From NCBI RefSeq assembly GCF_000292915.1, contig NC_018513.1, positions 3,348,001 through 3,412,000 of the forward strand: DNA of 64,000 nt, given 5' to 3'. Source of the DNA: Burkholderia cepacia GG4 (GTDB lineage Bacteria; Pseudomonadota; Gammaproteobacteria; Burkholderiales; Burkholderiaceae). Shown here piece by piece: positions 1 to 64,000 of this stretch. Position 1 is the stretch's first letter, and each line of letters begins with the position of its first letter. The notes under the pieces are model-generated. The model saw nothing but the letters and a program-made list of their open reading frames with translations. It was not told the DNA's origin and did not search any database. The position numbers were made by a program, and so were the translations under genes.

Positions 1-770
1 GCAACGGCAAGACCAAGACCGGACGGTTGTGGGTGTATGTGCGCGATGATCGGAACTCGGGCGACACCACGGCGCCGGCGGTTTGGTTCACCTACACCCC
101 GGACCGCAAAGGCGAGCATCCGCAACAGCATCTTGCCAGGTTCAAAGGCACGCTGCAGGCCGATGCCTATGGCGGTTACCAGAAGATCTACGAGCGTGGG
201 GATGTCGTCGAGGCCGCGTGCTGGGCGCATGCGCGGCGCAAGTTCTACGATATTCATGCTGTACGGCCGAATGCGCTGAACACCAAGGCACTGGAGCGCA
301 TCGGTGCGCTTTACCGCATTGAAGACGAAATCCGGGGCGAACCACCCGATGCTCGGCAGGCCCACCGGCAAACGCATGCCAAACCCCTGCTCGACGAACT
401 CCACACATGGCTGACCGCCATGCTGGGAACACTCTCGCGCAAATCCGACACGAGTCAGGCGATCCTGTATGCCTTGAATCGGTGGGCGGCATTGACGCGC
501 TATTGCGATGACGGGCACCTAGAGATCGACAATCTACCCGCCGAGCGGGCATTACGTAGTGTAGCCGTCGGCCGTCGCAACTACCTGTTCGCCGGCGCGG
601 ACTCTGGCGGCGAACGGGCGGCGGCAATCTACAGCCTGATTGGCTCGGCCAAACTCAACGGCATCGACCCCGAGGCGTATCTGCGTCATGTGCTCGGGCG
701 CATCGCGGATCACCCGATCAACCGGAGCGATGAACTGTTGCCCTGGCGTGTGACCGTCCTAGCCTCGTGA
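1..770 (+). CDS. IS66 family transposase, C-terminal part (5' end outside window)
   Basis: The reading frame is open from base 3 (N-G-K-T-K-T-G-R) and runs to a TGA at 768-770, so the true start is upstream of the window. The visible 250 or so residues match the TnpC transposase core of IS66 elements: the RLWVYVRDD strand, the DAYGGY segment with a DDE-type Asp, the CWAHARRKFYD block, and the NLPAERALR...GRRNYLFAG...SLIGSAKLNGIDPEAYL ending typical of the family. IS66 transposases move their element by a DDE mechanism. The upstream tnpA and tnpB genes would lie off the window. Whether the element is still mobile cannot be judged here. Confidence 0.9.
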   Translation, partial: NGKTKTGRLWVYVRDDRNSGDTTAPAVWFTYTPDRKGEHPQQHLARFKGTLQADAYGGYQKIYERGDVVEAACWAHARRKFYDIHAVRPNALNTKALERIGALYRIEDEIRGEPPDARQAHRQTHAKPLLDELHTWLTAMLGTLSRKSDTSQAILYALNRWAALTRYCDDGHLEIDNLPAERALRSVAVGRRNYLFAGADSGGERAAAIYSLIGSAKLNGIDPEAYLRHVLGRIADHPINRSDELLPWRVTVLAS

Positions 771-808
771 AGGGATAATGCCACTGACACCCTCACCCCG
801 GAGCTCAG

Positions 809-1405
809 ATGGCCAAGTCGTTCCAGCGCTACACCTTGCACGTGCAATTGCTGTATATCGAGCCGCACATCTGGCGCCGGATCGTCGTCGAAGGGCCTGA
901 CTCGCTGCGCAAGCTGCATCACATCCTGCAGGCCGCCTTCGGGTGGGAGGACACCCATCTCCACGACTTCCTGATCGACGGCAAGACATATGCCCAGTTC
1001 GATATAGAGGCCGGATTGGAATTCATGGACCTGACCAAAACGTTCGACGACCGGAAAGCAAAGCTGGGCAAAGTCCTGCGACCCGACTCGCGCATCATCT
1101 ACCGATATGACTTCGGTGATGGCTGGGATCACCAGATCGTGATCGAGAACATTGAAACGATTGAAGATGAATCATGGGGCGAGTCCCGGATCATCGATGG
1201 CGCTCGCGCGTGTCCGCCGGAAGATGTCGGTGGTGCGCCCGGATATGAGATGTTCCTGACCACCTTGCGCGACAGCCCCGACAGCGAGGAAGCCGATCAC
1301 TATCGGCAATGGATCGGTCCAGGGTTTGATCCGGAGCTATTCGACATACGTGCCGCCAACGCCGCATTGATGCGACTGGCTACCAATCGATGGGGCAATC
1401 GATAA
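809..1405 (+). CDS. Plasmid pRiA4b ORF-3 family protein
   Basis: A 198-residue protein starting 38 bases after the IS66 transposase, on the same strand. Its N-terminal half carries the family pattern: HVQLLYIEPHIWRRI, then a segment around the HHILQAAFGW and HLHDFLI blocks, then YRYDFGDGWDHQI. This last block with GDGWDH is the hallmark of the pRiA4b ORF-3 (IS1096 TnpR-like) family, PF07929. The biochemical role of the family is unknown; members often sit on plasmids and beside IS66-type transposases. The close spacing suggests it travels as a passenger of the IS66 copy. Start ATG at 809 follows a CCCGGAG ribosome binding site. Confidence 0.85.
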   Translation: MAKSFQRYTLHVQLLYIEPHIWRRIVVEGPDSLRKLHHILQAAFGWEDTHLHDFLIDGKTYAQFDIEAGLEFMDLTKTFDDRKAKLGKVLRPDSRIIYRYDFGDGWDHQIVIENIETIEDESWGESRIIDGARACPPEDVGGAPGYEMFLTTLRDSPDSEEADHYRQWIGPGFDPELFDIRAANAALMRLATNRWGNR

Positions 1406-1567
1406 CGATGTCAAGACGGGGCTGAGGACTCGCTTACTAAGCTCACGCCGGAGCAGCAGGCCGAACTAAAGCAACGTTTCCATGCTGGCGAAAACCGCAG
1501 CCAATTGGCACGCCATTTTGGCGTCGATCGAGTAACCGTCCACCGATACTGCACAGCAGATCGTTAG
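1406..1567 (+). pseudogene. Remnant of a resolvase-type helix-turn-helix domain
   Basis: Directly after the TAA of the preceding gene the same frame stays open for 53 codons, ending TAG at 1565-1567. From 1439 it reads KLTPEQQAELKQRF, then a helix-turn-helix-like block around RSQLARHFGVDRVTVHRY. This resembles the C-terminal HTH of serine recombinases such as DNA invertases. There is no ATG, GTG or TTG start near its beginning and no catalytic domain. It is probably a leftover of a recombinase gene, or a former C-terminal extension cut off by the TAA. Confidence 0.4.
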
Positions 1568-1699
1568 CTGTCGATTCCTACGAACCACGTCAGCGACGCG
1601 TCGAATTGGGTCTCCGTGTAGGCCAGCGATGGCGCCTAACCGGCATGCTTGTTCTTGACTACGTTGGCTGCGTCCCTTGTACGACGAAGCGTCCGATAT

Positions 1700-3019
1700 T
1701 TACGAAGGAGGGCGTTGCAGGAAAACCCTTTCCACCATGCCCCTCAAGCGCTGCTCTTCGTCATGGATGTTCGCAGCGCCCAAATTCATAAAGTATTGGT
1801 AGACCGGAATTCCTCCGACCAGCCCCAAACATTGCAGTCCTCGCTGATCCTCTGACCGAGACGGGAACACAAAGACGGCAGCGTCTGAAGCATACGATGC
1901 CGCATATGCAATTAGTTGATTGAGGTCGCTTCTCTCGGCGACTGTCTTCGTCTCCTTGTACTTCATGTCAAGCACGATGTTGGCAGGGAGTCGCGGAGGC
2001 GCGTACATCTCAATTACAACGTCGGGTGTTGCATCTATGGTTCGTTCTATCTGCTCAGGAAAGTCTGTCCGCTTCAAAAGCTCTTTCTTCCGCCCTTCAC
2101 CGGCAGCGACGTTCCCATCGAAGACCCGATAGTTTGCCGTAGTCGCGTTTAAATCTTGCAATACAAATCGGACGTACCCTTCGAATGCGACGTCTAGATC
2201 GAGCAGCAGCGAGTTGGCAAAAACATCCGTCCCGGAAGCCGAAAAATCGAGTCCCCCGCCCTGTAGAATTAGCTTCGCCAGCGCCATCGCCGGCCGATAG
2301 TAGTCGCGCGTGTCCGGGACAGTATCCAGATCCGTTATTAGTCGATGTTCAAGGATGTCAGTCGCCTCGCATTCCGCAACTTGCTCAAGATATTCAAGGT
2401 GCAGCGCTAACCTAGCCTTCCGTCTCTTCGACCGTGCTGCGCTGTCGGCCCCAATAGCCCGAAGCAGCGCGAGCTTTATCAACCGGTTCTGCGGGGTATC
2501 GATGCCGCGCTCCGACCAGCCGAATGCAACTTTTCTGGTCCCTCTCGCCTGCAAACTAATCGTTCGGCCCATGTTGAGACGCCCCTTCGGAAAGTCCCCC
2601 TCCGCTTCCCGTCGCAGGTAAGCCCTGAGCATGCCACTTTCATGTATCGCGTCGACCTTATCGAGGAATGAGTCAATCAAAAAGTCCTCGATGGGCGCTG
2701 TCGCCTCATTGTGACTCGCGTAACTGCGCTCCAGTCCCGACAATTCATACGGTGCATGATTCGAGAGCCTAATAATCCGTTCGAGATTATCAAGTGGCAC
2801 CTTTGGTCTAACGTCCAGAACGAGCCGATCATTTACCGGTATGATGCCGACATAGCCGCCCGCGAAAAACACAGGGCGCCCTTTCCTCCAGCGGATACTG
2901 ATGTAATCTCTCTCTAGCACCCCGGGATAGACGAGCAACTCCGCCCCATTCATGAAAAGGGACGAGTCCACCTCAACCGGTTCGTATTCCTTGACAACCC
3001 GGATCTCAGGTTTGGTCAT
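1700..3019 (-). CDS. McrC-like restriction nuclease subunit
   Basis: A 439-residue protein of the McrBC 5-methylcytosine restriction component family (McrC, PF10117). An N-terminal beta-rich region (residues 1-110) precedes a C-terminal nuclease domain. There I see an FEGYV helix with Glu280, PDVVIE with Asp333, and VLDMKYK with Asp351 and Lys353, which fits a PD-(D/E)xK active site. McrC subunits cut DNA only when activated by their McrB GTPase partner. The start overlaps the end of the upstream McrB-like gene by 14 bases, indicating translational coupling. GC is visibly lower than the core genome. As part of a four-gene unit with its own methyltransferase it is probably the nuclease of a BsuMI/LlaJI-like system rather than a stand-alone McrBC. 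Confidence 0.85.
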   Translation of the reverse strand: MTKPEIRVVKEYEPVEVDSSLFMNGAELLVYPGVLERDYISIRWRKGRPVFFAGGYVGIIPVNDRLVLDVRPKVPLDNLERIIRLSNHAPYELSGLERSYASHNEATAPIEDFLIDSFLDKVDAIHESGMLRAYLRREAEGDFPKGRLNMGRTISLQARGTRKVAFGWSERGIDTPQNRLIKLALLRAIGADSAARSKRRKARLALHLEYLEQVAECEATDILEHRLITDLDTVPDTRDYYRPAMALAKLILQGGGLDFSASGTDVFANSLLLDLDVAFEGYVRFVLQDLNATTANYRVFDGNVAAGEGRKKELLKRTDFPEQIERTIDATPDVVIEMYAPPRLPANIVLDMKYKETKTVAERSDLNQLIAYAASYASDAAVFVFPSRSEDQRGLQCLGLVGGIPVYQYFMNLGAANIHDEEQRLRGMVERVFLQRPPS

Positions 3020-3965
3020 TCTGATCTGCGATCACGTTTGCCCACGCCGCACGTATAGAGGCAAGCTCGTCGGGGCTACGCTTCAGCACCCGGTCGAAAT
3101 GGAAGGTGAGTTGGTTTTCCCAGAGTCGGATCAGCGAAGCATCATCTCTCACGGTTTGAAAATAAGCGTGTCCGAGCCTACAGAGAGGATTCGGATGACG
3201 ATGTAGGATCAGGAAGAACCGCTCAAGCCGTTGCTTGCGTAGGTCGGACAAGCTGGAGCCGCTCAGCATTTCATTTAACGCGGCCACATCCGGTTCAAGC
3301 GCAATCTTCGCAAACCGGCGCTCGAATGCTAGGTCCAGTTCTTCAACGCCCCGATCCCACGGGTTCATCGTTGCCAGAATGACGAGCTTCTTTGGGACAA
3401 TCGACTCCCTGCCGGAAGCCAACATAAATGGAAATCCGCGTTTTGAAGGTTCAAGATATGTGAGAACCTCTCCAAAAACTCGAATGACATCGGTCCTGCT
3501 TAACTCATCGAGGACAACCACCACCGTGTCATCCAACTCTATCGCAGCCCTACACGCCAGCAGGAAAGTCTTGTCGGCAAGCTCGAAGCCCCCTTGCTCA
3601 GTGGGAACGTAAGCTTCGATGAAGTCTTCGTATTGGTAGGCCGGATGGAATTGAATAAAGAAAAGCCGTGAGCGGTCGCCACCAGCAAGCCTCGCGGCAA
3701 TTCTCCGAGCTGCGCGGCTCTTTCCGGTGCCTGGTGGGCCGGTGAAGATCACGCCACCAAAGCCGTCGGCAAGCAATTCCAGTAGACGGCGGTAGACTGG
3801 GTCGTCGGGCTCAACCATCTCAAGTTGCTCGTCCGCGATCGCCCCGGTCTCCGATGAAGCCAAGTCCATTACATTAGGAGAATCCGCACTGGGAGCCGTC
3901 TCGGGGCGAGGTATTCCGAGATCCTCAGCAGCCAGTTCGCGAATCTTTTCCAGTTTCTCTAGCAT
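3006..3965 (-). CDS. McrB-like AAA+ GTPase of a restriction system
   Basis: A 319-residue AAA+ motor using the ATG at 3965, which has a GAGG box 9 bases upstream; a TTG at 3980 gives five more residues but has no visible ribosome site. Walker A is GPPGTGKS (residues 76-83), Walker B is VVVVLDEL (148-155), and MNPWDRG (from 200) matches the MNxxDR signature that marks McrB-type GTP-binding members. The protein is short. It has only about 70 residues before Walker A and lacks the N-terminal DNA-recognition domain of E. coli McrB. The motor should power translocation and activate the McrC-like nuclease. DNA recognition may come from the separate upstream protein (3977-4603). Confidence 0.85.
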   Translation of the reverse strand: MLEKLEKIRELAAEDLGIPRPETAPSADSPNVMDLASSETGAIADEQLEMVEPDDPVYRRLLELLADGFGGVIFTGPPGTGKSRAARRIAARLAGGDRSRLFFIQFHPAYQYEDFIEAYVPTEQGGFELADKTFLLACRAAIELDDTVVVVLDELSRTDVIRVFGEVLTYLEPSKRGFPFMLASGRESIVPKKLVILATMNPWDRGVEELDLAFERRFAKIALEPDVAALNEMLSGSSLSDLRKQRLERFFLILHRHPNPLCRLGHAYFQTVRDDASLIRLWENQLTFHFDRVLKRSPDELASIRAAWANVIADQNDQT

Positions 3966-3976
3966 TAGGACAGGCC

Positions 3977-4603
3977 TCAAACGTTGACAAACAGATTCGC
4001 GCTACTATGAAGTCCACTTTCATGAAATAGCTTGCTGTATTGCGCGCCTTCGTCTGCAATGCCCTCGCGGAATCCAAACTCGTCGCAAAAAATCCGAATT
4101 AAATCGTCACCACCCGGCGACTCACCGCGAAATGAATAATCCCGATATAGAAATATACTAAGAGCATCGACCGGCACCAACCCGCCGAACAACATGTACG
4201 TCTTGGCGCCATCCGAATGATTTGCGATTAGACTGAATTCGGCGTCACCCCGCGAGCCGGAGAACGCGCAAACTTGCCTCATCGGCGACTGCGAACGAAT
4301 CGAGGAAGGTGCATACGAGCCAGCGACATTTTGATTGAACCAAATGTCGGCCTTCCCTTGACCTTGCGCGACGAAGGGAAGGACGTATGGCTTCTTAATT
4401 GGCCCACCAGGGACCGCAAGAAAAGTATCAAAGAAATCGCGGAAGTTCGGTCGCAGCCCCGATACTGCGCCCGCTGCCCGAGACGTGCGCTTGAGACAAA
4501 GATATCCCGCATAGGCGGGGTGTATCCTAGTCTTGCAAAGCAAGTCCAGCGCTTCGCGTACTGCGCTTCCGTTTAGTTGCCAAAGGTTCGAGGGGCTCGA
4601 CAT
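3977..4603 (-). CDS. Unknown protein of the methyltransferase-McrBC operon
   Basis: I do not recognise this 208-residue protein. It has no signal peptide or membrane segment and no nucleotide-binding motif. Visible features are an aromatic block with PNFRDFFDTFL (residues 53-63) and a C-terminal half rich in Asp, Glu and Phe. It starts 77 bases inside the methyltransferase gene and ends 12 bases before the McrB-like ATG, so it is cotranscribed with both. McrB proteins usually carry a DNA-recognition domain fused before the GTPase; that domain is missing from the neighbour. A separate recognition subunit is therefore a reasonable guess, but the sequence does not show it. Reality of the gene is supported by its lower-GC composition and tight operon position. 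Confidence 0.6.
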   Translation of the reverse strand: MSSPSNLWQLNGSAVREALDLLCKTRIHPAYAGYLCLKRTSRAAGAVSGLRPNFRDFFDTFLAVPGGPIKKPYVLPFVAQGQGKADIWFNQNVAGSYAPSSIRSQSPMRQVCAFSGSRGDAEFSLIANHSDGAKTYMLFGGLVPVDALSIFLYRDYSFRGESPGGDDLIRIFCDEFGFREGIADEGAQYSKLFHESGLHSSANLFVNV

Positions 4604-5687
4604 CGTCCGGTATCGCTATTGATTGACCCCAGACATGATCATCTGTTTTAGGAGCCAGATCAACACCTATCGCCGAACGTCCCATCTCGTTAGCCACGGT
4701 AAGCGCTGTCCCGGTCCCCATGAATGGGTCGAGCACAACACCAGGGCTTAAAGGAACTGAACAATTGCACGTCGTCCAGCCGACTGTAGCTTTCTTAGCA
4801 AACGTGAACTCACGGAAATAGCCGCCGAGAGCTGCCTTGGCCTCCGAGGCGAGGCGTTGTACTTCTGCTGAGTTCCGCCCTGTACCCGTTTGCACTTTCA
4901 GTGCCTTGCCCGCATCAGAGATGCCAGTCGCCTGAATCGCCGCAATATGGGACTTCGTCAGGCCTGCCGCCTTCGCGATCTCCATGGCACGCTTAGCCTG
5001 CGGCCGGTTCGTGTCAAGTTGTGCGGTACGTTCAAATACGCGCTCGGGAATGTGTCCGCAGACGGGGCAAGAGGCTCGCGGGCAAGCGAGCAAGACAGCC
5101 CGACGGACAATTTCGTCGGGAAAAGGGGCAAGGTGATCCCCCATATTCCGCTTAAGAGGGATATTCCATACGTCACCCGGATTCGCTCCGTTCCCGATTG
5201 CTTCCGAGTATCCAACCAAGTCGTAGAAATACTTTGGCGACCGCACGAAGTGAATAATGTACTCATGTCGATTCGCAAGCCGGTTCTTTGCCGGCTCTGG
5301 CATACCGCTTTCCTTGGTCCAGATGATACGGTTACGAACAATCCAACCGTCATCGATCGCAGCGGCCTCAAGTCGAGCCGGTACGCCTGCTAGCGTGCGC
5401 GCGTTGTATGAATCGCCCACGTTGATGAAAATCGAGCCAGTACGCTTGAGCACCCTGCGCCATTCGCGCATGCACTCAATCATGTTGATCACATACTCAC
5501 TCGGGGTGGGCTCCTGTCCGATCTGGCCGGCGAACCCGTAGTCCCGCTTCTTCCAATATGGGGGCGAAGTTACGATCAGATCAACGGAGGAGTCGCCGAT
5601 GGGAATGTGGCGAGCGTCTGCATGGTATCGATGTGTTTCCGCGGGCGAGATGCTTCCGAAGGCGATTGGTTCTGACTTGGTTCTCAT
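4527..5687 (-). CDS. Beta-class DNA methyltransferase (N4-cytosine or N6-adenine)
   Basis: An S-adenosylmethionine-dependent DNA methyltransferase of 386 residues from the ATG at 5687; a TTG at 5705 is an alternative start. Catalytic motif IV is TSPPYW (residues 40-45) and the SAM-binding motif I is VLDPFMGTGT near the C-terminus (about 318-327), so the IV-before-I order marks the beta class. SPPY favours N4-cytosine methylation over the DPPY usual for N6-adenine, though this is not decisive. An insertion between the motifs has paired cysteines (CPVC and CNC), possibly a zinc site. It should protect self DNA from the McrBC-like nuclease encoded downstream. A plausible -10 (TATACT) lies at 5730-5725. 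Confidence 0.85.
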   Translation of the reverse strand: MRTKSEPIAFGSISPAETHRYHADARHIPIGDSSVDLIVTSPPYWKKRDYGFAGQIGQEPTPSEYVINMIECMREWRRVLKRTGSIFINVGDSYNARTLAGVPARLEAAAIDDGWIVRNRIIWTKESGMPEPAKNRLANRHEYIIHFVRSPKYFYDLVGYSEAIGNGANPGDVWNIPLKRNMGDHLAPFPDEIVRRAVLLACPRASCPVCGHIPERVFERTAQLDTNRPQAKRAMEIAKAAGLTKSHIAAIQATGISDAGKALKVQTGTGRNSAEVQRLASEAKAALGGYFREFTFAKKATVGWTTCNCSVPLSPGVVLDPFMGTGTALTVANEMGRSAIGVDLAPKTDDHVWGQSIAIPDDVEPLEPLATKRKRSTRSAGLALQD

Positions 5688-5705
5688 TGGCGTCTTGGGC
5701 TTCAA

Positions 5706-6183
5706 CTGTCGGCGAATTCGTGAAAGTATACCGACGCAAAAGCTAGTCGTCGAGGACTTTCGCTGCCTCCCCGTCGGCTCGTACGCCTGTGTAAACGTAC
5801 AGTATTTTGGAGTACGGCGCCGTCGTCGGCAAGCGAATTGTTGTGCGCTCTGTCCCCGTCAAATAGCGGCCAATGCTGTTATGTCCCGAACTCATCGGTT
5901 GCAGGACATGGGACCACCGATGGTGGGAAATCCCTGTCGCTCCGGTCCTATTGACGAAAAAAAAGCCAGAGCGCGAAGCCCCGGCATTGAGCACAGGTAG
6001 ATACGGCAGCGGGATAAAAATGGCGCGCAGTGCGCCCGGTTCACTGTGAGAAAAATGGTTCTGGCCGGGTCACCGCCTACTTGACGGCCGCGTCTCGCGC
6101 GGGCCACGAAACCAGCCTTTGGCGTGCTGCCTCGCGGGCCGCGCGGTTGATGAGTCGGTTCACGATCGATTTGTGGAAGAAGA
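5706..6183. other. Stretch with no supported gene
   Basis: Between the methyltransferase and the secreted hydrolase I see no convincing gene on either strand. Short minus-strand frames (for example 5743-5994) have no recognisable domain and no ribosome site. The part next to the methyltransferase should hold its promoter, and a LexA-like palindrome lies at 5787-5802. The segment 6077-6183 reads on the minus strand as a basic peptide ending in TAG at 6077, but it has no clear start. Confidence 0.5.
5787..5802. promoter_or_regulatory. LexA-box-like palindrome
   Basis: CTGTGTAAACGTACAG fits the CTGT-N8-ACAG core of proteobacterial LexA operators, and the right flank continues ACAGTA as in strong boxes. 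It lies about 100 bases upstream of the methyltransferase ATG and about 70 bases upstream of the best -10 candidate, farther than a classical SOS operator. One such match can occur by chance in 64 kb. Confidence 0.25.
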
Positions 6184-6993
6184 CTACTGCGCGGCTGTAG
6201 TGGCTTGCAGCTTCTGGCCGATCCAGTCGTTGATGTCTTTCAGCGTGTTGCTTTCGATGCCGAGGAAGCCGTGCGGCGAATGACCGCCGCAGTCAGATTG
6301 CCTGTCGCCACCGCCTTCGTCTGATTCCTCCGTGACGAACGCAACCTTATTGCGCGACGCCAGACGCTGGCCGCCAGCATAGTTGGCGACGGGGCAGACA
6401 TCATTCTTGTTGGAGACGATCAGCACCTTGCTGCGGTACTGCTCCGGCACGTCGAGGTCGGAGATGCCGGGATGCTTGATGGCAACCGACTCGGGCGAGG
6501 TCAGCACGTACCCGTCAGCCAGCTCGGGTGCGTGCTCCAGCACGTTGCCGACCGTGACGGTCCCACGGCTCGTGCTTACCAGAGCGATTTTTGAGTTTGG
6601 GAAGTGCTGGCGAACTTGTGCAACGATTGCCCTCTGGTCAGCCAGTGCATCCTTGCTGCGACGGTAGTAGTCGTCCATGCCGCGCATCTGCATGTCGGAC
6701 GGCGCGTCAGTCAGGACCGCCGCGTAGCCATGCTGGACCCAAAAGTGGGCGGTACGCACGATAAAGTTTCCATGCTGGCTCGTCGCGCCATTCTGATCGA
6801 GCCGGGTGGTTCCGTCGCCACCGCTGTACAGGATGACGACCAGTGGCGGATTCGGCGATGGCGACTCGATGAAGATGCTCTGCGTCACGCCATCACGCGT
6901 CGGGAAGGTCACGAGGTCGCCGTGATCGAGCGGAGCCGCCGCCACGTGCGCGGCGATGAGCAACGCAGTCACTGCGCAATAGAGGCGTCTCAT
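6184..6993 (-). CDS. Secreted alpha/beta-hydrolase-like protein
   Basis: Using the ATG at 6993 gives a 269-residue protein that starts with a clear signal peptide (MRRLYCAVTALLIAAHVAAA), so it is exported. The open frame extends further upstream, but that part is Ser/Thr-rich and looks non-coding. The body resembles alpha/beta hydrolases: a strand ending PPLVVILYSGGDG near the oxyanion hole, ALVSTSRGT at the expected nucleophile elbow (usually GxSxG), an Asp in SNKNDVCPV and a His in CGGHSPHGFLG. The substrate is unknown. It lies downstream of and on the same strand as the zinc-ribbon protein and two other small exported proteins. Confidence 0.6.
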   Translation of the reverse strand: MRRLYCAVTALLIAAHVAAAPLDHGDLVTFPTRDGVTQSIFIESPSPNPPLVVILYSGGDGTTRLDQNGATSQHGNFIVRTAHFWVQHGYAAVLTDAPSDMQMRGMDDYYRRSKDALADQRAIVAQVRQHFPNSKIALVSTSRGTVTVGNVLEHAPELADGYVLTSPESVAIKHPGISDLDVPEQYRSKVLIVSNKNDVCPVANYAGGQRLASRNKVAFVTEESDEGGGDRQSDCGGHSPHGFLGIESNTLKDINDWIGQKLQATTAAQ

Positions 6994-7030
6994 GCACGGG
7001 TTCCTGTCGAGTGTTCGGTCAGTTGCAATA

Positions 7031-7534
7031 TCACCACCATTCCCTCCGCTTGAGGACGGTCTTGCGATAGTAATCGACGTTCGCGCACTGCCTGATGATG
7101 ACGGCCGACACGATCCAGAGAAAGCGGTCAACCGGAACGTCTAGGGCATCGCCAGCGATACCGAGGATGACGTCGAGCGCCAGCGCGACGAGCGACAGCG
7201 TGATGGCCTTTCGCCACATCCTGAGATACAGGTAATAGAACGGTCCGAACACGAACGCCCACAGGTTCGATGTAATCAACCTTTTCTCTTTCACGGTCAG
7301 TCGGTTCACTTCGGGCCACCGCCACCATCGAGCGCGCTCGCCGCCAGCCTTCTCAATGGCCGCAAAGCGTTGCCGCCACTTTTCCGGCAGCCCGGAGAGG
7401 TCATCATCGGCGACCGCTCGCGACGAGCGGAGCGCTGACCGCGCTGCGACCGAGGACGTGATTGCCTTGCCGCATCCCGCGCAGAAAAGGGCGCTTTCCA
7501 AAAACTGTGTGCCGCACTGCTCGCAAAACGCCAT
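7031..7534 (-). CDS. Zinc-ribbon membrane protein, DUF2628-like
   Basis: A 167-residue protein from the ATG at 7534. It opens with a zinc ribbon, CEQC...CAGC within residues 4-22, followed by a linker. A C-terminal domain then holds a WAFVFGPFYYLYLRMWRKA block and two hydrophobic helices. Zinc ribbon plus a short two-helix membrane domain with the GPFYY pattern is typical of DUF2628 proteins, whose role is unknown. The gene lies 37 bases upstream of the secreted hydrolase on the same strand, so the two are probably cotranscribed. Confidence 0.6.
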   Translation of the reverse strand: MAFCEQCGTQFLESALFCAGCGKAITSSVAARSALRSSRAVADDDLSGLPEKWRQRFAAIEKAGGERARWWRWPEVNRLTVKEKRLITSNLWAFVFGPFYYLYLRMWRKAITLSLVALALDVILGIAGDALDVPVDRFLWIVSAVIIRQCANVDYYRKTVLKRREWW

Positions 7535-7694
7535 AGTGCTGATCCCTTGGTCCGTATCGACGTGCCGTGTCACGGCTCATCGTGAGATCGAACTGGCAGA
7601 AGACTGCCGTTGCGGCGGCTCAGGAGCGACGACGTACCGCGCCGGTGAAACGAGCCGCCGCCACCAGACGGTGCCCGCCACCGTCTAAATCCGA

Positions 7695-8180
7695 TCACTC
7701 TTTCTTGATTGCCAGAAGCTTACTGCCGGATAGCTCCAGCTTTCGCCCTACCACCTTGTAGACGAGCTGGGTCAGATGGCTCGGGAAGTTCGGCGAATCT
7801 TCCTGCCCCACCTCGAGACTCTTGACGACGATCTGGTCGCCGTCGAATCCGACCGATTCGACTGAATTCGGGGGCTGGCTGGCCTGACTGCCGCTGCCGT
7901 CGGGAAGGAACACCCAAAGCCAGGTTCGCGGAGCCTGTCCGCCCGCGCAGCCGTTTGACAGGGCCGAAATGACGGTCACTGGGCCGACGCCCGTGAGGTT
8001 CCCCGAGTACGCCGACGTTGCTACGCCGTCGCCGGTATCGCCATCGCACTCTTTCGAAGCGACCCGTTCGACCTGCTTTTCATAGTGGGCGACCTGGGCC
8101 TTGCTGGCCGCATGGCACGGCATGACCGCGAAGGCCGCCGCCGATGCTGCGGCGGCGATTACGAATGTCATCAGCTTCAT
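7695..8180 (-). CDS. Secreted protein of unknown function
   Basis: A 161-residue protein with an N-terminal signal peptide of about 24 residues ending near CHAAS, preceded by a TAGGAG ribosome site. The mature part has two cysteines (in SKECDGD and SNGCAGG) that could form a disulfide in the periplasm. I recognise no catalytic motif and no family. It starts 10 bases after the stop of the next gene upstream (8190-8630), another small exported protein, so the two probably form an operon. Confidence 0.5.
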   Translation of the reverse strand: MKLMTFVIAAAASAAAFAVMPCHAASKAQVAHYEKQVERVASKECDGDTGDGVATSAYSGNLTGVGPVTVISALSNGCAGGQAPRTWLWVFLPDGSGSQASQPPNSVESVGFDGDQIVVKSLEVGQEDSPNFPSHLTQLVYKVVGRKLELSGSKLLAIKKE

Positions 8181-8189
8181 TTTCCGCTC

Positions 8190-8630
8190 CTACCCGAGTT
8201 GCATCGCGTCGTTGGTGTATTTCTTGATGCGCTCAACACGGGCGGCAAAGTACGCGCGGGTGTCGTCATCGTTGGCACTGAGTCCGTATCGCCGCAGAAC
8301 CCCATTCATGCGGTCCGCTGCCGCCGCATCCATGAAACGCGGATCGCGCGGGAAGCCCTCAGCGCTTGCCATTTCCGAGTCGATGAAGATGCCGCTGATA
8401 TCGAGCGCGACGCAAAACTCGACGCTCCGATCAAGTCCCTTGCGACCTTGGCGCAGGTGACCGTAGCACTCGTTCACGGCCGAGAAGATGCCCGCCACCC
8501 CGCCCTGCTTGTACGTCTTCACCGCCTTTTGGGCGGCAGCCATCAGGGTGATGTCCTGATCGGACAGGTGCTGTGCGTTGGCAATGGATATCGACGCGGC
8601 CAGAACGGCCGCGAGAAAGACTCGTTTCAT
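8190..8630 (-). CDS. Secreted protein of unknown function
   Basis: From the ATG at 8630 this is a 146-residue protein with a signal peptide (MKRVFLAAVLAASISIANAQ) and a GGGGA ribosome site upstream. The mature part is mainly helical by composition and has a Cys pair (NECYGH and VEFCVA). I do not recognise the family. It faces the XRE regulator gene at 8747 across a 116-base region holding repeated operator-like sites, which suggests control by that regulator. Confidence 0.5.
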   Translation of the reverse strand: MKRVFLAAVLAASISIANAQHLSDQDITLMAAAQKAVKTYKQGGVAGIFSAVNECYGHLRQGRKGLDRSVEFCVALDISGIFIDSEMASAEGFPRDPRFMDAAAADRMNGVLRRYGLSANDDDTRAYFAARVERIKKYTNDAMQLG

Positions 8631-8656
8631 CGAAATTTCCCCGCAAGGTAGAAATA

Positions 8657-8770
8657 ACACTTTGGGTTTGGTTATCGCGCGTACTTTACTCCAAACCAAA
8701 CTCAAAGTGTGTGGTATTAGGCCGACAGCACCGGAACACTTCCGGCATGCCTAACCAAACTCAAAAGTGT
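8657..8770. repeat. Three copies of a 17-18 base operator-like repeat
   Basis: The motif AACCAAACTCAAAGTGT occurs at 8694-8710. It recurs inverted at 8657-8673 (ACACTTTGGGTTTGGTT, one mismatch) and again at 8753-8770 with one extra A. The first two face each other in the gap between the divergent genes at 8630 and 8747. The third lies inside codons 3-8 of the XRE regulator gene. This layout fits operators for the regulator controlling its own promoter and the divergent operon. Confidence 0.55.
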
Positions 8771-9025
8771 GAAGCGCAACTTCTGTTTGCGGCCAACATG
8801 CGCCGCATCCGCAAGGCTAAGGAACTGACTCAGGAGAAGGTCGCAGAGGCGGCCGACCTGCATCCGAACTACGTCAGTTCGGTCGAGCGCGGCGAGCGCA
8901 ATATCTCCATCTGCAACATCGCGCGGATTGCCAGCGCGCTCGGTGTGGCGATGGCGGCGCTTGTTGCCGAGCGGGAACGCGACGGCGAAACCACTGCGAG
9001 CAAGCTCGGCGATACGGCACAGTGA
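8747..9025 (+). CDS. XRE-family helix-turn-helix regulator
   Basis: A 92-residue DNA-binding protein. Residues 14-80 form a Cro/C1-type domain: RRIRKAKELTQEKVAEAA (helices 1-2), then LHPNYVSSVERGERN with the recognition helix and the E-R-G-E-R turn, then the NIARIASALGV closing helices. The size and layout resemble restriction-modification controller (C) proteins and small phage-type repressors. Repeated sites around its start suggest autoregulation. It is divergent from the two small exported-protein genes and may govern them. A role with the methyltransferase operon 3 kb away is possible but unsupported. Confidence 0.75.
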   Translation: MPNQTQKCEAQLLFAANMRRIRKAKELTQEKVAEAADLHPNYVSSVERGERNISICNIARIASALGVAMAALVAERERDGETTASKLGDTAQ

Positions 9026-9096
9026 CGGGTTCCCGGTATGCCGGCAGCAGCGCACGCCGTGCCGATGTCGGCCGGCTTTGATGGTCCAAAGCAATA

Positions 9097-9379
9097 TCAG
9101 TCGTCAACGGCCGCTCTCCCGCCGCCCATGTAATCGGCGGTGTACCGACGGCACTCGTGCGACAGCCCCTGCGCATACGCAAGCACTTCGGCAAGCTCGA
9201 CCATCAGCCTGCCGATGGCGATGGTATGTGTTGCGACCATGTCGCCGCTCGCGATCCCGAGTGCCGTGAACGCATGGAGCAGCCCGATTGCCGAAAACCC
9301 ATCCTGCCTGCCGCACGCGCTGGAACGCCGGTTCGAAGCCGGTTTCGGTCGCGCGGACGGTAGTTGGGTTGCTCGGCAT
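9097..9379 (-). pseudogene. Small unknown protein gene, frameshifted by a 4-base duplication
   Basis: From the ATG at 9379 (CGGAG upstream) the frame reads sensibly for about 24 codons, to FQRVRQ. After the tandem CCTGCCTG at 9303-9310 (CAGGCAGG on the coding strand) the sensible reading moves to another frame, DGFSAIGLLHAFTALG, which continues through GRLMVELAEVLAYAQGL to TGA at 9097-9099. Removing one 4-base unit joins the halves into a protein of about 92 residues. Function unknown; it sits beside other small island genes. A sequencing error is the alternative explanation. Confidence 0.55.
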
Positions 9380-9381
9380 CT

Positions 9382-9696
9382 TCAATACTCCGAGGGCAGC
9401 AATAAGGTTGTCACGCTACGGTCGGCCTCGGTGATGATCCGGCAGCGTTCGGCGGCAACGCTGAAGCTCGACAGGATGCGCGAGCCGTGGCGTACTGCCT
9501 GCCAGTTCGATTTCGCGTCTTCGGGTGGTACATCGCCCCAATCGCCCGTGACATGGCGACGGAGAAACTGGTCGGCGGCGATGCCGTGACGGTCGAGTAG
9601 ATCGAGTGCGCCGGGCGTCGCGACAATTCGGCCCAAGGAAAATAGCGGCGTGGTCGGTTGGCTGCGTAGAGCCGAGTTCGAGTAAGTGCAGGTCAT
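9382..9696 (-). CDS. Small unknown protein common on integrative elements
   Basis: A 104-residue soluble protein from the ATG at 9696, with a GGAG ribosome site. The central pattern (FSLGRIVATPGALDLLDRHG, then FLRRHVTGDWGDV, then CRIITEADRSVTTLLLP) is one I have seen in plasmid and island proteins of proteobacteria. These are often loosely annotated as a type I restriction subunit, but the protein has no methyltransferase or nuclease motif and that name is not supported. It precedes the frameshifted gene by two bases, so they were probably cotranscribed. Confidence 0.6.
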   Translation of the reverse strand: MTCTYSNSALRSQPTTPLFSLGRIVATPGALDLLDRHGIAADQFLRRHVTGDWGDVPPEDAKSNWQAVRHGSRILSSFSVAAERCRIITEADRSVTTLLLPSEY

Positions 9697-9740
9697 GGGA
9701 ACTCCGTTTGGGTAACAACCGTCGAGGGCCGTAAACGCAC

Positions 9741-9769
9741 AAGAGCCAGTGCTGCGAACACTGGCTCTT
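9741..9769. terminator. Perfect 11-bp hairpin, possible terminator
   Basis: AAGAGCCAGTG (9741-9751) and its exact complement CACTGGCTCTT (9759-9769) enclose a 7-base loop. It lies between the genes ending at 9811 and starting at 9696. No long T-run follows on either strand, so it may be a weak terminator or an RNA processing/stability element. Confidence 0.45.
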
Positions 9770-9810
9770 GATGCTTGGGTGATGGGTGACTACGGTTCTG
9801 GTACGCGGGA

Positions 9811-10326
9811 TTACTTGCTCGTTCCGGCTTTGGTGTTCATCGCATGGATACCGATTGCCCAATGGCCGGCGATATTCTTGAAGTTGGTGCGTACGCGGTC
9901 GGCCGGCTTCTGCCACGGTGCTGGGTCAAGTGCGTACTCGATCGTCGTGCCGGACGCATGCGTGGCGCGGCCGCGATGGAACAAGATATGTCGCCCCATC
10001 TCAAGTTCCGTTGAGTAGTCCACCAACAGAAAAGCTACGTCAGGCAGATCAGCTACCTTGGAGATCTCCTTGTACACGCTCGCGACAAATCCCAACTGCG
10101 CGAGCAGCGCCGCAATCTGCGACTCGCCAAGGTAGTACGGGCCATGAGCCGGATGCCGCGTCTTGGCGATGGCGATCTCGCGCACCTGCTCAATCGTCTT
10201 GCCTGAGAGCATCGCGGCGCACGCGAAGACGTCATCGAAGTCGTTGGTCTGTGAGACGAATGGAAACGCGGGCGTGAAGGTCGTCGGTGTGCTCTCGACG
10301 GTGGTTGGGAGGGTAATCGCAGGCAT
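9811..10326 (-). CDS. Unknown island protein with C39-peptidase-like pattern
   Basis: From the ATG at 10326 (AGGAG upstream) this is a 171-residue protein without a signal peptide. The order of blocks suggests a papain-like C39 fold: Cys in FDDVFACAAML, a GESQIAALLAQLGF helix, then HILFHR with a possible catalytic His, then EYALDP with a possible Asp. C39 domains process or bind peptide leaders. The similarity is in pattern only and the usual Gln before Cys is not clear. The open frame upstream of the ATG is basic and looks non-coding. Confidence 0.5.
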   Translation of the reverse strand: MPAITLPTTVESTPTTFTPAFPFVSQTNDFDDVFACAAMLSGKTIEQVREIAIAKTRHPAHGPYYLGESQIAALLAQLGFVASVYKEISKVADLPDVAFLLVDYSTELEMGRHILFHRGRATHASGTTIEYALDPAPWQKPADRVRTNFKNIAGHWAIGIHAMNTKAGTSK

Positions 10327-10582
10327 GGTAGCTCCTGAAAACGCAAAAATAGAGCGCGCAGCAACGCCTGCCTGGCGGCATCGGACATTTCGGGCAGATC
10401 GGAAGGGAAAATTCGAGGCGAAATCCGGCCAAACTCCGGCGGATTTGCTCAGGCGTGCGCTGCGGCGCATGGAAAACCGAGCAGTGCGGTGTGGCGAGCA
10501 ACTTTTCGGCTTAACCACATTTTATCAGGGGCAAATCACTTAGCGTCGACCAAATAACTTTGGCCAGGCTGGCGAAATTCGA

Positions 10583-11809
10583 CTAATTGCCACTCCAATT
10601 CCGCCGAAAATCGCTGAGCACCACCTCTTTTCCGCTAGCCGCAATATCCAGATAATCCGACCAGACCTGCATCATCTGCCTCCGCTCGGCCAGGTACAGC
10701 GCGCGGTTATACGCGGCCCGTACTTTGTTCCGCTCGGCGTGCGCGAGCTGCCGCTCAATCCAGTCGGGATGAAATCCCATTTCATTCAGAATGGTCGACG
10801 CCGTGGCACGAAACCCATGTCCGGTTGCGCGTGAGTGATAGCCCAGCCGGTACAACGCGTAGAGCAATGTATTCTCACTGATCCATTTGTTGCGACGCCC
10901 GTTGCCCGACGGAAACACGAGATCTGAACCAGCGCCAACGGCCTGCAACTGCCGAAGCAAGGCAACTGCCTGCTTCGACAACGGAACAATGTGCTCTTCC
11001 CGCATCTTCATGCGTTCCGCAGGGATGCGCCATTCACTCAATTCCAGATTGAACTCGGCCCAGCTGGCTGCACGTAGTTCGCCCGTCCGAACGAAAGTGT
11101 GAACCATCAACTGAAGTCCTAACCTGGTTTGAGGATCACCGTCGTACCCGGCCAGCTTGGCCAAGAATTCCGGCAATTCGTCGTGCGCCAATGCGGCGTG
11201 ATGCTTGCGTTCCGGCGTCTTCAACGCACCTCGCAACTCGGCCGCCGGGTTGGCAACAATCCGCCCCGTCGCGACCGCATATCGAAAGACCGCGTTGCAG
11301 CGCTGCAAAACCCGCCCCGCGATCTCCAATGCCCCTCGCTTCTCGATCACGCGCAATGCCATCAGTAAGTCAGGGGCGCTGATCGAGCCAATAGGGCGAT
11401 CACCCAGCCTCGGAAAAATATCGGCCTCAAGCGAATTCATGATCTTTTTTGCGTGGGATTCGGTCCACGCCGATCGCTTCGTCTTGTGCCACTCACGGGC
11501 AATGAGTTCGAACGTCGTCGCCTGCTCCTCGGATCTGCGTCGGACGGTCTGCTTTCGCTCGATGACAGGATCGATCCCCTGTTTGATGAGCTTTTTCGCC
11601 TCATCGCGCATCTGCCGCGCCTCGGCTAGCGACACCTGCGGATAGACACCGAGAGCGTAAATCTTCTGCTTGCCGTGCAGGCGAAAGGCGAGCCGCCAGT
11701 ATTTGCCGCCGTTCGGCGTAACGTGGAGGTACATGCCACCGCCGTCGGCAAGCTTGTACGGCTTGTCGGAAGGCTTGAGGTTCCGAACTGCAGTATCTGT
11801 AAGGGACAT
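10583..11809 (-). CDS. P4-type tyrosine integrase
   Basis: From the ATG at 11809 this is a 408-residue site-specific recombinase. It has the N-terminal DUF4102 arm-binding domain (LTDTAVRNLKPSDKPYKLADGGGMYLHV), a core-binding region around residues 100-190, and a C-terminal catalytic domain. Catalytic residues visible are Arg in FVRTGELRAASW, the HGFRATAST block (His-x-x-Arg), His in LAHAERNKVRAAYNR and the Tyr of that same block. It should integrate and excise the island at the neighbouring tRNA-Thr gene, whose 3' end lies 161 bases upstream of its start. All key residues are present, so it looks functional. Confidence 0.92.
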   Translation of the reverse strand: MSLTDTAVRNLKPSDKPYKLADGGGMYLHVTPNGGKYWRLAFRLHGKQKIYALGVYPQVSLAEARQMRDEAKKLIKQGIDPVIERKQTVRRRSEEQATTFELIAREWHKTKRSAWTESHAKKIMNSLEADIFPRLGDRPIGSISAPDLLMALRVIEKRGALEIAGRVLQRCNAVFRYAVATGRIVANPAAELRGALKTPERKHHAALAHDELPEFLAKLAGYDGDPQTRLGLQLMVHTFVRTGELRAASWAEFNLELSEWRIPAERMKMREEHIVPLSKQAVALLRQLQAVGAGSDLVFPSGNGRRNKWISENTLLYALYRLGYHSRATGHGFRATASTILNEMGFHPDWIERQLAHAERNKVRAAYNRALYLAERRQMMQVWSDYLDIAASGKEVVLSDFRRNWSGN

Positions 11810-11970
11810 TTGACTGATACCAACATTTTTCGCGTCGATACCAACCAATATACCATCACCGATACCAGCAATCAGCGCACGATCACGGACGCCGAAAAAC
11901 AAAAAACCCCGCAAAATCAATGATCTCACGGGGTTTTCTGGTCACCGCCGTACGTCAGCGGATGGATATA

Positions 11971-12046
<76 letters not shown>

Positions 12047-12065
12047 GTAAGCGCGAGATTCTACC

Positions 12066-12587
12066 TCATTTCACGATCTTGAGGCGAGGTCTGCTACCGC
12101 CTTTCGAGCCGTCACCGTCGGTTTTCGGCGGTTCGTCGGCACCTTCTGACGGTTCCTCGTTCGCGCCGCTGTCGACCACAGGCGTGAGCACGGCAGGCGA
12201 CTCGTCGCGCTGCACATCACCGGCCGGCGCAGCATCTTCGTCGAACGCCCCCGAATCCGCACCCTCGCCCGCCACTGCATCGACCTGGAACGCCATCCCC
12301 TGCCCGTTCTCCCGCGCGTAAATCGCGAGCACGTTGGCCACCGGAATCTCGATCTTGTGCGCCTTCCCGGAGAACCGGGCGGTGAACTCGATCCACTCGT
12401 TGCCCATCTGCAACTGGCTCGTCGCCTCGAAGCTGACGTTGAGCACGATCTCGCCGTCACGCACGAACTGACGCGGGACGCGCGTCGAGTTGTCGACCCT
12501 CACCGCGATATGCGGCGTGTAACCGTTATCGGTGCACCACTCATACAGCGCGCGCAGCAGATAAGGCTTCGTTGAAATCTCTTGCAT
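12066..12587 (-). CDS. sspB: ClpXP adaptor SspB
   Basis: SspB delivers ssrA-tagged proteins from stalled ribosomes to the ClpXP protease. From the ATG at 12587 the protein has 173 residues. Residues 1-110 form the conserved substrate-binding domain (KPYLLRALYEWCTDNGYTP near the start, then FVRDGEIVLNVS and MGNEWIEFTARFSG). A long acidic linker follows, then the C-terminal ClpX-binding tail RPRLKIVK. It follows sspA by 71 bases on the same strand, the usual sspAB arrangement, and ends 20 bases before the tRNA-Thr gene. A GTG one codon earlier is a less likely start. Confidence 0.95.
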   Translation of the reverse strand: MQEISTKPYLLRALYEWCTDNGYTPHIAVRVDNSTRVPRQFVRDGEIVLNVSFEATSQLQMGNEWIEFTARFSGKAHKIEIPVANVLAIYARENGQGMAFQVDAVAGEGADSGAFDEDAAPAGDVQRDESPAVLTPVVDSGANEEPSEGADEPPKTDGDGSKGGSRPRLKIVK

Positions 12588-12658
12588 CACAATCCTCGAA
12601 CCCGGAGCGGGTACGCGGCACGCCGCGCCGCCCGCTCCGTCATGCCCTCATTGCATCA

Positions 12659-13270
12659 TCAACGACGCATGACCTTTTCGGACGGCGTCAGTGCTTCGAT
12701 ATAGGCCGGACGGCTGAAGATCCGCTCGGCGTACTTCATCAGCGGCGCAGCGTTCTTCGACAGTTCGATGCCGTAGTGATCCAGACGCCACAGCAGCGGC
12801 GCGATCGCGACGTCGAGCATCGAGAACTCCTCGCCGAGCATGTACTTGTTCTTCAGGAAGATCGGCGCGAGCTGCGTCAGGCGATCGCGGATCGCGAGAC
12901 GTGCCTTCTCGTGATTCTTCTCCGCTGCCTTGCCCTTCTCGTTCTCGAGCGTGCTGACGTGCACGAACAGTTCCTTCTCGAAGTTGAGCAGGAACAGGCG
13001 CGCACGTGCGCGCTGCACCGGGTCGGCCGGCATCAGTTGCGGATGCGGGAAGCGTTCGTCGATGTACTCGTTGATGATGTTCGATTCGTACAGGATCAGG
13101 TCGCGCTCGACCAGGATCGGCACTTGACCGTACGGGTTCATCACCGAAATGTCTTCCGGTTTGTTGAACAGGTCGACGTCACGGATCTCGAAGTCCATGC
13201 CCTTCTCGAACAGTACCAGCCGGCAGCGCTGGGAGAACGGGCAAGTTGTGCCAGAGTACAGAACCATCAT
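12659..13270 (-). CDS. sspA: Stringent starvation protein A (GST fold)
   Basis: SspA binds RNA polymerase and changes transcription under starvation or acid stress. The 203-residue protein has the thioredoxin-like N-terminal domain of glutathione S-transferases (MVLYSGTTCPFSQRCRLVL, then GQVPILVERDLILYESNII) and an all-helical C-terminal domain. Length and the absence of other domains fit the family. It stands between cytochrome c1 (petC) and sspB on the same strand; the petABC-sspAB order is conserved in beta-proteobacteria. Confidence 0.93.
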   Translation of the reverse strand: MMVLYSGTTCPFSQRCRLVLFEKGMDFEIRDVDLFNKPEDISVMNPYGQVPILVERDLILYESNIINEYIDERFPHPQLMPADPVQRARARLFLLNFEKELFVHVSTLENEKGKAAEKNHEKARLAIRDRLTQLAPIFLKNKYMLGEEFSMLDVAIAPLLWRLDHYGIELSKNAAPLMKYAERIFSRPAYIEALTPSEKVMRR

Positions 13271-13364
13271 ATTTGCATTTCCTCAAAAAAGCCGAGGGCC
13301 GGCACGCGGCGCAACCCCTTTCACGGGTTCCGCCTTGCGCCGACCCCACGCCGGTCAGGCGTGT

Positions 13365-14123
13365 TTACTTGATATCTTTCCAGTACGCGGCGTTGAGCCG
13401 CCAAGCCAGGAAAGTCAGGACACCGAGAAAGACCAACACCCATACGCCGAGGCGTTTGCGGGTCTGCTGGGCCGGCTCGGACATCCATGTCATATAGGCC
13501 ACCAGGTCGGCAACCGCAGCATCATAATCCGGCGGCGACAACGTCCCCGGTGTGACCTGCTGGAAGCCGACGAGCGCGTGGACCTTCTCGCCCGTCTCCT
13601 CGTCCGTCCTGTCTTCGAATTTGGCAGTGCGCTGCCCCTGCAGTTGCCACAATACATGGGGCATGCCGACGTTCTCGAACACCGCGTTGTTCCAGCCGGT
13701 CGGCCGCGTATCGTCGCGGTAGAAACCCCGCAGATACGTATACAGCCAGTCGCGGCCGCGCGCCCGCTCCTCGACCGACAGGTCGGGCGGCGTGGTGCCG
13801 AGCCAGTTCTTCGCGTCTTCGGGCCGCATCGCGACGGACATCGTGTTCCCGACCTTGTCGGTCGTGAACAGGAGATTCGTTTCGATCTCCTTCTGGGATA
13901 TGCCCAGATCCGTCAGACGGTTGTAGCGCATCAGGTTCGCGCTGTGGCAGTTCAAGCAATAGTTTACAAACAATTGCGCGCCGTGCTGAAGCGAAACGAG
14001 ATTTTCCGTGTTATCGGGCGCCCGGTCGAGCGGAAAATTACCTTCCGCGCGCACGGCCGGCGCCGCCAGCAGCGCAACGGCCGTCGCCCCGATCAGCGCG
14101 AGCGTCGAAAGCAGTTTCTTCAT
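13365..14123 (-). CDS. petC: Cytochrome c1 of the bc1 complex
   Basis: Heme c subunit of ubiquinol-cytochrome c reductase, passing electrons from the Rieske protein to soluble cytochrome c. The 252-residue precursor has a signal peptide (residues 1-26, ending VRAEG), the heme-binding C56-LN-CH at 56-60, several Met residues that could ligate the iron, and a C-terminal membrane anchor (RLGVWVLVFLGVLTFLAW) near 225-245. It starts 21 bases after cytochrome b, completing the petABC operon. Confidence 0.96.
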   Translation of the reverse strand: MKKLLSTLALIGATAVALLAAPAVRAEGNFPLDRAPDNTENLVSLQHGAQLFVNYCLNCHSANLMRYNRLTDLGISQKEIETNLLFTTDKVGNTMSVAMRPEDAKNWLGTTPPDLSVEERARGRDWLYTYLRGFYRDDTRPTGWNNAVFENVGMPHVLWQLQGQRTAKFEDRTDEETGEKVHALVGFQQVTPGTLSPPDYDAAVADLVAYMTWMSEPAQQTRKRLGVWVLVFLGVLTFLAWRLNAAYWKDIK

Positions 14124-14144
14124 GTCGTTCTCTCCTCGCTCACG

Positions 14145-15527
14145 TTAATGGGGCTTGAAGCGCACCCGCTCCGGCGGCTGCTTGAACGTGCCAAGCGGCG
14201 TCCAGACGGGCATGCCGAGGAAGAACGCGAAGTAGATCAGCGCGCAGCCCTGCGCGATCAGCGTCGAGACCGGCGATGGCGGCCGCGTGCCGAGGAACGC
14301 GAGGGTCAGGAACGCCGCGACGAAGATCCCGAGGAACACCTTGTGGAACAGCGGCCGGTAGCGGATCGACTTCACCGGGCTGCGGTCGAGCCACGGCAGG
14401 AAGAACAGCGTGATCACCGCCGAGCCCATCACGACGACGCCCCAGAACTTCGATTCCGTCAGGAACATGAACACGACGATCGCAGCAGCCAGCACCGGCA
14501 GCCCGACCTTCCACTTGCCGCGCGCGCGGATCAGCGCGACCACGCCGAGCAGCGCGATCACGATCATCAGCACGATCTTGAACGGGTCGGTGGTCGCGCG
14601 CAGCATCGCGTAGAACGCGGTGAAGTACCAGACCGGCGCGATCTCCGGCGGCGTCTGCAGCGGGTTCGCCGGGACGAAGTTGTTCGACTCGAGGAAGTAG
14701 CCGCCCATCTCCGGCGAGAAGAACACGATCAGCACGAACACCATCAGGAACACGCAGACACCGAAGAAATCGTGCACCGAGTAGTACGGATGGAACGGAA
14801 TGCCGTCGAGCGGAATGCCGTTCTCGTCCTTCTTCGCCTTGATCTCGATGCCGTCCGGGTTATTCGACCCCACTTCGTGCAGCGCGACGAGGTGCGCAAT
14901 CACGAGGCCGACCAGCACGAGCGGAATCGCGATCACGTGGAACGCGAAGAAGCGGTTCAGCGTGACGTCGGACACGACGTAGTCGCCGCGAATCCACAGC
15001 GACAGGTCCGGGCCGACGAACGGGATCGCCGAGAACAGGTTCACGATCACCTGCGCGCCCCAGAACGACATCTGGCCCCACGGCAGCAGGTAGCCGAAGA
15101 ACGCCTCGGCCATCAGGCACAGGAAGATCGCACAACCGAAGATCCACACGAGCTCGCGCGGCTTGCGATACGACCCGTACATCAGCCCGCGGAACATGTG
15201 CAGGTAGACGACCACGAAGAACATCGATGCACCGGTCGAGTGCATGTAGCGGATCAGCCAGCCCCACGGCACCTCGCGCATGATGTACTCGACCGACGCG
15301 AACGCGAGCGTCGAGTCGGGCTTGTAGTTCATCGTCAGGAAGATGCCCGTGACGATCTGGTTGACGAGCACGAGCAGCGCGAGGGAGCCGAAGAAGTACC
15401 AGAAGTTGAAGTTCTTCGGCGCGTAGTACTCGGAAACGTGCTTTTTCCAGGTAGACGTGAGCGGGAAGCGCTGGTCGATCCAGCCGGTGAGACCTGTCGT
15501 GGAGACTTCTTTGTTGTCGGCAGCCAT
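14145..15527 (-). CDS. petB: Cytochrome b of the bc1 complex
   Basis: Membrane subunit that carries the two b hemes and the two quinone sites. From the ATG at 15527 it has 460 residues. It contains the heme-ligand histidines in YMHSTGASMFFVVVYLHMFRG, the second His pair in FFAFHVIAIPLVLVGLVIAH, the WGAQVI block of the quinol site and the PEWY-equivalent APVWYF. The start ATG shares one base with the stop of the Rieske gene (TGATG), so translation is coupled. The longer open frame upstream is a shadow inside petA. Confidence 0.96.
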   Translation of the reverse strand: MAADNKEVSTTGLTGWIDQRFPLTSTWKKHVSEYYAPKNFNFWYFFGSLALLVLVNQIVTGIFLTMNYKPDSTLAFASVEYIMREVPWGWLIRYMHSTGASMFFVVVYLHMFRGLMYGSYRKPRELVWIFGCAIFLCLMAEAFFGYLLPWGQMSFWGAQVIVNLFSAIPFVGPDLSLWIRGDYVVSDVTLNRFFAFHVIAIPLVLVGLVIAHLVALHEVGSNNPDGIEIKAKKDENGIPLDGIPFHPYYSVHDFFGVCVFLMVFVLIVFFSPEMGGYFLESNNFVPANPLQTPPEIAPVWYFTAFYAMLRATTDPFKIVLMIVIALLGVVALIRARGKWKVGLPVLAAAIVVFMFLTESKFWGVVVMGSAVITLFFLPWLDRSPVKSIRYRPLFHKVFLGIFVAAFLTLAFLGTRPPSPVSTLIAQGCALIYFAFFLGMPVWTPLGTFKQPPERVRFKPH

Positions 15528-16147
15528 CACGCGTCTCCTTTCTCGTCCCTGCCGATCACGAGGGTCGTCGCCGACGTGAACATGTAGGGCGGGATGTCGA
15601 GATTCTGAGGCGCCGGCTTGTTCTTGAACACGCGGCCGGCGAGGTCGTAGGTCGAACCGTGGCACGGGCACAGGAAACCGCCCGGCCAGTCGTCCGGCAG
15701 GTTCGGCTGCGGACCCGGCGTGAAGCGTTGGCTAGGCGTGCAGCCGAGGTGCGTACACACGGCCATCACGACGAGAATGTTCTTGCGATCGGCCCGCGAG
15801 CGATATTCGTTCGCGCAATAGGCGGGCAACGCCATCGAATACGGGGATTTGCTGGTCGGATCGGCCACTTCCTTGTCGGCCTTGACGACGTCGGCCAGCA
15901 TGTCGTCGGTACGGTTCAGGATCCAGACCGGCTTGCCGCGCCACGGCACGGTGACCATTTCGCCGGGCTTCAGACTGCTGATGTCGACCTCGACCGGTGC
16001 ACCGGCCGCTTTCGCTTTCGCGGACGGCGCAAGCGACGCCGCGAAAGGTATGACAGTGGCTACGCCTCCCACGCCACCTGCTACGGATGTCGCAATCAGC
16101 CAGGTACGGCGGCCGCTGTCGACGCGTTTCTCTTCCTTGTCTCGCAT
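15527..16147 (-). CDS. petA: Rieske iron-sulfur subunit of the bc1 complex
   Basis: Carries the 2Fe-2S cluster that takes electrons from ubiquinol. From the ATG at 16147 (GGGG upstream) the protein has 206 residues; an upstream ATG at 16225 would add 26 residues without a good ribosome site. The N-terminus has a twin-arginine motif (GRRTWL, residues 12-17) before a hydrophobic segment, as usual for Tat-exported, uncleaved Rieske anchors. Cluster ligands are C131-THLG-C136 and C160-PCH. The Tat translocase genes lie 3 kb away in this window. Confidence 0.95.
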   Translation of the reverse strand: MRDKEEKRVDSGRRTWLIATSVAGGVGGVATVIPFAASLAPSAKAKAAGAPVEVDISSLKPGEMVTVPWRGKPVWILNRTDDMLADVVKADKEVADPTSKSPYSMALPAYCANEYRSRADRKNILVVMAVCTHLGCTPSQRFTPGPQPNLPDDWPGGFLCPCHGSTYDLAGRVFKNKPAPQNLDIPPYMFTSATTLVIGRDEKGDA

Positions 16148-16365
16148 CACACGCCCCACTTCTGAGTTGGATTTTCCGTCACGACTTTCCATTCCGCCGC
16201 TAGTTTGCTCGAATGGAGTCGCCATTTACAAGGCCCGGAGATGAAAATCCCTTCGAAGTAGTTGATAGTTAAGGGTTTTCCCCCACTATCGGAGCGATTA
16301 AATCATTTCACTTTTAAGCATCCGCTACATTGCGAAATTTCGATGCACCGCCGCAAATCCGCGGC

Positions 16366-17112
16366 TCAGACCGGATTATGAATATCGATAAAAAGGTGTT
16401 CGATATCGAATTCTTCGGACAAGTGGGTGCCAAGCGCCTGGATTCCGTAGCGTTCGGTCGCATGGTGCCCTGCCGCAACGAACGCGACGCCGCTCTCGGC
16501 CGCCGCGTGCGTGACGGGTTCGGACACCTCGCCGGTCAGGAACACGTCCGCGCCGGCGTCGATCGCGGCATCGAAATAGCTCTGCGCCGCGCCCGTGCAC
16601 CACGCGATGCGGCGCAACTGCGTGTCCGCATCGCCCAACACGAGCGGCGTGCGGCCGAGCGTGCGCTCGACCTTCGCGACGAAGTGCTCGAGCGTCACCG
16701 GCATCGGCAGCGTCGCCATCCAGCCGAGGTCGCCATCGCCGAAACGCTGCTCGCCGAGCAGCCCGAGCTTCGCGCCGAGTTGCGCGTTGTTGCCGAACTC
16801 CGGATGCGCGTCGAGCGGCAGGTGGAACGCGAACAGGTTCAGGTCGTTCGCAAGCAGCAGCTTCAGGCGCTGGTACTTGCGGCCCGTGATCTGCGGCGCC
16901 TCGTTGCGCCAGAAATAGCCGTGATGGACGAGCACTGCATCCGCCCCCCATTCGAGCGCGGCTTCGAGGAACGCGACCGACGCCGTCACGCCGGTGGCGA
17001 TCTTCTCGATCTTGCGGCGCCCCTCGACCTGGAGGCCGTTCGGGCAATAGTCCTTGAAGCGCGCGGTTTCAAGGGTATTGTTCAAGTACAATTCAAGTTC
17101 GATCCGATCCAT
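16366..17112 (-). CDS. Nif3/YbgI-family dinuclear metal protein
   Basis: A 248-residue member of the Nif3-like family (often named GTP cyclohydrolase 1 type 2 homolog; true substrate uncertain). Metal-binding blocks are visible: VLVHHGYFW (His-His), AFHLPLDAH (His and Asp) and GHHATERYG near the C-terminus (His and Glu). CPNGLQVEG near the start is also typical. The start ATG at 17112 is 21 bases from the divergent protease gene at 17134, so the promoters overlap. The open frame beyond the ATG runs into the protease gene and is not coding. Confidence 0.9.
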
Positions 17113-17133
17113 ATAAACCTCTAATCCATTCAG

Positions 17134-18339
17134 ATGCTTAGACGCTTCTGGCTGTTCTTCGCGCAGGCGGTAACGGTGCTGCTCGCGCTGATGTTCATCG
17201 TCGTGACGCTCAAGCCGCAATGGCTGCAACGGCAAGGACAGCTCGGCAAGCAGCTCGCCACGCCGATCGTTGCGCTGCGGGAAGTCGCGCCGGGCATCGG
17301 CGGGGCACCGGCGACCACGTCGTACGCCGAGGCCGCGCAAAAGGCGATGCCCGCTGTCGTCAACGTATTCTCCAGCAAGGATGGCTCGCTGCCGCCCGAT
17401 CCGCGCGCGAAAGATCCGCTGTTCCGCTACTTCTTCGGCGACCGCAACGCCCGCAAGCAACAGGACGAACCGGCCGCCAACCTCGGCTCAGGCGTTATCG
17501 TGAGCCCGGAAGGTTACATTCTAACGAACCAGCACGTCGTGGACGGTGCCGACCAGATCGAAGTCGCGCTCGCAGACGGCCGCACGGCCACCGCGAAGGT
17601 GATCGGCAGCGACCCGGAAACCGACCTGGCCGTACTGAAGATCAACATGACGAACCTGCCGACGATCACGCTCGGCCGTTCGGACCAGTCGCGGGTCGGC
17701 GACGTCGTACTCGCGATCGGCAACCCGTTCGGCGTCGGCCAGACGGTCACGATGGGGATTATCAGCGCGCTCGGCCGCAATCACCTCGGCATCAATACGT
17801 TCGAGAACTTCATCCAGACCGACGCGCCGATCAACCCCGGCAACTCGGGCGGCGCGCTGGTCGACGTGAACGGCAACCTGCTCGGGATCAACACGGCGAT
17901 CTACTCGCGCTCGGGCGGCTCGCTCGGCATCGGCTTCGCGATTCCCGTGTCGACCGCGCGCACCGTGCTCGAAAGCATCATCACGACGGGCTCGGTCACG
18001 CGCGGCTGGATCGGCGTCGAGCCGCAGGACGTCACGCCGGAGATCGCCGAGTCGTTCGGGCTCCAGCAGAAATCCGGCGCGATCGTCGCAGGCGTGCTGC
18101 AGGGCGGCCCCGCCGACAAGGCCGGCATCAAGCCGGGCGACATCCTCGTGAGCGTGAACGGCGAGGACATCACCGACACGACGAAGCTGCTGAACACCGT
18201 CGCGCAGATCAAGCCGGGCACGCCGACCAAGGTACACGTCGTGCGCAAGGGCAAGGAGTTCGACGTGAACGTCGTGATCGGCAAGCGCCCGCCGCCGCCG
18301 AAGCAGACGCTCGACGAACAGGACAGCGACAGCGAGTGA
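17134..18339 (+). CDS. DegS/DegQ-type periplasmic serine protease
   Basis: An S1C (HtrA) protease of 401 residues. One N-terminal transmembrane segment (residues 5-25, no cleavage site) anchors it to the inner membrane. The trypsin-like domain has the triad His134 (TNQHVV), Asp164 (ETDLAVL) and Ser238 (GNSGG). A single PDZ domain follows (about 285-385), with [11 protein letters not shown] and [13 protein letters not shown] blocks. Anchor plus one PDZ is the DegS layout, the protease that starts sigma-E activation by cutting RseA. Assignment as DegS rather than another HtrA paralog is inference. A strong terminator follows at 18387. Confidence 0.92.
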
Positions 18340-18386
18340 CATCCGGCGGCCGGCGCATCGGTGCCGCCGGCAGGCCGAAGACGGAA

Positions 18387-18426
18387 ATGCAAAAGGGCAG
18401 CTCAGAGTTGAGCTGCCCTTTTGCAT
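18387..18426. terminator. Bidirectional intrinsic terminator
   Basis: An 18-bp perfect inverted repeat: ATGCAAAAGGGCAGCTCA pairs with TGAGCTGCCCTTTTGCAT around a GAGT loop. A-tract and T-tract ends serve both strands. It lies between the plus-strand protease gene and the end of minus-strand tatC. Confidence 0.9.
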
Positions 18427-18565
18427 TGCATCGGCGTTCTTTCGTCGCGGTGAAGCTGCGTTCGCCCGCACCGCCTGCGCGTTCCGATCTACCGTCCGGC
18501 TACAACGTCGCCGAACGGCGCGTCGGCCGCAGCCACCGCGCCGACCGGCGCACGCTGCTTCGGCG

Positions 18566-19348
18566 TCAACTCGCGGCGCCGTTCTCCGCCTCGGGCGCTT
18601 CCGTCGGCTTCGGCACGAAGAAGCGCGCAGCCAGCAGCCCCACCTCGAACAGCACGATGAGCGGCAGCGCGAGCATCAGTTGCGAGAACACGTCCGGCGG
18701 CGTGACGACCGCTGCGACAACGAATGCGCCGACGATCACGTACGGCCGGATCTCCTTCAGCTTCTTCAGCGTCAGCACCCCCATCCGCACCAGCAGCACG
18801 ACGATGATCGGTACTTCGAACGTGACCCCGAACGCGATGAACATCCCGAGCACGAAGCTCAGATAGTTGTCGATGTCGGTCGACATCTCCGCGCCGAGCG
18901 GTGCGTTGTAGTGCGCCATCACGCGAAAGATCGTCGGGAACACGAGGAAGTACGCGAACGCCATCCCGCACAGGAACAGGAAGTAGCTGCTGCCGACGAG
19001 CGGCACGACGAGCTTCTTCTCGTGCTGGTACAGCCCCGGCGCGACGAACGCCCAGATCTGGTACAGCACGATCGGCAACGCGATCACGAGCGCGACGAGC
19101 ATCGTGACCTTCATCGGCACGAAGAACGAGCCCGTGACATCGGTCACGATCATCCTGCCGCCCTTCGGCAGGTTCTCCATCAGCGGCCGCGCGAGCAGCC
19201 GGAAGATGTCGGGTGCCCAGTAGACGAGCCCGAGGAACACGACGATCACGGCCAAGCCCGCGCGAATGATGCGATCGCGAAGCTCGACGAGATGGGAAAT
19301 GAAGGTTTCTTCCGGGGCGTCGCCCGGGTTCTGCTGGGGGTCGCTCAC
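18566..19348 (-). CDS. tatC: Sec-independent translocase TatC
   Basis: Core receptor of the twin-arginine translocase, which moves folded proteins across the inner membrane. With the GTG start at 19348 the protein has 260 residues: ETFISHLVELRDRI at the start (the conserved signal-binding cytoplasmic region), six hydrophobic segments and the F-E-x-P motif in FGVTFEVPIIVVLLVRMG. It is the last gene of the tatABC operon, 41 bases after tatB. The open frame upstream of the GTG overlaps tatB and is not coding. Confidence 0.95.
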   Translation of the reverse strand: MSDPQQNPGDAPEETFISHLVELRDRIIRAGLAVIVVFLGLVYWAPDIFRLLARPLMENLPKGGRMIVTDVTGSFFVPMKVTMLVALVIALPIVLYQIWAFVAPGLYQHEKKLVVPLVGSSYFLFLCGMAFAYFLVFPTIFRVMAHYNAPLGAEMSTDIDNYLSFVLGMFIAFGVTFEVPIIVVLLVRMGVLTLKKLKEIRPYVIVGAFVVAAVVTPPDVFSQLMLALPLIVLFEVGLLAARFFVPKPTEAPEAENGAAS

Positions 19349-19389
19349 ACCGGCCCTCGGTAGGATTGACGAGCGAGCATGCGCTCGGC

Positions 19390-19920
19390 TCAGAAGAAGC
19401 GCGTCGGCCGGCGCAGGCTGGCCGGCTGGTGGCGCGCGACACGCGCGGCGCCCGACTGCACGTGCGTGCGACGGGTGGTCGCGCGCTTGTACCAGACAGG
19501 CGTCGCTGCCTGCTTCACACGCCAGTTGCGACGCTTCGGCGCGAGCGCGGCCGTGCTGCCGCGCCATGACGGCACTGCAGGCGTGTCGGAACCGTACGTG
19601 CCGGCATCGACCGAGCCTTCGTTGGGACCGCCGACCGCGGAGTTCCACGTGTCGTTCAGTTCCTTCTCGTGCTCGCGCAGGTTATCGTGAATCGTCGTCT
19701 CGACATTGCGCGCGGCCGCCTCGAAATCGGTCTTCATCGTCCGCAGTGCGTCGAGTTCGATTTCGCGCGAGACCTCGGCCTTCACGTCGTTGATGTACCG
19801 CTGCGCGCGGCCGAACAATGCGCCGGCCGTACGCGCGACGCGCGGCAGGCGCTCGGGGCCGAGCACCACGAGCGCGACGACGCCGATCAGCGCCATTTTC
19901 GAAAGACCGAGATCCAGCAT
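19390..19920 (-). CDS. tatB: Sec-independent translocase TatB
   Basis: TatB partners TatC in recognising twin-arginine signal peptides. The 176-residue protein has the short N-terminal membrane helix (MLDLGLSKMALIGVVALVVL), the conserved Gly-Pro-Glu hinge (LGPERLPR) and an amphipathic helix with AEVSREIELDALR. The C-terminal 80 residues are basic, Ala/Thr/Arg-rich and probably disordered; this tail varies between species. It starts 26 bases after tatA. Confidence 0.94.
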   Translation of the reverse strand: MLDLGLSKMALIGVVALVVLGPERLPRVARTAGALFGRAQRYINDVKAEVSREIELDALRTMKTDFEAAARNVETTIHDNLREHEKELNDTWNSAVGGPNEGSVDAGTYGSDTPAVPSWRGSTAALAPKRRNWRVKQAATPVWYKRATTRRTHVQSGAARVARHQPASLRRPTRFF

Positions 19921-19946
19921 TGCGAATGCCTGTCAGCGTGCCGGCG

Positions 19947-20177
19947 TTACGACTTGTTCGAGTCGGAACGCGTCGTTTCCTTCGCGTTGACGTCGACCGA
20001 GCCCGAGCGCGGCAGTTGCTGCGCGTCCGCCGGCGTTTCGCCTTCCTTCATCCCGTCCTTGAAACCCTTCACGGCGCTGCCGAGGTCGTTGCCAATATTG
20101 CGCAACTTCTTCGTACCGAAAACCAGCGCGACGATCAGCAGCACGATCAGCCAGTGCCAAATGCTCAATCCACCCAT
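19947..20177 (-). CDS. tatA: Sec-independent translocase TatA
   Basis: TatA forms the variable-size translocation assembly. From the ATG at 20177 it has 76 residues: [20 protein letters not shown] is the membrane helix, [10 protein letters not shown] the hinge with the conserved Phe-Gly, and [13 protein letters not shown] the amphipathic helix. A hydrophilic tail follows. It is the first tat gene, 94 bases after hinT on the same strand. Twin-arginine substrates in this window include the Rieske protein and, perhaps, the bacteriocin at 45256. Confidence 0.95.
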
Positions 20178-20271
20178 GATGAAACCTCTCCTCAACCACG
20201 CCGTGTCGCGGCGCAAATCGCCGGCGGCACGCCGGCTTCGACTATCGATGCGGGGGAAACGCCCCGCTACG

Positions 20272-20637
20272 TCAACCCATCCGGTGCCACGGGCGCGGGC
20301 CGGCCAGGATATGCGCGTGCAGGTGGTAGACCTCCTGCCCGCCGCCGGGACCCGTGTTGATCACCGTGCGAAAGCCGGTTTCGCCGCCCGTGTACGCGAC
20401 GCCCAACTGATCGGCCAGACGCGCGACGAGCAGCATCAGCCGGCCGAGCATCGGCGCATCGGCCTCGCTCGCCGCCGATAGCGTCGGCAGGTGCCGGCGC
20501 GGAATCACGAGCACGTGCGTCTCGGCCGCCGGGCGGATGTCGCGGAACGCGACGAATTCGTCGTCCTCGTGCACCCTCGTGCTCGGGATCTCGCCCGCCG
20601 CGATCTTGCAGAACAGGCAATTCGGATCGTGACTCAT
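20272..20637 (-). CDS. hinT: HIT-family nucleotide hydrolase (HinT)
   Basis: A 121-residue histidine-triad protein. HinT-type enzymes cleave purine nucleoside phosphoramidates such as AMP-lysine. The start has the zinc-binding-like [13 protein letters not shown], the middle has [17 protein letters not shown], and the catalytic triad motif H-L-H-A-H is at 105-109, followed by ILAG. It belongs to the block that follows the his genes (hisE, membrane protein, hinT, tatABC). Confidence 0.93.
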
Positions 20638-20666
20638 GTTGCTCCTGCGAAACGCCCGCTCGCCGG

Positions 20667-21059
20667 TCAGAACCAGGCCTGCGGATCGAGCGTCTTGTTG
20701 TCGTTCAGGTACAGCCAACCCTTGATGATACGGTACAGCGTCCAGATCCATGTGACAAACATGACGACGAATCCCACCGCCACGAACATCAGTGCGAAGC
20801 CGATCACGTACGCGATCAGCGCGCGCCAAAACGTGCGGATCTGCCACTCGAAATGGTCGGCGTACGGCGTGCCGGCCACATCGCCGCGCTTCACATAGTT
20901 GATGATGATCGCGATGAGGCCGGTGACGCCGCCCGTCAGCCAATGAATCGCGTAGAGGCCATACAGCACGTGCGTCAGCGTGCGCAATCCGTTCAGTCGC
21001 TCGGCGTCTGCTGCGCCCGGCACCGACGGTGTCGGAAACTGGCTCGGTGTATCGGTCAT
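20667..21059 (-). CDS. Small membrane protein, DUF4870-like
   Basis: From the ATG at 21059 (GGGGTAG upstream) this is a 130-residue inner-membrane protein. Three hydrophobic helices are visible (around THVLYGLYAIHWLTGG, IRTFWRALIAYVIGF and FVAVGFVVMFVTWIW), separated by a short basic loop with INYVKRGDV. The Tyr-rich C-terminal IIKGWLYLNDN is typical of this DUF4870/YidH-like group, whose role is unknown. It lies between hisE and hinT, a position kept in Burkholderia. Confidence 0.75.
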   Translation of the reverse strand: MTDTPSQFPTPSVPGAADAERLNGLRTLTHVLYGLYAIHWLTGGVTGLIAIIINYVKRGDVAGTPYADHFEWQIRTFWRALIAYVIGFALMFVAVGFVVMFVTWIWTLYRIIKGWLYLNDNKTLDPQAWF

Positions 21060-21130
21060 GATGCTACCCCCGCTAGATGACAATTCTTACAGCTTACCTG
21101 ACTGTTGCCACCGCGGCGCGCCGCTGCCTG

Positions 21131-21496
21131 TCACCCGCCGTTTTCCTCGCGCTCGCGGCGCTTGCGCAGCGCCTTTTCCTCGATGCCCGACAGCCCTTCG
21201 CGGCGCTCGAGCTCGGCGATCACGTCGGCCGGGCTCAGGTCGAAATGCGACAGCATCACGAGGCAGTGGAACCACAGATCGGCCACTTCGCCGACCAGCG
21301 CCGTCGGCGCGCCGCCCTGGCGCACGTCCTTCGCGGCCAGCACGACTTCGGTCGCCTCTTCGCCGATCTTCTTCAGCACCGCGTCGTCGCCCTTGTGGAA
21401 CAGGCGCGATACGTACGATTGGTCGGGGTCACCGCCCTTGCGGCTATCGATCACGGCCGCGAGGCGCAGCAGCGTGTCTTCGGTCGATTGCGTCAT
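21131..21496 (-). CDS. hisE: Phosphoribosyl-ATP pyrophosphatase
   Basis: Second step of histidine synthesis: hydrolysis of phosphoribosyl-ATP to phosphoribosyl-AMP. The 121-residue protein shows the MazG-like core: [24 protein letters not shown] with its Glu-x-x-Glu metal ligands, then [15 protein letters not shown]. Here hisE and hisI are separate genes that overlap by 4 bases, unlike the fused enterobacterial form. Confidence 0.95.
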
Positions 21497-21909
21497 TTGT
21501 AGATGTGTTCGGGATCTTTCAGCACCGGCTCGACCGCGACCCAGTCGCCGCTGTCCACGTTGCCTTCGAATTTCTGGAAGAAGCACGAATGCCGGCCGGT
21601 GTGGCATGCAATGCCCGACACCTGCTCGACCTTCAGCAGCACGACGTCCTCGTCGCAGTCGAGCCGCACCTCGTGCACGTGCTGCACGTGGCCCGACTCC
21701 TCGCCCTTGAACCACAGGCGCTTGCGCGAGCGCGAATAGTAGACCGCGCGCTGCGTCTCGATCGTCTTCGCCAGCGCCTCGCGGTTCATCCACGCGAACA
21801 TCAGCACGTCGTTCGTCGACGCTTCCTGCGCGATCACCGGCACGAGGCCGTTGTCGTCCCAGCGGACCTTGTCGAGCCACGCGGGCAGGGATTTCGTTTC
21901 GGTATTCAT
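21493..21909 (-). CDS. hisI: Phosphoribosyl-AMP cyclohydrolase
   Basis: Third step of histidine synthesis: opens the adenine ring of phosphoribosyl-AMP. The 138-residue enzyme has the expected metal-binding features: [11 protein letters not shown] and the paired cysteines in [25 protein letters not shown] and [18 protein letters not shown] are family blocks. Its ATG is at 21909 and shares a base with the hisF stop. Confidence 0.96.
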
Positions 21910-22682
21910 CACAGCCTCACCGGGATGCCCTGGTCGGACATGAAGCGCTTCGCCTCGCCGACCGTGTGCTCGCCGTAGTGGAAGATGCTTGCGGCCAGCA
22001 CCGCGTCGGCGCGACCGTCCTTGATGCCGTCCGCGAGATCCTGCAGGCAGCCGACACCGCCCGATGCGATCACCGGCACCGGCACCGCGTCCGACACGCC
22101 GCGCGTGAGCGCGAGGTCGAAGCCCGACTTCGTGCCGTCGCGGTCCATGCTCGTAAGCAGGATCTCGCCCGCGCCGAGCTCGGCCATCTTGCGCGCCCAT
22201 TCGATCGCGTCGAGGCCCGTATTCTTGCGGCCGCCGTGCGTGAAGACTTCCCAGCGCGGCGTTTCGCCGTCGGCCGACACGCGCTTCGCGTCGATCGCGA
22301 CGACGATGCACTGCGAGCCGTATTTGTCGGCCGCGTCGCGCACGAGCTGCGGGTTCGCGACCGCCGACGAATTCATGCTGACCTTGTCCGCGCCCGCGTT
22401 CAGCAGGCGCCGCACGTCCTCGACGGCGCGCACGCCGCCGCCGACGGTCAGCGGAATGAAGACCTGCGACGCGACCGCCTCGATGATCGGCAGGATCAGG
22501 TCGCGCTGATCGGAGGTCGCGGTGATGTCGAGGAACGTCAGTTCGTCGGCACCCTGGTCGTCGTAACGGCGGGCGATTTCGACGGGGTCGCCGGCATCGC
22601 GCAGTTCGACGAAGTTGACGCCCTTGACGACACGCCCGGCAGTCACGTCCAGGCAGGGGATGATGCGTTTAGCTAGAGCCAT
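21909..22682 (-). CDS. hisF: Imidazole glycerol phosphate synthase cyclase subunit
   Basis: The 257-residue (beta-alpha)8 barrel that joins ammonia from HisH to the ring and yields imidazole glycerol phosphate. It starts [21 protein letters not shown] with the catalytic Asp of CLD, has [13 protein letters not shown] and [12 protein letters not shown] phosphate-binding loops and [13 protein letters not shown] with the second catalytic Asp. It is 105 bases downstream of hisA. Confidence 0.97.
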
Positions 22683-22787
22683 GATGTTGCGCCATATGCC
22701 GCGATGGGACGGCCGGTTGCGGAAGCCTCGCGCGAGGCTTCCGGTCGGGGCCGCCTGCTGGCAGCCCCGGCGAACGGGACAACCGCG

Positions 22788-23543
22788 TTACGCGTTGTCG
22801 AGTTCGCCGTTCAGTTCGTCCGCGCGCTTTTGCGCGGCCGCGAAATCGAGATCGCCGGAGTAGATCGCACGGCCGCAGATCACGCCTTCGACGCCGTGCT
22901 CTTCCACTTCGCAGAGGTTCTCGATGTCGGTAAGGTTCGACAGGCCGCCGCTGGCGATCACCGGAATGCCGACCGCCTGCGCGAGCTTCACGGTCGCCTC
23001 GATGTTGATGCCCTGCAGCATCCCGTCGCGACCGATGTCCGTGTAGACGATCGATTCGACGCCGTAGTCCTCGAACTTCTGCGCGAGATCGATCACTTCG
23101 TGGCCGGTCAGCTTGCTCCAGCCGTCGGTCGCGACCTTGCCGTCCTTCGCATCGAGGCCGACGATGATGCTGCCGGCGAACGCGGTGCACGCGTCCTGCA
23201 GGAAGCCCGGGTCCTTCACGGCCGCCGTACCGATGATCACGTAGGACAGGCCGGCGTCGAGGTACTTCTCGATCGTCTCGAGGCTGCGGATGCCGCCGCC
23301 GAGCTGTACGGGGATTTCATCGCCGACTTCGTCGAGGATCGCTTCGATCGCCTCGAGATTCTTCGGCTTGCCGGCGAATGCGCCGTTCAGGTCGACCAGA
23401 TGGAGCCGCCGGGCGCCGAGATCGACCCACTTGCGGGCCATCGCCGCCGGGTTCTCGGAAAAAATCGTGGCCTGGTCCATATCGCCCTGTTTGAGGCGCA
23501 CACACTGACCGTCTTTGAGATCGATGGCCGGAATCAGCAACAT
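22788..23543 (-). CDS. hisA: ProFAR isomerase HisA
   Basis: Isomerises the 5-phosphoribosyl unit of ProFAR, the step before HisH-HisF. The 251-residue barrel begins [21 protein letters not shown] with catalytic Asp, and has [20 protein letters not shown] and [15 protein letters not shown] phosphate loops and [14 protein letters not shown] with the second catalytic Asp. It resembles HisF, as expected for the two related barrels. Confidence 0.97.
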
Positions 23544-23706
23544 AGCAATCGGGTGTCGTCGTGGAAAATGAAAAGAATCCGGCGCGTACCGGCCAATCCG
23601 GTACCGCGCCGTCTCGCTAGTTTAGTACAACTCTTTCGGCGCATAGACGCGTGAGCCCCGCGCGACAGGCGTTTCCGCCCCGTCGACTGTGGCTCGCGCA
23701 CCACGT

Positions 23707-24348
23707 TCACGGTTTCCAGTGTACGAAGTTGCGATACAGACGCAACCCGACTTCCGCGCTTTTCTCGGGGTGGAATTGGGTCGCGAAGAGGTTGTCCCGC
23801 GCGACCGCGGACGTAAACGGCGCGCCGTATGCCGTTTCGCCAACCGTGTGCGCCGGGTTGTCCGGCGTCACGTAATAGCTGTGCACGAAGTAGAAATACG
23901 CATCGTCGGGCACGCCGTCCCACAGCGGGTGCGGCTGCGACTGGCGCACGCGGTTCCAGCCCATCTGCGGCACCTTGAAGCGCGAGCCGTCGTCCTGCAG
24001 CCGGCCGTCGAGCTCGAAACGCACGACCTTGCCGGGCAGCAGGCCCAAGCCCTTCGTGTCGCCTTCCGCGCTCCAGTCGAACAGCATCTGCTCGCCGACG
24101 CATACGCCGAGCAGCGGCTTCGTGCGCGACGCCTCGATCACTGCTTCCTGCAGCCCCGATTCGCCGAGGCAGCGCATGCAGTCGGGCATCGCGCCCTGGC
24201 CGGGCAGCACGACACGGTCGGCCGCGCGAATCGCAGCCGGCGTGTCGACGATCGCCACGTCGGCGGCCGGTTCGGCCTTCTTGAGCGCCTGCGCGACCGA
24301 GCGCAGGTTGCCCATCCCATAATCCACAATCGCAATCGAAGTTTTCAT
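23707..24348 (-). CDS. hisH: Imidazole glycerol phosphate synthase glutaminase subunit
   Basis: Class I glutamine amidotransferase that feeds ammonia to HisF. From the ATG at 24348 the protein has 213 residues. It shows [11 protein letters not shown] at the start, the nucleophile Cys83 in [11 protein letters not shown] (Val where many homologs have Leu), and the His/Glu pair in [10 protein letters not shown] near the end. The ATG overlaps the stop of marC by 4 bases. The upstream open frame is inside marC. Confidence 0.96.
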
Positions 24349-24965
24349 CTCAGTGCAGGCAGTAGCGCCCTCAGTCCATTGACGATGAATTCCACCGCCA
24401 GCGCCGACAGCATCAGACCCATCAGCCGCGTGGCGATGTTGATGCCGGTGCGGCCAATCCAGTTCGCGATCGGCTCGGCAAGCCGCATCGCGAAGAAACA
24501 CAGCAGGGCCAGGACCGCGCCGATCGCGACAAGCCCGGCCCGCTCATACCAGTGATGCGAGTTCGCCGCATAGATGATCACCGTGCTGATCGAGCCGGGG
24601 CCCGTAAGCAGCGGAATCGCCAGCGGCACGACCGCGATGTTGTCCTTCATCTCGGCCTCGTGGCGCTCCTCCGGCGTCGATCGCGTGTTGCCGATCTGCG
24701 CGTTCAGCATGTTGATCGCCATCAGCAGCATGATGATCCCGCCGCCCACTTCGAGCGAGCCGACCGAAATGCCGAAGAAGTCGATGATCTGCTGCCCGAG
24801 CAGCGTCGTCACCGTCATCACGCAGAACACCGACACCGACGCGATCCGGATCGTGCGGCGCCGCTCGTCGTCCGTCTGCTGCGCCGTCAGGCTCAGGAAG
24901 AACGGCACCGCGCCGACCGGGTTGATCAGCGCTAGCAGCGAAATGAACGATTTGAGCAGATCCAT
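24345..24965 (-). CDS. MarC-family integral membrane protein
   Basis: A 206-residue protein with about six hydrophobic helices. The MarC/UPF0056 pattern is clear: [18 protein letters not shown] at the start, then [15 protein letters not shown], then [19 protein letters not shown]. Function is unknown; an old link to multiple antibiotic resistance was not upheld. It stands between hisB and hisH and overlaps hisH by 4 bases, so it is translated within the his operon. Confidence 0.88.
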
Positions 24966-25026
24966 CGCATGCCGGCGCGCCGCGCCGAAGCCGTCAGGTT
25001 GTCCTTGGCGTCTGTCCGTCTGGAAC

Positions 25027-25614
25027 TCAGAGGCTGCCCTTCGTCGACGGAATCTGCCCCGCCGCCCGCTCGTCGAGCTCCACCGCCGCGCGCAGTGCCC
25101 GGCCGAAAGCCTTGAACACCGTTTCCAGCTGATGGTGCGCGTTGATCCCGCGCAGGTTGTCGATGTGCAGCGTGACACCCGCGTGGTTCACGAACCCGCG
25201 GAAGAATTCGATCGACAGGTCGACGTCGAACGTGCCGATCCGCGCGCGCGTGAACGGCACGTGGAATTCCAGCCCCGGCCGGCCCGAGAAGTCGATCACG
25301 ACGCGCGACAGCGCCTCGTCGAGCGGCACGTACGAATGGCCGTAGCGACGGATGCCCTTCTTGTCGCCGATCGCCTTCGCGACGGCCTGGCCGAGCGTGA
25401 TGCCGACATCCTCGACCGTGTGGTGGTCGTCGATATGCGTATCGCCATGCGCTTCGACCTCGAGATCGATCAGACCGTGTCGCGCGATCTGGTCGAGCAT
25501 ATGGTCGAGAAACGGCACGCCGGTAGCCAGCTTCTGCCGGCCCGTACCGTCGAGATCGAGCTTCACACGGATCTGCGTTTCGCTGGTATTGCGAACGACT
25601 TCCGCCACACGCAT
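25027..25614 (-). CDS. hisB: Imidazoleglycerol-phosphate dehydratase
   Basis: Dehydrates imidazole glycerol phosphate to imidazole acetol phosphate. The 195-residue single-function form has the manganese-binding repeats: [14 protein letters not shown], then [13 protein letters not shown], then [10 protein letters not shown] and GINAHHQLE. It lacks the N-terminal phosphatase domain of the enterobacterial fusion. The start ATG is at 25614, 65 bases after hisC. Confidence 0.96.
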
Positions 25615-25679
25615 GGCAATTCCTTGATTGAGTCTGATGTAAATGGGGATTGATCGTCGCGCGCCGCCGCGCCCTGGGC

Positions 25680-26753
25680 TCAACCGGGCAGCGCGAGTTT
25701 CAAAGCAGCCAGCAGGCGCGCGTTTTCGTCGGGAGAACCGACGGTCAGCCGCACGCATTCGGACAGCAACGGATGCATTTTACTCACGTTTTTGACCAGC
25801 ACCCGCTCGGTGAGCAATGCATCGAACACGGCCGCCGCGTCCGGCACGCGCACCAGCAGGAAATTGCCCGCGCTCGGGAACACCGTCGCGCCCGGCAATG
25901 CGGCCACGGCATCCGCGAGACGCGTGCGTTCCGCGCGCAGTTCGGCCGCCTGCGCGTCGAGCACGTCGAGGTGGTCGAGCAGGAAATCGACGGTCGCCTG
26001 GGTCAGCACGTTGATGTTGTACGGCGGGCGCACCTTGTCGAACTCGGTCAGCCACGCGGGCAGCCCGGCGAGATAGCCGAGGCGGATCCCCGCGAGGCCG
26101 AGCTTCGACACCGTGCGCATCACGACGACGTTGTCGAACTCGGCGGCGCGCGGCAGCCACGAGCGCTCCGCGAACGGCTGGTACGCCTCGTCGATCACGA
26201 TCAGGCTGTGCCGTGCGGCCGCGATGATCCGCTCGACGTCGGCTTCGTCGTACAGCGTGCCGGTCGGGTTGTTCGGGTAGGCGAGATAAACGAGCGCGGG
26301 CCGATGCTCGGCGATCGCCGCGATCATGGCATCCGCGTCGAGCGTCAGGTCGGCCTTCAGCGGCACCCCGACGAAGTCGAGCTGCGCGAACTTCGCCGAC
26401 AGCTCGTACATCACGAAGCCCGGCACCGGCGCGAGTACCTTCGCACCCGGCCTGGCGCACGCCACCGACATCATGCTGATGATTTCGTCCGAGCCGTTGC
26501 CGAGCAGCACGTCGCATGCGGCCGGCACGCCCATCGCGCGGCGCAGCTTGTCGAGCAGCGCGCCCGGGCGCGGCGCCGGGTAGCGGTTCAGCGCGACCTG
26601 CGCGAGGCGCTCGCCGAGCGCCGCCGCCAGCGGCGCGGGCAGCGAATACGGGTTCTCCATCGCATCGAGCTTCACGAACCCGCTCGCGTCGGGCACCGGG
26701 TAGCTCGTCATCGCGAGCACGTCGCGGCGGATGATGTCTTGTGGCGTCGTCAT
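25680..26753 (-). CDS. hisC: Histidinol-phosphate aminotransferase
   Basis: PLP-dependent transaminase making histidinol phosphate. The 357-residue fold-type I enzyme shows [11 protein letters not shown] near the cofactor phosphate site, [18 protein letters not shown] with the pyridine-nitrogen Asp, and [16 protein letters not shown] with the PLP Lys. It lies between hisD and hisB. Burkholderia often has more than one hisC; this is the operon copy. Confidence 0.95.
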
Positions 26754-26874
26754 GGTCTCAAGCCGGCGTGCGTCGCGCCGGCATCAAATGGTCGGCAAGG
26801 CGGCGGCTGCCACCTTGCGCTGGGTCTCCTCGTCGACCGGAGTCGATGCGTCGGCACCGGCCCCGGCGTGCGTG

Positions 26875-28191
26875 TCACCCCTTCATCCGCAGTTCGGCGC
26901 TCCGCGCGTGCGCCTGCAGCCCTTCGCCGTACGCGAGCTCGGAGGCGATCTCGCCGAGCGTCTGCGCGCCTTCGGCGCTGACTTCGATCAGGCTCGAGCG
27001 CTTGATGAAATCGTACACGCCGAGCGGCGACGAGAAGCGCGCGGTGCGCGACGTCGGCAGCACGTGGTTCGGGCCCGCGCAGTAGTCGCCGAGGCTTTCG
27101 CTCGTGTAGCGGCCGAGGAAGATCGCGCCCGCGTGGCGGATCTGCTGGCCCCATTGCTGCGGCTCCAGCGCGGAAATCTCGAGGTGCTCGGGTGCGATGT
27201 CGTTCGCGATGCGGCACGCTTCGGCCATGTCGCGCACCTTGATCAGCGCGCCGCGGCCTTCGAGCGACGCACGGATCACGTCCTGGCGCGGCATCGTCGG
27301 CAGCAGCTCGTCGATCGCCTTCTCGACGCGCTCGAGGAATGCGCCGTCCGGGCACAGCAGGATCGACTGCGCGAGCTCGTCGTGTTCGGCCTGCGAGAAC
27401 AGGTCCATCGCGACCCAGTTCGGATCGGTCGTGCCGTCACACAGCACGAGGATTTCCGACGGCCCGGCGATCATGTCGATGCCGACCGTGCCGAACACGC
27501 GGCGCTTCGCCGAGGCGACGTACGCATTGCCCGGCCCGCAGATCTTGTCGACCGGCGGCACCGTGGCCGTGCCGTACGCGAGCGCGCCGACCGCCTGCGC
27601 GCCGCCGATCGTGAACACGCGATCGACGCCACCGAGCAGCGCCGCGGCGAGCACGAGCTCGTTCTTCACGCCGTCCGGGGTCGGCACGACCATCACGATC
27701 TCGCCGACACCCGCGACGCGCGCGGGAATCGCGTTCATCAGCACCGACGACGGATAGGCGGCCTTGCCGCCCGGCACGTACAGGCCGACGCGGTCGAGCG
27801 GCGTGATCTTCTGGCCGAGCACCGTGCCGTCGCTTTCCGTGTACTGCCAGCTATGCGTGCCGCACTCGATCTTCTGCTTCTCGTGGTACGCACGCACGCG
27901 TGCGGCCGCGGCTTCCAGCGCCGCACGCGCCTTCGGCGCGAGGCCGTCGAGCGCCGTCTGCAGCGCGTCCTGCGGCAGTTCGAGCGCGGCGACGCTGCTC
28001 GCGTCCAGCCGGTCGAAGCGGTTCGTGTACTCGAGCACCGCGGCGTCGCCGCGCGACTTCACGTCGGCGAGAATCTGCGCGACCGATTGCTCGATCGCGT
28101 CGTCCTCGCTCGCCTCGAATGCGAGCACCGCACGCAGCGCGGCGTCGAAGCCTTCGCTCGTCGAATCGAGTTTGCGGATGGTGATGGCCAT
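26875..28191 (-). CDS. hisD: Histidinol dehydrogenase
   Basis: Oxidises histidinol to histidine in the last two steps, with zinc and NAD. From the ATG at 28191 the protein has 438 residues. Family blocks include [59 protein letters not shown] (zinc-binding Gln and His) and GPNHVLPTS near the C-terminus. It lies 24 bases after hisG. Confidence 0.97.
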
Positions 28192-28215
28192 GGGAGTTCC
28201 GTTACGGTGATGCAC

Positions 28216-28869
28216 TCAATTGCCATTCTGCGACGCGCGTTCGAACGCGTCGAGAATCGGCTTGAGCGCCGCGCGCTTCAACTTCAGCGCAGCCTGGTTC
28301 ACGACGAGGCGCGACGAGATCGCCATGATCTCCTCGACCTCGACCAGATTGTTCGCCTTCAGCGTGCCGCCCGAGCTGACGAGGTCGACGATCGCGTCGG
28401 CGAGGCCGACCAGCGGCGCCAGTTCCATCGAGCCGTACAGCTTGATCAGGTCGACGTGCACGCCCTTCGCGGCGAAGTGTTCGCGCGCCGTTTCGACGTA
28501 CTTGGTCGCGACCCGCAGGCGCGCGCCCTGGCGCACCGCGTTCGCGTAGTCGAAGCCGGCCGGCACGGCCACCGACATCCGGCAGCGTGCAATATTCAGA
28601 TCGATCGGCTGGTACAGGCCCGAGCCGCCGTGCTCGACCAGCACGTCCTTGCCGGCCACACCGAAATCGGCCGCGCCGTATTCGACATAGGTCGGTACGT
28701 CGCTCGCGCGCACGATGATCACGCGCAGGTTCGGATCGGTCGTCGGCAGGATCAGCTTGCGCGACGTTTCCGGATCCTCGGCCACCTGCACGCCGGCGGC
28801 CGCCAGCAGCGGCAGGGTTTCCTCGAAAATCCGGCCCTTCGACAGGGCGAGGGTCAGCGGCGCGGTCAT
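28216..28869 (-). CDS. hisG: ATP phosphoribosyltransferase, short form
   Basis: First and committed step of histidine synthesis, joining ATP and PRPP. The 217-residue length marks the short HisG form, which lacks the C-terminal regulatory domain and needs HisZ for activity; hisZ is not in this window. [18 protein letters not shown] and the PRPP loop [14 protein letters not shown] are visible. Its ATG overlaps the end of murA by 4 bases. Confidence 0.96.
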
Positions 28870-30215
28870 GCTTGGCTCCCGGAGAGGCGGCGCACGTTCG
28901 CGCCGACGGCGGTCAGTTTGGTTTCCATGCGGTCGTAGCCGCGGTCCAGGTGATAGATGCGGTCGACGAGCGTTTCGCCTTCGGCGCGCAGCCCGGCGAT
29001 CACGAGGCTCGCCGATGCGCGCAGGTCGGTGGCCATCACGTTCGCGCCGGACAGCTTGTCGACGCCCGTCACGAGCGCCGTGTTGCCGTCGACCGTGATG
29101 TTCGCGCCGAGCCGGTTCAGCTCCTGCACGTGCATGAAGCGGTTCTCGAAAATGGTCTCGACGACCTGCGCGGTGCCCGTCGCGACCGAATTGAGGGCCA
29201 TGAACTGCGCCTGCATGTCGGTCGGGAACGCCGGGTATTCCGACGTGCGGATCGTGACCGCCGACGGCCGGCGATCCATCTTCACGCGCAGCCAGCTGTC
29301 GCCTTCCTCGATCGACACGCCGGCCTCGCGCAGCTTGTCGATCACCGCGTCGAGGATGTGCGGGCGCACGCCAGTCAGCATCACGTCGCCGCCCGCCGCC
29401 GCCACTGCACACAGGAACGTGCCGGCCTCGATGCGGTCGGGAATCACCGAATGGCGCGCGCCATGCAGCCGCTCGACACCCTGGATCACGAGGCGATCGG
29501 TGCCGATGCCGTCGATTTTCGCGCCCATCGCGACCAGCAAGTGTGCGAGATCGCTCACTTCCGGCTCGCGCGCCGCGTTCTCGATCACCGTCTCGCCATC
29601 GGCAAGCGTGGCGGCCATCAGCAGGTTTTCCGTGCCCGTCACGGTGATCATGTCGGTCACGATGCGCGCGCCCTTCAGGCGCTTCGCGCGCGCTTCGATG
29701 AAGCCGTGCTCGATGCTGATCTCGGCACCCATCGCCTGCAGGCCCTTGATGTGCTGGTCGACCGGACGCGCGCCGATCGCGCAGCCGCCCGGCAGCGACA
29801 CCTTCGCTTCGCCGAAGCGCGCGAGCAGCGGCCCGAGCACGAGGATCGACGCGCGCATCGTCTTCACGAGCTCGTACGGCGCGACGAGGTTGTCGACACG
29901 CGACGCGTCGAGCTGCACGCGGCAGCCGTCCGTATCGCTCTTCACGCCCATCTGATTCAGCACCTTCAGCGTGGTGCGCACGTCCTTCAGGTTCGGCACG
30001 TTGTCGAGCTCGACCGGCTCGGCGCTGAGCAGCCCCGCGCACAGGATCGGCAGCGCGGCATTCTTCGCGCCCGACACGACGATCTCGCCGGACAGCCGGC
30101 GACCGCCTTCGATCACCAGCTTGTCCATCCCGTGTCCCTGCGATTCCCCGTTGACGGCCGGGTGTGCCGTGGCGACGCTCTGGACGGCGTCGCGCTCGTT
30201 GACGGTGACTTGCAC
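28866..30215 (-). CDS. murA: UDP-N-acetylglucosamine 1-carboxyvinyltransferase
   Basis: Cytoplasmic enzyme for the first step of peptidoglycan precursor synthesis, transferring enolpyruvyl from PEP; target of fosfomycin. The 449-residue protein has [15 protein letters not shown] near the start and the catalytic Cys145 in [16 protein letters not shown], so fosfomycin binding should be possible. An N-terminal extension of 29 residues precedes the usual MDKLVIEGG; the longer start seems normal for this genus. It is translationally coupled to hisG. Confidence 0.95.
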
Positions 30216-30228
30216 TCAGTGGTTCCGG

Positions 30229-30468
30229 TTATGCGTTCTGCCATTCGGCGGGCGTCAGCGTCTTCATGCTGAGCGCGTGAATTTCCTGCTTCATGCGATC
30301 GCCGAGCGCCGCATAGACGAGCTGGTGCCGCTGGATCGGCCGCTTGCCTTCGAAGGCCGCCGACACGATCGTCGCGAAGAAATGCTGGCCGTCGCCTTCG
30401 ACTTCCAGATGAGTGCAGGCGAGACCGCCGGCGATGTATTGCTTGACCTGTTCGGGAGTCGGCAACAT
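30229..30468 (-). CDS. BolA/IbaG-family protein
   Basis: A 79-residue BolA-type protein, compact alpha/beta fold, probably working with a monothiol glutaredoxin in iron-sulfur handling. The family pattern is visible: VEGDGQHFFATIVSAAFEGK, RIQRHQ-like RPIQRHQLVYAALGDRM with its His, and IHALSMKTLTPAEW at the end. It is 13 bases upstream of murA; bolA/ibaG-murA linkage is common in proteobacteria. Confidence 0.92.
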   Translation of the reverse strand: MLPTPEQVKQYIAGGLACTHLEVEGDGQHFFATIVSAAFEGKRPIQRHQLVYAALGDRMKQEIHALSMKTLTPAEWQNA

Positions 30469-30518
30469 GAGGGGCTCCTGTCGGCGCGCGCCGCCCGTGG
30501 CGGCTGCCGCCGTCGATA

Positions 30519-31358
30519 TCAATGACGTAGTTTGTAGCCGGTCGCGAGCAGCCGCATCGCGAACATCGCGAGCAGCACGAAGAAACCGGTGACGATCGCG
30601 AGGCTCGCGAGCGGGTTGATGTCGGACGCGCCGAAGAACCCGTAACGGAAGCCGTCGATCATGTAGAAAAACGGGTTGAGACGCGAGATCTCGCGCCACA
30701 CGGGCGGCAGCGAGTGCGTCGAATAGAACACGCCGGACAGGAACGTCAGCGGCATGATCAGGAAGTTCTGGAACGCGGCGAGCTGGTCGAATTTCTCGGC
30801 CCAGATCCCGGCGATCAGCCCAAGCGTGCCAAGGATCGCCGAACCGAGCAGCGCGAACGCGATGATGAACAACGGCGCCGCGAAATGCATCGGGATAAAC
30901 CAGATCGTCACGACGAACACGCCCGTGCCGACCGCGAGGCCGCGCACGATGGACGCGAGCACGTACGCGCCGAAGATGTCCCTGTAGGACAGCGGCGGCA
31001 GCAGCACGAACACGAGGTTGCCGGTGATCTTCGACTGGATCAGCGACGACGAGCTGTTCGCGAACGCGTTCTGCAGCACACTCATCATCACGAGGCCCGG
31101 GACCAGGAAGCTCACGTACTCGACACCCGGATAGACCTCGACGCGACCCGACAGCGCGTGGCCGAAGATCGTCAAATACAGCAGCGCCGTCACCACGGGC
31201 GCGAGCACCGTCTGGATCGCCACCTTCCAGAAACGCAGGAGTTCCTTGTAGAACAGCGTACGAAAACCGCTTCCGGCCACTTGCCGGGCAGCCCCGAGCG
31301 GGGCGGGCGCCCCCTCGGCGGACAGCGAACGAAGTTCGCGTGGGCGTTGTTGATTCAT
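30519..31358 (-). CDS. ABC-2 type export permease
   Basis: From the ATG at 31358 this is a 279-residue membrane subunit with about six helices (for example LAPVVTALLYLTIFGHAL and LAIVTGFFVLLAMFAMRLL). The block GVFYSTHSLPPVW before the last helices is typical of YadH/NodJ-like ABC-2 permeases. The partner ATPase gene overlaps its start by 4 bases. The substrate is unknown; polysaccharides and lipids are usual for the family. Confidence 0.88.
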   Translation of the reverse strand: MNQQRPRELRSLSAEGAPAPLGAARQVAGSGFRTLFYKELLRFWKVAIQTVLAPVVTALLYLTIFGHALSGRVEVYPGVEYVSFLVPGLVMMSVLQNAFANSSSSLIQSKITGNLVFVLLPPLSYRDIFGAYVLASIVRGLAVGTGVFVVTIWFIPMHFAAPLFIIAFALLGSAILGTLGLIAGIWAEKFDQLAAFQNFLIMPLTFLSGVFYSTHSLPPVWREISRLNPFFYMIDGFRYGFFGASDINPLASLAIVTGFFVLLAMFAMRLLATGYKLRH

Positions 31359-32281
31359 GCCAGACCCTCGATCGCCTCGGCCCCGTTCATCACCTGGACG
31401 AACACATCTTCGAGGTCCGCCTTGCGGACCTCGATCTCGTCGAACGTGCAACCCGCCGCGCGACACTGCGCGAGGATGCGCTCGACATCGTCGTAGCTCG
31501 TGAGACGCAGCAGGTGCTCGCCCGGCGCGCGTGCGGCCGGATCGGTCTCCAGCCCGCGCAGCTCGGCCGGCAACGCGCCCGTCGCGAGCCGCAGGTACAG
31601 CTGCAGCCCCGCGAAGCGGCGCAGCAGCGCGTCGGTGCGGTCAAGCGCGACGACTTCACCGCGACGCAGCATCGCGATGCGATCGCACAGCGCCTCGGCT
31701 TCCTCGAGGTAATGGGTGGTCAGGACGATCGTGTGGCCCTCGCGGTTCAGCCGTGAGATGAATTTCCACAGCGTCTGGCGCAGTTCGACGTCGACACCGG
31801 CAGTCGGCTCGTCGAGCACGATCACGGGCGGCCGGTGCACGAGCGCCTGCGCGACCAGCACGCGGCGCTTCATCCCGCCCGACAGCGCGCGCATGTTCGC
31901 GTCGGCCTTTTCGGTGAGGTCGAGATTGGCCATGACTTCGTCGATCCAGTCGTCGTTGCGGCGCAGCCCGAAATAGCCGGACTGGATCCGCAGCGTCTCG
32001 CGGACGGTGAAGAACGGGTCGAACACGAGTTCCTGCGGCACGACGCCGAGCGCGCGACGCGCATCCCGGAAGTCCTTGACGACGTCGTGGCCACGCACCG
32101 AGATACTGCCTTCATCGGCCCGGGCAAGCCCGGCGAGGATACTGATGAGCGTGGTCTTGCCTGCGCCGTTCGGACCGAGCAGACCAAAAAACTCGCCTTC
32201 CTCGACCGACAGACTGACGCCCTTGAGCGCCTGAAGCGATTTGTAGCGCTTCTTGACGTGACGGATTTCTATGGCTGACAT
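31355..32281 (-). CDS. ABC exporter ATPase (YadG-like)
   Basis: A 308-residue ATPase from the ATG at 32281. Walker A is LLGPNGAGKTTLI, the signature is LSGGMKRRV, Walker B is VIVLDEPTAGVD, and the switch His is in VLTTHYLEEAE. A C-terminal region of about 80 residues follows, as in NodI/YadG types. It drives the ABC-2 permease encoded next. The open frame upstream of the ATG is not coding. A 192-base gap to mlaB suggests a separate promoter. Confidence 0.9.
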   Translation of the reverse strand: MSAIEIRHVKKRYKSLQALKGVSLSVEEGEFFGLLGPNGAGKTTLISILAGLARADEGSISVRGHDVVKDFRDARRALGVVPQELVFDPFFTVRETLRIQSGYFGLRRNDDWIDEVMANLDLTEKADANMRALSGGMKRRVLVAQALVHRPPVIVLDEPTAGVDVELRQTLWKFISRLNREGHTIVLTTHYLEEAEALCDRIAMLRRGEVVALDRTDALLRRFAGLQLYLRLATGALPAELRGLETDPAARAPGEHLLRLTSYDDVERILAQCRAAGCTFDEIEVRKADLEDVFVQVMNGAEAIEGLA

Positions 32282-32473
32282 GACTGTGCGCGGCGCAACG
32301 GCCGCGACGCCTATTCTGTGCTTGCTGCGAATGAAAATGGGGGCCGGACGCCGATTGGCTGCCCCGCAAAACGCTTGATTATAGGGCAAACCGGCTGGTG
32401 GAGCCGGCGCCGGAGGCGCGCGGCCTGAAGCTGGCGCGCGCCGGCTGGCGCGGCAGGCTTCGGTCGGACAGGG

Positions 32474-32749
32474 TCAATGTCGCCCGGTGCCTTCGATGAG
32501 CGCGTCGACGCCGTAGGCGTGCGCGAGGCTGGCGAGCTTCGGGGGGAGATTGAGGATGTCGAGGGTCGTGCCGCGCGCTTTGGCGGCACGTTGCCATGCG
32601 AGCAGCACGGCGAGCGCGGACGAGTCGAACTGCGTCAGCGCCGCGCAATCGACGGCGGTAGCTCCCGCGCCGATGCGTGCGAGACCGTCCGCGAGCGCGG
32701 ACTTCGCGCTCGCGACGGTCAGCGTGGAACCGGCCTCGAAGCCGCTCAC
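32474..32749 (-). CDS. mlaB: MlaB-type STAS-domain protein
   Basis: A 91-residue STAS-domain protein with a GTG start at 32749 that overlaps the mlaC stop by 4 bases. The LTQFDSSALAVLLAWQRAAKARG block is the STAS core helix, with the conserved Asp-Ser-Ser. MlaB stabilises the cytoplasmic face of the MlaFE transporter. Its place at the end of the mlaFEDAC cluster supports the call. Confidence 0.9.
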   Translation of the reverse strand: MSGFEAGSTLTVASAKSALADGLARIGAGATAVDCAALTQFDSSALAVLLAWQRAAKARGTTLDILNLPPKLASLAHAYGVDALIEGTGRH

Positions 32750-33378
32750 GACGCCTGCTTGCCCGCGGCAAGTTCCTGGTTGCGCTGCGTCAGGAACTTG
32801 ATCAGGCCGTCCACGCCGCTTTGCTGGATCTTCTCGTTGAACTGCTGCTGGTACGTCTGGATCAGCCATGCGCCGAGCACGTTCAGGTCATACACCCGCC
32901 AGCCGTTGGCCGTCTTGTACAGGCGGTAGTCGATCTGGACCGGCTGTCCGTTGTTCATCGCGACCGTCTTGACCACGACGTCGGTATCGGCCGGATCGGC
33001 GCGGAACGGCGGGTACTGGATCTGCTGGTCCGGCTTCAGCTGAGCCAGCGCACCCGAATACGTGCGGATCAGCAGCAGCTTGAACTGCTCCTGAACCTGC
33101 TGCTGCTGCTCGACCGACGCCGTGCGCCAGTTGCGGCCCATCGCGAGCTGCGTGGTGCGGCGGAAATCGGTGTACGGCAGGATGTCCTTGTTGACGATCG
33201 TAATGATGCGATTGGTGTCGCCCTGCTTGATCGTCTGCTGCTTGACTTCGTCGAGCACCTGCTGCGTCGCCGTCTTGATCAGCGCCTGCGGGTTCGACTG
33301 GTCGACTTGCGCGTGAGCTGCGCTGCCGAACGAGAACAGCGCCGCGAAAACGGGGATCAGGAACAGTTTTTTCATCAT
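32746..33378 (-). CDS. mlaC: Periplasmic phospholipid shuttle MlaC
   Basis: MlaC carries phospholipids between outer-membrane MlaA and inner-membrane MlaFEDB. From the ATG at 33378 the precursor has 210 residues with a signal peptide (FLIPVFAALFSFGSAAHA). The family blocks ILPYTDFRRTTQLAMGRNW and VDYRL-like IDYRLYKTANGWRVYDLNVLG are present. ATGs at 33375 and 33390 are alternative starts. Confidence 0.93.
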   Translation of the reverse strand: MMKKLFLIPVFAALFSFGSAAHAQVDQSNPQALIKTATQQVLDEVKQQTIKQGDTNRIITIVNKDILPYTDFRRTTQLAMGRNWRTASVEQQQQVQEQFKLLLIRTYSGALAQLKPDQQIQYPPFRADPADTDVVVKTVAMNNGQPVQIDYRLYKTANGWRVYDLNVLGAWLIQTYQQQFNEKIQQSGVDGLIKFLTQRNQELAAGKQAS

Positions 33379-33486
33379 AGTGACCTGCATGAATGAGTCG
33401 ATGCGAAGGTTGGAGACGGTAGCTTACGCGCAAGTTCGCGTGCGCTACCGACTGAATCGTTTCCGGCTGTAACGAATGTAAATGGG

Positions 33487-34452
33487 TCAGTGCAGCTTGA
33501 TGCTCGGGAAGCGGAACCCGCCCGGAGACGGCGGCGTCATCTGCATGGCCGGCACGTTCGTTTCGCTGGCCGGGTTCGGCGATTCGGCCGTGCCCGAAGC
33601 CGGCACCGCAACGGCCGCGCCCGATGCACCGGCCGGCGCCGTGGCCCCGCCGACTGCCGCTGCGCCCGCCGTACCGGCCGCGCCGGCTGCCGCCGGTGCC
33701 GCACCGTCGTCCGGCAGGTCGTACTTCGGCAGCGCATCACTGCTCGAGCTCGCGCCAGCCTCGCCACGCGCATTGTCGATCAGCATCTGACGGCGTTGCA
33801 GGTACGCATTGCGCACGAACGAGTACTTGTCGAGCGCCGCGGCGTTCAGCACGTCGCCCGCGCCGAGCAGGTTCGCGCGCGTGTTGACGAGGTTCACGCC
33901 GAACAGGCCCCAGCTCAGGCCATCCGGCTTGACGTAGGTGAGCGGGTTGCCAACATAGTCGACGCCGAGGCCAGCCGTGTCGCGCAGCGTGCTCGGGCCC
34001 AGCAGCGGCAGCACCAGATACGGGCCCGACGGCATCCCGTAGCGGCCCATCGTGATCCCGAAGTCGGCCGTGTGCTTCGGCAGCTTCGCGATCGTCGCGA
34101 CGTCGAACAGGCCGCCGACGCCGAACACCGTGTTGATCACGACGCGCATCAGGTCGCCGACGCCGTCCGCGATCCGCAGCTGCACGATGTTGTTCGCCGC
34201 GATGTAGACGTCGCCGATGTTCGAGAAGAAGTTGGTCACGCTGTCGCGCACCGGCTGCGGCACCACGTACTGGTAGCCCTGCGCGACCGGCTTCAGCGCA
34301 TACGTGTCGACCGTGTCGTTGAACTTGTACATCGTGCGGTTGAAGCCTTCGAGCGGATCGCCCTTGGTCGGCGTCTGCACGGTCGCGCAACCGCTCAACG
34401 CGGCGACTGCCGCCACCGCGAGCGCGGCGTTCCTGATGCGGATCGTCTGCAT
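33487..34452 (-). CDS. mlaA: Outer-membrane lipoprotein MlaA (VacJ)
   Basis: Removes mislocalised phospholipids from the outer leaflet. From the ATG at 34452 the precursor has 321 residues, with a lipobox LSGC about 22 residues in. FNRTMYKFND, FFSNIGDVYIAANN and LPLLGPSTLRD are VacJ hallmarks. The last 80 residues are a long Ala/Pro/Gly-rich tail, longer than in E. coli MlaA, probably disordered. The nearer ATG at 34458 would put GAGGG too close. Confidence 0.93.
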   Translation of the reverse strand: MQTIRIRNAALAVAAVAALSGCATVQTPTKGDPLEGFNRTMYKFNDTVDTYALKPVAQGYQYVVPQPVRDSVTNFFSNIGDVYIAANNIVQLRIADGVGDLMRVVINTVFGVGGLFDVATIAKLPKHTADFGITMGRYGMPSGPYLVLPLLGPSTLRDTAGLGVDYVGNPLTYVKPDGLSWGLFGVNLVNTRANLLGAGDVLNAAALDKYSFVRNAYLQRRQMLIDNARGEAGASSSSDALPKYDLPDDGAAPAAAGAAGTAGAAAVGGATAPAGASGAAVAVPASGTAESPNPASETNVPAMQMTPPSPGGFRFPSIKLH

Positions 34453-34485
34453 GGTCATTACCCTCTGGTCTTTCTCTCGTGTGGT

Positions 34486-35040
34486 TTATTGGGCGCCAGA
34501 ACCGGACACCGCGGACGCCGGCACCGCCACCGGTGCGGGCGCGGCCGGTGCAGCCGCTGCACCGGCTGCCGGCTTCGCGCCGCCCGCGTCGGCTGCCTTG
34601 CTGTACAGGAACTGGCCGATCAGGTTCTCGAGCACGATCGCCGACTGCGTCATCGCGATCGTATCGCCCGCCTTCAGCATTTCGGTGTCACCGCCCGGAT
34701 CGAGACCGATATATTGCTCGCCGAGCAGGCCCGACGTCAGGATCTTCGCCGACGAATCCTTCGGGAACGGGTACTGGCCGTCGACGTCGATCGTCACGAG
34801 CGCCTGGTACGTGTTCGTATCGAAGCCGATCGACTTCACGCGGCCGACCACGACGCCGGCACTCTTCACGGCCGCGCGCGGCTTCAGCCCGCCGATATTG
34901 TCGAATTTCATCTTCACCGAATAGGTCGGCTGAAACGACAGCGAGCTCATGTTGCCGACCTTCAGCGCCAGGAACAGCACCGCAAGGAAGCCCACCACCA
35001 CGAACAGGCCGACCCAGAAGTCGAGAGCAGTCTTTTTCAT
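34486..35040 (-). CDS. mlaD: MCE-domain protein MlaD
   Basis: Inner-membrane anchored, periplasmic lipid-binding hexamer subunit of the Mla transporter. The 184-residue protein has an N-terminal membrane helix (residues 8-27), then one MCE domain with GLKPRAAVKSAGVVVGRV and LTSGLLGEQYIGLDPGG. The C-terminal 45 residues are Ala/Pro/Val-rich and low in complexity. It lies between mlaE and mlaA. Confidence 0.93.
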   Translation of the reverse strand: MKKTALDFWVGLFVVVGFLAVLFLALKVGNMSSLSFQPTYSVKMKFDNIGGLKPRAAVKSAGVVVGRVKSIGFDTNTYQALVTIDVDGQYPFPKDSSAKILTSGLLGEQYIGLDPGGDTEMLKAGDTIAMTQSAIVLENLIGQFLYSKAADAGGAKPAAGAAAAPAAPAPVAVPASAVSGSGAQ

Positions 35041-35070
35041 CGTCATCCCAAAATTTGGCTTGGCTGAGGC

Positions 35071-35838
35071 TTAGCTGAACATCAGCGCGGTCAGCAGGAA
35101 ATCGAGGCCGAGTACGGCGAGCGACGCGAACACGACCGTCTTGGTCGTCGCGCGCGACACGCCCTCTGGCGTGGGCTTCGCTTCATACCCTTGATACAGC
35201 GCAATGAAGGTCACGGCGAACCCGAACACGATGCTCTTGAGCACACCGTTGCCGACGTCGGCCCAGACCTGGACCCCGCCTTGCATCTGCGACCAGAACG
35301 CACCCGGATCGACGCCGATCAGCACGACCCCGACGAAATAGCCGCCGAGCACGCCGACCGCGTTGAAAATCGCGGCGAGCAGCGGCATCGCGATGATGCC
35401 GGCCCACATGCGCGGCGCGATCACCGTCTTGATCGGGTCGACCGCCATCATCTCGAGCGCGGTGAGCTGCTCGCCGGCCTTCATCAGGCCGATCTCGGCC
35501 GTGAGCGACGTGCCCGCGCGGCCCGCGAACAGCAGCGCGGTCACGACCGGGCCGAGCTCGCGCACGAGCGACAGCGCGACCAGGAGGCCGAGCGCCTGCT
35601 CGGACCCGTAGCGGTTCAGCGTGTAGTAGCCCTGCAGGCCGAGCACGAAGCCGACGAACAGGCCCGACACGGCGATGATCACGAACGAATAGTTGCCGAG
35701 GAAGTGGATCTGCTTCGTGACCAGCCGGGGCCGGCGCAGCAACGGGAAGAATTCCAGCACGAGGCGCACGAACAGCCGCGTGCCGTAGCCCGCGCGCTCG
35801 AGGCCGCCGGTGACATAACGTCCGATCGCGCTGATCAT
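35071..35838 (-). CDS. mlaE: Mla transporter permease MlaE
   Basis: The 255-residue membrane subunit of the MlaFEDB lipid transporter. MlaE-family blocks: [36 protein letters not shown], and [21 protein letters not shown]. Five or six membrane helices are visible. Its ATG at 35838 overlaps the mlaF stop by 4 bases, so the subunits are coupled. Confidence 0.94.
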
Positions 35839-36656
35839 GCGCGCCCTCCGCCGAGCCCGAAATCCGCTGCCAGCGGCGGGCTCGTGTAATGAAATTTGAA
35901 CGGGCCGTCCGGTGCGCCGTCGATGAACTGGCGCACGCTCGGATCGGTCGATGCGCGCAGTTCGTCCGGCGTCCCCTGCGCGAGCACGCCGCCATTGGCC
36001 AGGAAATACACGTAATCGGCGATCGCGAACGATTCCGGCACGTCGTGCGTGACGAGGATCGAGGTCGCGCCGAGTGCCTCGTTCAGCGTGCGGATCAGGT
36101 TCGCGGTGATGCCGAGCGAGATCGGGTCGAGGCCCGCGAACGGCTCGTCGTACATGATGAGCTGCGGATCGAGCGCGATCGCGCGCGCGAGCGCAATGCG
36201 ACGCGCCATCCCGCCCGACACCTCGGACGGCATCAGGTCGCGCGCGCCGCGCAGGCCGACCGCGTTGAGCTTCATCAGCACGAGGTCGCGGATCAGGTCT
36301 TCGGGCAGATCGGTGTGTTCGCGCAGCGCGAACGCGACGTTCTCGAACACCGACATGTCGGTGAACAGCGCGCCGAACTGGAACAGCATGCCCATTTTGC
36401 GGCGCAGCGCGTACAGGCCGTCGCGCGTCTGCGCGCCGACGTCGGCGCCGTCGAACAGCACCTGGCCGCGGCGCGCACGCACAAGGCCGCCGATCAGGCG
36501 CAGCACGGTCGTCTTGCCGCAACCCGATCCGCCCATGACAGCGACGACCTGGCCGCGCCCGAAGCGCAGGTTCAGGTTCGACAGGACGAGGCGGTCGCCG
36601 TAGCCAAAGTCGACGTCGCGAAGTTCCAGCAGGGTCTCGGTAGGAGTGGGGCTCAC
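35835..36656 (-). CDS. mlaF: Mla transporter ATPase MlaF
   Basis: A 273-residue ATPase powering the Mla lipid transporter. Walker A is [14 protein letters not shown], the signature is [14 protein letters not shown], Walker B is [13 protein letters not shown] and the switch His is in VTHDVPES. It is the first gene of mlaFEDACB, 84 bases after thiE on the same strand. A promoter may lie in that gap, but read-through from the thiamine operon is possible. Confidence 0.94.
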
Positions 36657-36740
36657 GGAGCTGACAGTCCTTTTACGCAGAACGCCGAATTATAGGGCCT
36701 GCCTTGGAATGATGTCGTGACGCCGTTCCGGGCCCTGCGG

Positions 36741-37865
36741 TCAATGATTGTCAAATTGTCGGGCAAAGCATTGCTGCAACGCAACAATCGCCGCCCGATA
36801 CTCGATAGCGCCCGTCACCGCACTGACCACCGCGACGCTGCCGACGCCCGTCGCCAGCACGTCCGGCAACGCGTCGAGCCCGACGCCGCCGATCGCGACG
36901 AGCGGCGCCCGCGCCCCCGCGAAGCGCGCGTAGCGGGCGATTCGGGCAAGGCCCTGCGGCGGCGCCGCGACCGCCTTGGTCGCCGTCGCGTACACGGGAC
37001 CGAGCGCGAGATAGCTCGGCCGCTCATGCAATGCCCGCAACATCTCGTAATAACCGTGGCTCGACAGCCCAAGCCGCAGGCCGGCGCGCGCGATCGCCGC
37101 GAGATCGGCCGTTTCGAGATCTTCCTGACCCAGGTGTACGCCGTACGCGCCCTCTTCTACCGCGATCTGCCAGTGATCGTTGATGAACACGCGCGCTTCG
37201 GGATAGCGGCGCCCTGCCGCGACCGCACGCGCGATTTCCGCGCGTAACGCGTCGGGATTCGCGCCTTTCACTCGCAGCTGCACGGTCCGCGCGCCGCAAT
37301 CGAGCACGCGTTCGACCCATTCGGCGTCCGGCACGACCGGATAGAGCCCCAATTGCGCGGGGCATGGCGGAAACGCCGGCTCCGGCGCGGCGGCCAAGCC
37401 GGCGACGCGCGGGAACCGCGCGGCATCGACCGGCCATGCATCCGCCGCGCGAGTCTCGTCGCCGTCGCGCCACGCCAGTGCGAGCACCAGCGCGTCGATC
37501 GGCGCGAAGCCGCAATCGAGGAACGCGGCGAGCGCCGCGATCCAGTCGTCCGCGAGCGGGTGCGCGGATTCGAGCGCGTAGCGCACGCCCGCGGCATGCA
37601 GCGCCGCGCCGCGTTCGTCGAATTCGATCGCGACCGCATCCGGCGACGCCGGGCGCGACGCGGCGGACGCGCGCGCCTGCGCGGCGCGGTCGCCGGCCGA
37701 CACGATCAGCACGTCGCCGGCGGCCGGCACCTCGGGCGCCGCCACGCAGAGCCGCCACGGCGTCGTGCTGGTCGGCCAGTCGCCCAGGCGGGCGCGAATC
37801 TGCTCGGCCGCTTCGGCCAGCTCGTCGGCCGGCGGCCAGAATGCATCGGCAAATCGCACGCTCAT
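36741..37865 (-). CDS. thiE: Thiamine phosphate synthase with an extra N-terminal domain
   Basis: Joins HMP pyrophosphate and thiazole phosphate to give thiamine phosphate. With the ATG at 37865 the protein has 374 residues, against about 210 for ordinary ThiE. The ThiE barrel spans residues 172-374: LGLYPVVPDAEWVERVLDCG, TVQLRVKG, FINDHWQIA, GVHLGQEDLE, LALGPVYATATKA and AIGGVGLDALPDVL. Residues 1-170 are an Ala-rich domain; the stretch ALAAFLDCGFAPIDALVLAL recalls the C-terminal helices of HMP-phosphate kinase ThiD, but no kinase active site is seen. The ATG overlaps thiG by 4 bases. Confidence 0.92.
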   Translation of the reverse strand: MSVRFADAFWPPADELAEAAEQIRARLGDWPTSTTPWRLCVAAPEVPAAGDVLIVSAGDRAAQARASAASRPASPDAVAIEFDERGAALHAAGVRYALESAHPLADDWIAALAAFLDCGFAPIDALVLALAWRDGDETRAADAWPVDAARFPRVAGLAAAPEPAFPPCPAQLGLYPVVPDAEWVERVLDCGARTVQLRVKGANPDALRAEIARAVAAGRRYPEARVFINDHWQIAVEEGAYGVHLGQEDLETADLAAIARAGLRLGLSSHGYYEMLRALHERPSYLALGPVYATATKAVAAPPQGLARIARYARFAGARAPLVAIGGVGLDALPDVLATGVGSVAVVSAVTGAIEYRAAIVALQQCFARQFDNH

Positions 37866-38677
37866 GCACCGCCCCCGTCCTGATGCCAGAACGGCATCCC
37901 GACGACCGGCGTGCTCGCGTGCGCAGTCTCGCGCACATCCATCGGCCCGGCGAGGTAGGCCGCCCGGCCGGCCTCGACGCCCTGCGCGAACGCGCGCGCC
38001 ATGATCTCCGGGTGGGTGGCCTGCGACACGGCCGTGTTCAGCAGCACGCCGTCGAAGCCCCACTCCATCACCTGGCACGCATGCGACGGCACGCCGAGTC
38101 CGGCGTCGACGATCAGCGGCACGTCCGGCAGCCGCTCGCGCAGCACCCGCAGCCCGTACGGGTTCACGACGCCCTTGCCCGTGCCGATCGGCGCGCCCCA
38201 CGGCATCAGCGCCTCGCAGCCGACGTCGAGCAGGCGCCGGCCGATCACGAGATCCTCGGTGCAGTACGGGAGCACCTTGAAGCCGTCCTTGACCAGTTGC
38301 GCGGCCGCCTCGATCAGCCCGACCGGATCGGGCTGCAGCGTGTAGTCGTCGCCGATCAGCTCGAGCTTGATCCAGTCAGTGTCGAAGACCTCGCGCGCCA
38401 TGTGTGCGGTCGTCACCGCCTCGGCGACGGTCTGGCAGCCGGCCGTGTTCGGCAGCAGCGGCACCGCGTGGCGCTTGAGCAGGTCGAAGAAGCCGGCTTC
38501 GGCGGTTCCGCCGGTCATCTGGCGGCGCAGCGCGACCGTCACCATCCCCGGCCGCGACGCGGCGATCGAATCGGACAGCGACTGCAGCGATGGATAGCGC
38601 GACGTGCCGAGCAGCACGCGGCTTGCGAAGGTTTCGCCGTACAGCGTCAGCGCGTCGGCGGAAGTGAGGGACGTCAT
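37862..38677 (-). CDS. thiG: Thiazole synthase
   Basis: Forms the thiazole ring from deoxyxylulose phosphate, dehydroglycine and ThiS thiocarboxylate. The 271-residue barrel starts LYGETFASRVLLGTSRYPSLQ; the Schiff-base Lys is in WIKLELIGDD. PLLPNTAGC, MPWGAPIGTGKGV and VDAGLGVPSHA are family blocks. It follows thiS by 37 bases and overlaps thiE. Confidence 0.96.
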   Translation of the reverse strand: MTSLTSADALTLYGETFASRVLLGTSRYPSLQSLSDSIAASRPGMVTVALRRQMTGGTAEAGFFDLLKRHAVPLLPNTAGCQTVAEAVTTAHMAREVFDTDWIKLELIGDDYTLQPDPVGLIEAAAQLVKDGFKVLPYCTEDLVIGRRLLDVGCEALMPWGAPIGTGKGVVNPYGLRVLRERLPDVPLIVDAGLGVPSHACQVMEWGFDGVLLNTAVSQATHPEIMARAFAQGVEAGRAAYLAGPMDVRETAHASTPVVGMPFWHQDGGGA

Positions 38678-38714
38678 GTCGTTTTCCTGGAAGAGCGGGG
38701 CGAACCGGCGGCGC

Positions 38715-38912
38715 TCAGCCGCCCGCGACGGGGTGCACCACGTCGAGCTTGTCGCCCGTCGCGAGCGCGCGCGCCGCATGCTGCGTGCGCGCGACGAAAT
38801 TGCCGTTCAACGCGACCGCGTACGGCGGACGCGCGCCGTACGCGGCGAGCGCGTCGGCCACCGTCGCGCCGTCGGGCAGCGTCAGGGTCTGTTGGTTGAT
38901 CTGGATATCCAT
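38715..38912 (-). CDS. thiS: Sulfur carrier protein ThiS
   Basis: A 65-residue ubiquitin-like sulfur carrier. It starts MDIQINQQTLTLPDGATVAD, contains VALNGNFVAR and ends in the essential Gly-Gly, which is thiocarboxylated and gives up sulfur to ThiG. It lies between thiO and thiG, 32 bases after thiO. Confidence 0.95.
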   Translation of the reverse strand: MDIQINQQTLTLPDGATVADALAAYGARPPYAVALNGNFVARTQHAARALATGDKLDVVHPVAGG

Positions 38913-38944
38913 GAGGCTTGGTCGAATTCGGTCGGCGGCGCGCG

Positions 38945-40081
38945 TCAGGCCGGCTGGCGCGCGTCGTCGCGGTGGTGAAGGAGCGTCGGCCAGCGCGCGG
39001 CGTCACGCCAGGCCGCGAACGCGTCGGCATCGGCGAACGCGCCGCCGAGCGCGGCTTGCGCGAACGCGACCGCCGCATGCGCGACTTCCGGCGCGATCAT
39101 GAAGCCGTGCCGGTACAGGCCGTTGACGGCAAGCGTCGTCGCGCCGTCCCAGATCACCGCCGGGCGATGATCGGGCAGCGTCGGACGGCATTGCGCATTC
39201 AGTTCGAGGATGCGCGCCTCGCCGAACGCCGGGTGCACGGAGAACGCCGCGCTCAGCAGTTCGAGCGCGGAGCGCACGCTGACGGGCGACATGTCCTCGC
39301 CCTCCACCTCGGTCGCGCCGATCACGTACAGGTCGTCCTGTTTCGGCGCGATGTACAGCGGGTAGCGCGGATGCAGCAGCCGCACGGGCCGCGTGAGCCC
39401 GATGCCGGGCGCACGCACGCGCGCGACTTCGCCGCGGATGCCGCGCAGCGCGGGCAGCGCGGGCTTCGCGCCGAGCCCACGGCAATCGATCGTGAAATGC
39501 GCGTCGGGCCGGTTCGCGTCGTCGATCGTCGCGTGCCAGTGCAGCTCGACGCCGCGTTGCGCGAGGCCCGCCGCGAGCGCGCGCAGCGCCTGCCGGTTGT
39601 CGAGCTGCCCTTCGCGCGGCAGCAGCAGGCCGCGCGCGAAGCGCCCCGCGAGCGCGGGTTCGGCCGCGTCGACCTGCACGCCGGCAAGCGCGACGAAGCC
39701 GCCGTCGAACAGCTCGGCCGGCGCGTTCGCACGCACGCGCCGCTCGAACAGCGGGGCCTCCGCGCGATCCGCGTGATGCCAGACGACGAGCGTGCCGTGC
39801 TGCTGGAAGAACACGGGTTCGGGCAGTTCCGCGAGCCATTGCGGCCAGCGGGCCAGCGACGCCGCGCCGAGTTCGGTGATCAGCAGTTCGGCGCTCGCAG
39901 CCTCGGCGAGCGGCGCGAGCATCGCGGCCGCGATCCACGCAGCCGACTGCTCGCCGTCCGGGCCGCCACGCTCGTACAGCGCGACGCGCTGCCCGTCGCC
40001 CGCGAGCCGCCATGCGATCAGGCGGCCGACGAGGCCGCCGCCGAGCACCGCGAAATCCGGCCGGGAATCGTGGACGTTCAT
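38945..40081 (-). CDS. thiO: Glycine oxidase ThiO
   Basis: FAD enzyme that oxidises glycine to the imine used by ThiG. From the ATG at 40081 the protein has 378 residues: an FAD-binding FAVLGGGLVGRLIAWRLAGDG at the start (Rossmann GGGLVG), CRGLGAKPALPALRGIRGEV in the middle, and GLYRHGFMIAPEVA near the end. A GGGGAGGGGG ribosome site precedes it, and its ATG overlaps the stop of a small upstream ORF by 4 bases. It begins the thiOSGE operon behind a TPP riboswitch. Confidence 0.92.
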   Translation of the reverse strand: MNVHDSRPDFAVLGGGLVGRLIAWRLAGDGQRVALYERGGPDGEQSAAWIAAAMLAPLAEAASAELLITELGAASLARWPQWLAELPEPVFFQQHGTLVVWHHADRAEAPLFERRVRANAPAELFDGGFVALAGVQVDAAEPALAGRFARGLLLPREGQLDNRQALRALAAGLAQRGVELHWHATIDDANRPDAHFTIDCRGLGAKPALPALRGIRGEVARVRAPGIGLTRPVRLLHPRYPLYIAPKQDDLYVIGATEVEGEDMSPVSVRSALELLSAAFSVHPAFGEARILELNAQCRPTLPDHRPAVIWDGATTLAVNGLYRHGFMIAPEVAHAAVAFAQAALGGAFADADAFAAWRDAARWPTLLHHRDDARQPA

Positions 40082-40206
40082 CGCGCCCCCTCCCCGCGCA
40101 TCGCGCGGGCGCGTACGACGGACGTCGACGCATGCACACCGTCCCGTGCAGACGCACACGACAGCGGATCGGGAACAGCGCAAAAGACTGAAGATTGAGC
40201 GGTCAT
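40078..40206 (-). CDS. Small leader ORF between TPP riboswitch and thiO
   Basis: A 42-codon ORF with a strong GGAAGGA ribosome site, five bases before the ATG at 40206 (another ATG at 40209). Its TGA overlaps the thiO ATG as ATGA, the same coupling found between many genes here. The peptide is Ser/Ala/Arg-rich with two cysteines and resembles nothing I know. It may be a leader peptide through which the riboswitch controls thiO by coupled translation. Expression is not shown by the sequence. Confidence 0.4.
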   Translation of the reverse strand: MTAQSSVFCAVPDPLSCASARDGVHASTSVVRARAMRGEGAR

Positions 40207-40327
40207 CATTCCTTCCGTAACGCGCAACGCGCGTACCCAAAAGGACGAAACCGGCAGCAAAGGCCGGCCGGGCGGGACTCGGGCGCTGACCATGTGGGAT
40301 GGCAGCCAGCGCGGCCCGGCGGGATCA

Positions 40328-40404
40328 GAAACTTCCCTCGCCGGTATTACCCGGATCGGGTGCGAAGGGTCTTTCTCAGCCTCGCCGCGTCGCCCGGAAC
40401 TTTC
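40328..40404 (-). ncRNA. TPP riboswitch (THI element)
   Basis: On the minus strand the conserved parts appear in order: CTGAGA (40379-40374) then ACCC, then ACCCGATCCGGGTAATACC, then GCGAGGGAAG. Flanking GAAAGTTCC (40404-40396) and GGAAGTTTC (40336-40328) can pair as P1 with one mismatch. It binds thiamine pyrophosphate and should shut off the thiOSGE operon, whose first gene starts 246 bases downstream. The control mode (termination or translation) is not obvious from the sequence. Confidence 0.93.
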
Positions 40405-40708
40405 CGTCGGCCGCGCTCGAAGCACCCCTGTTTCGTCGTCGGCCATTAGACCATAAAAGCGGAAAGCGCCGCAAACTGTCCCCTTTGTGGCAAATTCGTC
40501 GTCACGCTGCGCCGCTCTGGCACAATGCCCGCAGGTCGGCCGCGCGAGCGGCCGGTTGCCGCGTCACCGCCGGCCTTAAGTGCCGTTTAAGACGCGCGGG
40601 CGACCATCCGAGCGCCCGCCGCCAGTCGGCACCTCGTCCCGGCATGCCGTATCGCGGCGCGCGCCCGGCTTCGCCCGGCCCGCGCGCCGGCTACTCATCA
40701 GGAAGCAC

Positions 40709-42478
40709 ATGACCCAATCGATCGATCCCGTCCGCTTCGCCTCCGACGCGCCGCAGGACGAGCGCCCGGTATCCGCATGGAGCCTCATCAAGCCCTACTG
40801 GGTGTCATCCGAATGGAAAGTCGCGTGGGGGCTGCTGGTCACGATCATCGCGATCAACCTCTGCGTGGTCTGGATCAACGTCAAGCTGAACAAGTGGAAC
40901 GCGCAGTTCTACAACGCGCTGCAGTCGAAGGACGTCCACGACTTCCCGAACCTGCTGATGCAGTTCTCCGCGCTCGCGTTCGGCTTCATCATCCTCGCGG
41001 TGTACGGCCGCTACCTGCGACAGATGCTCGGGTTCCGCTGGCGCCAGTGGCTCACCGACCGCTTTCTCGGCCAGTGGCTCGGCGATCGCGCGTTCTACCG
41101 GATCGAACGCGACCGCCTCGCCGACAACCCCGACCAGCGGATCACCGACGACCTCCAGTCGTTCGCGACGACGACGCTCGCGCTGTCGCTCGACCTGCTG
41201 TCGACGGTCGTCACGCTCGTGTCGTTCATCACGATCCTGTGGTCGCTCGCGGGCGCGCTGACGCTCTCGCTCGGCGCGACGCCGATCACGATTCCCGGCT
41301 ACATGGTCTGGGCGGCCGCGCTGTACGCAGTGGTCGGTTCGCTGATCATCCAGAAGGTCGGCCACCCGCTCGTGTCGATCAACTACCAGCAGCAGCGGGT
41401 CGAGGCCGATTTCCGCTTCGGGCTGATCCGCCTGCGCGAGAACGCCGAGCAGATCGCGTTCTACGACGGCGAGAAAACCGAGACCGGCAATGCGCAGAAC
41501 CTGTTCATGCGCATCCGCGACAACTGGTGGCGCGTGATGAAGTACACGAAGCGCCTCACGTTCGTGCTGAGCTTCTACGGGCAGATCGCGATCATCTTCC
41601 CGCTCGTCGTCGCGGCGCCGCGCTATTTCGCGGGCGCGTTCTCGTTCGGCGTGCTGATGCAGATCTCGTCCGCGTTCGGCACCGTCAGCGATTCGTTCTC
41701 GTGGTTCATCAACAGTTACTCGACCCTCGTCGAATGGCGTGCAACCGTCAACCGTCTGCGTGAATTCAAGCGCGTGATGGGCACGTCGCACCTGAAGGAA
41801 AGCCTGTCGCCCGCGACCGAGCACGGCGGCATCAACCTGCACTACGTCGATGCCGAGCAACTGTCGACGTCGTCGCTGAAGCTCGCACTGCCGAACGGCA
41901 ACGCGCTCGCGAACATCGGCAACGTGACGATCGAACCGGGCTCGCGCTGGCTCGTGATCGGCAAGTCGGGTTCCGGCAAGAGCACGTTCATGCGCGCGCT
42001 CGCGGGCCTGTGGCCGTTCGGCGACGGCGCGATCGACGCACCGGTTGGCGCGCGGATGATGTTCGTGCCGCAGACGAGCTACTTGCCGATCGGCACGCTG
42101 AAGGCCGCGCTCACCTATCCGGCCGCGCCCGACGCGTTTACCGACGACGCCTGTCGCGACGCACTGCGCGCATGCCGCCTCGAAGACTACGTCGAGCGCC
42201 TCGGCGAAACCGGCCACTGGACGCGGGTGCTGTCGCCGGGCGAACAGCAGCGTCTCGCCGGCGCGCGCGTGCTGCTGCACAAGCCGGACTTCCTGTTCCT
42301 CGACGAAGCGACGAGCGCGCTTGACGCGGACAACGAAGCGCGGCTCTATCACCTGTTCGCGGAACGGCTGCCGAAGGCCGCGATCGTCAGTATCGCGCAC
42401 CGCGAATCGCTGGCCGCGTTCCACGTCGGCAGGATCAACGTCGAGCGCGTGACCGACAGCGACAAGGTCGCCGCGTAA
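40709..42478 (+). CDS. SbmA/YddA-like ABC transporter (permease-ATPase fusion)
   Basis: A 589-residue protein from the ATG at 40709 (AGGAAG upstream). Residues 1-350 hold about six membrane helices in the SbmA_BacA/ABC_membrane_2 pattern (LNKWNAQFYNALQSKD near the start, then FRWRQWLTDRFLGQWLGDRAFYRI split over two blocks). Residues 380-589 are an ATPase: Walker A GKSGSGKST, signature LSPGEQQRLAGARVLL, Walker B FLFLDEATSALD and the switch His in SIAHRESL. Relatives move peptides, vitamins or fatty acyl-CoA; the substrate here is unknown. It is divergent from the thiamine operon and has its own terminator. Confidence 0.9.
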   Translation: MTQSIDPVRFASDAPQDERPVSAWSLIKPYWVSSEWKVAWGLLVTIIAINLCVVWINVKLNKWNAQFYNALQSKDVHDFPNLLMQFSALAFGFIILAVYGRYLRQMLGFRWRQWLTDRFLGQWLGDRAFYRIERDRLADNPDQRITDDLQSFATTTLALSLDLLSTVVTLVSFITILWSLAGALTLSLGATPITIPGYMVWAAALYAVVGSLIIQKVGHPLVSINYQQQRVEADFRFGLIRLRENAEQIAFYDGEKTETGNAQNLFMRIRDNWWRVMKYTKRLTFVLSFYGQIAIIFPLVVAAPRYFAGAFSFGVLMQISSAFGTVSDSFSWFINSYSTLVEWRATVNRLREFKRVMGTSHLKESLSPATEHGGINLHYVDAEQLSTSSLKLALPNGNALANIGNVTIEPGSRWLVIGKSGSGKSTFMRALAGLWPFGDGAIDAPVGARMMFVPQTSYLPIGTLKAALTYPAAPDAFTDDACRDALRACRLEDYVERLGETGHWTRVLSPGEQQRLAGARVLLHKPDFLFLDEATSALDADNEARLYHLFAERLPKAAIVSIAHRESLAAFHVGRINVERVTDSDKVAA

Positions 42479-42488
42479 CCCAATAAAG

Positions 42489-42513
42489 AGGCCGGCGCTT
42501 GCCGCGCCGGCCT
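42489..42513. terminator. Intrinsic terminator of the ABC transporter gene
   Basis: AGGCCGGCGC and GCGCCGGCCT form a perfect 10-bp stem around TTGCC, followed by the T-rich TCTCTTCTTCG on the plus strand. It lies 10 bases after the stop at 42478 and faces the end of the minus-strand gene at 42550. Confidence 0.85.
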
Positions 42514-42549
42514 TCTCTTCTTCGTCCTCCCCACCGCCCCACCGCCCGG

Positions 42550-43098
42550 CTACGCCCGCCCGACCGGCACCGACACGATCGGCAGGTGCGACACGCCCTC
42601 GTGCGACAACCGGCTTTCGAACAGCGTCAGCGCGACGAAACGCAGTGCGACCGGCCGACCGGTCGCGCCGCCGTGTGCCGGTTGTCCGTCAGCATCGCGC
42701 GGCAGTCGAGCGAGCGTGACGTGCGGCCGGAACGGCCGGCGGTCGGCCGGCACGCCGAGTTCGCGCAGCAGCGCGGACAAATCGGCATTCAGCGCTGCAC
42801 ATGCGGGATCGGCCGCGAGTTCCGCGACGATCAGCCTCGCGCGCGGCAGGCTCGGCCACCACGCGATCCGCTCGACCGGCTGCAACGGCAGTGCATGCCC
42901 GGCCGCGAGCGCCGGCAGGCGCGCGGCCAGCGCGTCGCATCGTGTCCGTTCGATCGCGCCGATGAACGCGAGCGTCACGTGCAGTTGCGCGGGCTGCGTG
43001 CGCCGCGCGCCGCGGGTGACCGGCAACGCGTGCAGCGCGTCGCGCGATGCCGTATCGGGCAGCAGCGCGACGAATGCACGGAGCCGGTCGCCGTTCAT
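42550..43098 (-). CDS. thpR: RNA 2',3'-cyclic phosphodiesterase (2H family)
   Basis: A 182-residue member of the 2H phosphoesterase (LigT) family, acting on 2'-5' linkages or cyclic phosphates in RNA. Two catalytic HxT motifs are visible: QLHVTLAFIG near residue 41 and RPHVTLARLPR near residue 125. The ATG at 43098 overlaps the stop of the symporter gene by 4 bases. Confidence 0.9.
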   Translation of the reverse strand: MNGDRLRAFVALLPDTASRDALHALPVTRGARRTQPAQLHVTLAFIGAIERTRCDALAARLPALAAGHALPLQPVERIAWWPSLPRARLIVAELAADPACAALNADLSALLRELGVPADRRPFRPHVTLARLPRDADGQPAHGGATGRPVALRFVALTLFESRLSHEGVSHLPIVSVPVGRA

Positions 43099-44585
43099 GA
43101 CTCGCGCACCGCCACGCGCGTGGCGGCCACCGCATCGGCCGAAGCCGGACGCCGCGGCAGCGGGCCGTGCTCGCCCCACACGTCGGCCGGCAGCACGCGC
43201 GCGAGCTCGGGAATCGTGTTGCGCGTGAACACCGGATCGGCGATGCCCTGCGCGCGCTGGTGGCGATAGTCGCGCCACGCGGCATGCGCATACTTGCCGA
43301 GCGCGAGGATCGCGACCAGGTTGATGATCGCCATCAACCCCATGCTCGTATCGGCCACCGCCCATACGAGCGGCAACTGCCCGACGCTGCCGAACATCAC
43401 CATCCCGAGCACCGCGACGCGGAATAGCGGCAGCACGCCGCGCCGCTGCGTGATGAACTCGACGTTGCCTTCCGCATACGCGTAGTTGCCGATCACCGAC
43501 GAGAACGCGAGGAAGAAGATCGCGACGGCCATGTAGATGCCGCCCCAATCGCCGACGTGGCTCGCGATCGCGCGCTGCGTGAGCGCCGCGCCTTCCATGC
43601 CGGTGCCGAGCTCGTACTGGCCCGACAGCAGGATCACGAACGCGGTCGCGCTGCAGATCACGATCGTGTCGACGAACACCCCGAGCATCTGGATCAGCCC
43701 CTGCGAGACCGGGTGCCGCGTGCTCGCGGTCGCGGCCGCGTTCGGCGCGCTGCCCATCCCCGCTTCGTTGGAGAACAGCCCGCGCTTCACGCCGATCGCG
43801 ATCGCCTGGCTGACCGCATAGCCCGTCAGGCCGCCGGCCGCCTGTTCGACGCCGAACGCGCTCTTCACGATCAGCACGATCACGTCCGGCACCAGCGCGA
43901 TGTGCGTGGCGACCGCATAGACCGCGAGCGCCAGATAGCCGATCGCCATCAGCGGCACGATCACCTGCGCGACCGTCGCGATGCGCCGGATGCCGCCGAA
44001 GATGATCGGCGCGCTCAGCAGCACGAGACCGAGGCCGACCGTCTCGCGACGCCAGCCGAACGACGTGTGGAACGCATCCGCGATCGCATTCGCCTGCACC
44101 GCGTTGAACACGAAGCCGAACGCGAGGATCAGCGACAGCGAGAACAGCAGGCCGAAGCCGCGCGAACGCAGGCCCGCCTGGATGTAGTACGCCGGACCGC
44201 CGCGATAGCTGCCGTCCGGGTGCGACACCTTGAAGATCTGCGCGAGCGTCGCCTCGACGAACGCGGACGACATCCCGACAAGCGCGGTCATCCACATCCA
44301 GAAGATCGCGCCCGGCCCGCCGACCGTCAGCGCGACCGCGACGCCCGCGATGTTGCCGGTGCCCACGCGGCTCGCGAGCCCGGTCGCGAACGCCTGGAAC
44401 GACGAGATGCTGCCCGGCTCGCCCTTGCTGCCGACCAGTTTCATGCTGAGGAACAGCGCCTTCAGCTGGATCATCCGGAACCGCCACGTGAACCACGCAC
44501 CGGCGCCGAGCAGCAGCGCGATCAGCACGTAATTCCACAGCACGCCGTTGACGGCGTCGATCAGCCCATGTACGAATGCTTCCAT
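43095..44585 (-). CDS. AGCS-family sodium:alanine symporter
   Basis: A 496-residue inner-membrane transporter with about 11 helices. Family blocks: GAWFTWRFRMIQLKALFLSM near the start, GTGNIAGVAVALTVGGPGAIFWMW with the sodium-binding pattern, YRGGPAYYIQ, and LFSNEAGMGSAPNAAATA. It takes up alanine or glycine with sodium. The gene has host-like GC and marks the left edge of the inserted bacteriocin region. Confidence 0.93.
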   Translation of the reverse strand: MEAFVHGLIDAVNGVLWNYVLIALLLGAGAWFTWRFRMIQLKALFLSMKLVGSKGEPGSISSFQAFATGLASRVGTGNIAGVAVALTVGGPGAIFWMWMTALVGMSSAFVEATLAQIFKVSHPDGSYRGGPAYYIQAGLRSRGFGLLFSLSLILAFGFVFNAVQANAIADAFHTSFGWRRETVGLGLVLLSAPIIFGGIRRIATVAQVIVPLMAIGYLALAVYAVATHIALVPDVIVLIVKSAFGVEQAAGGLTGYAVSQAIAIGVKRGLFSNEAGMGSAPNAAATASTRHPVSQGLIQMLGVFVDTIVICSATAFVILLSGQYELGTGMEGAALTQRAIASHVGDWGGIYMAVAIFFLAFSSVIGNYAYAEGNVEFITQRRGVLPLFRVAVLGMVMFGSVGQLPLVWAVADTSMGLMAIINLVAILALGKYAHAAWRDYRHQRAQGIADPVFTRNTIPELARVLPADVWGEHGPLPRRPASADAVAATRVAVRES

Positions 44586-45255
44586 CCAGAATCCTTGTAA
44601 ATTGCGTCAGTCACATGCGGCGGCCGCGCGAACGCGACCCGAGGGGCGACATGATATGACAGTTCGCAAGAATTATTACAAAACGAAAGGTTAAAGGATC
44701 GCCGAATATCACCGCCCGATGTGATCAGGTTAGGCGACGCTTCGGGAAGATGCGGGACGCGCAGCGGGGGAGCGACGAATGGATGCCTGGAATTTAAGTC
44801 GTTCCGCCAATCCCCCTTGTCACAGGGAGTGCTTGGCTCAGCGTCAAGTACCGATCGAAAGCAAATACTGCGACTGGCGATTCGCGACCTTTGACACTCG
44901 GAAACATTCGCAATAGCGAACCGCCAAATCGGCCACGCAACGTGCCGCTCCTCTCTTCGCGCTGTCCACACGCCAGGATCGACTGTCTATTGATCGCGTG
45001 AAAGTTTCCCCTGAAATACCGCCGTGCCATGTCGGAGAAGCCTCACCACGCGATTGGGTCATTCCCCATGCTGGCATCGCTCGTCAGGCACTTCGACGCA
45101 AATCGTTTGAAAGCATCCGGCCCGACGGTGACGAAATAAGCACATCGCCGCCATTTCAAAGATGGCAACACATGAAACTCTGCTTGCATCGACACTCACA
45201 AAACACGAATGCTATTCGATTCGGACTACAAATTTTTTACAGGATGGGATAAGAA
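44586..45255. other. 670-base lower-GC stretch without a supported gene
   Basis: Between the symporter start and the bacteriocin gene the GC content drops visibly. Short frames (for example 44998-45252) have no recognised domain or good start. The right end should contain the promoter of the bacteriocin gene; an AT-rich run with ACAAATTTTTTACAGG lies at 45227-45242. I found no CTG-N10-CAG LexA box here. Confidence 0.5.
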
Positions 45256-46377
45256 ATGAGGAAATCAAACGGTTCATTGGAACGTGCTGCCCATGCCGAA
45301 CAGACACAACGACATAAGAGGCGAATACTCGTTACCGGGGCGGTATCTTTTCCCCTCTACGCGCTGCAGAAACGATCGATATGCTTGGCACAAGCGAACG
45401 TCTTGCCGGAAATTTCGGTCAACGCACCGCGCCTCCCCAGTCTTGACGGATTTTCAAACAAGGTTGGAGGCGGAGGCGCGATGTCTGAGGCCGCACTCGG
45501 TTATCCCAAGCTCCTGTGCTTCGGTAGATATTGTTCAGCTACCGAGATGTTCAACAACGCAGACCACGGTGACATGATTTCCGTCACTGAAGAGTTCTTC
45601 AAGTTCCTGTTCGAGCACCGCAACGAGATATTCTGGCGCAACCAACTGACGTTGATTGGCGAGTTTACCGGGTGGTTGGCGCGGGGCGGCTATCAAAACT
45701 TCCCCGGAGCGAACTCATACAATCTCAACCGCGCCTTGGGCCAATATGGTGACGTCTCGACACTATTCGGCATCTACGCAAATCAGCTGAACGGGATCCG
45801 GCCGGCCTCTGAATTCCAGTTTTACGGCAATCCCTTCATGTTCATCGGGGCCGTCTATTATTGGGCTTTTGGAAATGGCGAACGCAGATCGATCAATCTC
45901 GAATCCATGAATCTAAGAATGGGCGTCTCGGATTTCGAATTGATCCGGTCAAGCATAGATAACCCTGGATATGGTCCGGGCACTTATCCGATCGACGGAC
46001 CGTTCAGCACGAATGTCTTCAGCCACGGTGCACAAGACTTCTGGTCCGCCACAACGGTAGGTCGCGTCTCGGGTCACGTCCGAGGAACATTGACGATGCA
46101 GGAAGACAACACCTATCGCTTCGCTGGGTCCTACACGTTGAATCCTGACAAATTCGATGCCGACCGCTCCAATCGACCGTTCCTGCAAGAATGGATGACC
46201 ACCGTTTTGCGAGAAATCGGCTCCACACTTGGCCACACCGACTATCAGATCTACTTCACTGGCGAGAAAGAAATCTCATTCTCTGGTCAAAGGCCCGTCC
46301 GGAACGCCGAAACGCGTCCGCCTCAAGCCGTTCACCGGCCATCATTCGGTGGACTCATGCGCCCAAGGCTCTGGTAG
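45256..46377 (+). CDS. Colicin M-like lipid II-degrading bacteriocin
   Basis: A 373-residue protein whose C-terminal 320 residues follow the colicin M plan. A TonB-box-like EISVNAP (52-58) compares with ETLTVHAP near the colicin M N-terminus. The middle domain has GNGERRSINLESMNLRM (207-222), and the catalytic domain has GTLTMQEDNTYRF, then DKFDADRSNRP (298-308), then DYQIYFTGEKEISFSGQR. Colicin M cleaves undecaprenyl-pyrophosphoryl-MurNAc-peptide precursors in the target periplasm. Two oddities: a basic, RR-containing hydrophobic N-terminal extension of 47 residues ending in AQA, like a Tat signal peptide; and replacement of catalytic His-Arg by Arg-Pro at 307-308. GC is lower than in neighbours, indicating transfer. 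A ribosome site (GGGATAAGAA) precedes the ATG. Confidence 0.82.
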   Translation: MRKSNGSLERAAHAEQTQRHKRRILVTGAVSFPLYALQKRSICLAQANVLPEISVNAPRLPSLDGFSNKVGGGGAMSEAALGYPKLLCFGRYCSATEMFNNADHGDMISVTEEFFKFLFEHRNEIFWRNQLTLIGEFTGWLARGGYQNFPGANSYNLNRALGQYGDVSTLFGIYANQLNGIRPASEFQFYGNPFMFIGAVYYWAFGNGERRSINLESMNLRMGVSDFELIRSSIDNPGYGPGTYPIDGPFSTNVFSHGAQDFWSATTVGRVSGHVRGTLTMQEDNTYRFAGSYTLNPDKFDADRSNRPFLQEWMTTVLREIGSTLGHTDYQIYFTGEKEISFSGQRPVRNAETRPPQAVHRPSFGGLMRPRLW

Positions 46378-46443
46378 ACGTAACCAACGAGGATTTTTCA
46401 ACCGTGATCGCAACCTCGTGTCCTGAGGGCTCCCAAAACGACC

Positions 46444-46818
46444 ATGATCTCAACAGTCACTCGCTACGTCGTTCGCCTCGTGCTTATTCTCGTCGCGACA
46501 GCCATCGCTCTGGTCTCTCTGTTTCTTGTCATCGTTGGAATTGCCAGATACGAGAGGGACGAAGGCAGTTGCCCTGATGCTCCGGCCGGAGAACTCGAGG
46601 CAAAAATTCTCGCATTCGCCAAAGAACAAGGCACCCAACTGAACGACGTCGAATTCACCGGAAAGCCCCGATATTATGCCGACAAGCTCGGCTGGTGGGC
46701 ATTCGATCTGAAGTCTCGCGAAGGAAACTACGGGGCGACGATCGATTGCGACCTCCGCATCACCGGTTTCGGGAAAGTTCAGAAGCTTCCCCTCGAGTCG
46801 GCGAAGCCGGCACCATGA
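46444..46818 (+). CDS. Probable immunity protein of the colicin M-like bacteriocin
   Basis: A 124-residue protein 66 bases after the bacteriocin gene on the same strand. One N-terminal membrane helix (about residues 9-33, RLVLILVATAIALVSLFLVI) is followed by a periplasmic domain of about 90 residues with exactly two cysteines (43 and 102). This is the layout of the colicin M immunity protein Cmi: short, membrane-anchored, periplasmic, with one disulfide. The assignment rests on layout and position, not on clear sequence identity. Composition matches the bacteriocin gene. A bidirectional terminator follows. Confidence 0.65.
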   Translation: MISTVTRYVVRLVLILVATAIALVSLFLVIVGIARYERDEGSCPDAPAGELEAKILAFAKEQGTQLNDVEFTGKPRYYADKLGWWAFDLKSREGNYGATIDCDLRITGFGKVQKLPLESAKPAP

Positions 46819-46853
46819 CGTCGCTCGACGGCACGCCGCCGACGCCCATAAAA

Positions 46854-46885
46854 AAAACCGGGCGCCCTTTCGGACGCCCGGTTTT
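46854..46885. terminator. Bidirectional intrinsic terminator
   Basis: AAAACCGGGCG (46854-46864) pairs with CGCCCGGTTTT (46875-46885) around a 10-base loop; the A-run to its left gives a T-run on the minus strand. It separates the plus-strand bacteriocin-immunity pair from minus-strand gltD. Confidence 0.88.
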
Positions 46886-46912
46886 CATCGAAACCCGCTC
46901 GCGCGCTTCAGC

Positions 46913-48379
46913 TCAGCGCGGCAGTTCCGAATGCCCCATCAGGTACGCGTCGACCGAGCGCGCGCACTGGCGGCCTTCGCGGATCGCCCAGACGACGAGC
47001 GACTGGCCGCGACGCATGTCGCCTGCCGCGAACACCTTGTCGACCGACGTGTAGTACGAGCGATCGCCTTCGGTCGCCGCACGCGCATTGCCGCGGGCAT
47101 CCTTCGCGACACCGAACGCCTCGAGCACGGTGGCTGCCGGCTGCGTGAAGCCCATCGCGAGCAGCACCAGGTCGGCCTTCATCTCGAACTCGGAGCCCGG
47201 CACTTCCTGCATCTTGCCGTCCTTCCACTCGACGCGCACCGCGATCAGCTTCTCGACCTTGCCGTTCTTGCCTTCGAGACGCTTCGTCGCGACCGCCCAG
47301 TCACGCTCGCAGCCTTCCTCGTGCGACGACGACGTGCGCAGCTTGATCGGCCAGTACGGCCACACGAGCGGCTTGTTTTCCTCTTCCGGCGGCTGCGGCA
47401 GCAGCTCGAACTGCGTGACCTGCTTCGCGCCGTGACGGTTCGAGGTGCCGACGCAGTCCGAACCCGTGTCACCACCACCGATCACGATCACGTGCTTGCC
47501 CTTCGCGAGGAGCTGGTCGACCAGCTTGTCGCCCGCGTTCACGCGGTTCTGCTGCGGCAGGAAATCCATCGCGAAATGAACGCCGGCAAGCTCGCGGCCC
47601 GGCACCGGCAGGTCGCGCGGCGTTTCCGAACCGCCCGCGATCACGACCGCGTCGAACTCTTCCTTCAGCTTCTCCGGCGAAATGGTTTCCTTCGCGAGGC
47701 TGCCGATCGACTCGGGCAGCGCATCCTTGCCGATGAACACGCTGGTGCGGAACGTCACGCCTTCCGCTTCCATCTGGCGCATGCGGCGATCGATCAGCCA
47801 CTTCTCGAGCTTGAAGTCGGGGATCCCGTAACGCAGCAGGCCGCCGACGCGATCGTTCTTCTCGAACACCGTCACGTCGTGGCCCGCGCGCGCGAGCTGC
47901 TGCGCAGCGGCGAGGCCCGCGGGGCCCGAACCGACGACCGCGACCTTCTTGCCCGTCTTGTGCTCGGCCGGCAGCGGCTTCACCCAGCCTTCCGCCCAGG
48001 CCTTGTCGATGATCGCGTGCTCGATCGACTTGATGCCGACCGGATCTTCGTTGATCCCGAGCGTGCACGCTGCCTCGCACGGCGCCGGGCAGATACGGCC
48101 CGTGAATTCCGGGAAGTTGTTGGTCGAATGCAGGACTTCGATCGCCTGCTGCCAGTCCTGGCGGTAAACGAGATCGTTGAAGTCCGGGATGATGTTGTTG
48201 ACCGGGCAGCCGTTGTTGCAGAACGGGATGCCGCAATCCATGCAGCGCGCGCCCTGGACCTTCGCGTCCGCGTCGGTCAGTGCCGCGACGAATTCCTTGT
48301 AGTGCTTCACGCGCGTGAGCGGTGCTTCGTACGCCTCGTGGCGGCGTTCGAACTCCAGAAAACCGGTTGCCTTGCCCAT
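46913..48379 (-). CDS. gltD: Glutamate synthase small subunit
   Basis: NADPH-oxidising subunit of glutamate synthase, passing electrons to GltB. From the ATG at 48379 the protein has 488 residues. Iron-sulfur cysteines are in [17 protein letters not shown] and [15 protein letters not shown] and NADPH sites are [19 protein letters not shown] and [11 protein letters not shown]. It follows gltB by 85 bases. Confidence 0.96.
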
Positions 48380-48464
48380 AAGGTGCTCTTCTGTTCGGTG
48401 TATCGGGTGGGGGAGCCGCGCGCGGCAGTCATGCGCGCGCGGCATTCGCTATGTCGTTCGTCGC

Positions 48465-53168
<4,704 letters not shown>

Positions 53169-53416
53169 GGGGACACCGTCGTAAAGGGGCCTCGAGGGCC
53201 GTTGAACCATTTTTTTGTTGCCGTCGTTCCCGCTCCCGACGGGAGACGGCACGGCCGACAGTGGATGGGCAAGCTTCGCCCGGGCCACCGGAATTCGGAA
53301 TATACGCGACGAATCAAAGGAATAGCAACAAAAACCGCTTGATCGAACCCCAATTAAACGCATGCTCCGATCTGGTGCCGTTTTATTAGGGACGTATCGC
53401 TTTGGTGCAAAAAGAA

Positions 53417-53435
53417 GCGGCGCACGCAGCGCCGC
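53417..53435 (-). terminator. Intrinsic terminator after the RAYT-like gene
   Basis: GCGGCGC and GCGCCGC form a 7-bp GC stem with a 5-base loop. On the minus strand it is followed by TTCTTTTTGC. It lies 22 bases after the stop of the transposase-like gene at 53458 and upstream of gltB, so the two genes are transcribed separately. Confidence 0.8.
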
Positions 53436-53457
53436 CTCGTGATCCGCCTTTCCCGCG

Positions 53458-54171
53458 TTACTGCTGGATCGGCGGCGTGTTCTCACGCACCTTTCTGGGG
53501 CGTCCGCGGGGCAGCGGCGAGACGCGCCGGTTCGCGGTGCGCGCCGCCCACTCGCGGTAATGCTCGCCGCCGAGCACCCAGCCCTTCAGCGTCGCCTGCT
53601 GGAGCTGATCGGCCTGCCGCTCGTCGAGCGGCTGCTCGCAGAGCTCCTTGTACGCGCGCTGACGGTCGAACGGCGTGTTGCCGAGCGCCCAGTAGAGCGG
53701 ATGGTCCGTGATCAGGCTGTCGACGGTGAGTCCGACGTGGTGCCGGTAGCTCGACCAGCGGTATGCGTCGGCCGTCGCAGCCAGCTGCGCGCGCACCGGG
53801 CTCATCTCGACCACGCGGCTCGCGAGCAGGAAATAGCGCTCGCCTTCGATCACGGTCGCGCGATAGCGGCCTTCCCACAGGGTGCCGCGCCGCGAATAAC
53901 GCCGGTTGAAATGCGCGACGTAGCGGCGGCCGACCGCCTGCATCGCCTTCGGCAGGCTCGCCTCGTCGCTCGGCGTCACGAGCAGCTGCACCTGACGCGG
54001 GAGCAGCACGTAGGCATGCACCGAAAGATGGTGATCGCGCGCGGCGGCCTTCAGGCAATCGATGAAGAGTTCGTAATCCTGGTCGTCGACGAACGCGGGT
54101 TGCTGATCCAGGCCGCGCAGTATCACGTGCTGCGGCTGGTCGGGAACGTAGAGTCGTGCTAACCGTGCCAT
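53458..54171 (-). CDS. REP-associated transposase-like protein with degenerate active site
   Basis: A 237-residue Y1/RAYT-family protein from the ATG at 54171. The fold is recognisable: [17 protein letters not shown] at the start, [34 protein letters not shown] and YRWSSYRHH. In active members the motif after the third strand is N-H-V-H-L-L; here it reads R59-Q-V-Q62-L-L, so both HUH histidines are Gln. The Tyr expected in R-Y-I-E-x-N-P-V-R-A is Val120. It should not cut DNA by the usual mechanism. Length and frame are intact, which suggests a retained, perhaps DNA-binding, role. REP elements were not seen nearby. Confidence 0.8.
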
Positions 54172-54364
54172 GCTGAATGTCCGTTTGAACGCGTTAGGAA
54201 ATACCCGGGGGTCCGAAATTACGCATCTGCGTAGAATGCCTGTCCCCACGGGGCGCGGAAGCGTACGGTCGTGCGAATCCTAGGGAGAAAGCTCTAACTT
54301 GCGAGCTTGTTTGGTTTTAAACGCAGTCGTCATAATGAGCACGCCTTTGATCGGAGGAGACACA

Positions 54365-55096
54365 ATGAAACGAAAACTAGCCATTACGAGGGCCATAGCG
54401 CTCGCATTTGCATTTGCGGGCGGTACGGCACACGCACAATCCGCAGGTGATTTCTACGTCAGCACCGGCTGGCTGCACTTTGCGCCGCAGGACAGCAGCG
54501 ATCCGCTGTTCGTGTACGGCGTAGGCGGCACGCCCATCAACCAGTCGATTCCCAACACGGGCGCCGGCATCAACGACGCCGACACGCTTGGGCTCGCCGC
54601 GGGCTACTTCGTCACCGACCACATCTCCACCGAGCTCGTCATGGGGATCCCGCCGAAGTTCGACATTACCGGCAAGGGTCAGTTCTCACAGTTCGGCGTA
54701 CTCGGCCGTGCGTACCAATGGAGCCCCGCCGTATTGCTTCGCTACCACTTCAACGACGCCAACGCGAAGTTCCGTCCGTATGTCGGTGTCGGCGCGACGT
54801 ATACCTGGTTCACCGGCGCAAAGATCACCAACGGCAGCTTCGAGAACGGCGTGCTCGGCGGTCCGACCAGCGCGACGACCAGCAACCAGTGGGCGCCCGT
54901 GTTCAACGCCGGCTTCACGTACAACTTCACGAAACACTGGTTCGGGGGCCTGTCGATCTCGTACATCCCGATCAGCGTGACCGCGACCTTCACGACGGCC
55001 CGCCGGACGCCGGTCGGCACCCTGACCGAAACGTCGAAAGCTAAGATCTCGCTCAATCCGATCGTCACGTACCTGAACCTCGGCTACCGCTTCTAA
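54365..55096 (+). CDS. ompW: OmpW-family outer-membrane protein
   Basis: An eight-stranded outer-membrane beta-barrel of 243 residues with a signal peptide (ends GGTAHAQ). OmpW features: GDFYVSTGWLHFAPQDSS at the mature start, TLGLAAGYFVTDHISTELV, FRPYVGVGATYTWF and the C-terminal aromatic LNLGYRF signal for barrel assembly. OmpW forms a narrow hydrophobic channel. The ATG at 54365 has a strong GGAGGAG ribosome site. A terminator follows at 55180. Confidence 0.93.
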   Translation: MKRKLAITRAIALAFAFAGGTAHAQSAGDFYVSTGWLHFAPQDSSDPLFVYGVGGTPINQSIPNTGAGINDADTLGLAAGYFVTDHISTELVMGIPPKFDITGKGQFSQFGVLGRAYQWSPAVLLRYHFNDANAKFRPYVGVGATYTWFTGAKITNGSFENGVLGGPTSATTSNQWAPVFNAGFTYNFTKHWFGGLSISYIPISVTATFTTARRTPVGTLTETSKAKISLNPIVTYLNLGYRF

Positions 55097-55179
55097 GCGT
55101 AGTCGAATATTTGGGGAATGGTTAATCCTGCTGCAATTTGTAGCGGATTTTTCCTTGAGTAACGGGCGCGCGATGCAAA

Positions 55180-55216
55180 ACGCCCCGGTCGGAATCCCGC
55201 CGGGGCGTCGTTTTTT
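55180..55216 (+). terminator. Intrinsic terminator between ompW and ugpQ
   Basis: ACGCCCCGG (55180-55188) pairs with CCGGGGCGT (55200-55208), followed by CGTTTTTT on the plus strand. An A-run to the left (GCAAAACG) also allows termination of the minus-strand ugp operon. Confidence 0.85.
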
Positions 55217-55261
55217 CGCGTCAGGCACGTTTCCGCGCAGGGTATTTCCCGATGCGAGGCG

Positions 55262-56026
55262 TTACACGATGTCGTCGAGTGCCGTCGGGCCGATCAGATC
55301 GATGCGGTCCGTGCAGACTGCATCGACACCCCAGCGCACGAGCTCGCGCGCCCGGGCCAGGTCGTTGACCGTATAGACCAGGATGCGCAACCCGGCCGCC
55401 CTGATCGCGCGCACGAGCGGCTCGTCGAGTTCGTTGTGGTTCGCGTGCAACGATACGCAGCCGAGCGCGCCGACGACCTGCGCGTGCCAGTCGTCCGGCA
55501 CCGCTTCGTAAAGCATTCCGCGCGGTAGCGCGGGCGCCGCCTCGCGCGCCTGCTGCAGCGCGTCGAACGAGAACGACGACAGCAACGGCGGCACGGCGGC
55601 GCCGCGCCAGTACGCGGCCGCATCGGTCGCAACCCGCTGCCCCGTGTCGCGCTCGCGGCCCGGGCACGGCTTGATCTCCACGTTCGCCGCCAGTCCGTGT
55701 GCGATACACCGCGCCGCCGCCGCCTCGAACGTCGGCATGCGTTCGCCGGCGAAGCGCGCGTCGAACCACGCGCCCGCGTCGAGCGCGGCCAGCGCCGCAT
55801 AGCGCATGCCCGCTGCCGGCCCGCTGCCGTTCGACGTACGGTCGACCGTGTCGTCGTGCAGCAGGAACGTCACGTCGTCGGCGGACAGCTTCGCGTCGAA
55901 CTCGACCATCCGGTGACCGCGCCGCGCGCCCTCATCGAACGCGGCAAGCGTGTTCTCCGGCGCAAGCGTGCCGCCGCCGCGATGTGCGACGACGCGCGGA
56001 TAGGGCCAGTCGGTACGGGAAGTCAT
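55262..56026 (-). CDS. ugpQ: Glycerophosphodiester phosphodiesterase
   Basis: Hydrolyses glycerophosphodiesters to glycerol-3-phosphate and an alcohol in the cytoplasm. The 254-residue GDPD protein has VVAHRGGGTLAPENTLAAF with the catalytic His-Arg and Glu, then EFDAKLSADDVTFLLHDDTVDRT with metal-binding Glu-Asp and the second His, and NVEIKPCPG. It is the last gene of the ugpBAECQ operon, 37 bases after ugpC. Confidence 0.94.
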   Translation of the reverse strand: MTSRTDWPYPRVVAHRGGGTLAPENTLAAFDEGARRGHRMVEFDAKLSADDVTFLLHDDTVDRTSNGSGPAAGMRYAALAALDAGAWFDARFAGERMPTFEAAAARCIAHGLAANVEIKPCPGRERDTGQRVATDAAAYWRGAAVPPLLSSFSFDALQQAREAAPALPRGMLYEAVPDDWHAQVVGALGCVSLHANHNELDEPLVRAIRAAGLRILVYTVNDLARARELVRWGVDAVCTDRIDLIGPTALDDIV

Positions 56027-56063
56027 CGTGAGCCTCGCAGCGGGTTCAGCAGGTTCGTCAGGG

Positions 56064-57149
56064 TCAGCCGGCACGCTTGCCGGTCTCGGGATCGAAGAAA
56101 TGCAGCCGGTGCGCAGGCAGCGCGGCGCCCAGCGCCGTGCCGCGCGCCGGGCGATCCGCGTGCGGCAAGCGCACCGCGACGTCGTGGCTGCCCCAGCGGC
56201 CGTGCGCGAGATTATCCGCGCCGAGCAGCTCGCACGAATCGACCGGCAGCGTCGCCTGCGCGACGCCCGGCTGCGGCGTCATGTGCTCCGGCCGCACGCC
56301 CAGCACCCAGTCGCGCCCGGTGGCGATCGCGCTGCCGATGCCCGGCGCGCCGGCGACCGGCAGCGCCGGGCCGCCACCTGCGACCGTGAACGTCGCGCCA
56401 TCCTCCGACAGCCGGCCGTGCATCAGGTTCATCGCCGGCGAGCCGATGAAGCCGGCGACGAACACCGTTGCCGGCTTCTCGTACACGTCGACCGGCGCGC
56501 CGATCTGCTCCGCGTAGCCGCGGTTCATCACGATCACGCGCTGCGCGAGCGTCATCGCCTCGATCTGGTCGTGCGTCACGTACACGCTCGTCGTCGCGAG
56601 CCGCGCATGCAGCCGCTGGATCTCGAGCCGCATCTGCACGCGCAGCTTCGCATCGAGGTTCGACAATGGCTCGTCGAACAGAAAGACGGACGGCTCGCGC
56701 ACGATCGCGCGTCCCATTGCGACGCGTTGCCGCTGGCCGCCCGACAGTTCGCGCGGCCGCCGCGCGAGCAGCGGCTCGAGCTCGAGAATCTTCGCGGCCG
56801 CGGCCACCCGCGTGTCGATCGTCGCGCGCTCGATGCCGCGGATCTTCAGCCCGTAGCCCATGTTCTGCGCGACCGTCATGTGCGGATACAGCGCGTAGTT
56901 CTGGAACACCATCGCGATGTCGCGATCCTTCGGCTCCAGCGCGTTCACCACGCGGTCGCCGATCGCGATCTCGCCGTCCGTCACCGTCTCGAGCCCCGCG
57001 ATCATCCGCAGCAACGTCGACTTGCCGCAGCCCGACGGGCCGACCAGCACGATGAATTCGCCGTCGGCGATCTCCACGTCGATGCCGTGCAGCACATGCT
57101 GCTTGCCGTCGTAGGATTTCCTGACGCCCTTCAAGCTCAGCGCAGCCAT
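56064..57149 (-). CDS. ugpC: Glycerol-3-phosphate import ATPase UgpC
   Basis: A 361-residue ATPase of the MalK type. Walker A is [13 protein letters not shown], the signature is [14 protein letters not shown], Walker B is [13 protein letters not shown] and the switch His is in VTHDQIEAM. The C-terminal TOBE-type regulatory domain (GVRPEHM and beyond) is present. It powers uptake by UgpAE. Confidence 0.94.
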
Positions 57150-57181
57150 ACTTGGTCCTTCTCCCGGTTGCCGTCCGTTGA

Positions 57182-58027
57182 CTATTTTTCGGAATCGACG
57201 AGGCCGCGCACGAACCAGCGCTGCATCGCCAGCACGACGACGAGCGGCGGGATCATCGCCAGCAGCGTCGCCGCCATCACGTATTGCCATTCAGTCGCGG
57301 CGTCGCCGCTCGCGATCATCGTCTTGATGCCCACCACCGCCGTCGACAGCGACGCCTCCGTCGTGATCAGGATCGGCCACAGATACTGGTTCCAGCCGTA
57401 GATGAACGTGATCACGAACAGCGCCGCGATGCTCGTCTTCGACAGCGGCAGCACGACGTCCCAGAAGAAGCGCAGCGGCCCCGCGCCGTCGATGCGCGCG
57501 GCGTCCATCAGCTCGTCAGGCAGCGTCATGAAGAACTGGCGGAACAGGAACGTCGCGGTCGCCGACGCGATCAGCGGCAGCGTGAGCCCCGCGTAGGTGT
57601 TCGTCAGGTGCAGCGTCGACACGACCTGCACGGTCGGGAAGATCCGCACCTCGACCGGCAGCATCAGCGTGATGAAGATCAGCCAGAACGCCGTGTTGCG
57701 GAACGGGAAGCGGAAATAGACGATCGCGTAGGCGGACAGGATCGACACCGCGATCTTGCCGACCGCGATCCCGAGCGCCATCGCGAAGCTGTTGACGAGC
57801 AGCCGGCCGAACGGTGCCGTCGTGCCGCCGCTGCCGTGCCCCCAGATGTACGCGATGTTCTCCAGCAGGTGCGTGCTCGGCACCAGCGACAGCGGGATCG
57901 TGAACACTTCCTGCGCGTTCATCGTCGCCGCGCAGAACGCGACGTACACGGGAAACACGATCAGCACGACGCCCGCGATCAGCACCCCGTGGCAGAACAG
58001 GTCAAAGCCCTTGCGATTTTCGATCAT
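57182..58027 (-). CDS. ugpE: Glycerol-3-phosphate permease UgpE
   Basis: A 281-residue inner-membrane permease with six helices. The EAA loop reads [21 protein letters not shown], split by family conservation around its Gly, and contacts Ugp[13 protein letters not shown] before it is also typical. The ATG at 58027 overlaps the ugpA stop by 4 bases. Confidence 0.94.
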
Positions 58028-58908
58028 GCGTATTGCACCCTGCGTTCGACGAAGCGGAACTGGATCACCGTGAGCCCGACGACGATGATCATCAGCACGA
58101 CCGACTGCGCGCCCGAGCTGCCGATGTCGAGCCCCTGGAAGCCTTCCGTGAAGATCTTGTAGATCAGCGTCTTCGTGCTTTGCGCGGGGCCGCCGGCAGT
58201 GGCCGCGTCGATCACCGGGAACGTGTCGAAGAACGCGTAGACGAGATTCACGACCAGCAGGAAGAAGCTCGTCGGCGACAGCAGCGGCAGCGCGATGTTG
58301 AAGAAGCGCCGCACGGGCCCGGCGCCGTCGATCGCCGCCGCCTCGATCAGCGAGCGCGGGATCGCCTGCAGGCCCGCATAGAAGAACAGGAAGTTGTAGC
58401 TCACCTGCTTCCACACCGACGCGAGCACGACCAGGAACATCGCCTGGCTGCCGTTCAGCGCGTGATTCCAGACGATGCCGCCCTTCGCGAGCGCGTAGGT
58501 CACCAGGCCGATGCTCGGGTTAAACAGGAAGGCCCACAGCACGGCCGCGATCGTCGGCGCGACCGCGTACGGCCAGATCAGCAGCGTGCGGTACGCGCGC
58601 GCGCCGCGGATCACGCGATCGGCGCACGCGGCGAGCAGCAGCGACACGACGAGCCCGCTGACGGTGACGAGCGAGCTAAACACCAGCGTCGTGCGAAACG
58701 AGTCGAGATACAGCGGGTCGGCGAACAGGCGCGTGAAGTTCGCGAAGCCGACGAATTCGCTCGACGTGCCGAACGCATCCTGCATCTGCGTCGACTGCCA
58801 CAGCGCGACGCCGGCCGGCCACAGGAAGAATACGGCGGTGATCGCGAGCTGCGGCGCGATCAGCAGGTACGGCAGCAGGCTCGCGCCAAAACGGGAACGG
58901 GATTGCAT
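58024..58908 (-). CDS. ugpA: Glycerol-3-phosphate permease UgpA
   Basis: The second permease subunit, 294 residues from the ATG at 58908; ATGs at 58917 and 58929 are alternatives, and 58908 gives the usual length. Six membrane helices, [13 protein letters not shown] near the start and the EAA loop [20 protein letters not shown]. It forms the channel with UgpE. Confidence 0.93.
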
Positions 58909-59005
58909 CGCGGGCATCCGGTCAGGCAAAACGGGAAGGAAGCCGCGCCGCCGGCCCGCGCGCGCGCATGCGCGACGGGGCCGGCGGCACGAACGCGATG
59001 CGGGC

Positions 59006-60340
59006 TCAACCGCCCGACTTCTCGAAGCGGCGCAGCAGTTCGTCGCCGCGCGACGCCGCCGAATCGAGCGCGTCCTTCGGCGACTTCTTCTGCGCCCAGA
59101 CCTGCTCCAGCTCTTCGTCGACCACCGTGCGGATCTGCGGCATGTTGCCGAGGCGCAGCCCCTTCGTGTAAGGCAGCGGCGGCTTGTTCATCATCTGCTT
59201 GATCGCGGTTTCCGCGCTCGGGTTCTTCGCATAGAAGCCCTGCTGGCGCGTGAGGTCGTACGCGGCCGTCGTAACCGGCAGGTAGCCCGTTTCCTGGTGC
59301 CACTTCGCGGCGACCGGCGGCGAGGCCAGGAACGCGAGGAATTTCGCGACGCCCTTGTAGGTCGCCGGATCCTTGCCGGCCAGCACCCACAGGCTCGCGC
59401 CGCCGATGATCGCGTTCTGCGGCGCACCCTTCACGTTCGCGTCGTACGGCATCATTCCGGTGCCGTAGCTGAACTTCGCGAACTTCTGCACGTTCGCGAG
59501 CGCGCCCGACGACGTCGTCATGATCCCGCAGTCGCCGCTGTAGAACTTCGCCGACGCTTCATCCTTGCGGCCCGCGTACGTGAACGTGCCATCCTTTTGC
59601 ATCTGCTGCAGGAACGCGATGTGCGCGATCTGCTGCGGCTTGTTGAACTCGAGCGCCGCGTCCGTGCCGTCGAAACCGTTGTTGCGGCTCGCGAACGGCA
59701 GGGCATGCCACGCGCTGTAGTTCTCGAGCTGGATCCAGCCCTGCCAGCCGGTCGTGAAGCCGCAGGCCATCCCGGACTTGCGCAGCTTCTCCGCGTCGGC
59801 CTGCACGTCGGCCCACGTCTTCGGCGGCTGGTTCGGATCGAGCCCGGCCTTCTTGAAGGCGTCCTTGTTGTAGTACAGCACCGGCGTCGAGCTGTTGAAC
59901 GGCATCGACACGAGATGGCCCGTCTTCGCATCGCTGTAGTAGCTCGCGATGGTCGGCACGAATGCCTTTTCGTCGAGCGGCACGCCGGCCTGCTTGAACA
60001 CGTCGGAGACGGGTACGACGGCCTTCTTCGCCTGCATCATCGTTGCAGTGCCGACTTCATAGACCTGGAGGATCGCCGGCGCGTTGCCGCTGCGATAGGC
60101 GGCGATGCCCGCTGCGAGCGCCTGGTCGTAGGTGCCCTTGAAGACCGGCACGATCTTGTAGTCGCTCTGCGATGCATTGAACTGCGCGGCGATCTCGTTC
60201 ACCCGTTCGCCGAGCGCCGACTCCATCGCATGCCAGAACTGGATTTCCGTCACGGCGAACGCCGCATGCTGCACACCGAACATCAGCGCGCCGCCGAGCG
60301 CGATCGAACGAACCACTGTCCCCGCAGGCTTCATCATCAT
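59006..60340 (-). CDS. ugpB: Glycerol-3-phosphate-binding protein UgpB
   Basis: Periplasmic solute-binding protein for glycerol-3-phosphate and glycerophosphodiesters. From the first ATG of a triple ATG (60340), with a GGGAGAGAGG ribosome site, the precursor has 444 residues and a signal peptide ([14 protein letters not shown]). It has [20 protein letters not shown] at the mature start and [20 protein letters not shown], both UgpB blocks. It heads the ugpBAECQ operon. Confidence 0.94.
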
Positions 60341-60430
60341 CGACCTCTCTCCCATGAAAACGTTACCAACAGCGTGTGCAACATTCCCATCGCCATTGAA
60401 CCGGCGAAGTCTAGTGATCGTTTGTGACAG

Positions 60431-61639
60431 TCAGTTGTCGCTGATGACGAACAGGCGCTGGTATTCCTTCAACGCGAAGCGGTCGGTCATGCCGGCGATG
60501 TAGTGCGCGACGAGGCGCGGCTGCTGCGCTTCGTCGTCCGACTGGTACGGCGGCGGCAGCAGGCGCGGATCGTCGATGAACGCGTCGAACAGCCCGGTGA
60601 CCACGCGCTGCGCCTTGCTCGCCATGCGCATCACCTTGTAGTGGCGATACAGGTTCTTGAACAGGAAACGCTTGAGGGCGGCCGCCTGCGCGGCGACCGC
60701 TTCGCTGTGCGCCACGAGCGGCGGCGCCGCGCGCACGTCGTCGAGCGACGCGGGCGCGACGCGCACGAGATTGCGCGTGGTCTCGTCGATCAGGTCGACG
60801 ATCAGCGTGTTGATGATGCGACGCACCGTCTCGTGCACGAGGCGGCGGCCTTCGAGATGCGGGAAATCGGCGAGCGCCGCTTCGTAGTGGCGCTGCCACA
60901 GCTCGACTTCGGCGAGCTGCTCGATCGTGATCAGGCCGGAGCGCAGGCCGTCGTCGACATCATGGTTGTTGTATGCGATTTCATCCGCGATGTTCGCGAG
61001 CTGCGCCTCCAGCGATGGCTGGCGGCCCTGCAGGAAGCGCTCGCCAAGCGCGCCGAGCTTGCGTGCGTTCTCGCGCGAGCAGTGCTTGAGGATGCCTTCG
61101 CGCGTCTCGAAGCACAGGTTGAGGCCGTTGAACGCGCCGTAGTGCTCCTCGAGCTCGTCGACGACGGCCAGGCTCTGCAGGTTGTGCTCGAAGCCGCCGT
61201 GTTCGCGCATGCACGCGTTCAGCGCGTCCTGTCCGGCATGGCCGAACGGCGTATGACCAAGATCGTGCGCGAGCGAGATCGCTTCGACGAGATCCTCGTT
61301 GAGCCGCAGGTTGCGTGCGACCGAACGCGCGATCTGCGCGACTTCGAGGCTGTGCGTGAGGCGGGTTCGGAACAGGTCGCCTTCGTGATTGACGAAGACC
61401 TGCGTCTTGTATTCGAGCCGGCGGAACGCGGTCGAATGAACGATGCGGTCGCGGTCGCGCTGGAATTCGGTGCGCGCCGCCGGCGGCGTTTCCTGATGGC
61501 GGCGGCCGCGCGACTGCGACGCGTGGGCGGCATACGGAGCGAGATGAGCTTCCAGCGCCGCCAGCGTCGGCGGCTCGGCCAGCGTCGCGACGGATGCGCG
61601 GCCGGCTTTGGTCGGTTTGCTGCTGGATGTCTCGCTCAC
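60431..61639 (-). CDS. dgt: dGTP triphosphohydrolase-like protein
   Basis: An HD-domain deoxynucleoside triphosphate triphosphohydrolase of 402 residues (the shorter Dgt-like subfamily). HD metal residues are in [16 protein letters not shown] (His), [18 protein letters not shown] (His-Asp and His) and NNHDVDDGL (Asp). [17 protein letters not shown] precedes the first. It lies 41 bases after aroB on the same strand, a usual place in this genus. Confidence 0.92.
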
Positions 61640-61680
61640 GTCTCCTCCATGTCAGGGGCGCCGGGGCATCCGGGCCGCCG

Positions 61681-62760
61681 TTACCGGGTCGTCTGCGCCA
61701 GTGTTGCGAATACGGCTTCGTCGGGCGCCTGCGCGATCAGCGTATCGCCGAATCGCTTCAGCAGGATGAACTTGATCGCGCCGGCTTCGGCTTTCTTGTC
61801 GACGCGCATCAGGTCCATGTAGCGCGCGTCGCCGAGTGCCGGCCCGCGGACCGGCAGGTGCGCGGCGGCGATCACCGCATCCAGGCGCTGCCGCGACGCT
61901 TCGTCGAGGAGGCCGAGCCGCACCGACAGGTCGCCCGCCATCACCATCCCGCAGCCGACCGCTTCGCCGTGCAGCCATTCGCCGTAGCCGAGCCCGGCCT
62001 CGATCGCATGGCCGAACGTATGGCCGAAGTTCAGGATCGCGCGCAGCCCGCCTTCGCGTTCGTCGGCCGCGACCACGCTCGCCTTGATCTCGCACGAACG
62101 CTTCACTGCATGCGCGAGCACGGCCGGCTCGCGCCGGTTCAGCGCATCGACGTTCGCCTCGATCCAGTCGAAGAATTCCGCATCGGCGATCGCGCCCGTC
62201 TTGATGACCTCGGCGACGCCGGCCGCCAGCTCGCGATCGGGCAGCGTCGTCAGCGCGCCGATATCGGCGATCACCGCCTGCGGCTGGTAGAACGCGCCGA
62301 TCATGTTCTTGCCGAGCGGGTGGTTGATGCCCGTCTTGCCGCCGACCGACGAATCGACCTGCGACAGCAGCGTCGTCGGCACCTGGATGAACGGCACGCC
62401 GCGCATGTAGCATGCGGCGGCGAAGCCGGTCATGTCACCGATCACGCCGCCGCCGAGTGCGACGAGCGTCGTCTTGCGATCCGCACGCTCGGTCAGCAGC
62501 CCGTCGAAGATCAGGTTCAGCGTTTCCCAGTTCTTGAATGCCTCGCCGTCCGGCAGCACGACCGTCGATACGCGCTTGCCGAGCGGCGCGAGCGCCGCGC
62601 GCAGCGCGTCGCCATAGAGCGGATCGACCGTCGTGTTCGTGACGATCGTGACGGACGAACCGTTGATGTGAGGGGCGAACAGCTCGGTGCGGCCGATCAG
62701 GCCGGCACCAATGTGAATCGGATAGGCGCGGTCGCCCAGATCGACGTTGACGGTAATCAT
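61681..62760 (-). CDS. aroB: 3-Dehydroquinate synthase
   Basis: Second step of the shikimate pathway, closing DAHP to 3-dehydroquinate with NAD and a metal. The 359-residue enzyme has [52 protein letters not shown], and [11 protein letters not shown] with metal-binding His residues. Its ATG at 62760 overlaps the aroK stop by 4 bases. Confidence 0.97.
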
Positions 62761-63311
62761 GCTTGTAGCGGCTTGGCGGTGACGCCTGCCAGTTCGAGTT
62801 GCATCAGCACCATGTTGACGAGGCCGTTGACCGACGGACGACCGGTCTCGATGATGAAGTCCGCGCATTCGCGGTACAGCGGGTCGCGCACTTCGTAGAG
62901 CGCTTCGAGACGCGCCTTCGGATCTTCGGTCTGCAACAGCGGGCGGTTCTTGTCCTTGCGGGTGCGCAGCCACAGATCGTGCGGATTGGCGCGCAGATAG
63001 ATGACGATGCCGCTGCTTTTCAGGCAATCGCGATTTTCGGGCCGCAGCACCGCGCCGCCACCCGTCGCGAGCACGATGTTCTCGCGCTGCGTCAGATCGG
63101 CGATCACCTGCGATTCGCGGTCGCGAAATCCGGCCTCGCCCTCCATCTCGAAGATCACCGGAATGCGCGCGCCCGTGCGGGCCTCGATTTCGTGGTCGGA
63201 GTCGAAGAACGTCCTGTCGAGCCGGCGCGCGACCGCACGGCCCACGGTGGTCTTACCCGCTCCCATAAGGCCGACGAAAAATACGTTTGCATGTGGGTCC
63301 CGCGCTTGCAA
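62757..63311 (-). CDS. aroK: Shikimate kinase
   Basis: Phosphorylates shikimate with ATP. I chose the TTG start at 63311 because GAGGA lies six bases upstream; it gives 184 residues, a usual length, starting [12 protein letters not shown]. Walker A is [11 protein letters not shown], the shikimate site is FFDSDHEIE, and [14 protein letters not shown] and RNRPLLQ-like [11 protein letters not shown] are conserved. It lies between pilQ and aroB. Confidence 0.95.
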
Positions 63312-63351
63312 CGGCTTCCTCTGCTTGAATCTTGCTGGTGTGTGGCGCAGC

Positions 63352-64000
63352 TTACTGGCAAAGCGGCTGCCTTGTCGAGCCTGCGCCGCCGGCTTCCGGC
63401 CCTGTTTTTCCCGCATCCGCGTCGCCCGCGCCGGCCGTCTCGCACCGCGCGCCGACGACCGTCGGCGTGATGAAGACGACCAGTTCGCTCCGCTGGTCGC
63501 GCCGCGCACGGTGCCGGAAAAGCGTGCCCAGAACCGGTATTTTGCCCAAGAGCGGCACCCGCGTCACATCGTCCCGGTTCAACTGCTCGTAAATCCCGCC
63601 AATCGCGACCGTTCCGCCGTCCTCGACCTCGACGCGGGTCTGCACATGCTTCGTATGAATCGCCGGGCCGGCCGCGGTCGGCTCGCCGATGCTGTCTTTC
63701 CTCACGTCCAGGTCGAGCACGACGCGCCCGTCGGGCGTGATCTGCGGCTCGACCTCCAGCTTTAGCGTCGCGCGGCGGAACTGCACGCCGCTCACGCCGT
63801 TGCCCACCTTCGCCTGGTACGGCAGCTCCGAACCCTGTTCGACGATCGCCTTCACGCGGTCGGCCGTCACCACGCGCGGGCTGGACACGATCTGGCCCCG
63901 CCCTTGCGCCTCGAGTGCGCTCAGTTCGACGTCGAGCACGCGGCTCAGCGGCGCGGCGAACAATGTGAAACCAGCCGTCGCCGCCTCGAAGCCGCCGAGC
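63352..64000 (-). CDS. pilQ: Type IV pilus secretin PilQ, C-terminal part (5' end outside window)
   Basis: The frame is open to the window edge ([21 protein letters not shown] and onward), so the N-terminal part lies outside. The visible 216 or so residues are the secretin pore domain: [20 protein letters not shown], then [19 protein letters not shown], then [17 protein letters not shown] and [17 protein letters not shown], ending [11 protein letters not shown]. Secretins form the outer-membrane ring for pili. The order pilQ-aroK-aroB is conserved with pilMNOPQ upstream. The last 35 residues are an Ala/Gly-rich tail. Confidence 0.9.

Follow-up and report, generated by a model that had tools for sequence, protein, structure and literature searches.

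The gene burM of Burkholderia cepacia GG4 very probably encodes a burkhocin M of the BurM2 group, which is accompanied by a bmiB immunity gene and carries a twin-arginine-type signal; the protein would be exported most likely by Tat, cut after A45, taken up through a TonB-type step and directed against lipid II. The feature is of an already known kind, an antibacterial protein that Burkholderia direct at their close relatives; our analysis of the window (the whole stretch of DNA studied, 64,000 nucleotides) puts the predicted cleavage site on firmer ground and offers an argument concerning a blank in the published signal predictions. The locus contributes a conserved, testable signal and no new principle. 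The features are listed in the order of their coordinates.

43095..44585, minus strand: Na+:alanine symporter gene, left neighbour (PF01235, 5.4e-155)
45256..46377, plus strand: burM, burkhocin M (BurM2 group), precursor of 373 aa (open reading frame with an ATG start; Pfam Colicin_M)
45256..45390, plus strand: signal-peptide-like extension, residues 1-45, cleavage predicted after A45 (alignments, profile test, dN/dS)
45319..45324, plus strand: twin-arginine codons R22-R23 (14 of 14 rows of alignment A1, 21 of 22 rows of alignment A2)
45403..45429, plus strand: conserved box LPEISVNAP, residues 50-58, putative TonB-binding box (alignment; place of the published box, PMC4661593)
45790..46293, plus strand: ColM catalytic domain, residues 179-346 (Pfam; fold matches)
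46147..46176, plus strand: active-site motif DKFDADRSNR, residues 298-307 (aligned with DKYD...HR of colicin M)
46294..46374, plus strand: C-terminal extension, residues 347-373, with AVHRPSFGGLMRP (alignments)
46444..46818, plus strand: bmiB-type immunity gene, 124 aa (open reading frame; homologs; position and size as published, PMC4661593)
46913..48445, minus strand: gltD, glutamate synthase small subunit, right neighbour (Fer4_20, Pyr_redox_2; named by context)
48465..53486, minus strand: gltB, glutamate synthase large subunit, the longest open reading frame (GATase_2, Glu_synthase, Glu_syn_central, GXGXG)

The colicin M-type gene, its partner and their setting

The preliminary description had read burM as a colicin M-type bacteriocin, and a profile search against the colicin M family bears this out: residues 179-346 of the product match Pfam Colicin_M (PF14859) with an E-value of 3.3e-15 and 56.4 bits, the cut-off being 27. 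At E<=1 the product has no NCBIfam or PADLOC match. By sequence, its relatives in the PDB are pectocins M2 and M1, colicin M, PaeM and syringacin M. An AlphaFold2 model built from a 22-row alignment is of moderate confidence (mean pLDDT 65.7, with values below 50 in segments 1-86, 89-91, 154-164, 180-187 and 350-371); at E<=0.001 it yields 14 PDB fold matches, all 14 of the ColM type, with the best E-value for colicin M and the top target TM-score, 0.73, for syringacin M (4fzl_B).

The DxYDx5HR signature is present only in its degenerate burkhocin form (D298, F300, D301 and R307; N306 aligns with the His), so that Phe and Asn stand in the places of the Tyr and His of colicin M. In the published burkhocins, the Tyr is likewise mainly Phe and the His is absent; BurM2 of B. 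ambifaria AMMD has the motif DKFDADSSNR, and its Asp mutant D297A is inactive (PMC4661593). Beyond residue 346 the alignment leaves 27 residues, which is within the range of the burkhocin C-terminal extension (26-36 aa), a known feature of these proteins (PMC4661593 and the available part of PMC5821083).

In the alignments, P0002 and L028 show 86-87% identity to the burM product; P0002 is named B. ambifaria by its source and may differ from the AMMD BurM2 protein. Table 1 of PMC4661593 gives 373 aa for the burkhocins of B. cepacia GG4 and Burkholderia sp. A9, with a 124-aa BmiB encoded downstream on the same strand, and the burM product is probably this GG4/A9 protein. With AMMD BurM2/BmiB and the GG4/A9 proteins it shares the downstream same-strand immunity gene, the DKFDAD.SNR motif and the C-terminal extension, and with the burkhocins of the AMMD/GG4 clade a low-G+C site between glutamate synthase and amino acid symporter genes (PMC4661593). 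For AMMD BurM2, killing activity, its dependence on the conserved Asp and cognate immunity have been demonstrated (PMC4661593).

The C-terminal ColM domain and its fold are common to the burM product and colicin M of E. coli, and the same holds for syringacin M, PaeM and the pectocins M. According to the available part of PMC5821083, however, none of these has a signal peptide. Colicin M also lacks the C-terminal extension, its box is not homologous to the burkhocin one, and its immunity gene cmi is transcribed in the opposite direction (PMC4661593), whereas bmiB lies on the same strand as burM.

The bmiB product has one N-terminal hydrophobic stretch (by eye) and two Cys, in SCPD and IDCD, and no Pfam, NCBIfam or PADLOC match at E<=1. 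Among the matches listed (14 of the 24 others), both Cys are kept in 13 of 14 homolog frames; the homolog L065 has Tyr at the second Cys position.

The interval between the symporter gene and gltD (44586-46912) has a G+C content of 0.544, compared with 0.643 in the window. By open reading frames and Pfam, no gene for outer-membrane passage lies in it. The region 44580-46915 yielded no promoter-like site (shuffles, 1.4), its single terminator-like match falls inside burM (shuffles, 2.9), and Rfam at gathering scores gave nothing in 44000-47000. The LexA-type palindrome, CTGT-N8-ACAG, occurs once in the window (0.39 expected), at 5787-5802, far from burM. Elsewhere in the window, positions 1-12046 form a lower-G+C stretch adjoining tRNA-Thr (11971-12046, minus strand). 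It contains a part of an IS66 transposase (27-770), a McrBC-type component (1700-3019), an AAA_5 ATPase (3006-3980), an N6/N4 DNA methylase (4527-5705) and an integrase (10583-11929), and has the appearance of an island for restriction or defence.

The N-terminal extension and its predicted cleavage site

The twin arginines at 22-23, the A-Q-A at 45-47 and EISVNAP from residue 52, all pointed out before, are confirmed by the translation of burM (K21-R22-R23-I24-L25-V26, K39-R40, A45-Q46-A47, E52-I-S-V-N-A-P58), and residues ~24-38 form a weakly hydrophobic run. A Tat signal is defined by a twin arginine, a hydrophobic residue two places on, an h-region and a small-x-A site, and the extension has each of these elements. 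Over 13 residues, the peaks of mean Kyte-Doolittle hydropathy are 1.12-1.92, given here with no Sec or Tat yardstick beside them.

The extension suggested by the preliminary description to be signal-like is kept in relatives. Alignment A1 comprises the window's protein and 13 of 20 database hits; left out were P0001, which is the window's own protein read from a TTG start, and P0009, P0010 and P0014-P0017, where the N-terminus is missing or altered (the short relative P0009 has no RR). Across its 14 rows, the 47-residue extension has just three invariant columns, R22, R23 and A45. In alignment A2, RR is present in 21 of 22 rows, each of which also has L, F or M as the second residue after it and either Ala or Gly at position 45; the sole row without RR is L040. 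The rows of the alignments are not independent: there are several near-copies among them, and P0018 and L030/L049 represent a single protein. When related loci were read up to the box, RR preceded it within the likely precursor in 15 of 16, a count that leaves out the frame-split L029/L044, L035/L042 and L039/L043 and the window's own L027. The exception is again L040, where an ATG lies seven residues before the box and an in-frame FRR further upstream.

A profile was made from 17 related signals, with the window, P0002, L028, L040 and one duplicate left out, and it gives the window's extension 16.1 bits. When the extension was shuffled 2000 times, 1889 of the shuffles obtained a score; the best had 8.1 bits and none reached 16.1. 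In the comparison of the window with L028, dN/dS is 0.19 for the extension, 0.036 for residues 48-188, 0.043 for residues 189-346 and 0.20 for the tail, these ratios being rough, as dS exceeds 0.7 in each segment. With L035 the ratio is 0.30 for the extension and 0.12 for residues 189-346 up to the break, residues 48-188 being saturated and giving no value. The extension thus appears to be under constraint, though a looser one than that on the mature protein.

The cleavage site had been placed after A47, with the box close behind it. The position of the box holds, whereas the site itself moves: Ala at 47 occurs in the window's row alone, hence the conserved site is the one after A45, where 20 of 21 rows of A2 have Ala and one has Gly. 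At position 43 (-3) the same 21 rows have Ser (12), Ala (5), Cys (2), Gly (1) and Val (1); Ser or Ala thus accounts for 17 of 21, and the Cys is found in the window's protein and P0003. The predicted mature protein would start with QANVLPEISVNAP. Close behind the predicted site lies the box, conserved near the predicted mature N-terminus as is typical of burkhocins; in A2, L50 is kept in 20 of 22 rows and P51 and I53 in 21 of 22 each, with V or I at position 55.

Export, release and the start codon

Export signals in burkhocins are not a new idea, since Ghequire and De Mot reported already in 2015 that 14 of 16 of these proteins have a Tat or Sec signal (PMC4661593). Among ColM-type bacteriocins, the available part of the 2018 review (PMC5821083) ascribes a signal, attributed to Sec, solely to burkhocins, and the reason for the signal and its origin are left open there; the N-terminal secretion signal of burkhocins is also stated in the available part of a 2021 review (PMC8469651).

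In the reading that we prefer, Tat would most likely carry the precursor through the inner membrane; with Sec in its place, the remaining steps would stand. Removal of the signal after A45 would yield the new N-terminus QANVLP, with the LPxISVxAP box a few residues behind. BmiB would shield the periplasm of the producer, where protection matters because the toxin would pass through it. A further step would take the toxin across the outer membrane; outside, it would bind a receptor on related strains and enter via the box by a TonB-type step, and the C-terminal ColM domain would hydrolyse lipid II in the target periplasm. According to the available part of PMC8469651, lipid II hydrolysis is not yet tested for any burkhocin.

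The window encodes tatC (18662-19297), the only TatC match of the genome at E<=0.001, and the type II secretin gene gspD is encoded elsewhere on the chromosome; together they allow, and do not show, a route by Tat plus type II secretion. A secretin-domain gene at 63448-64000, which runs past the right edge of the window, scores below the type II gspD cut-off. Tat or Sec alone delivers a protein only to the periplasm, and therefore secretion instead of lysis, which the preliminary description had proposed, does not follow from the signal alone. It seems rather doubtful that all signal-bearing burkhocins M, the GG4/A9 and AMMD types included, are Tat substrates released from living cells via Tat and type II secretion, in a form extending to Trinickia and one more genus. 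Were this route true, it would be a non-lytic release of a colicin-type toxin, large bacteriocins being generally freed by lysis of the producer (PMC5821083, available part). A release of burkhocins from living cells, if real, would alter both the cost and the ecology of these toxins, and a periplasmic immunity protein would be needed already during export.

A serious competitor, to which we give somewhat under even chances, is that the signal only brings the toxin to the periplasm, where it could fold or form a disulfide in CFGRYC, with release by lysis or leakage. The lack of a dedicated outer-membrane exporter beside burM and the reason left open in the 2018 review are consistent with it; the CFGRYC-type Cys pair, however, is missing from the more distant signal-bearing rows, and hence this disulfide cannot be the general reason for the signal.

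It is improbable that the signal of this bacteriocin is of the Sec type and that its twin arginine is there by chance. Sec signals do not require RR, yet RR is kept in all 21 extension-bearing rows of A2, while the flanking residues before and after it vary. PRED-TAT calls Tat at >0.96 in 12 of 16 published burkhocins and, in favour of Sec, calls the latter for B. ambifaria AMMD (0.917) and Burkholderia sp. A1 (0.956) (PMC4661593); Sec is also the pathway named in the 2018 review. For the GG4/A9 protein the predictor stays below 0.6, i.e. makes no call (PMC4661593), which weighs most heavily against a signal in this protein; here the signal is argued from the relatives, and the published blank would be a predictor miss, not a true absence.

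Finally, it is very unlikely that the signal has degenerated in GG4, or that translation begins at a later TTG, with the protein remaining cytosolic until lysis: this would fit the absent PRED-TAT call, the Cys at -3 and the 330-aa predicted-protein cluster P0001 (15 members), which starts at a TTG at residue 44 and lacks the extension, but the extension is constrained by dN/dS and scores well above its shuffles, there is no in-frame ATG between the first ATG and the box, and the TTG falls inside the conserved signal and has, by eye, no clear ribosome site. The later start that the preliminary description had allowed for does occur among predicted proteins, and as the main reading it was rejected on the constraint on the extension. 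Export of the full precursor, most likely by Tat, is the reading that we retain.

Distribution, relatives and origin of the signal

Among 65 genomes of the genus, GG4 included, a burM match was observed in 17 and a bmiB match in 22. Both are present in 11 genomes, one of which, G053, has them on different contigs; a burM match is missing from 11 of the 22 bmiB genomes, and a match to the window's bmiB from 6 of the 17 burM genomes. The bmiB genomes without burM recall the orphan immunity genes of PMC4661593. In three burM-less genomes two bmiB-type matches lie side by side (G009, L068/L079; G021, L071/L080; G047, L061/L078).

The A1 profile matches 19 of 398 genomes of the family, GG4 included, in 4 of 25 genera. 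Outside Burkholderia, signal-bearing forms were found in Trinickia dinghuensis (L049; P0018) and in one more genus of the family (L036), which extends the 2018 statement on burkhocins slightly. A tie between the signal and the C-terminal AVHRPSFGG tail was considered and rejected, since P0018 and L036 have a signal-like extension and no such tail; signal-bearing forms hence do not need the tail.

The relatives without an annotated signal are P0025 from Cupriavidus, P0028 from Pseudomonas, P0027, and the tandem proteins P0024 and P0026. All of them begin within ~10 residues of a similar box (by eye), and the signal thus looks like an added front piece. A single origin of the signal would be a tentative reading of a 33-row tree: the signal label needs one change there, at a branch with support of 73/63 and found in 70% of 200 bootstrap trees, but the label had been assigned according to whether RR is present. 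As annotated, the Cupriavidus protein (L040/P0025) starts with MSIDIGTLP and is signal-less; in frame upstream of this start one reads FRRIFVSLYRIQLLLRNF, which makes the absence of a signal uncertain in this case, as it could be a decayed signal or chance.

P0024 (645 aa) and P0026 (635 aa) have tandem ColM modules in one chain, each with a box-like start; both have two Pfam Colicin_M stretches and no signal. A search of 399 Burkholderiales genomes with P0026 gave no match except the window's own burM. The available part of PMC5821083 describes two neighbouring ColM genes in Pantoea and does not mention a ColM-ColM fusion. In three other genomes, the copies of burM are split over two frames (L035/L042 in G059, L039/L043 in G044, L029/L044 in G048).
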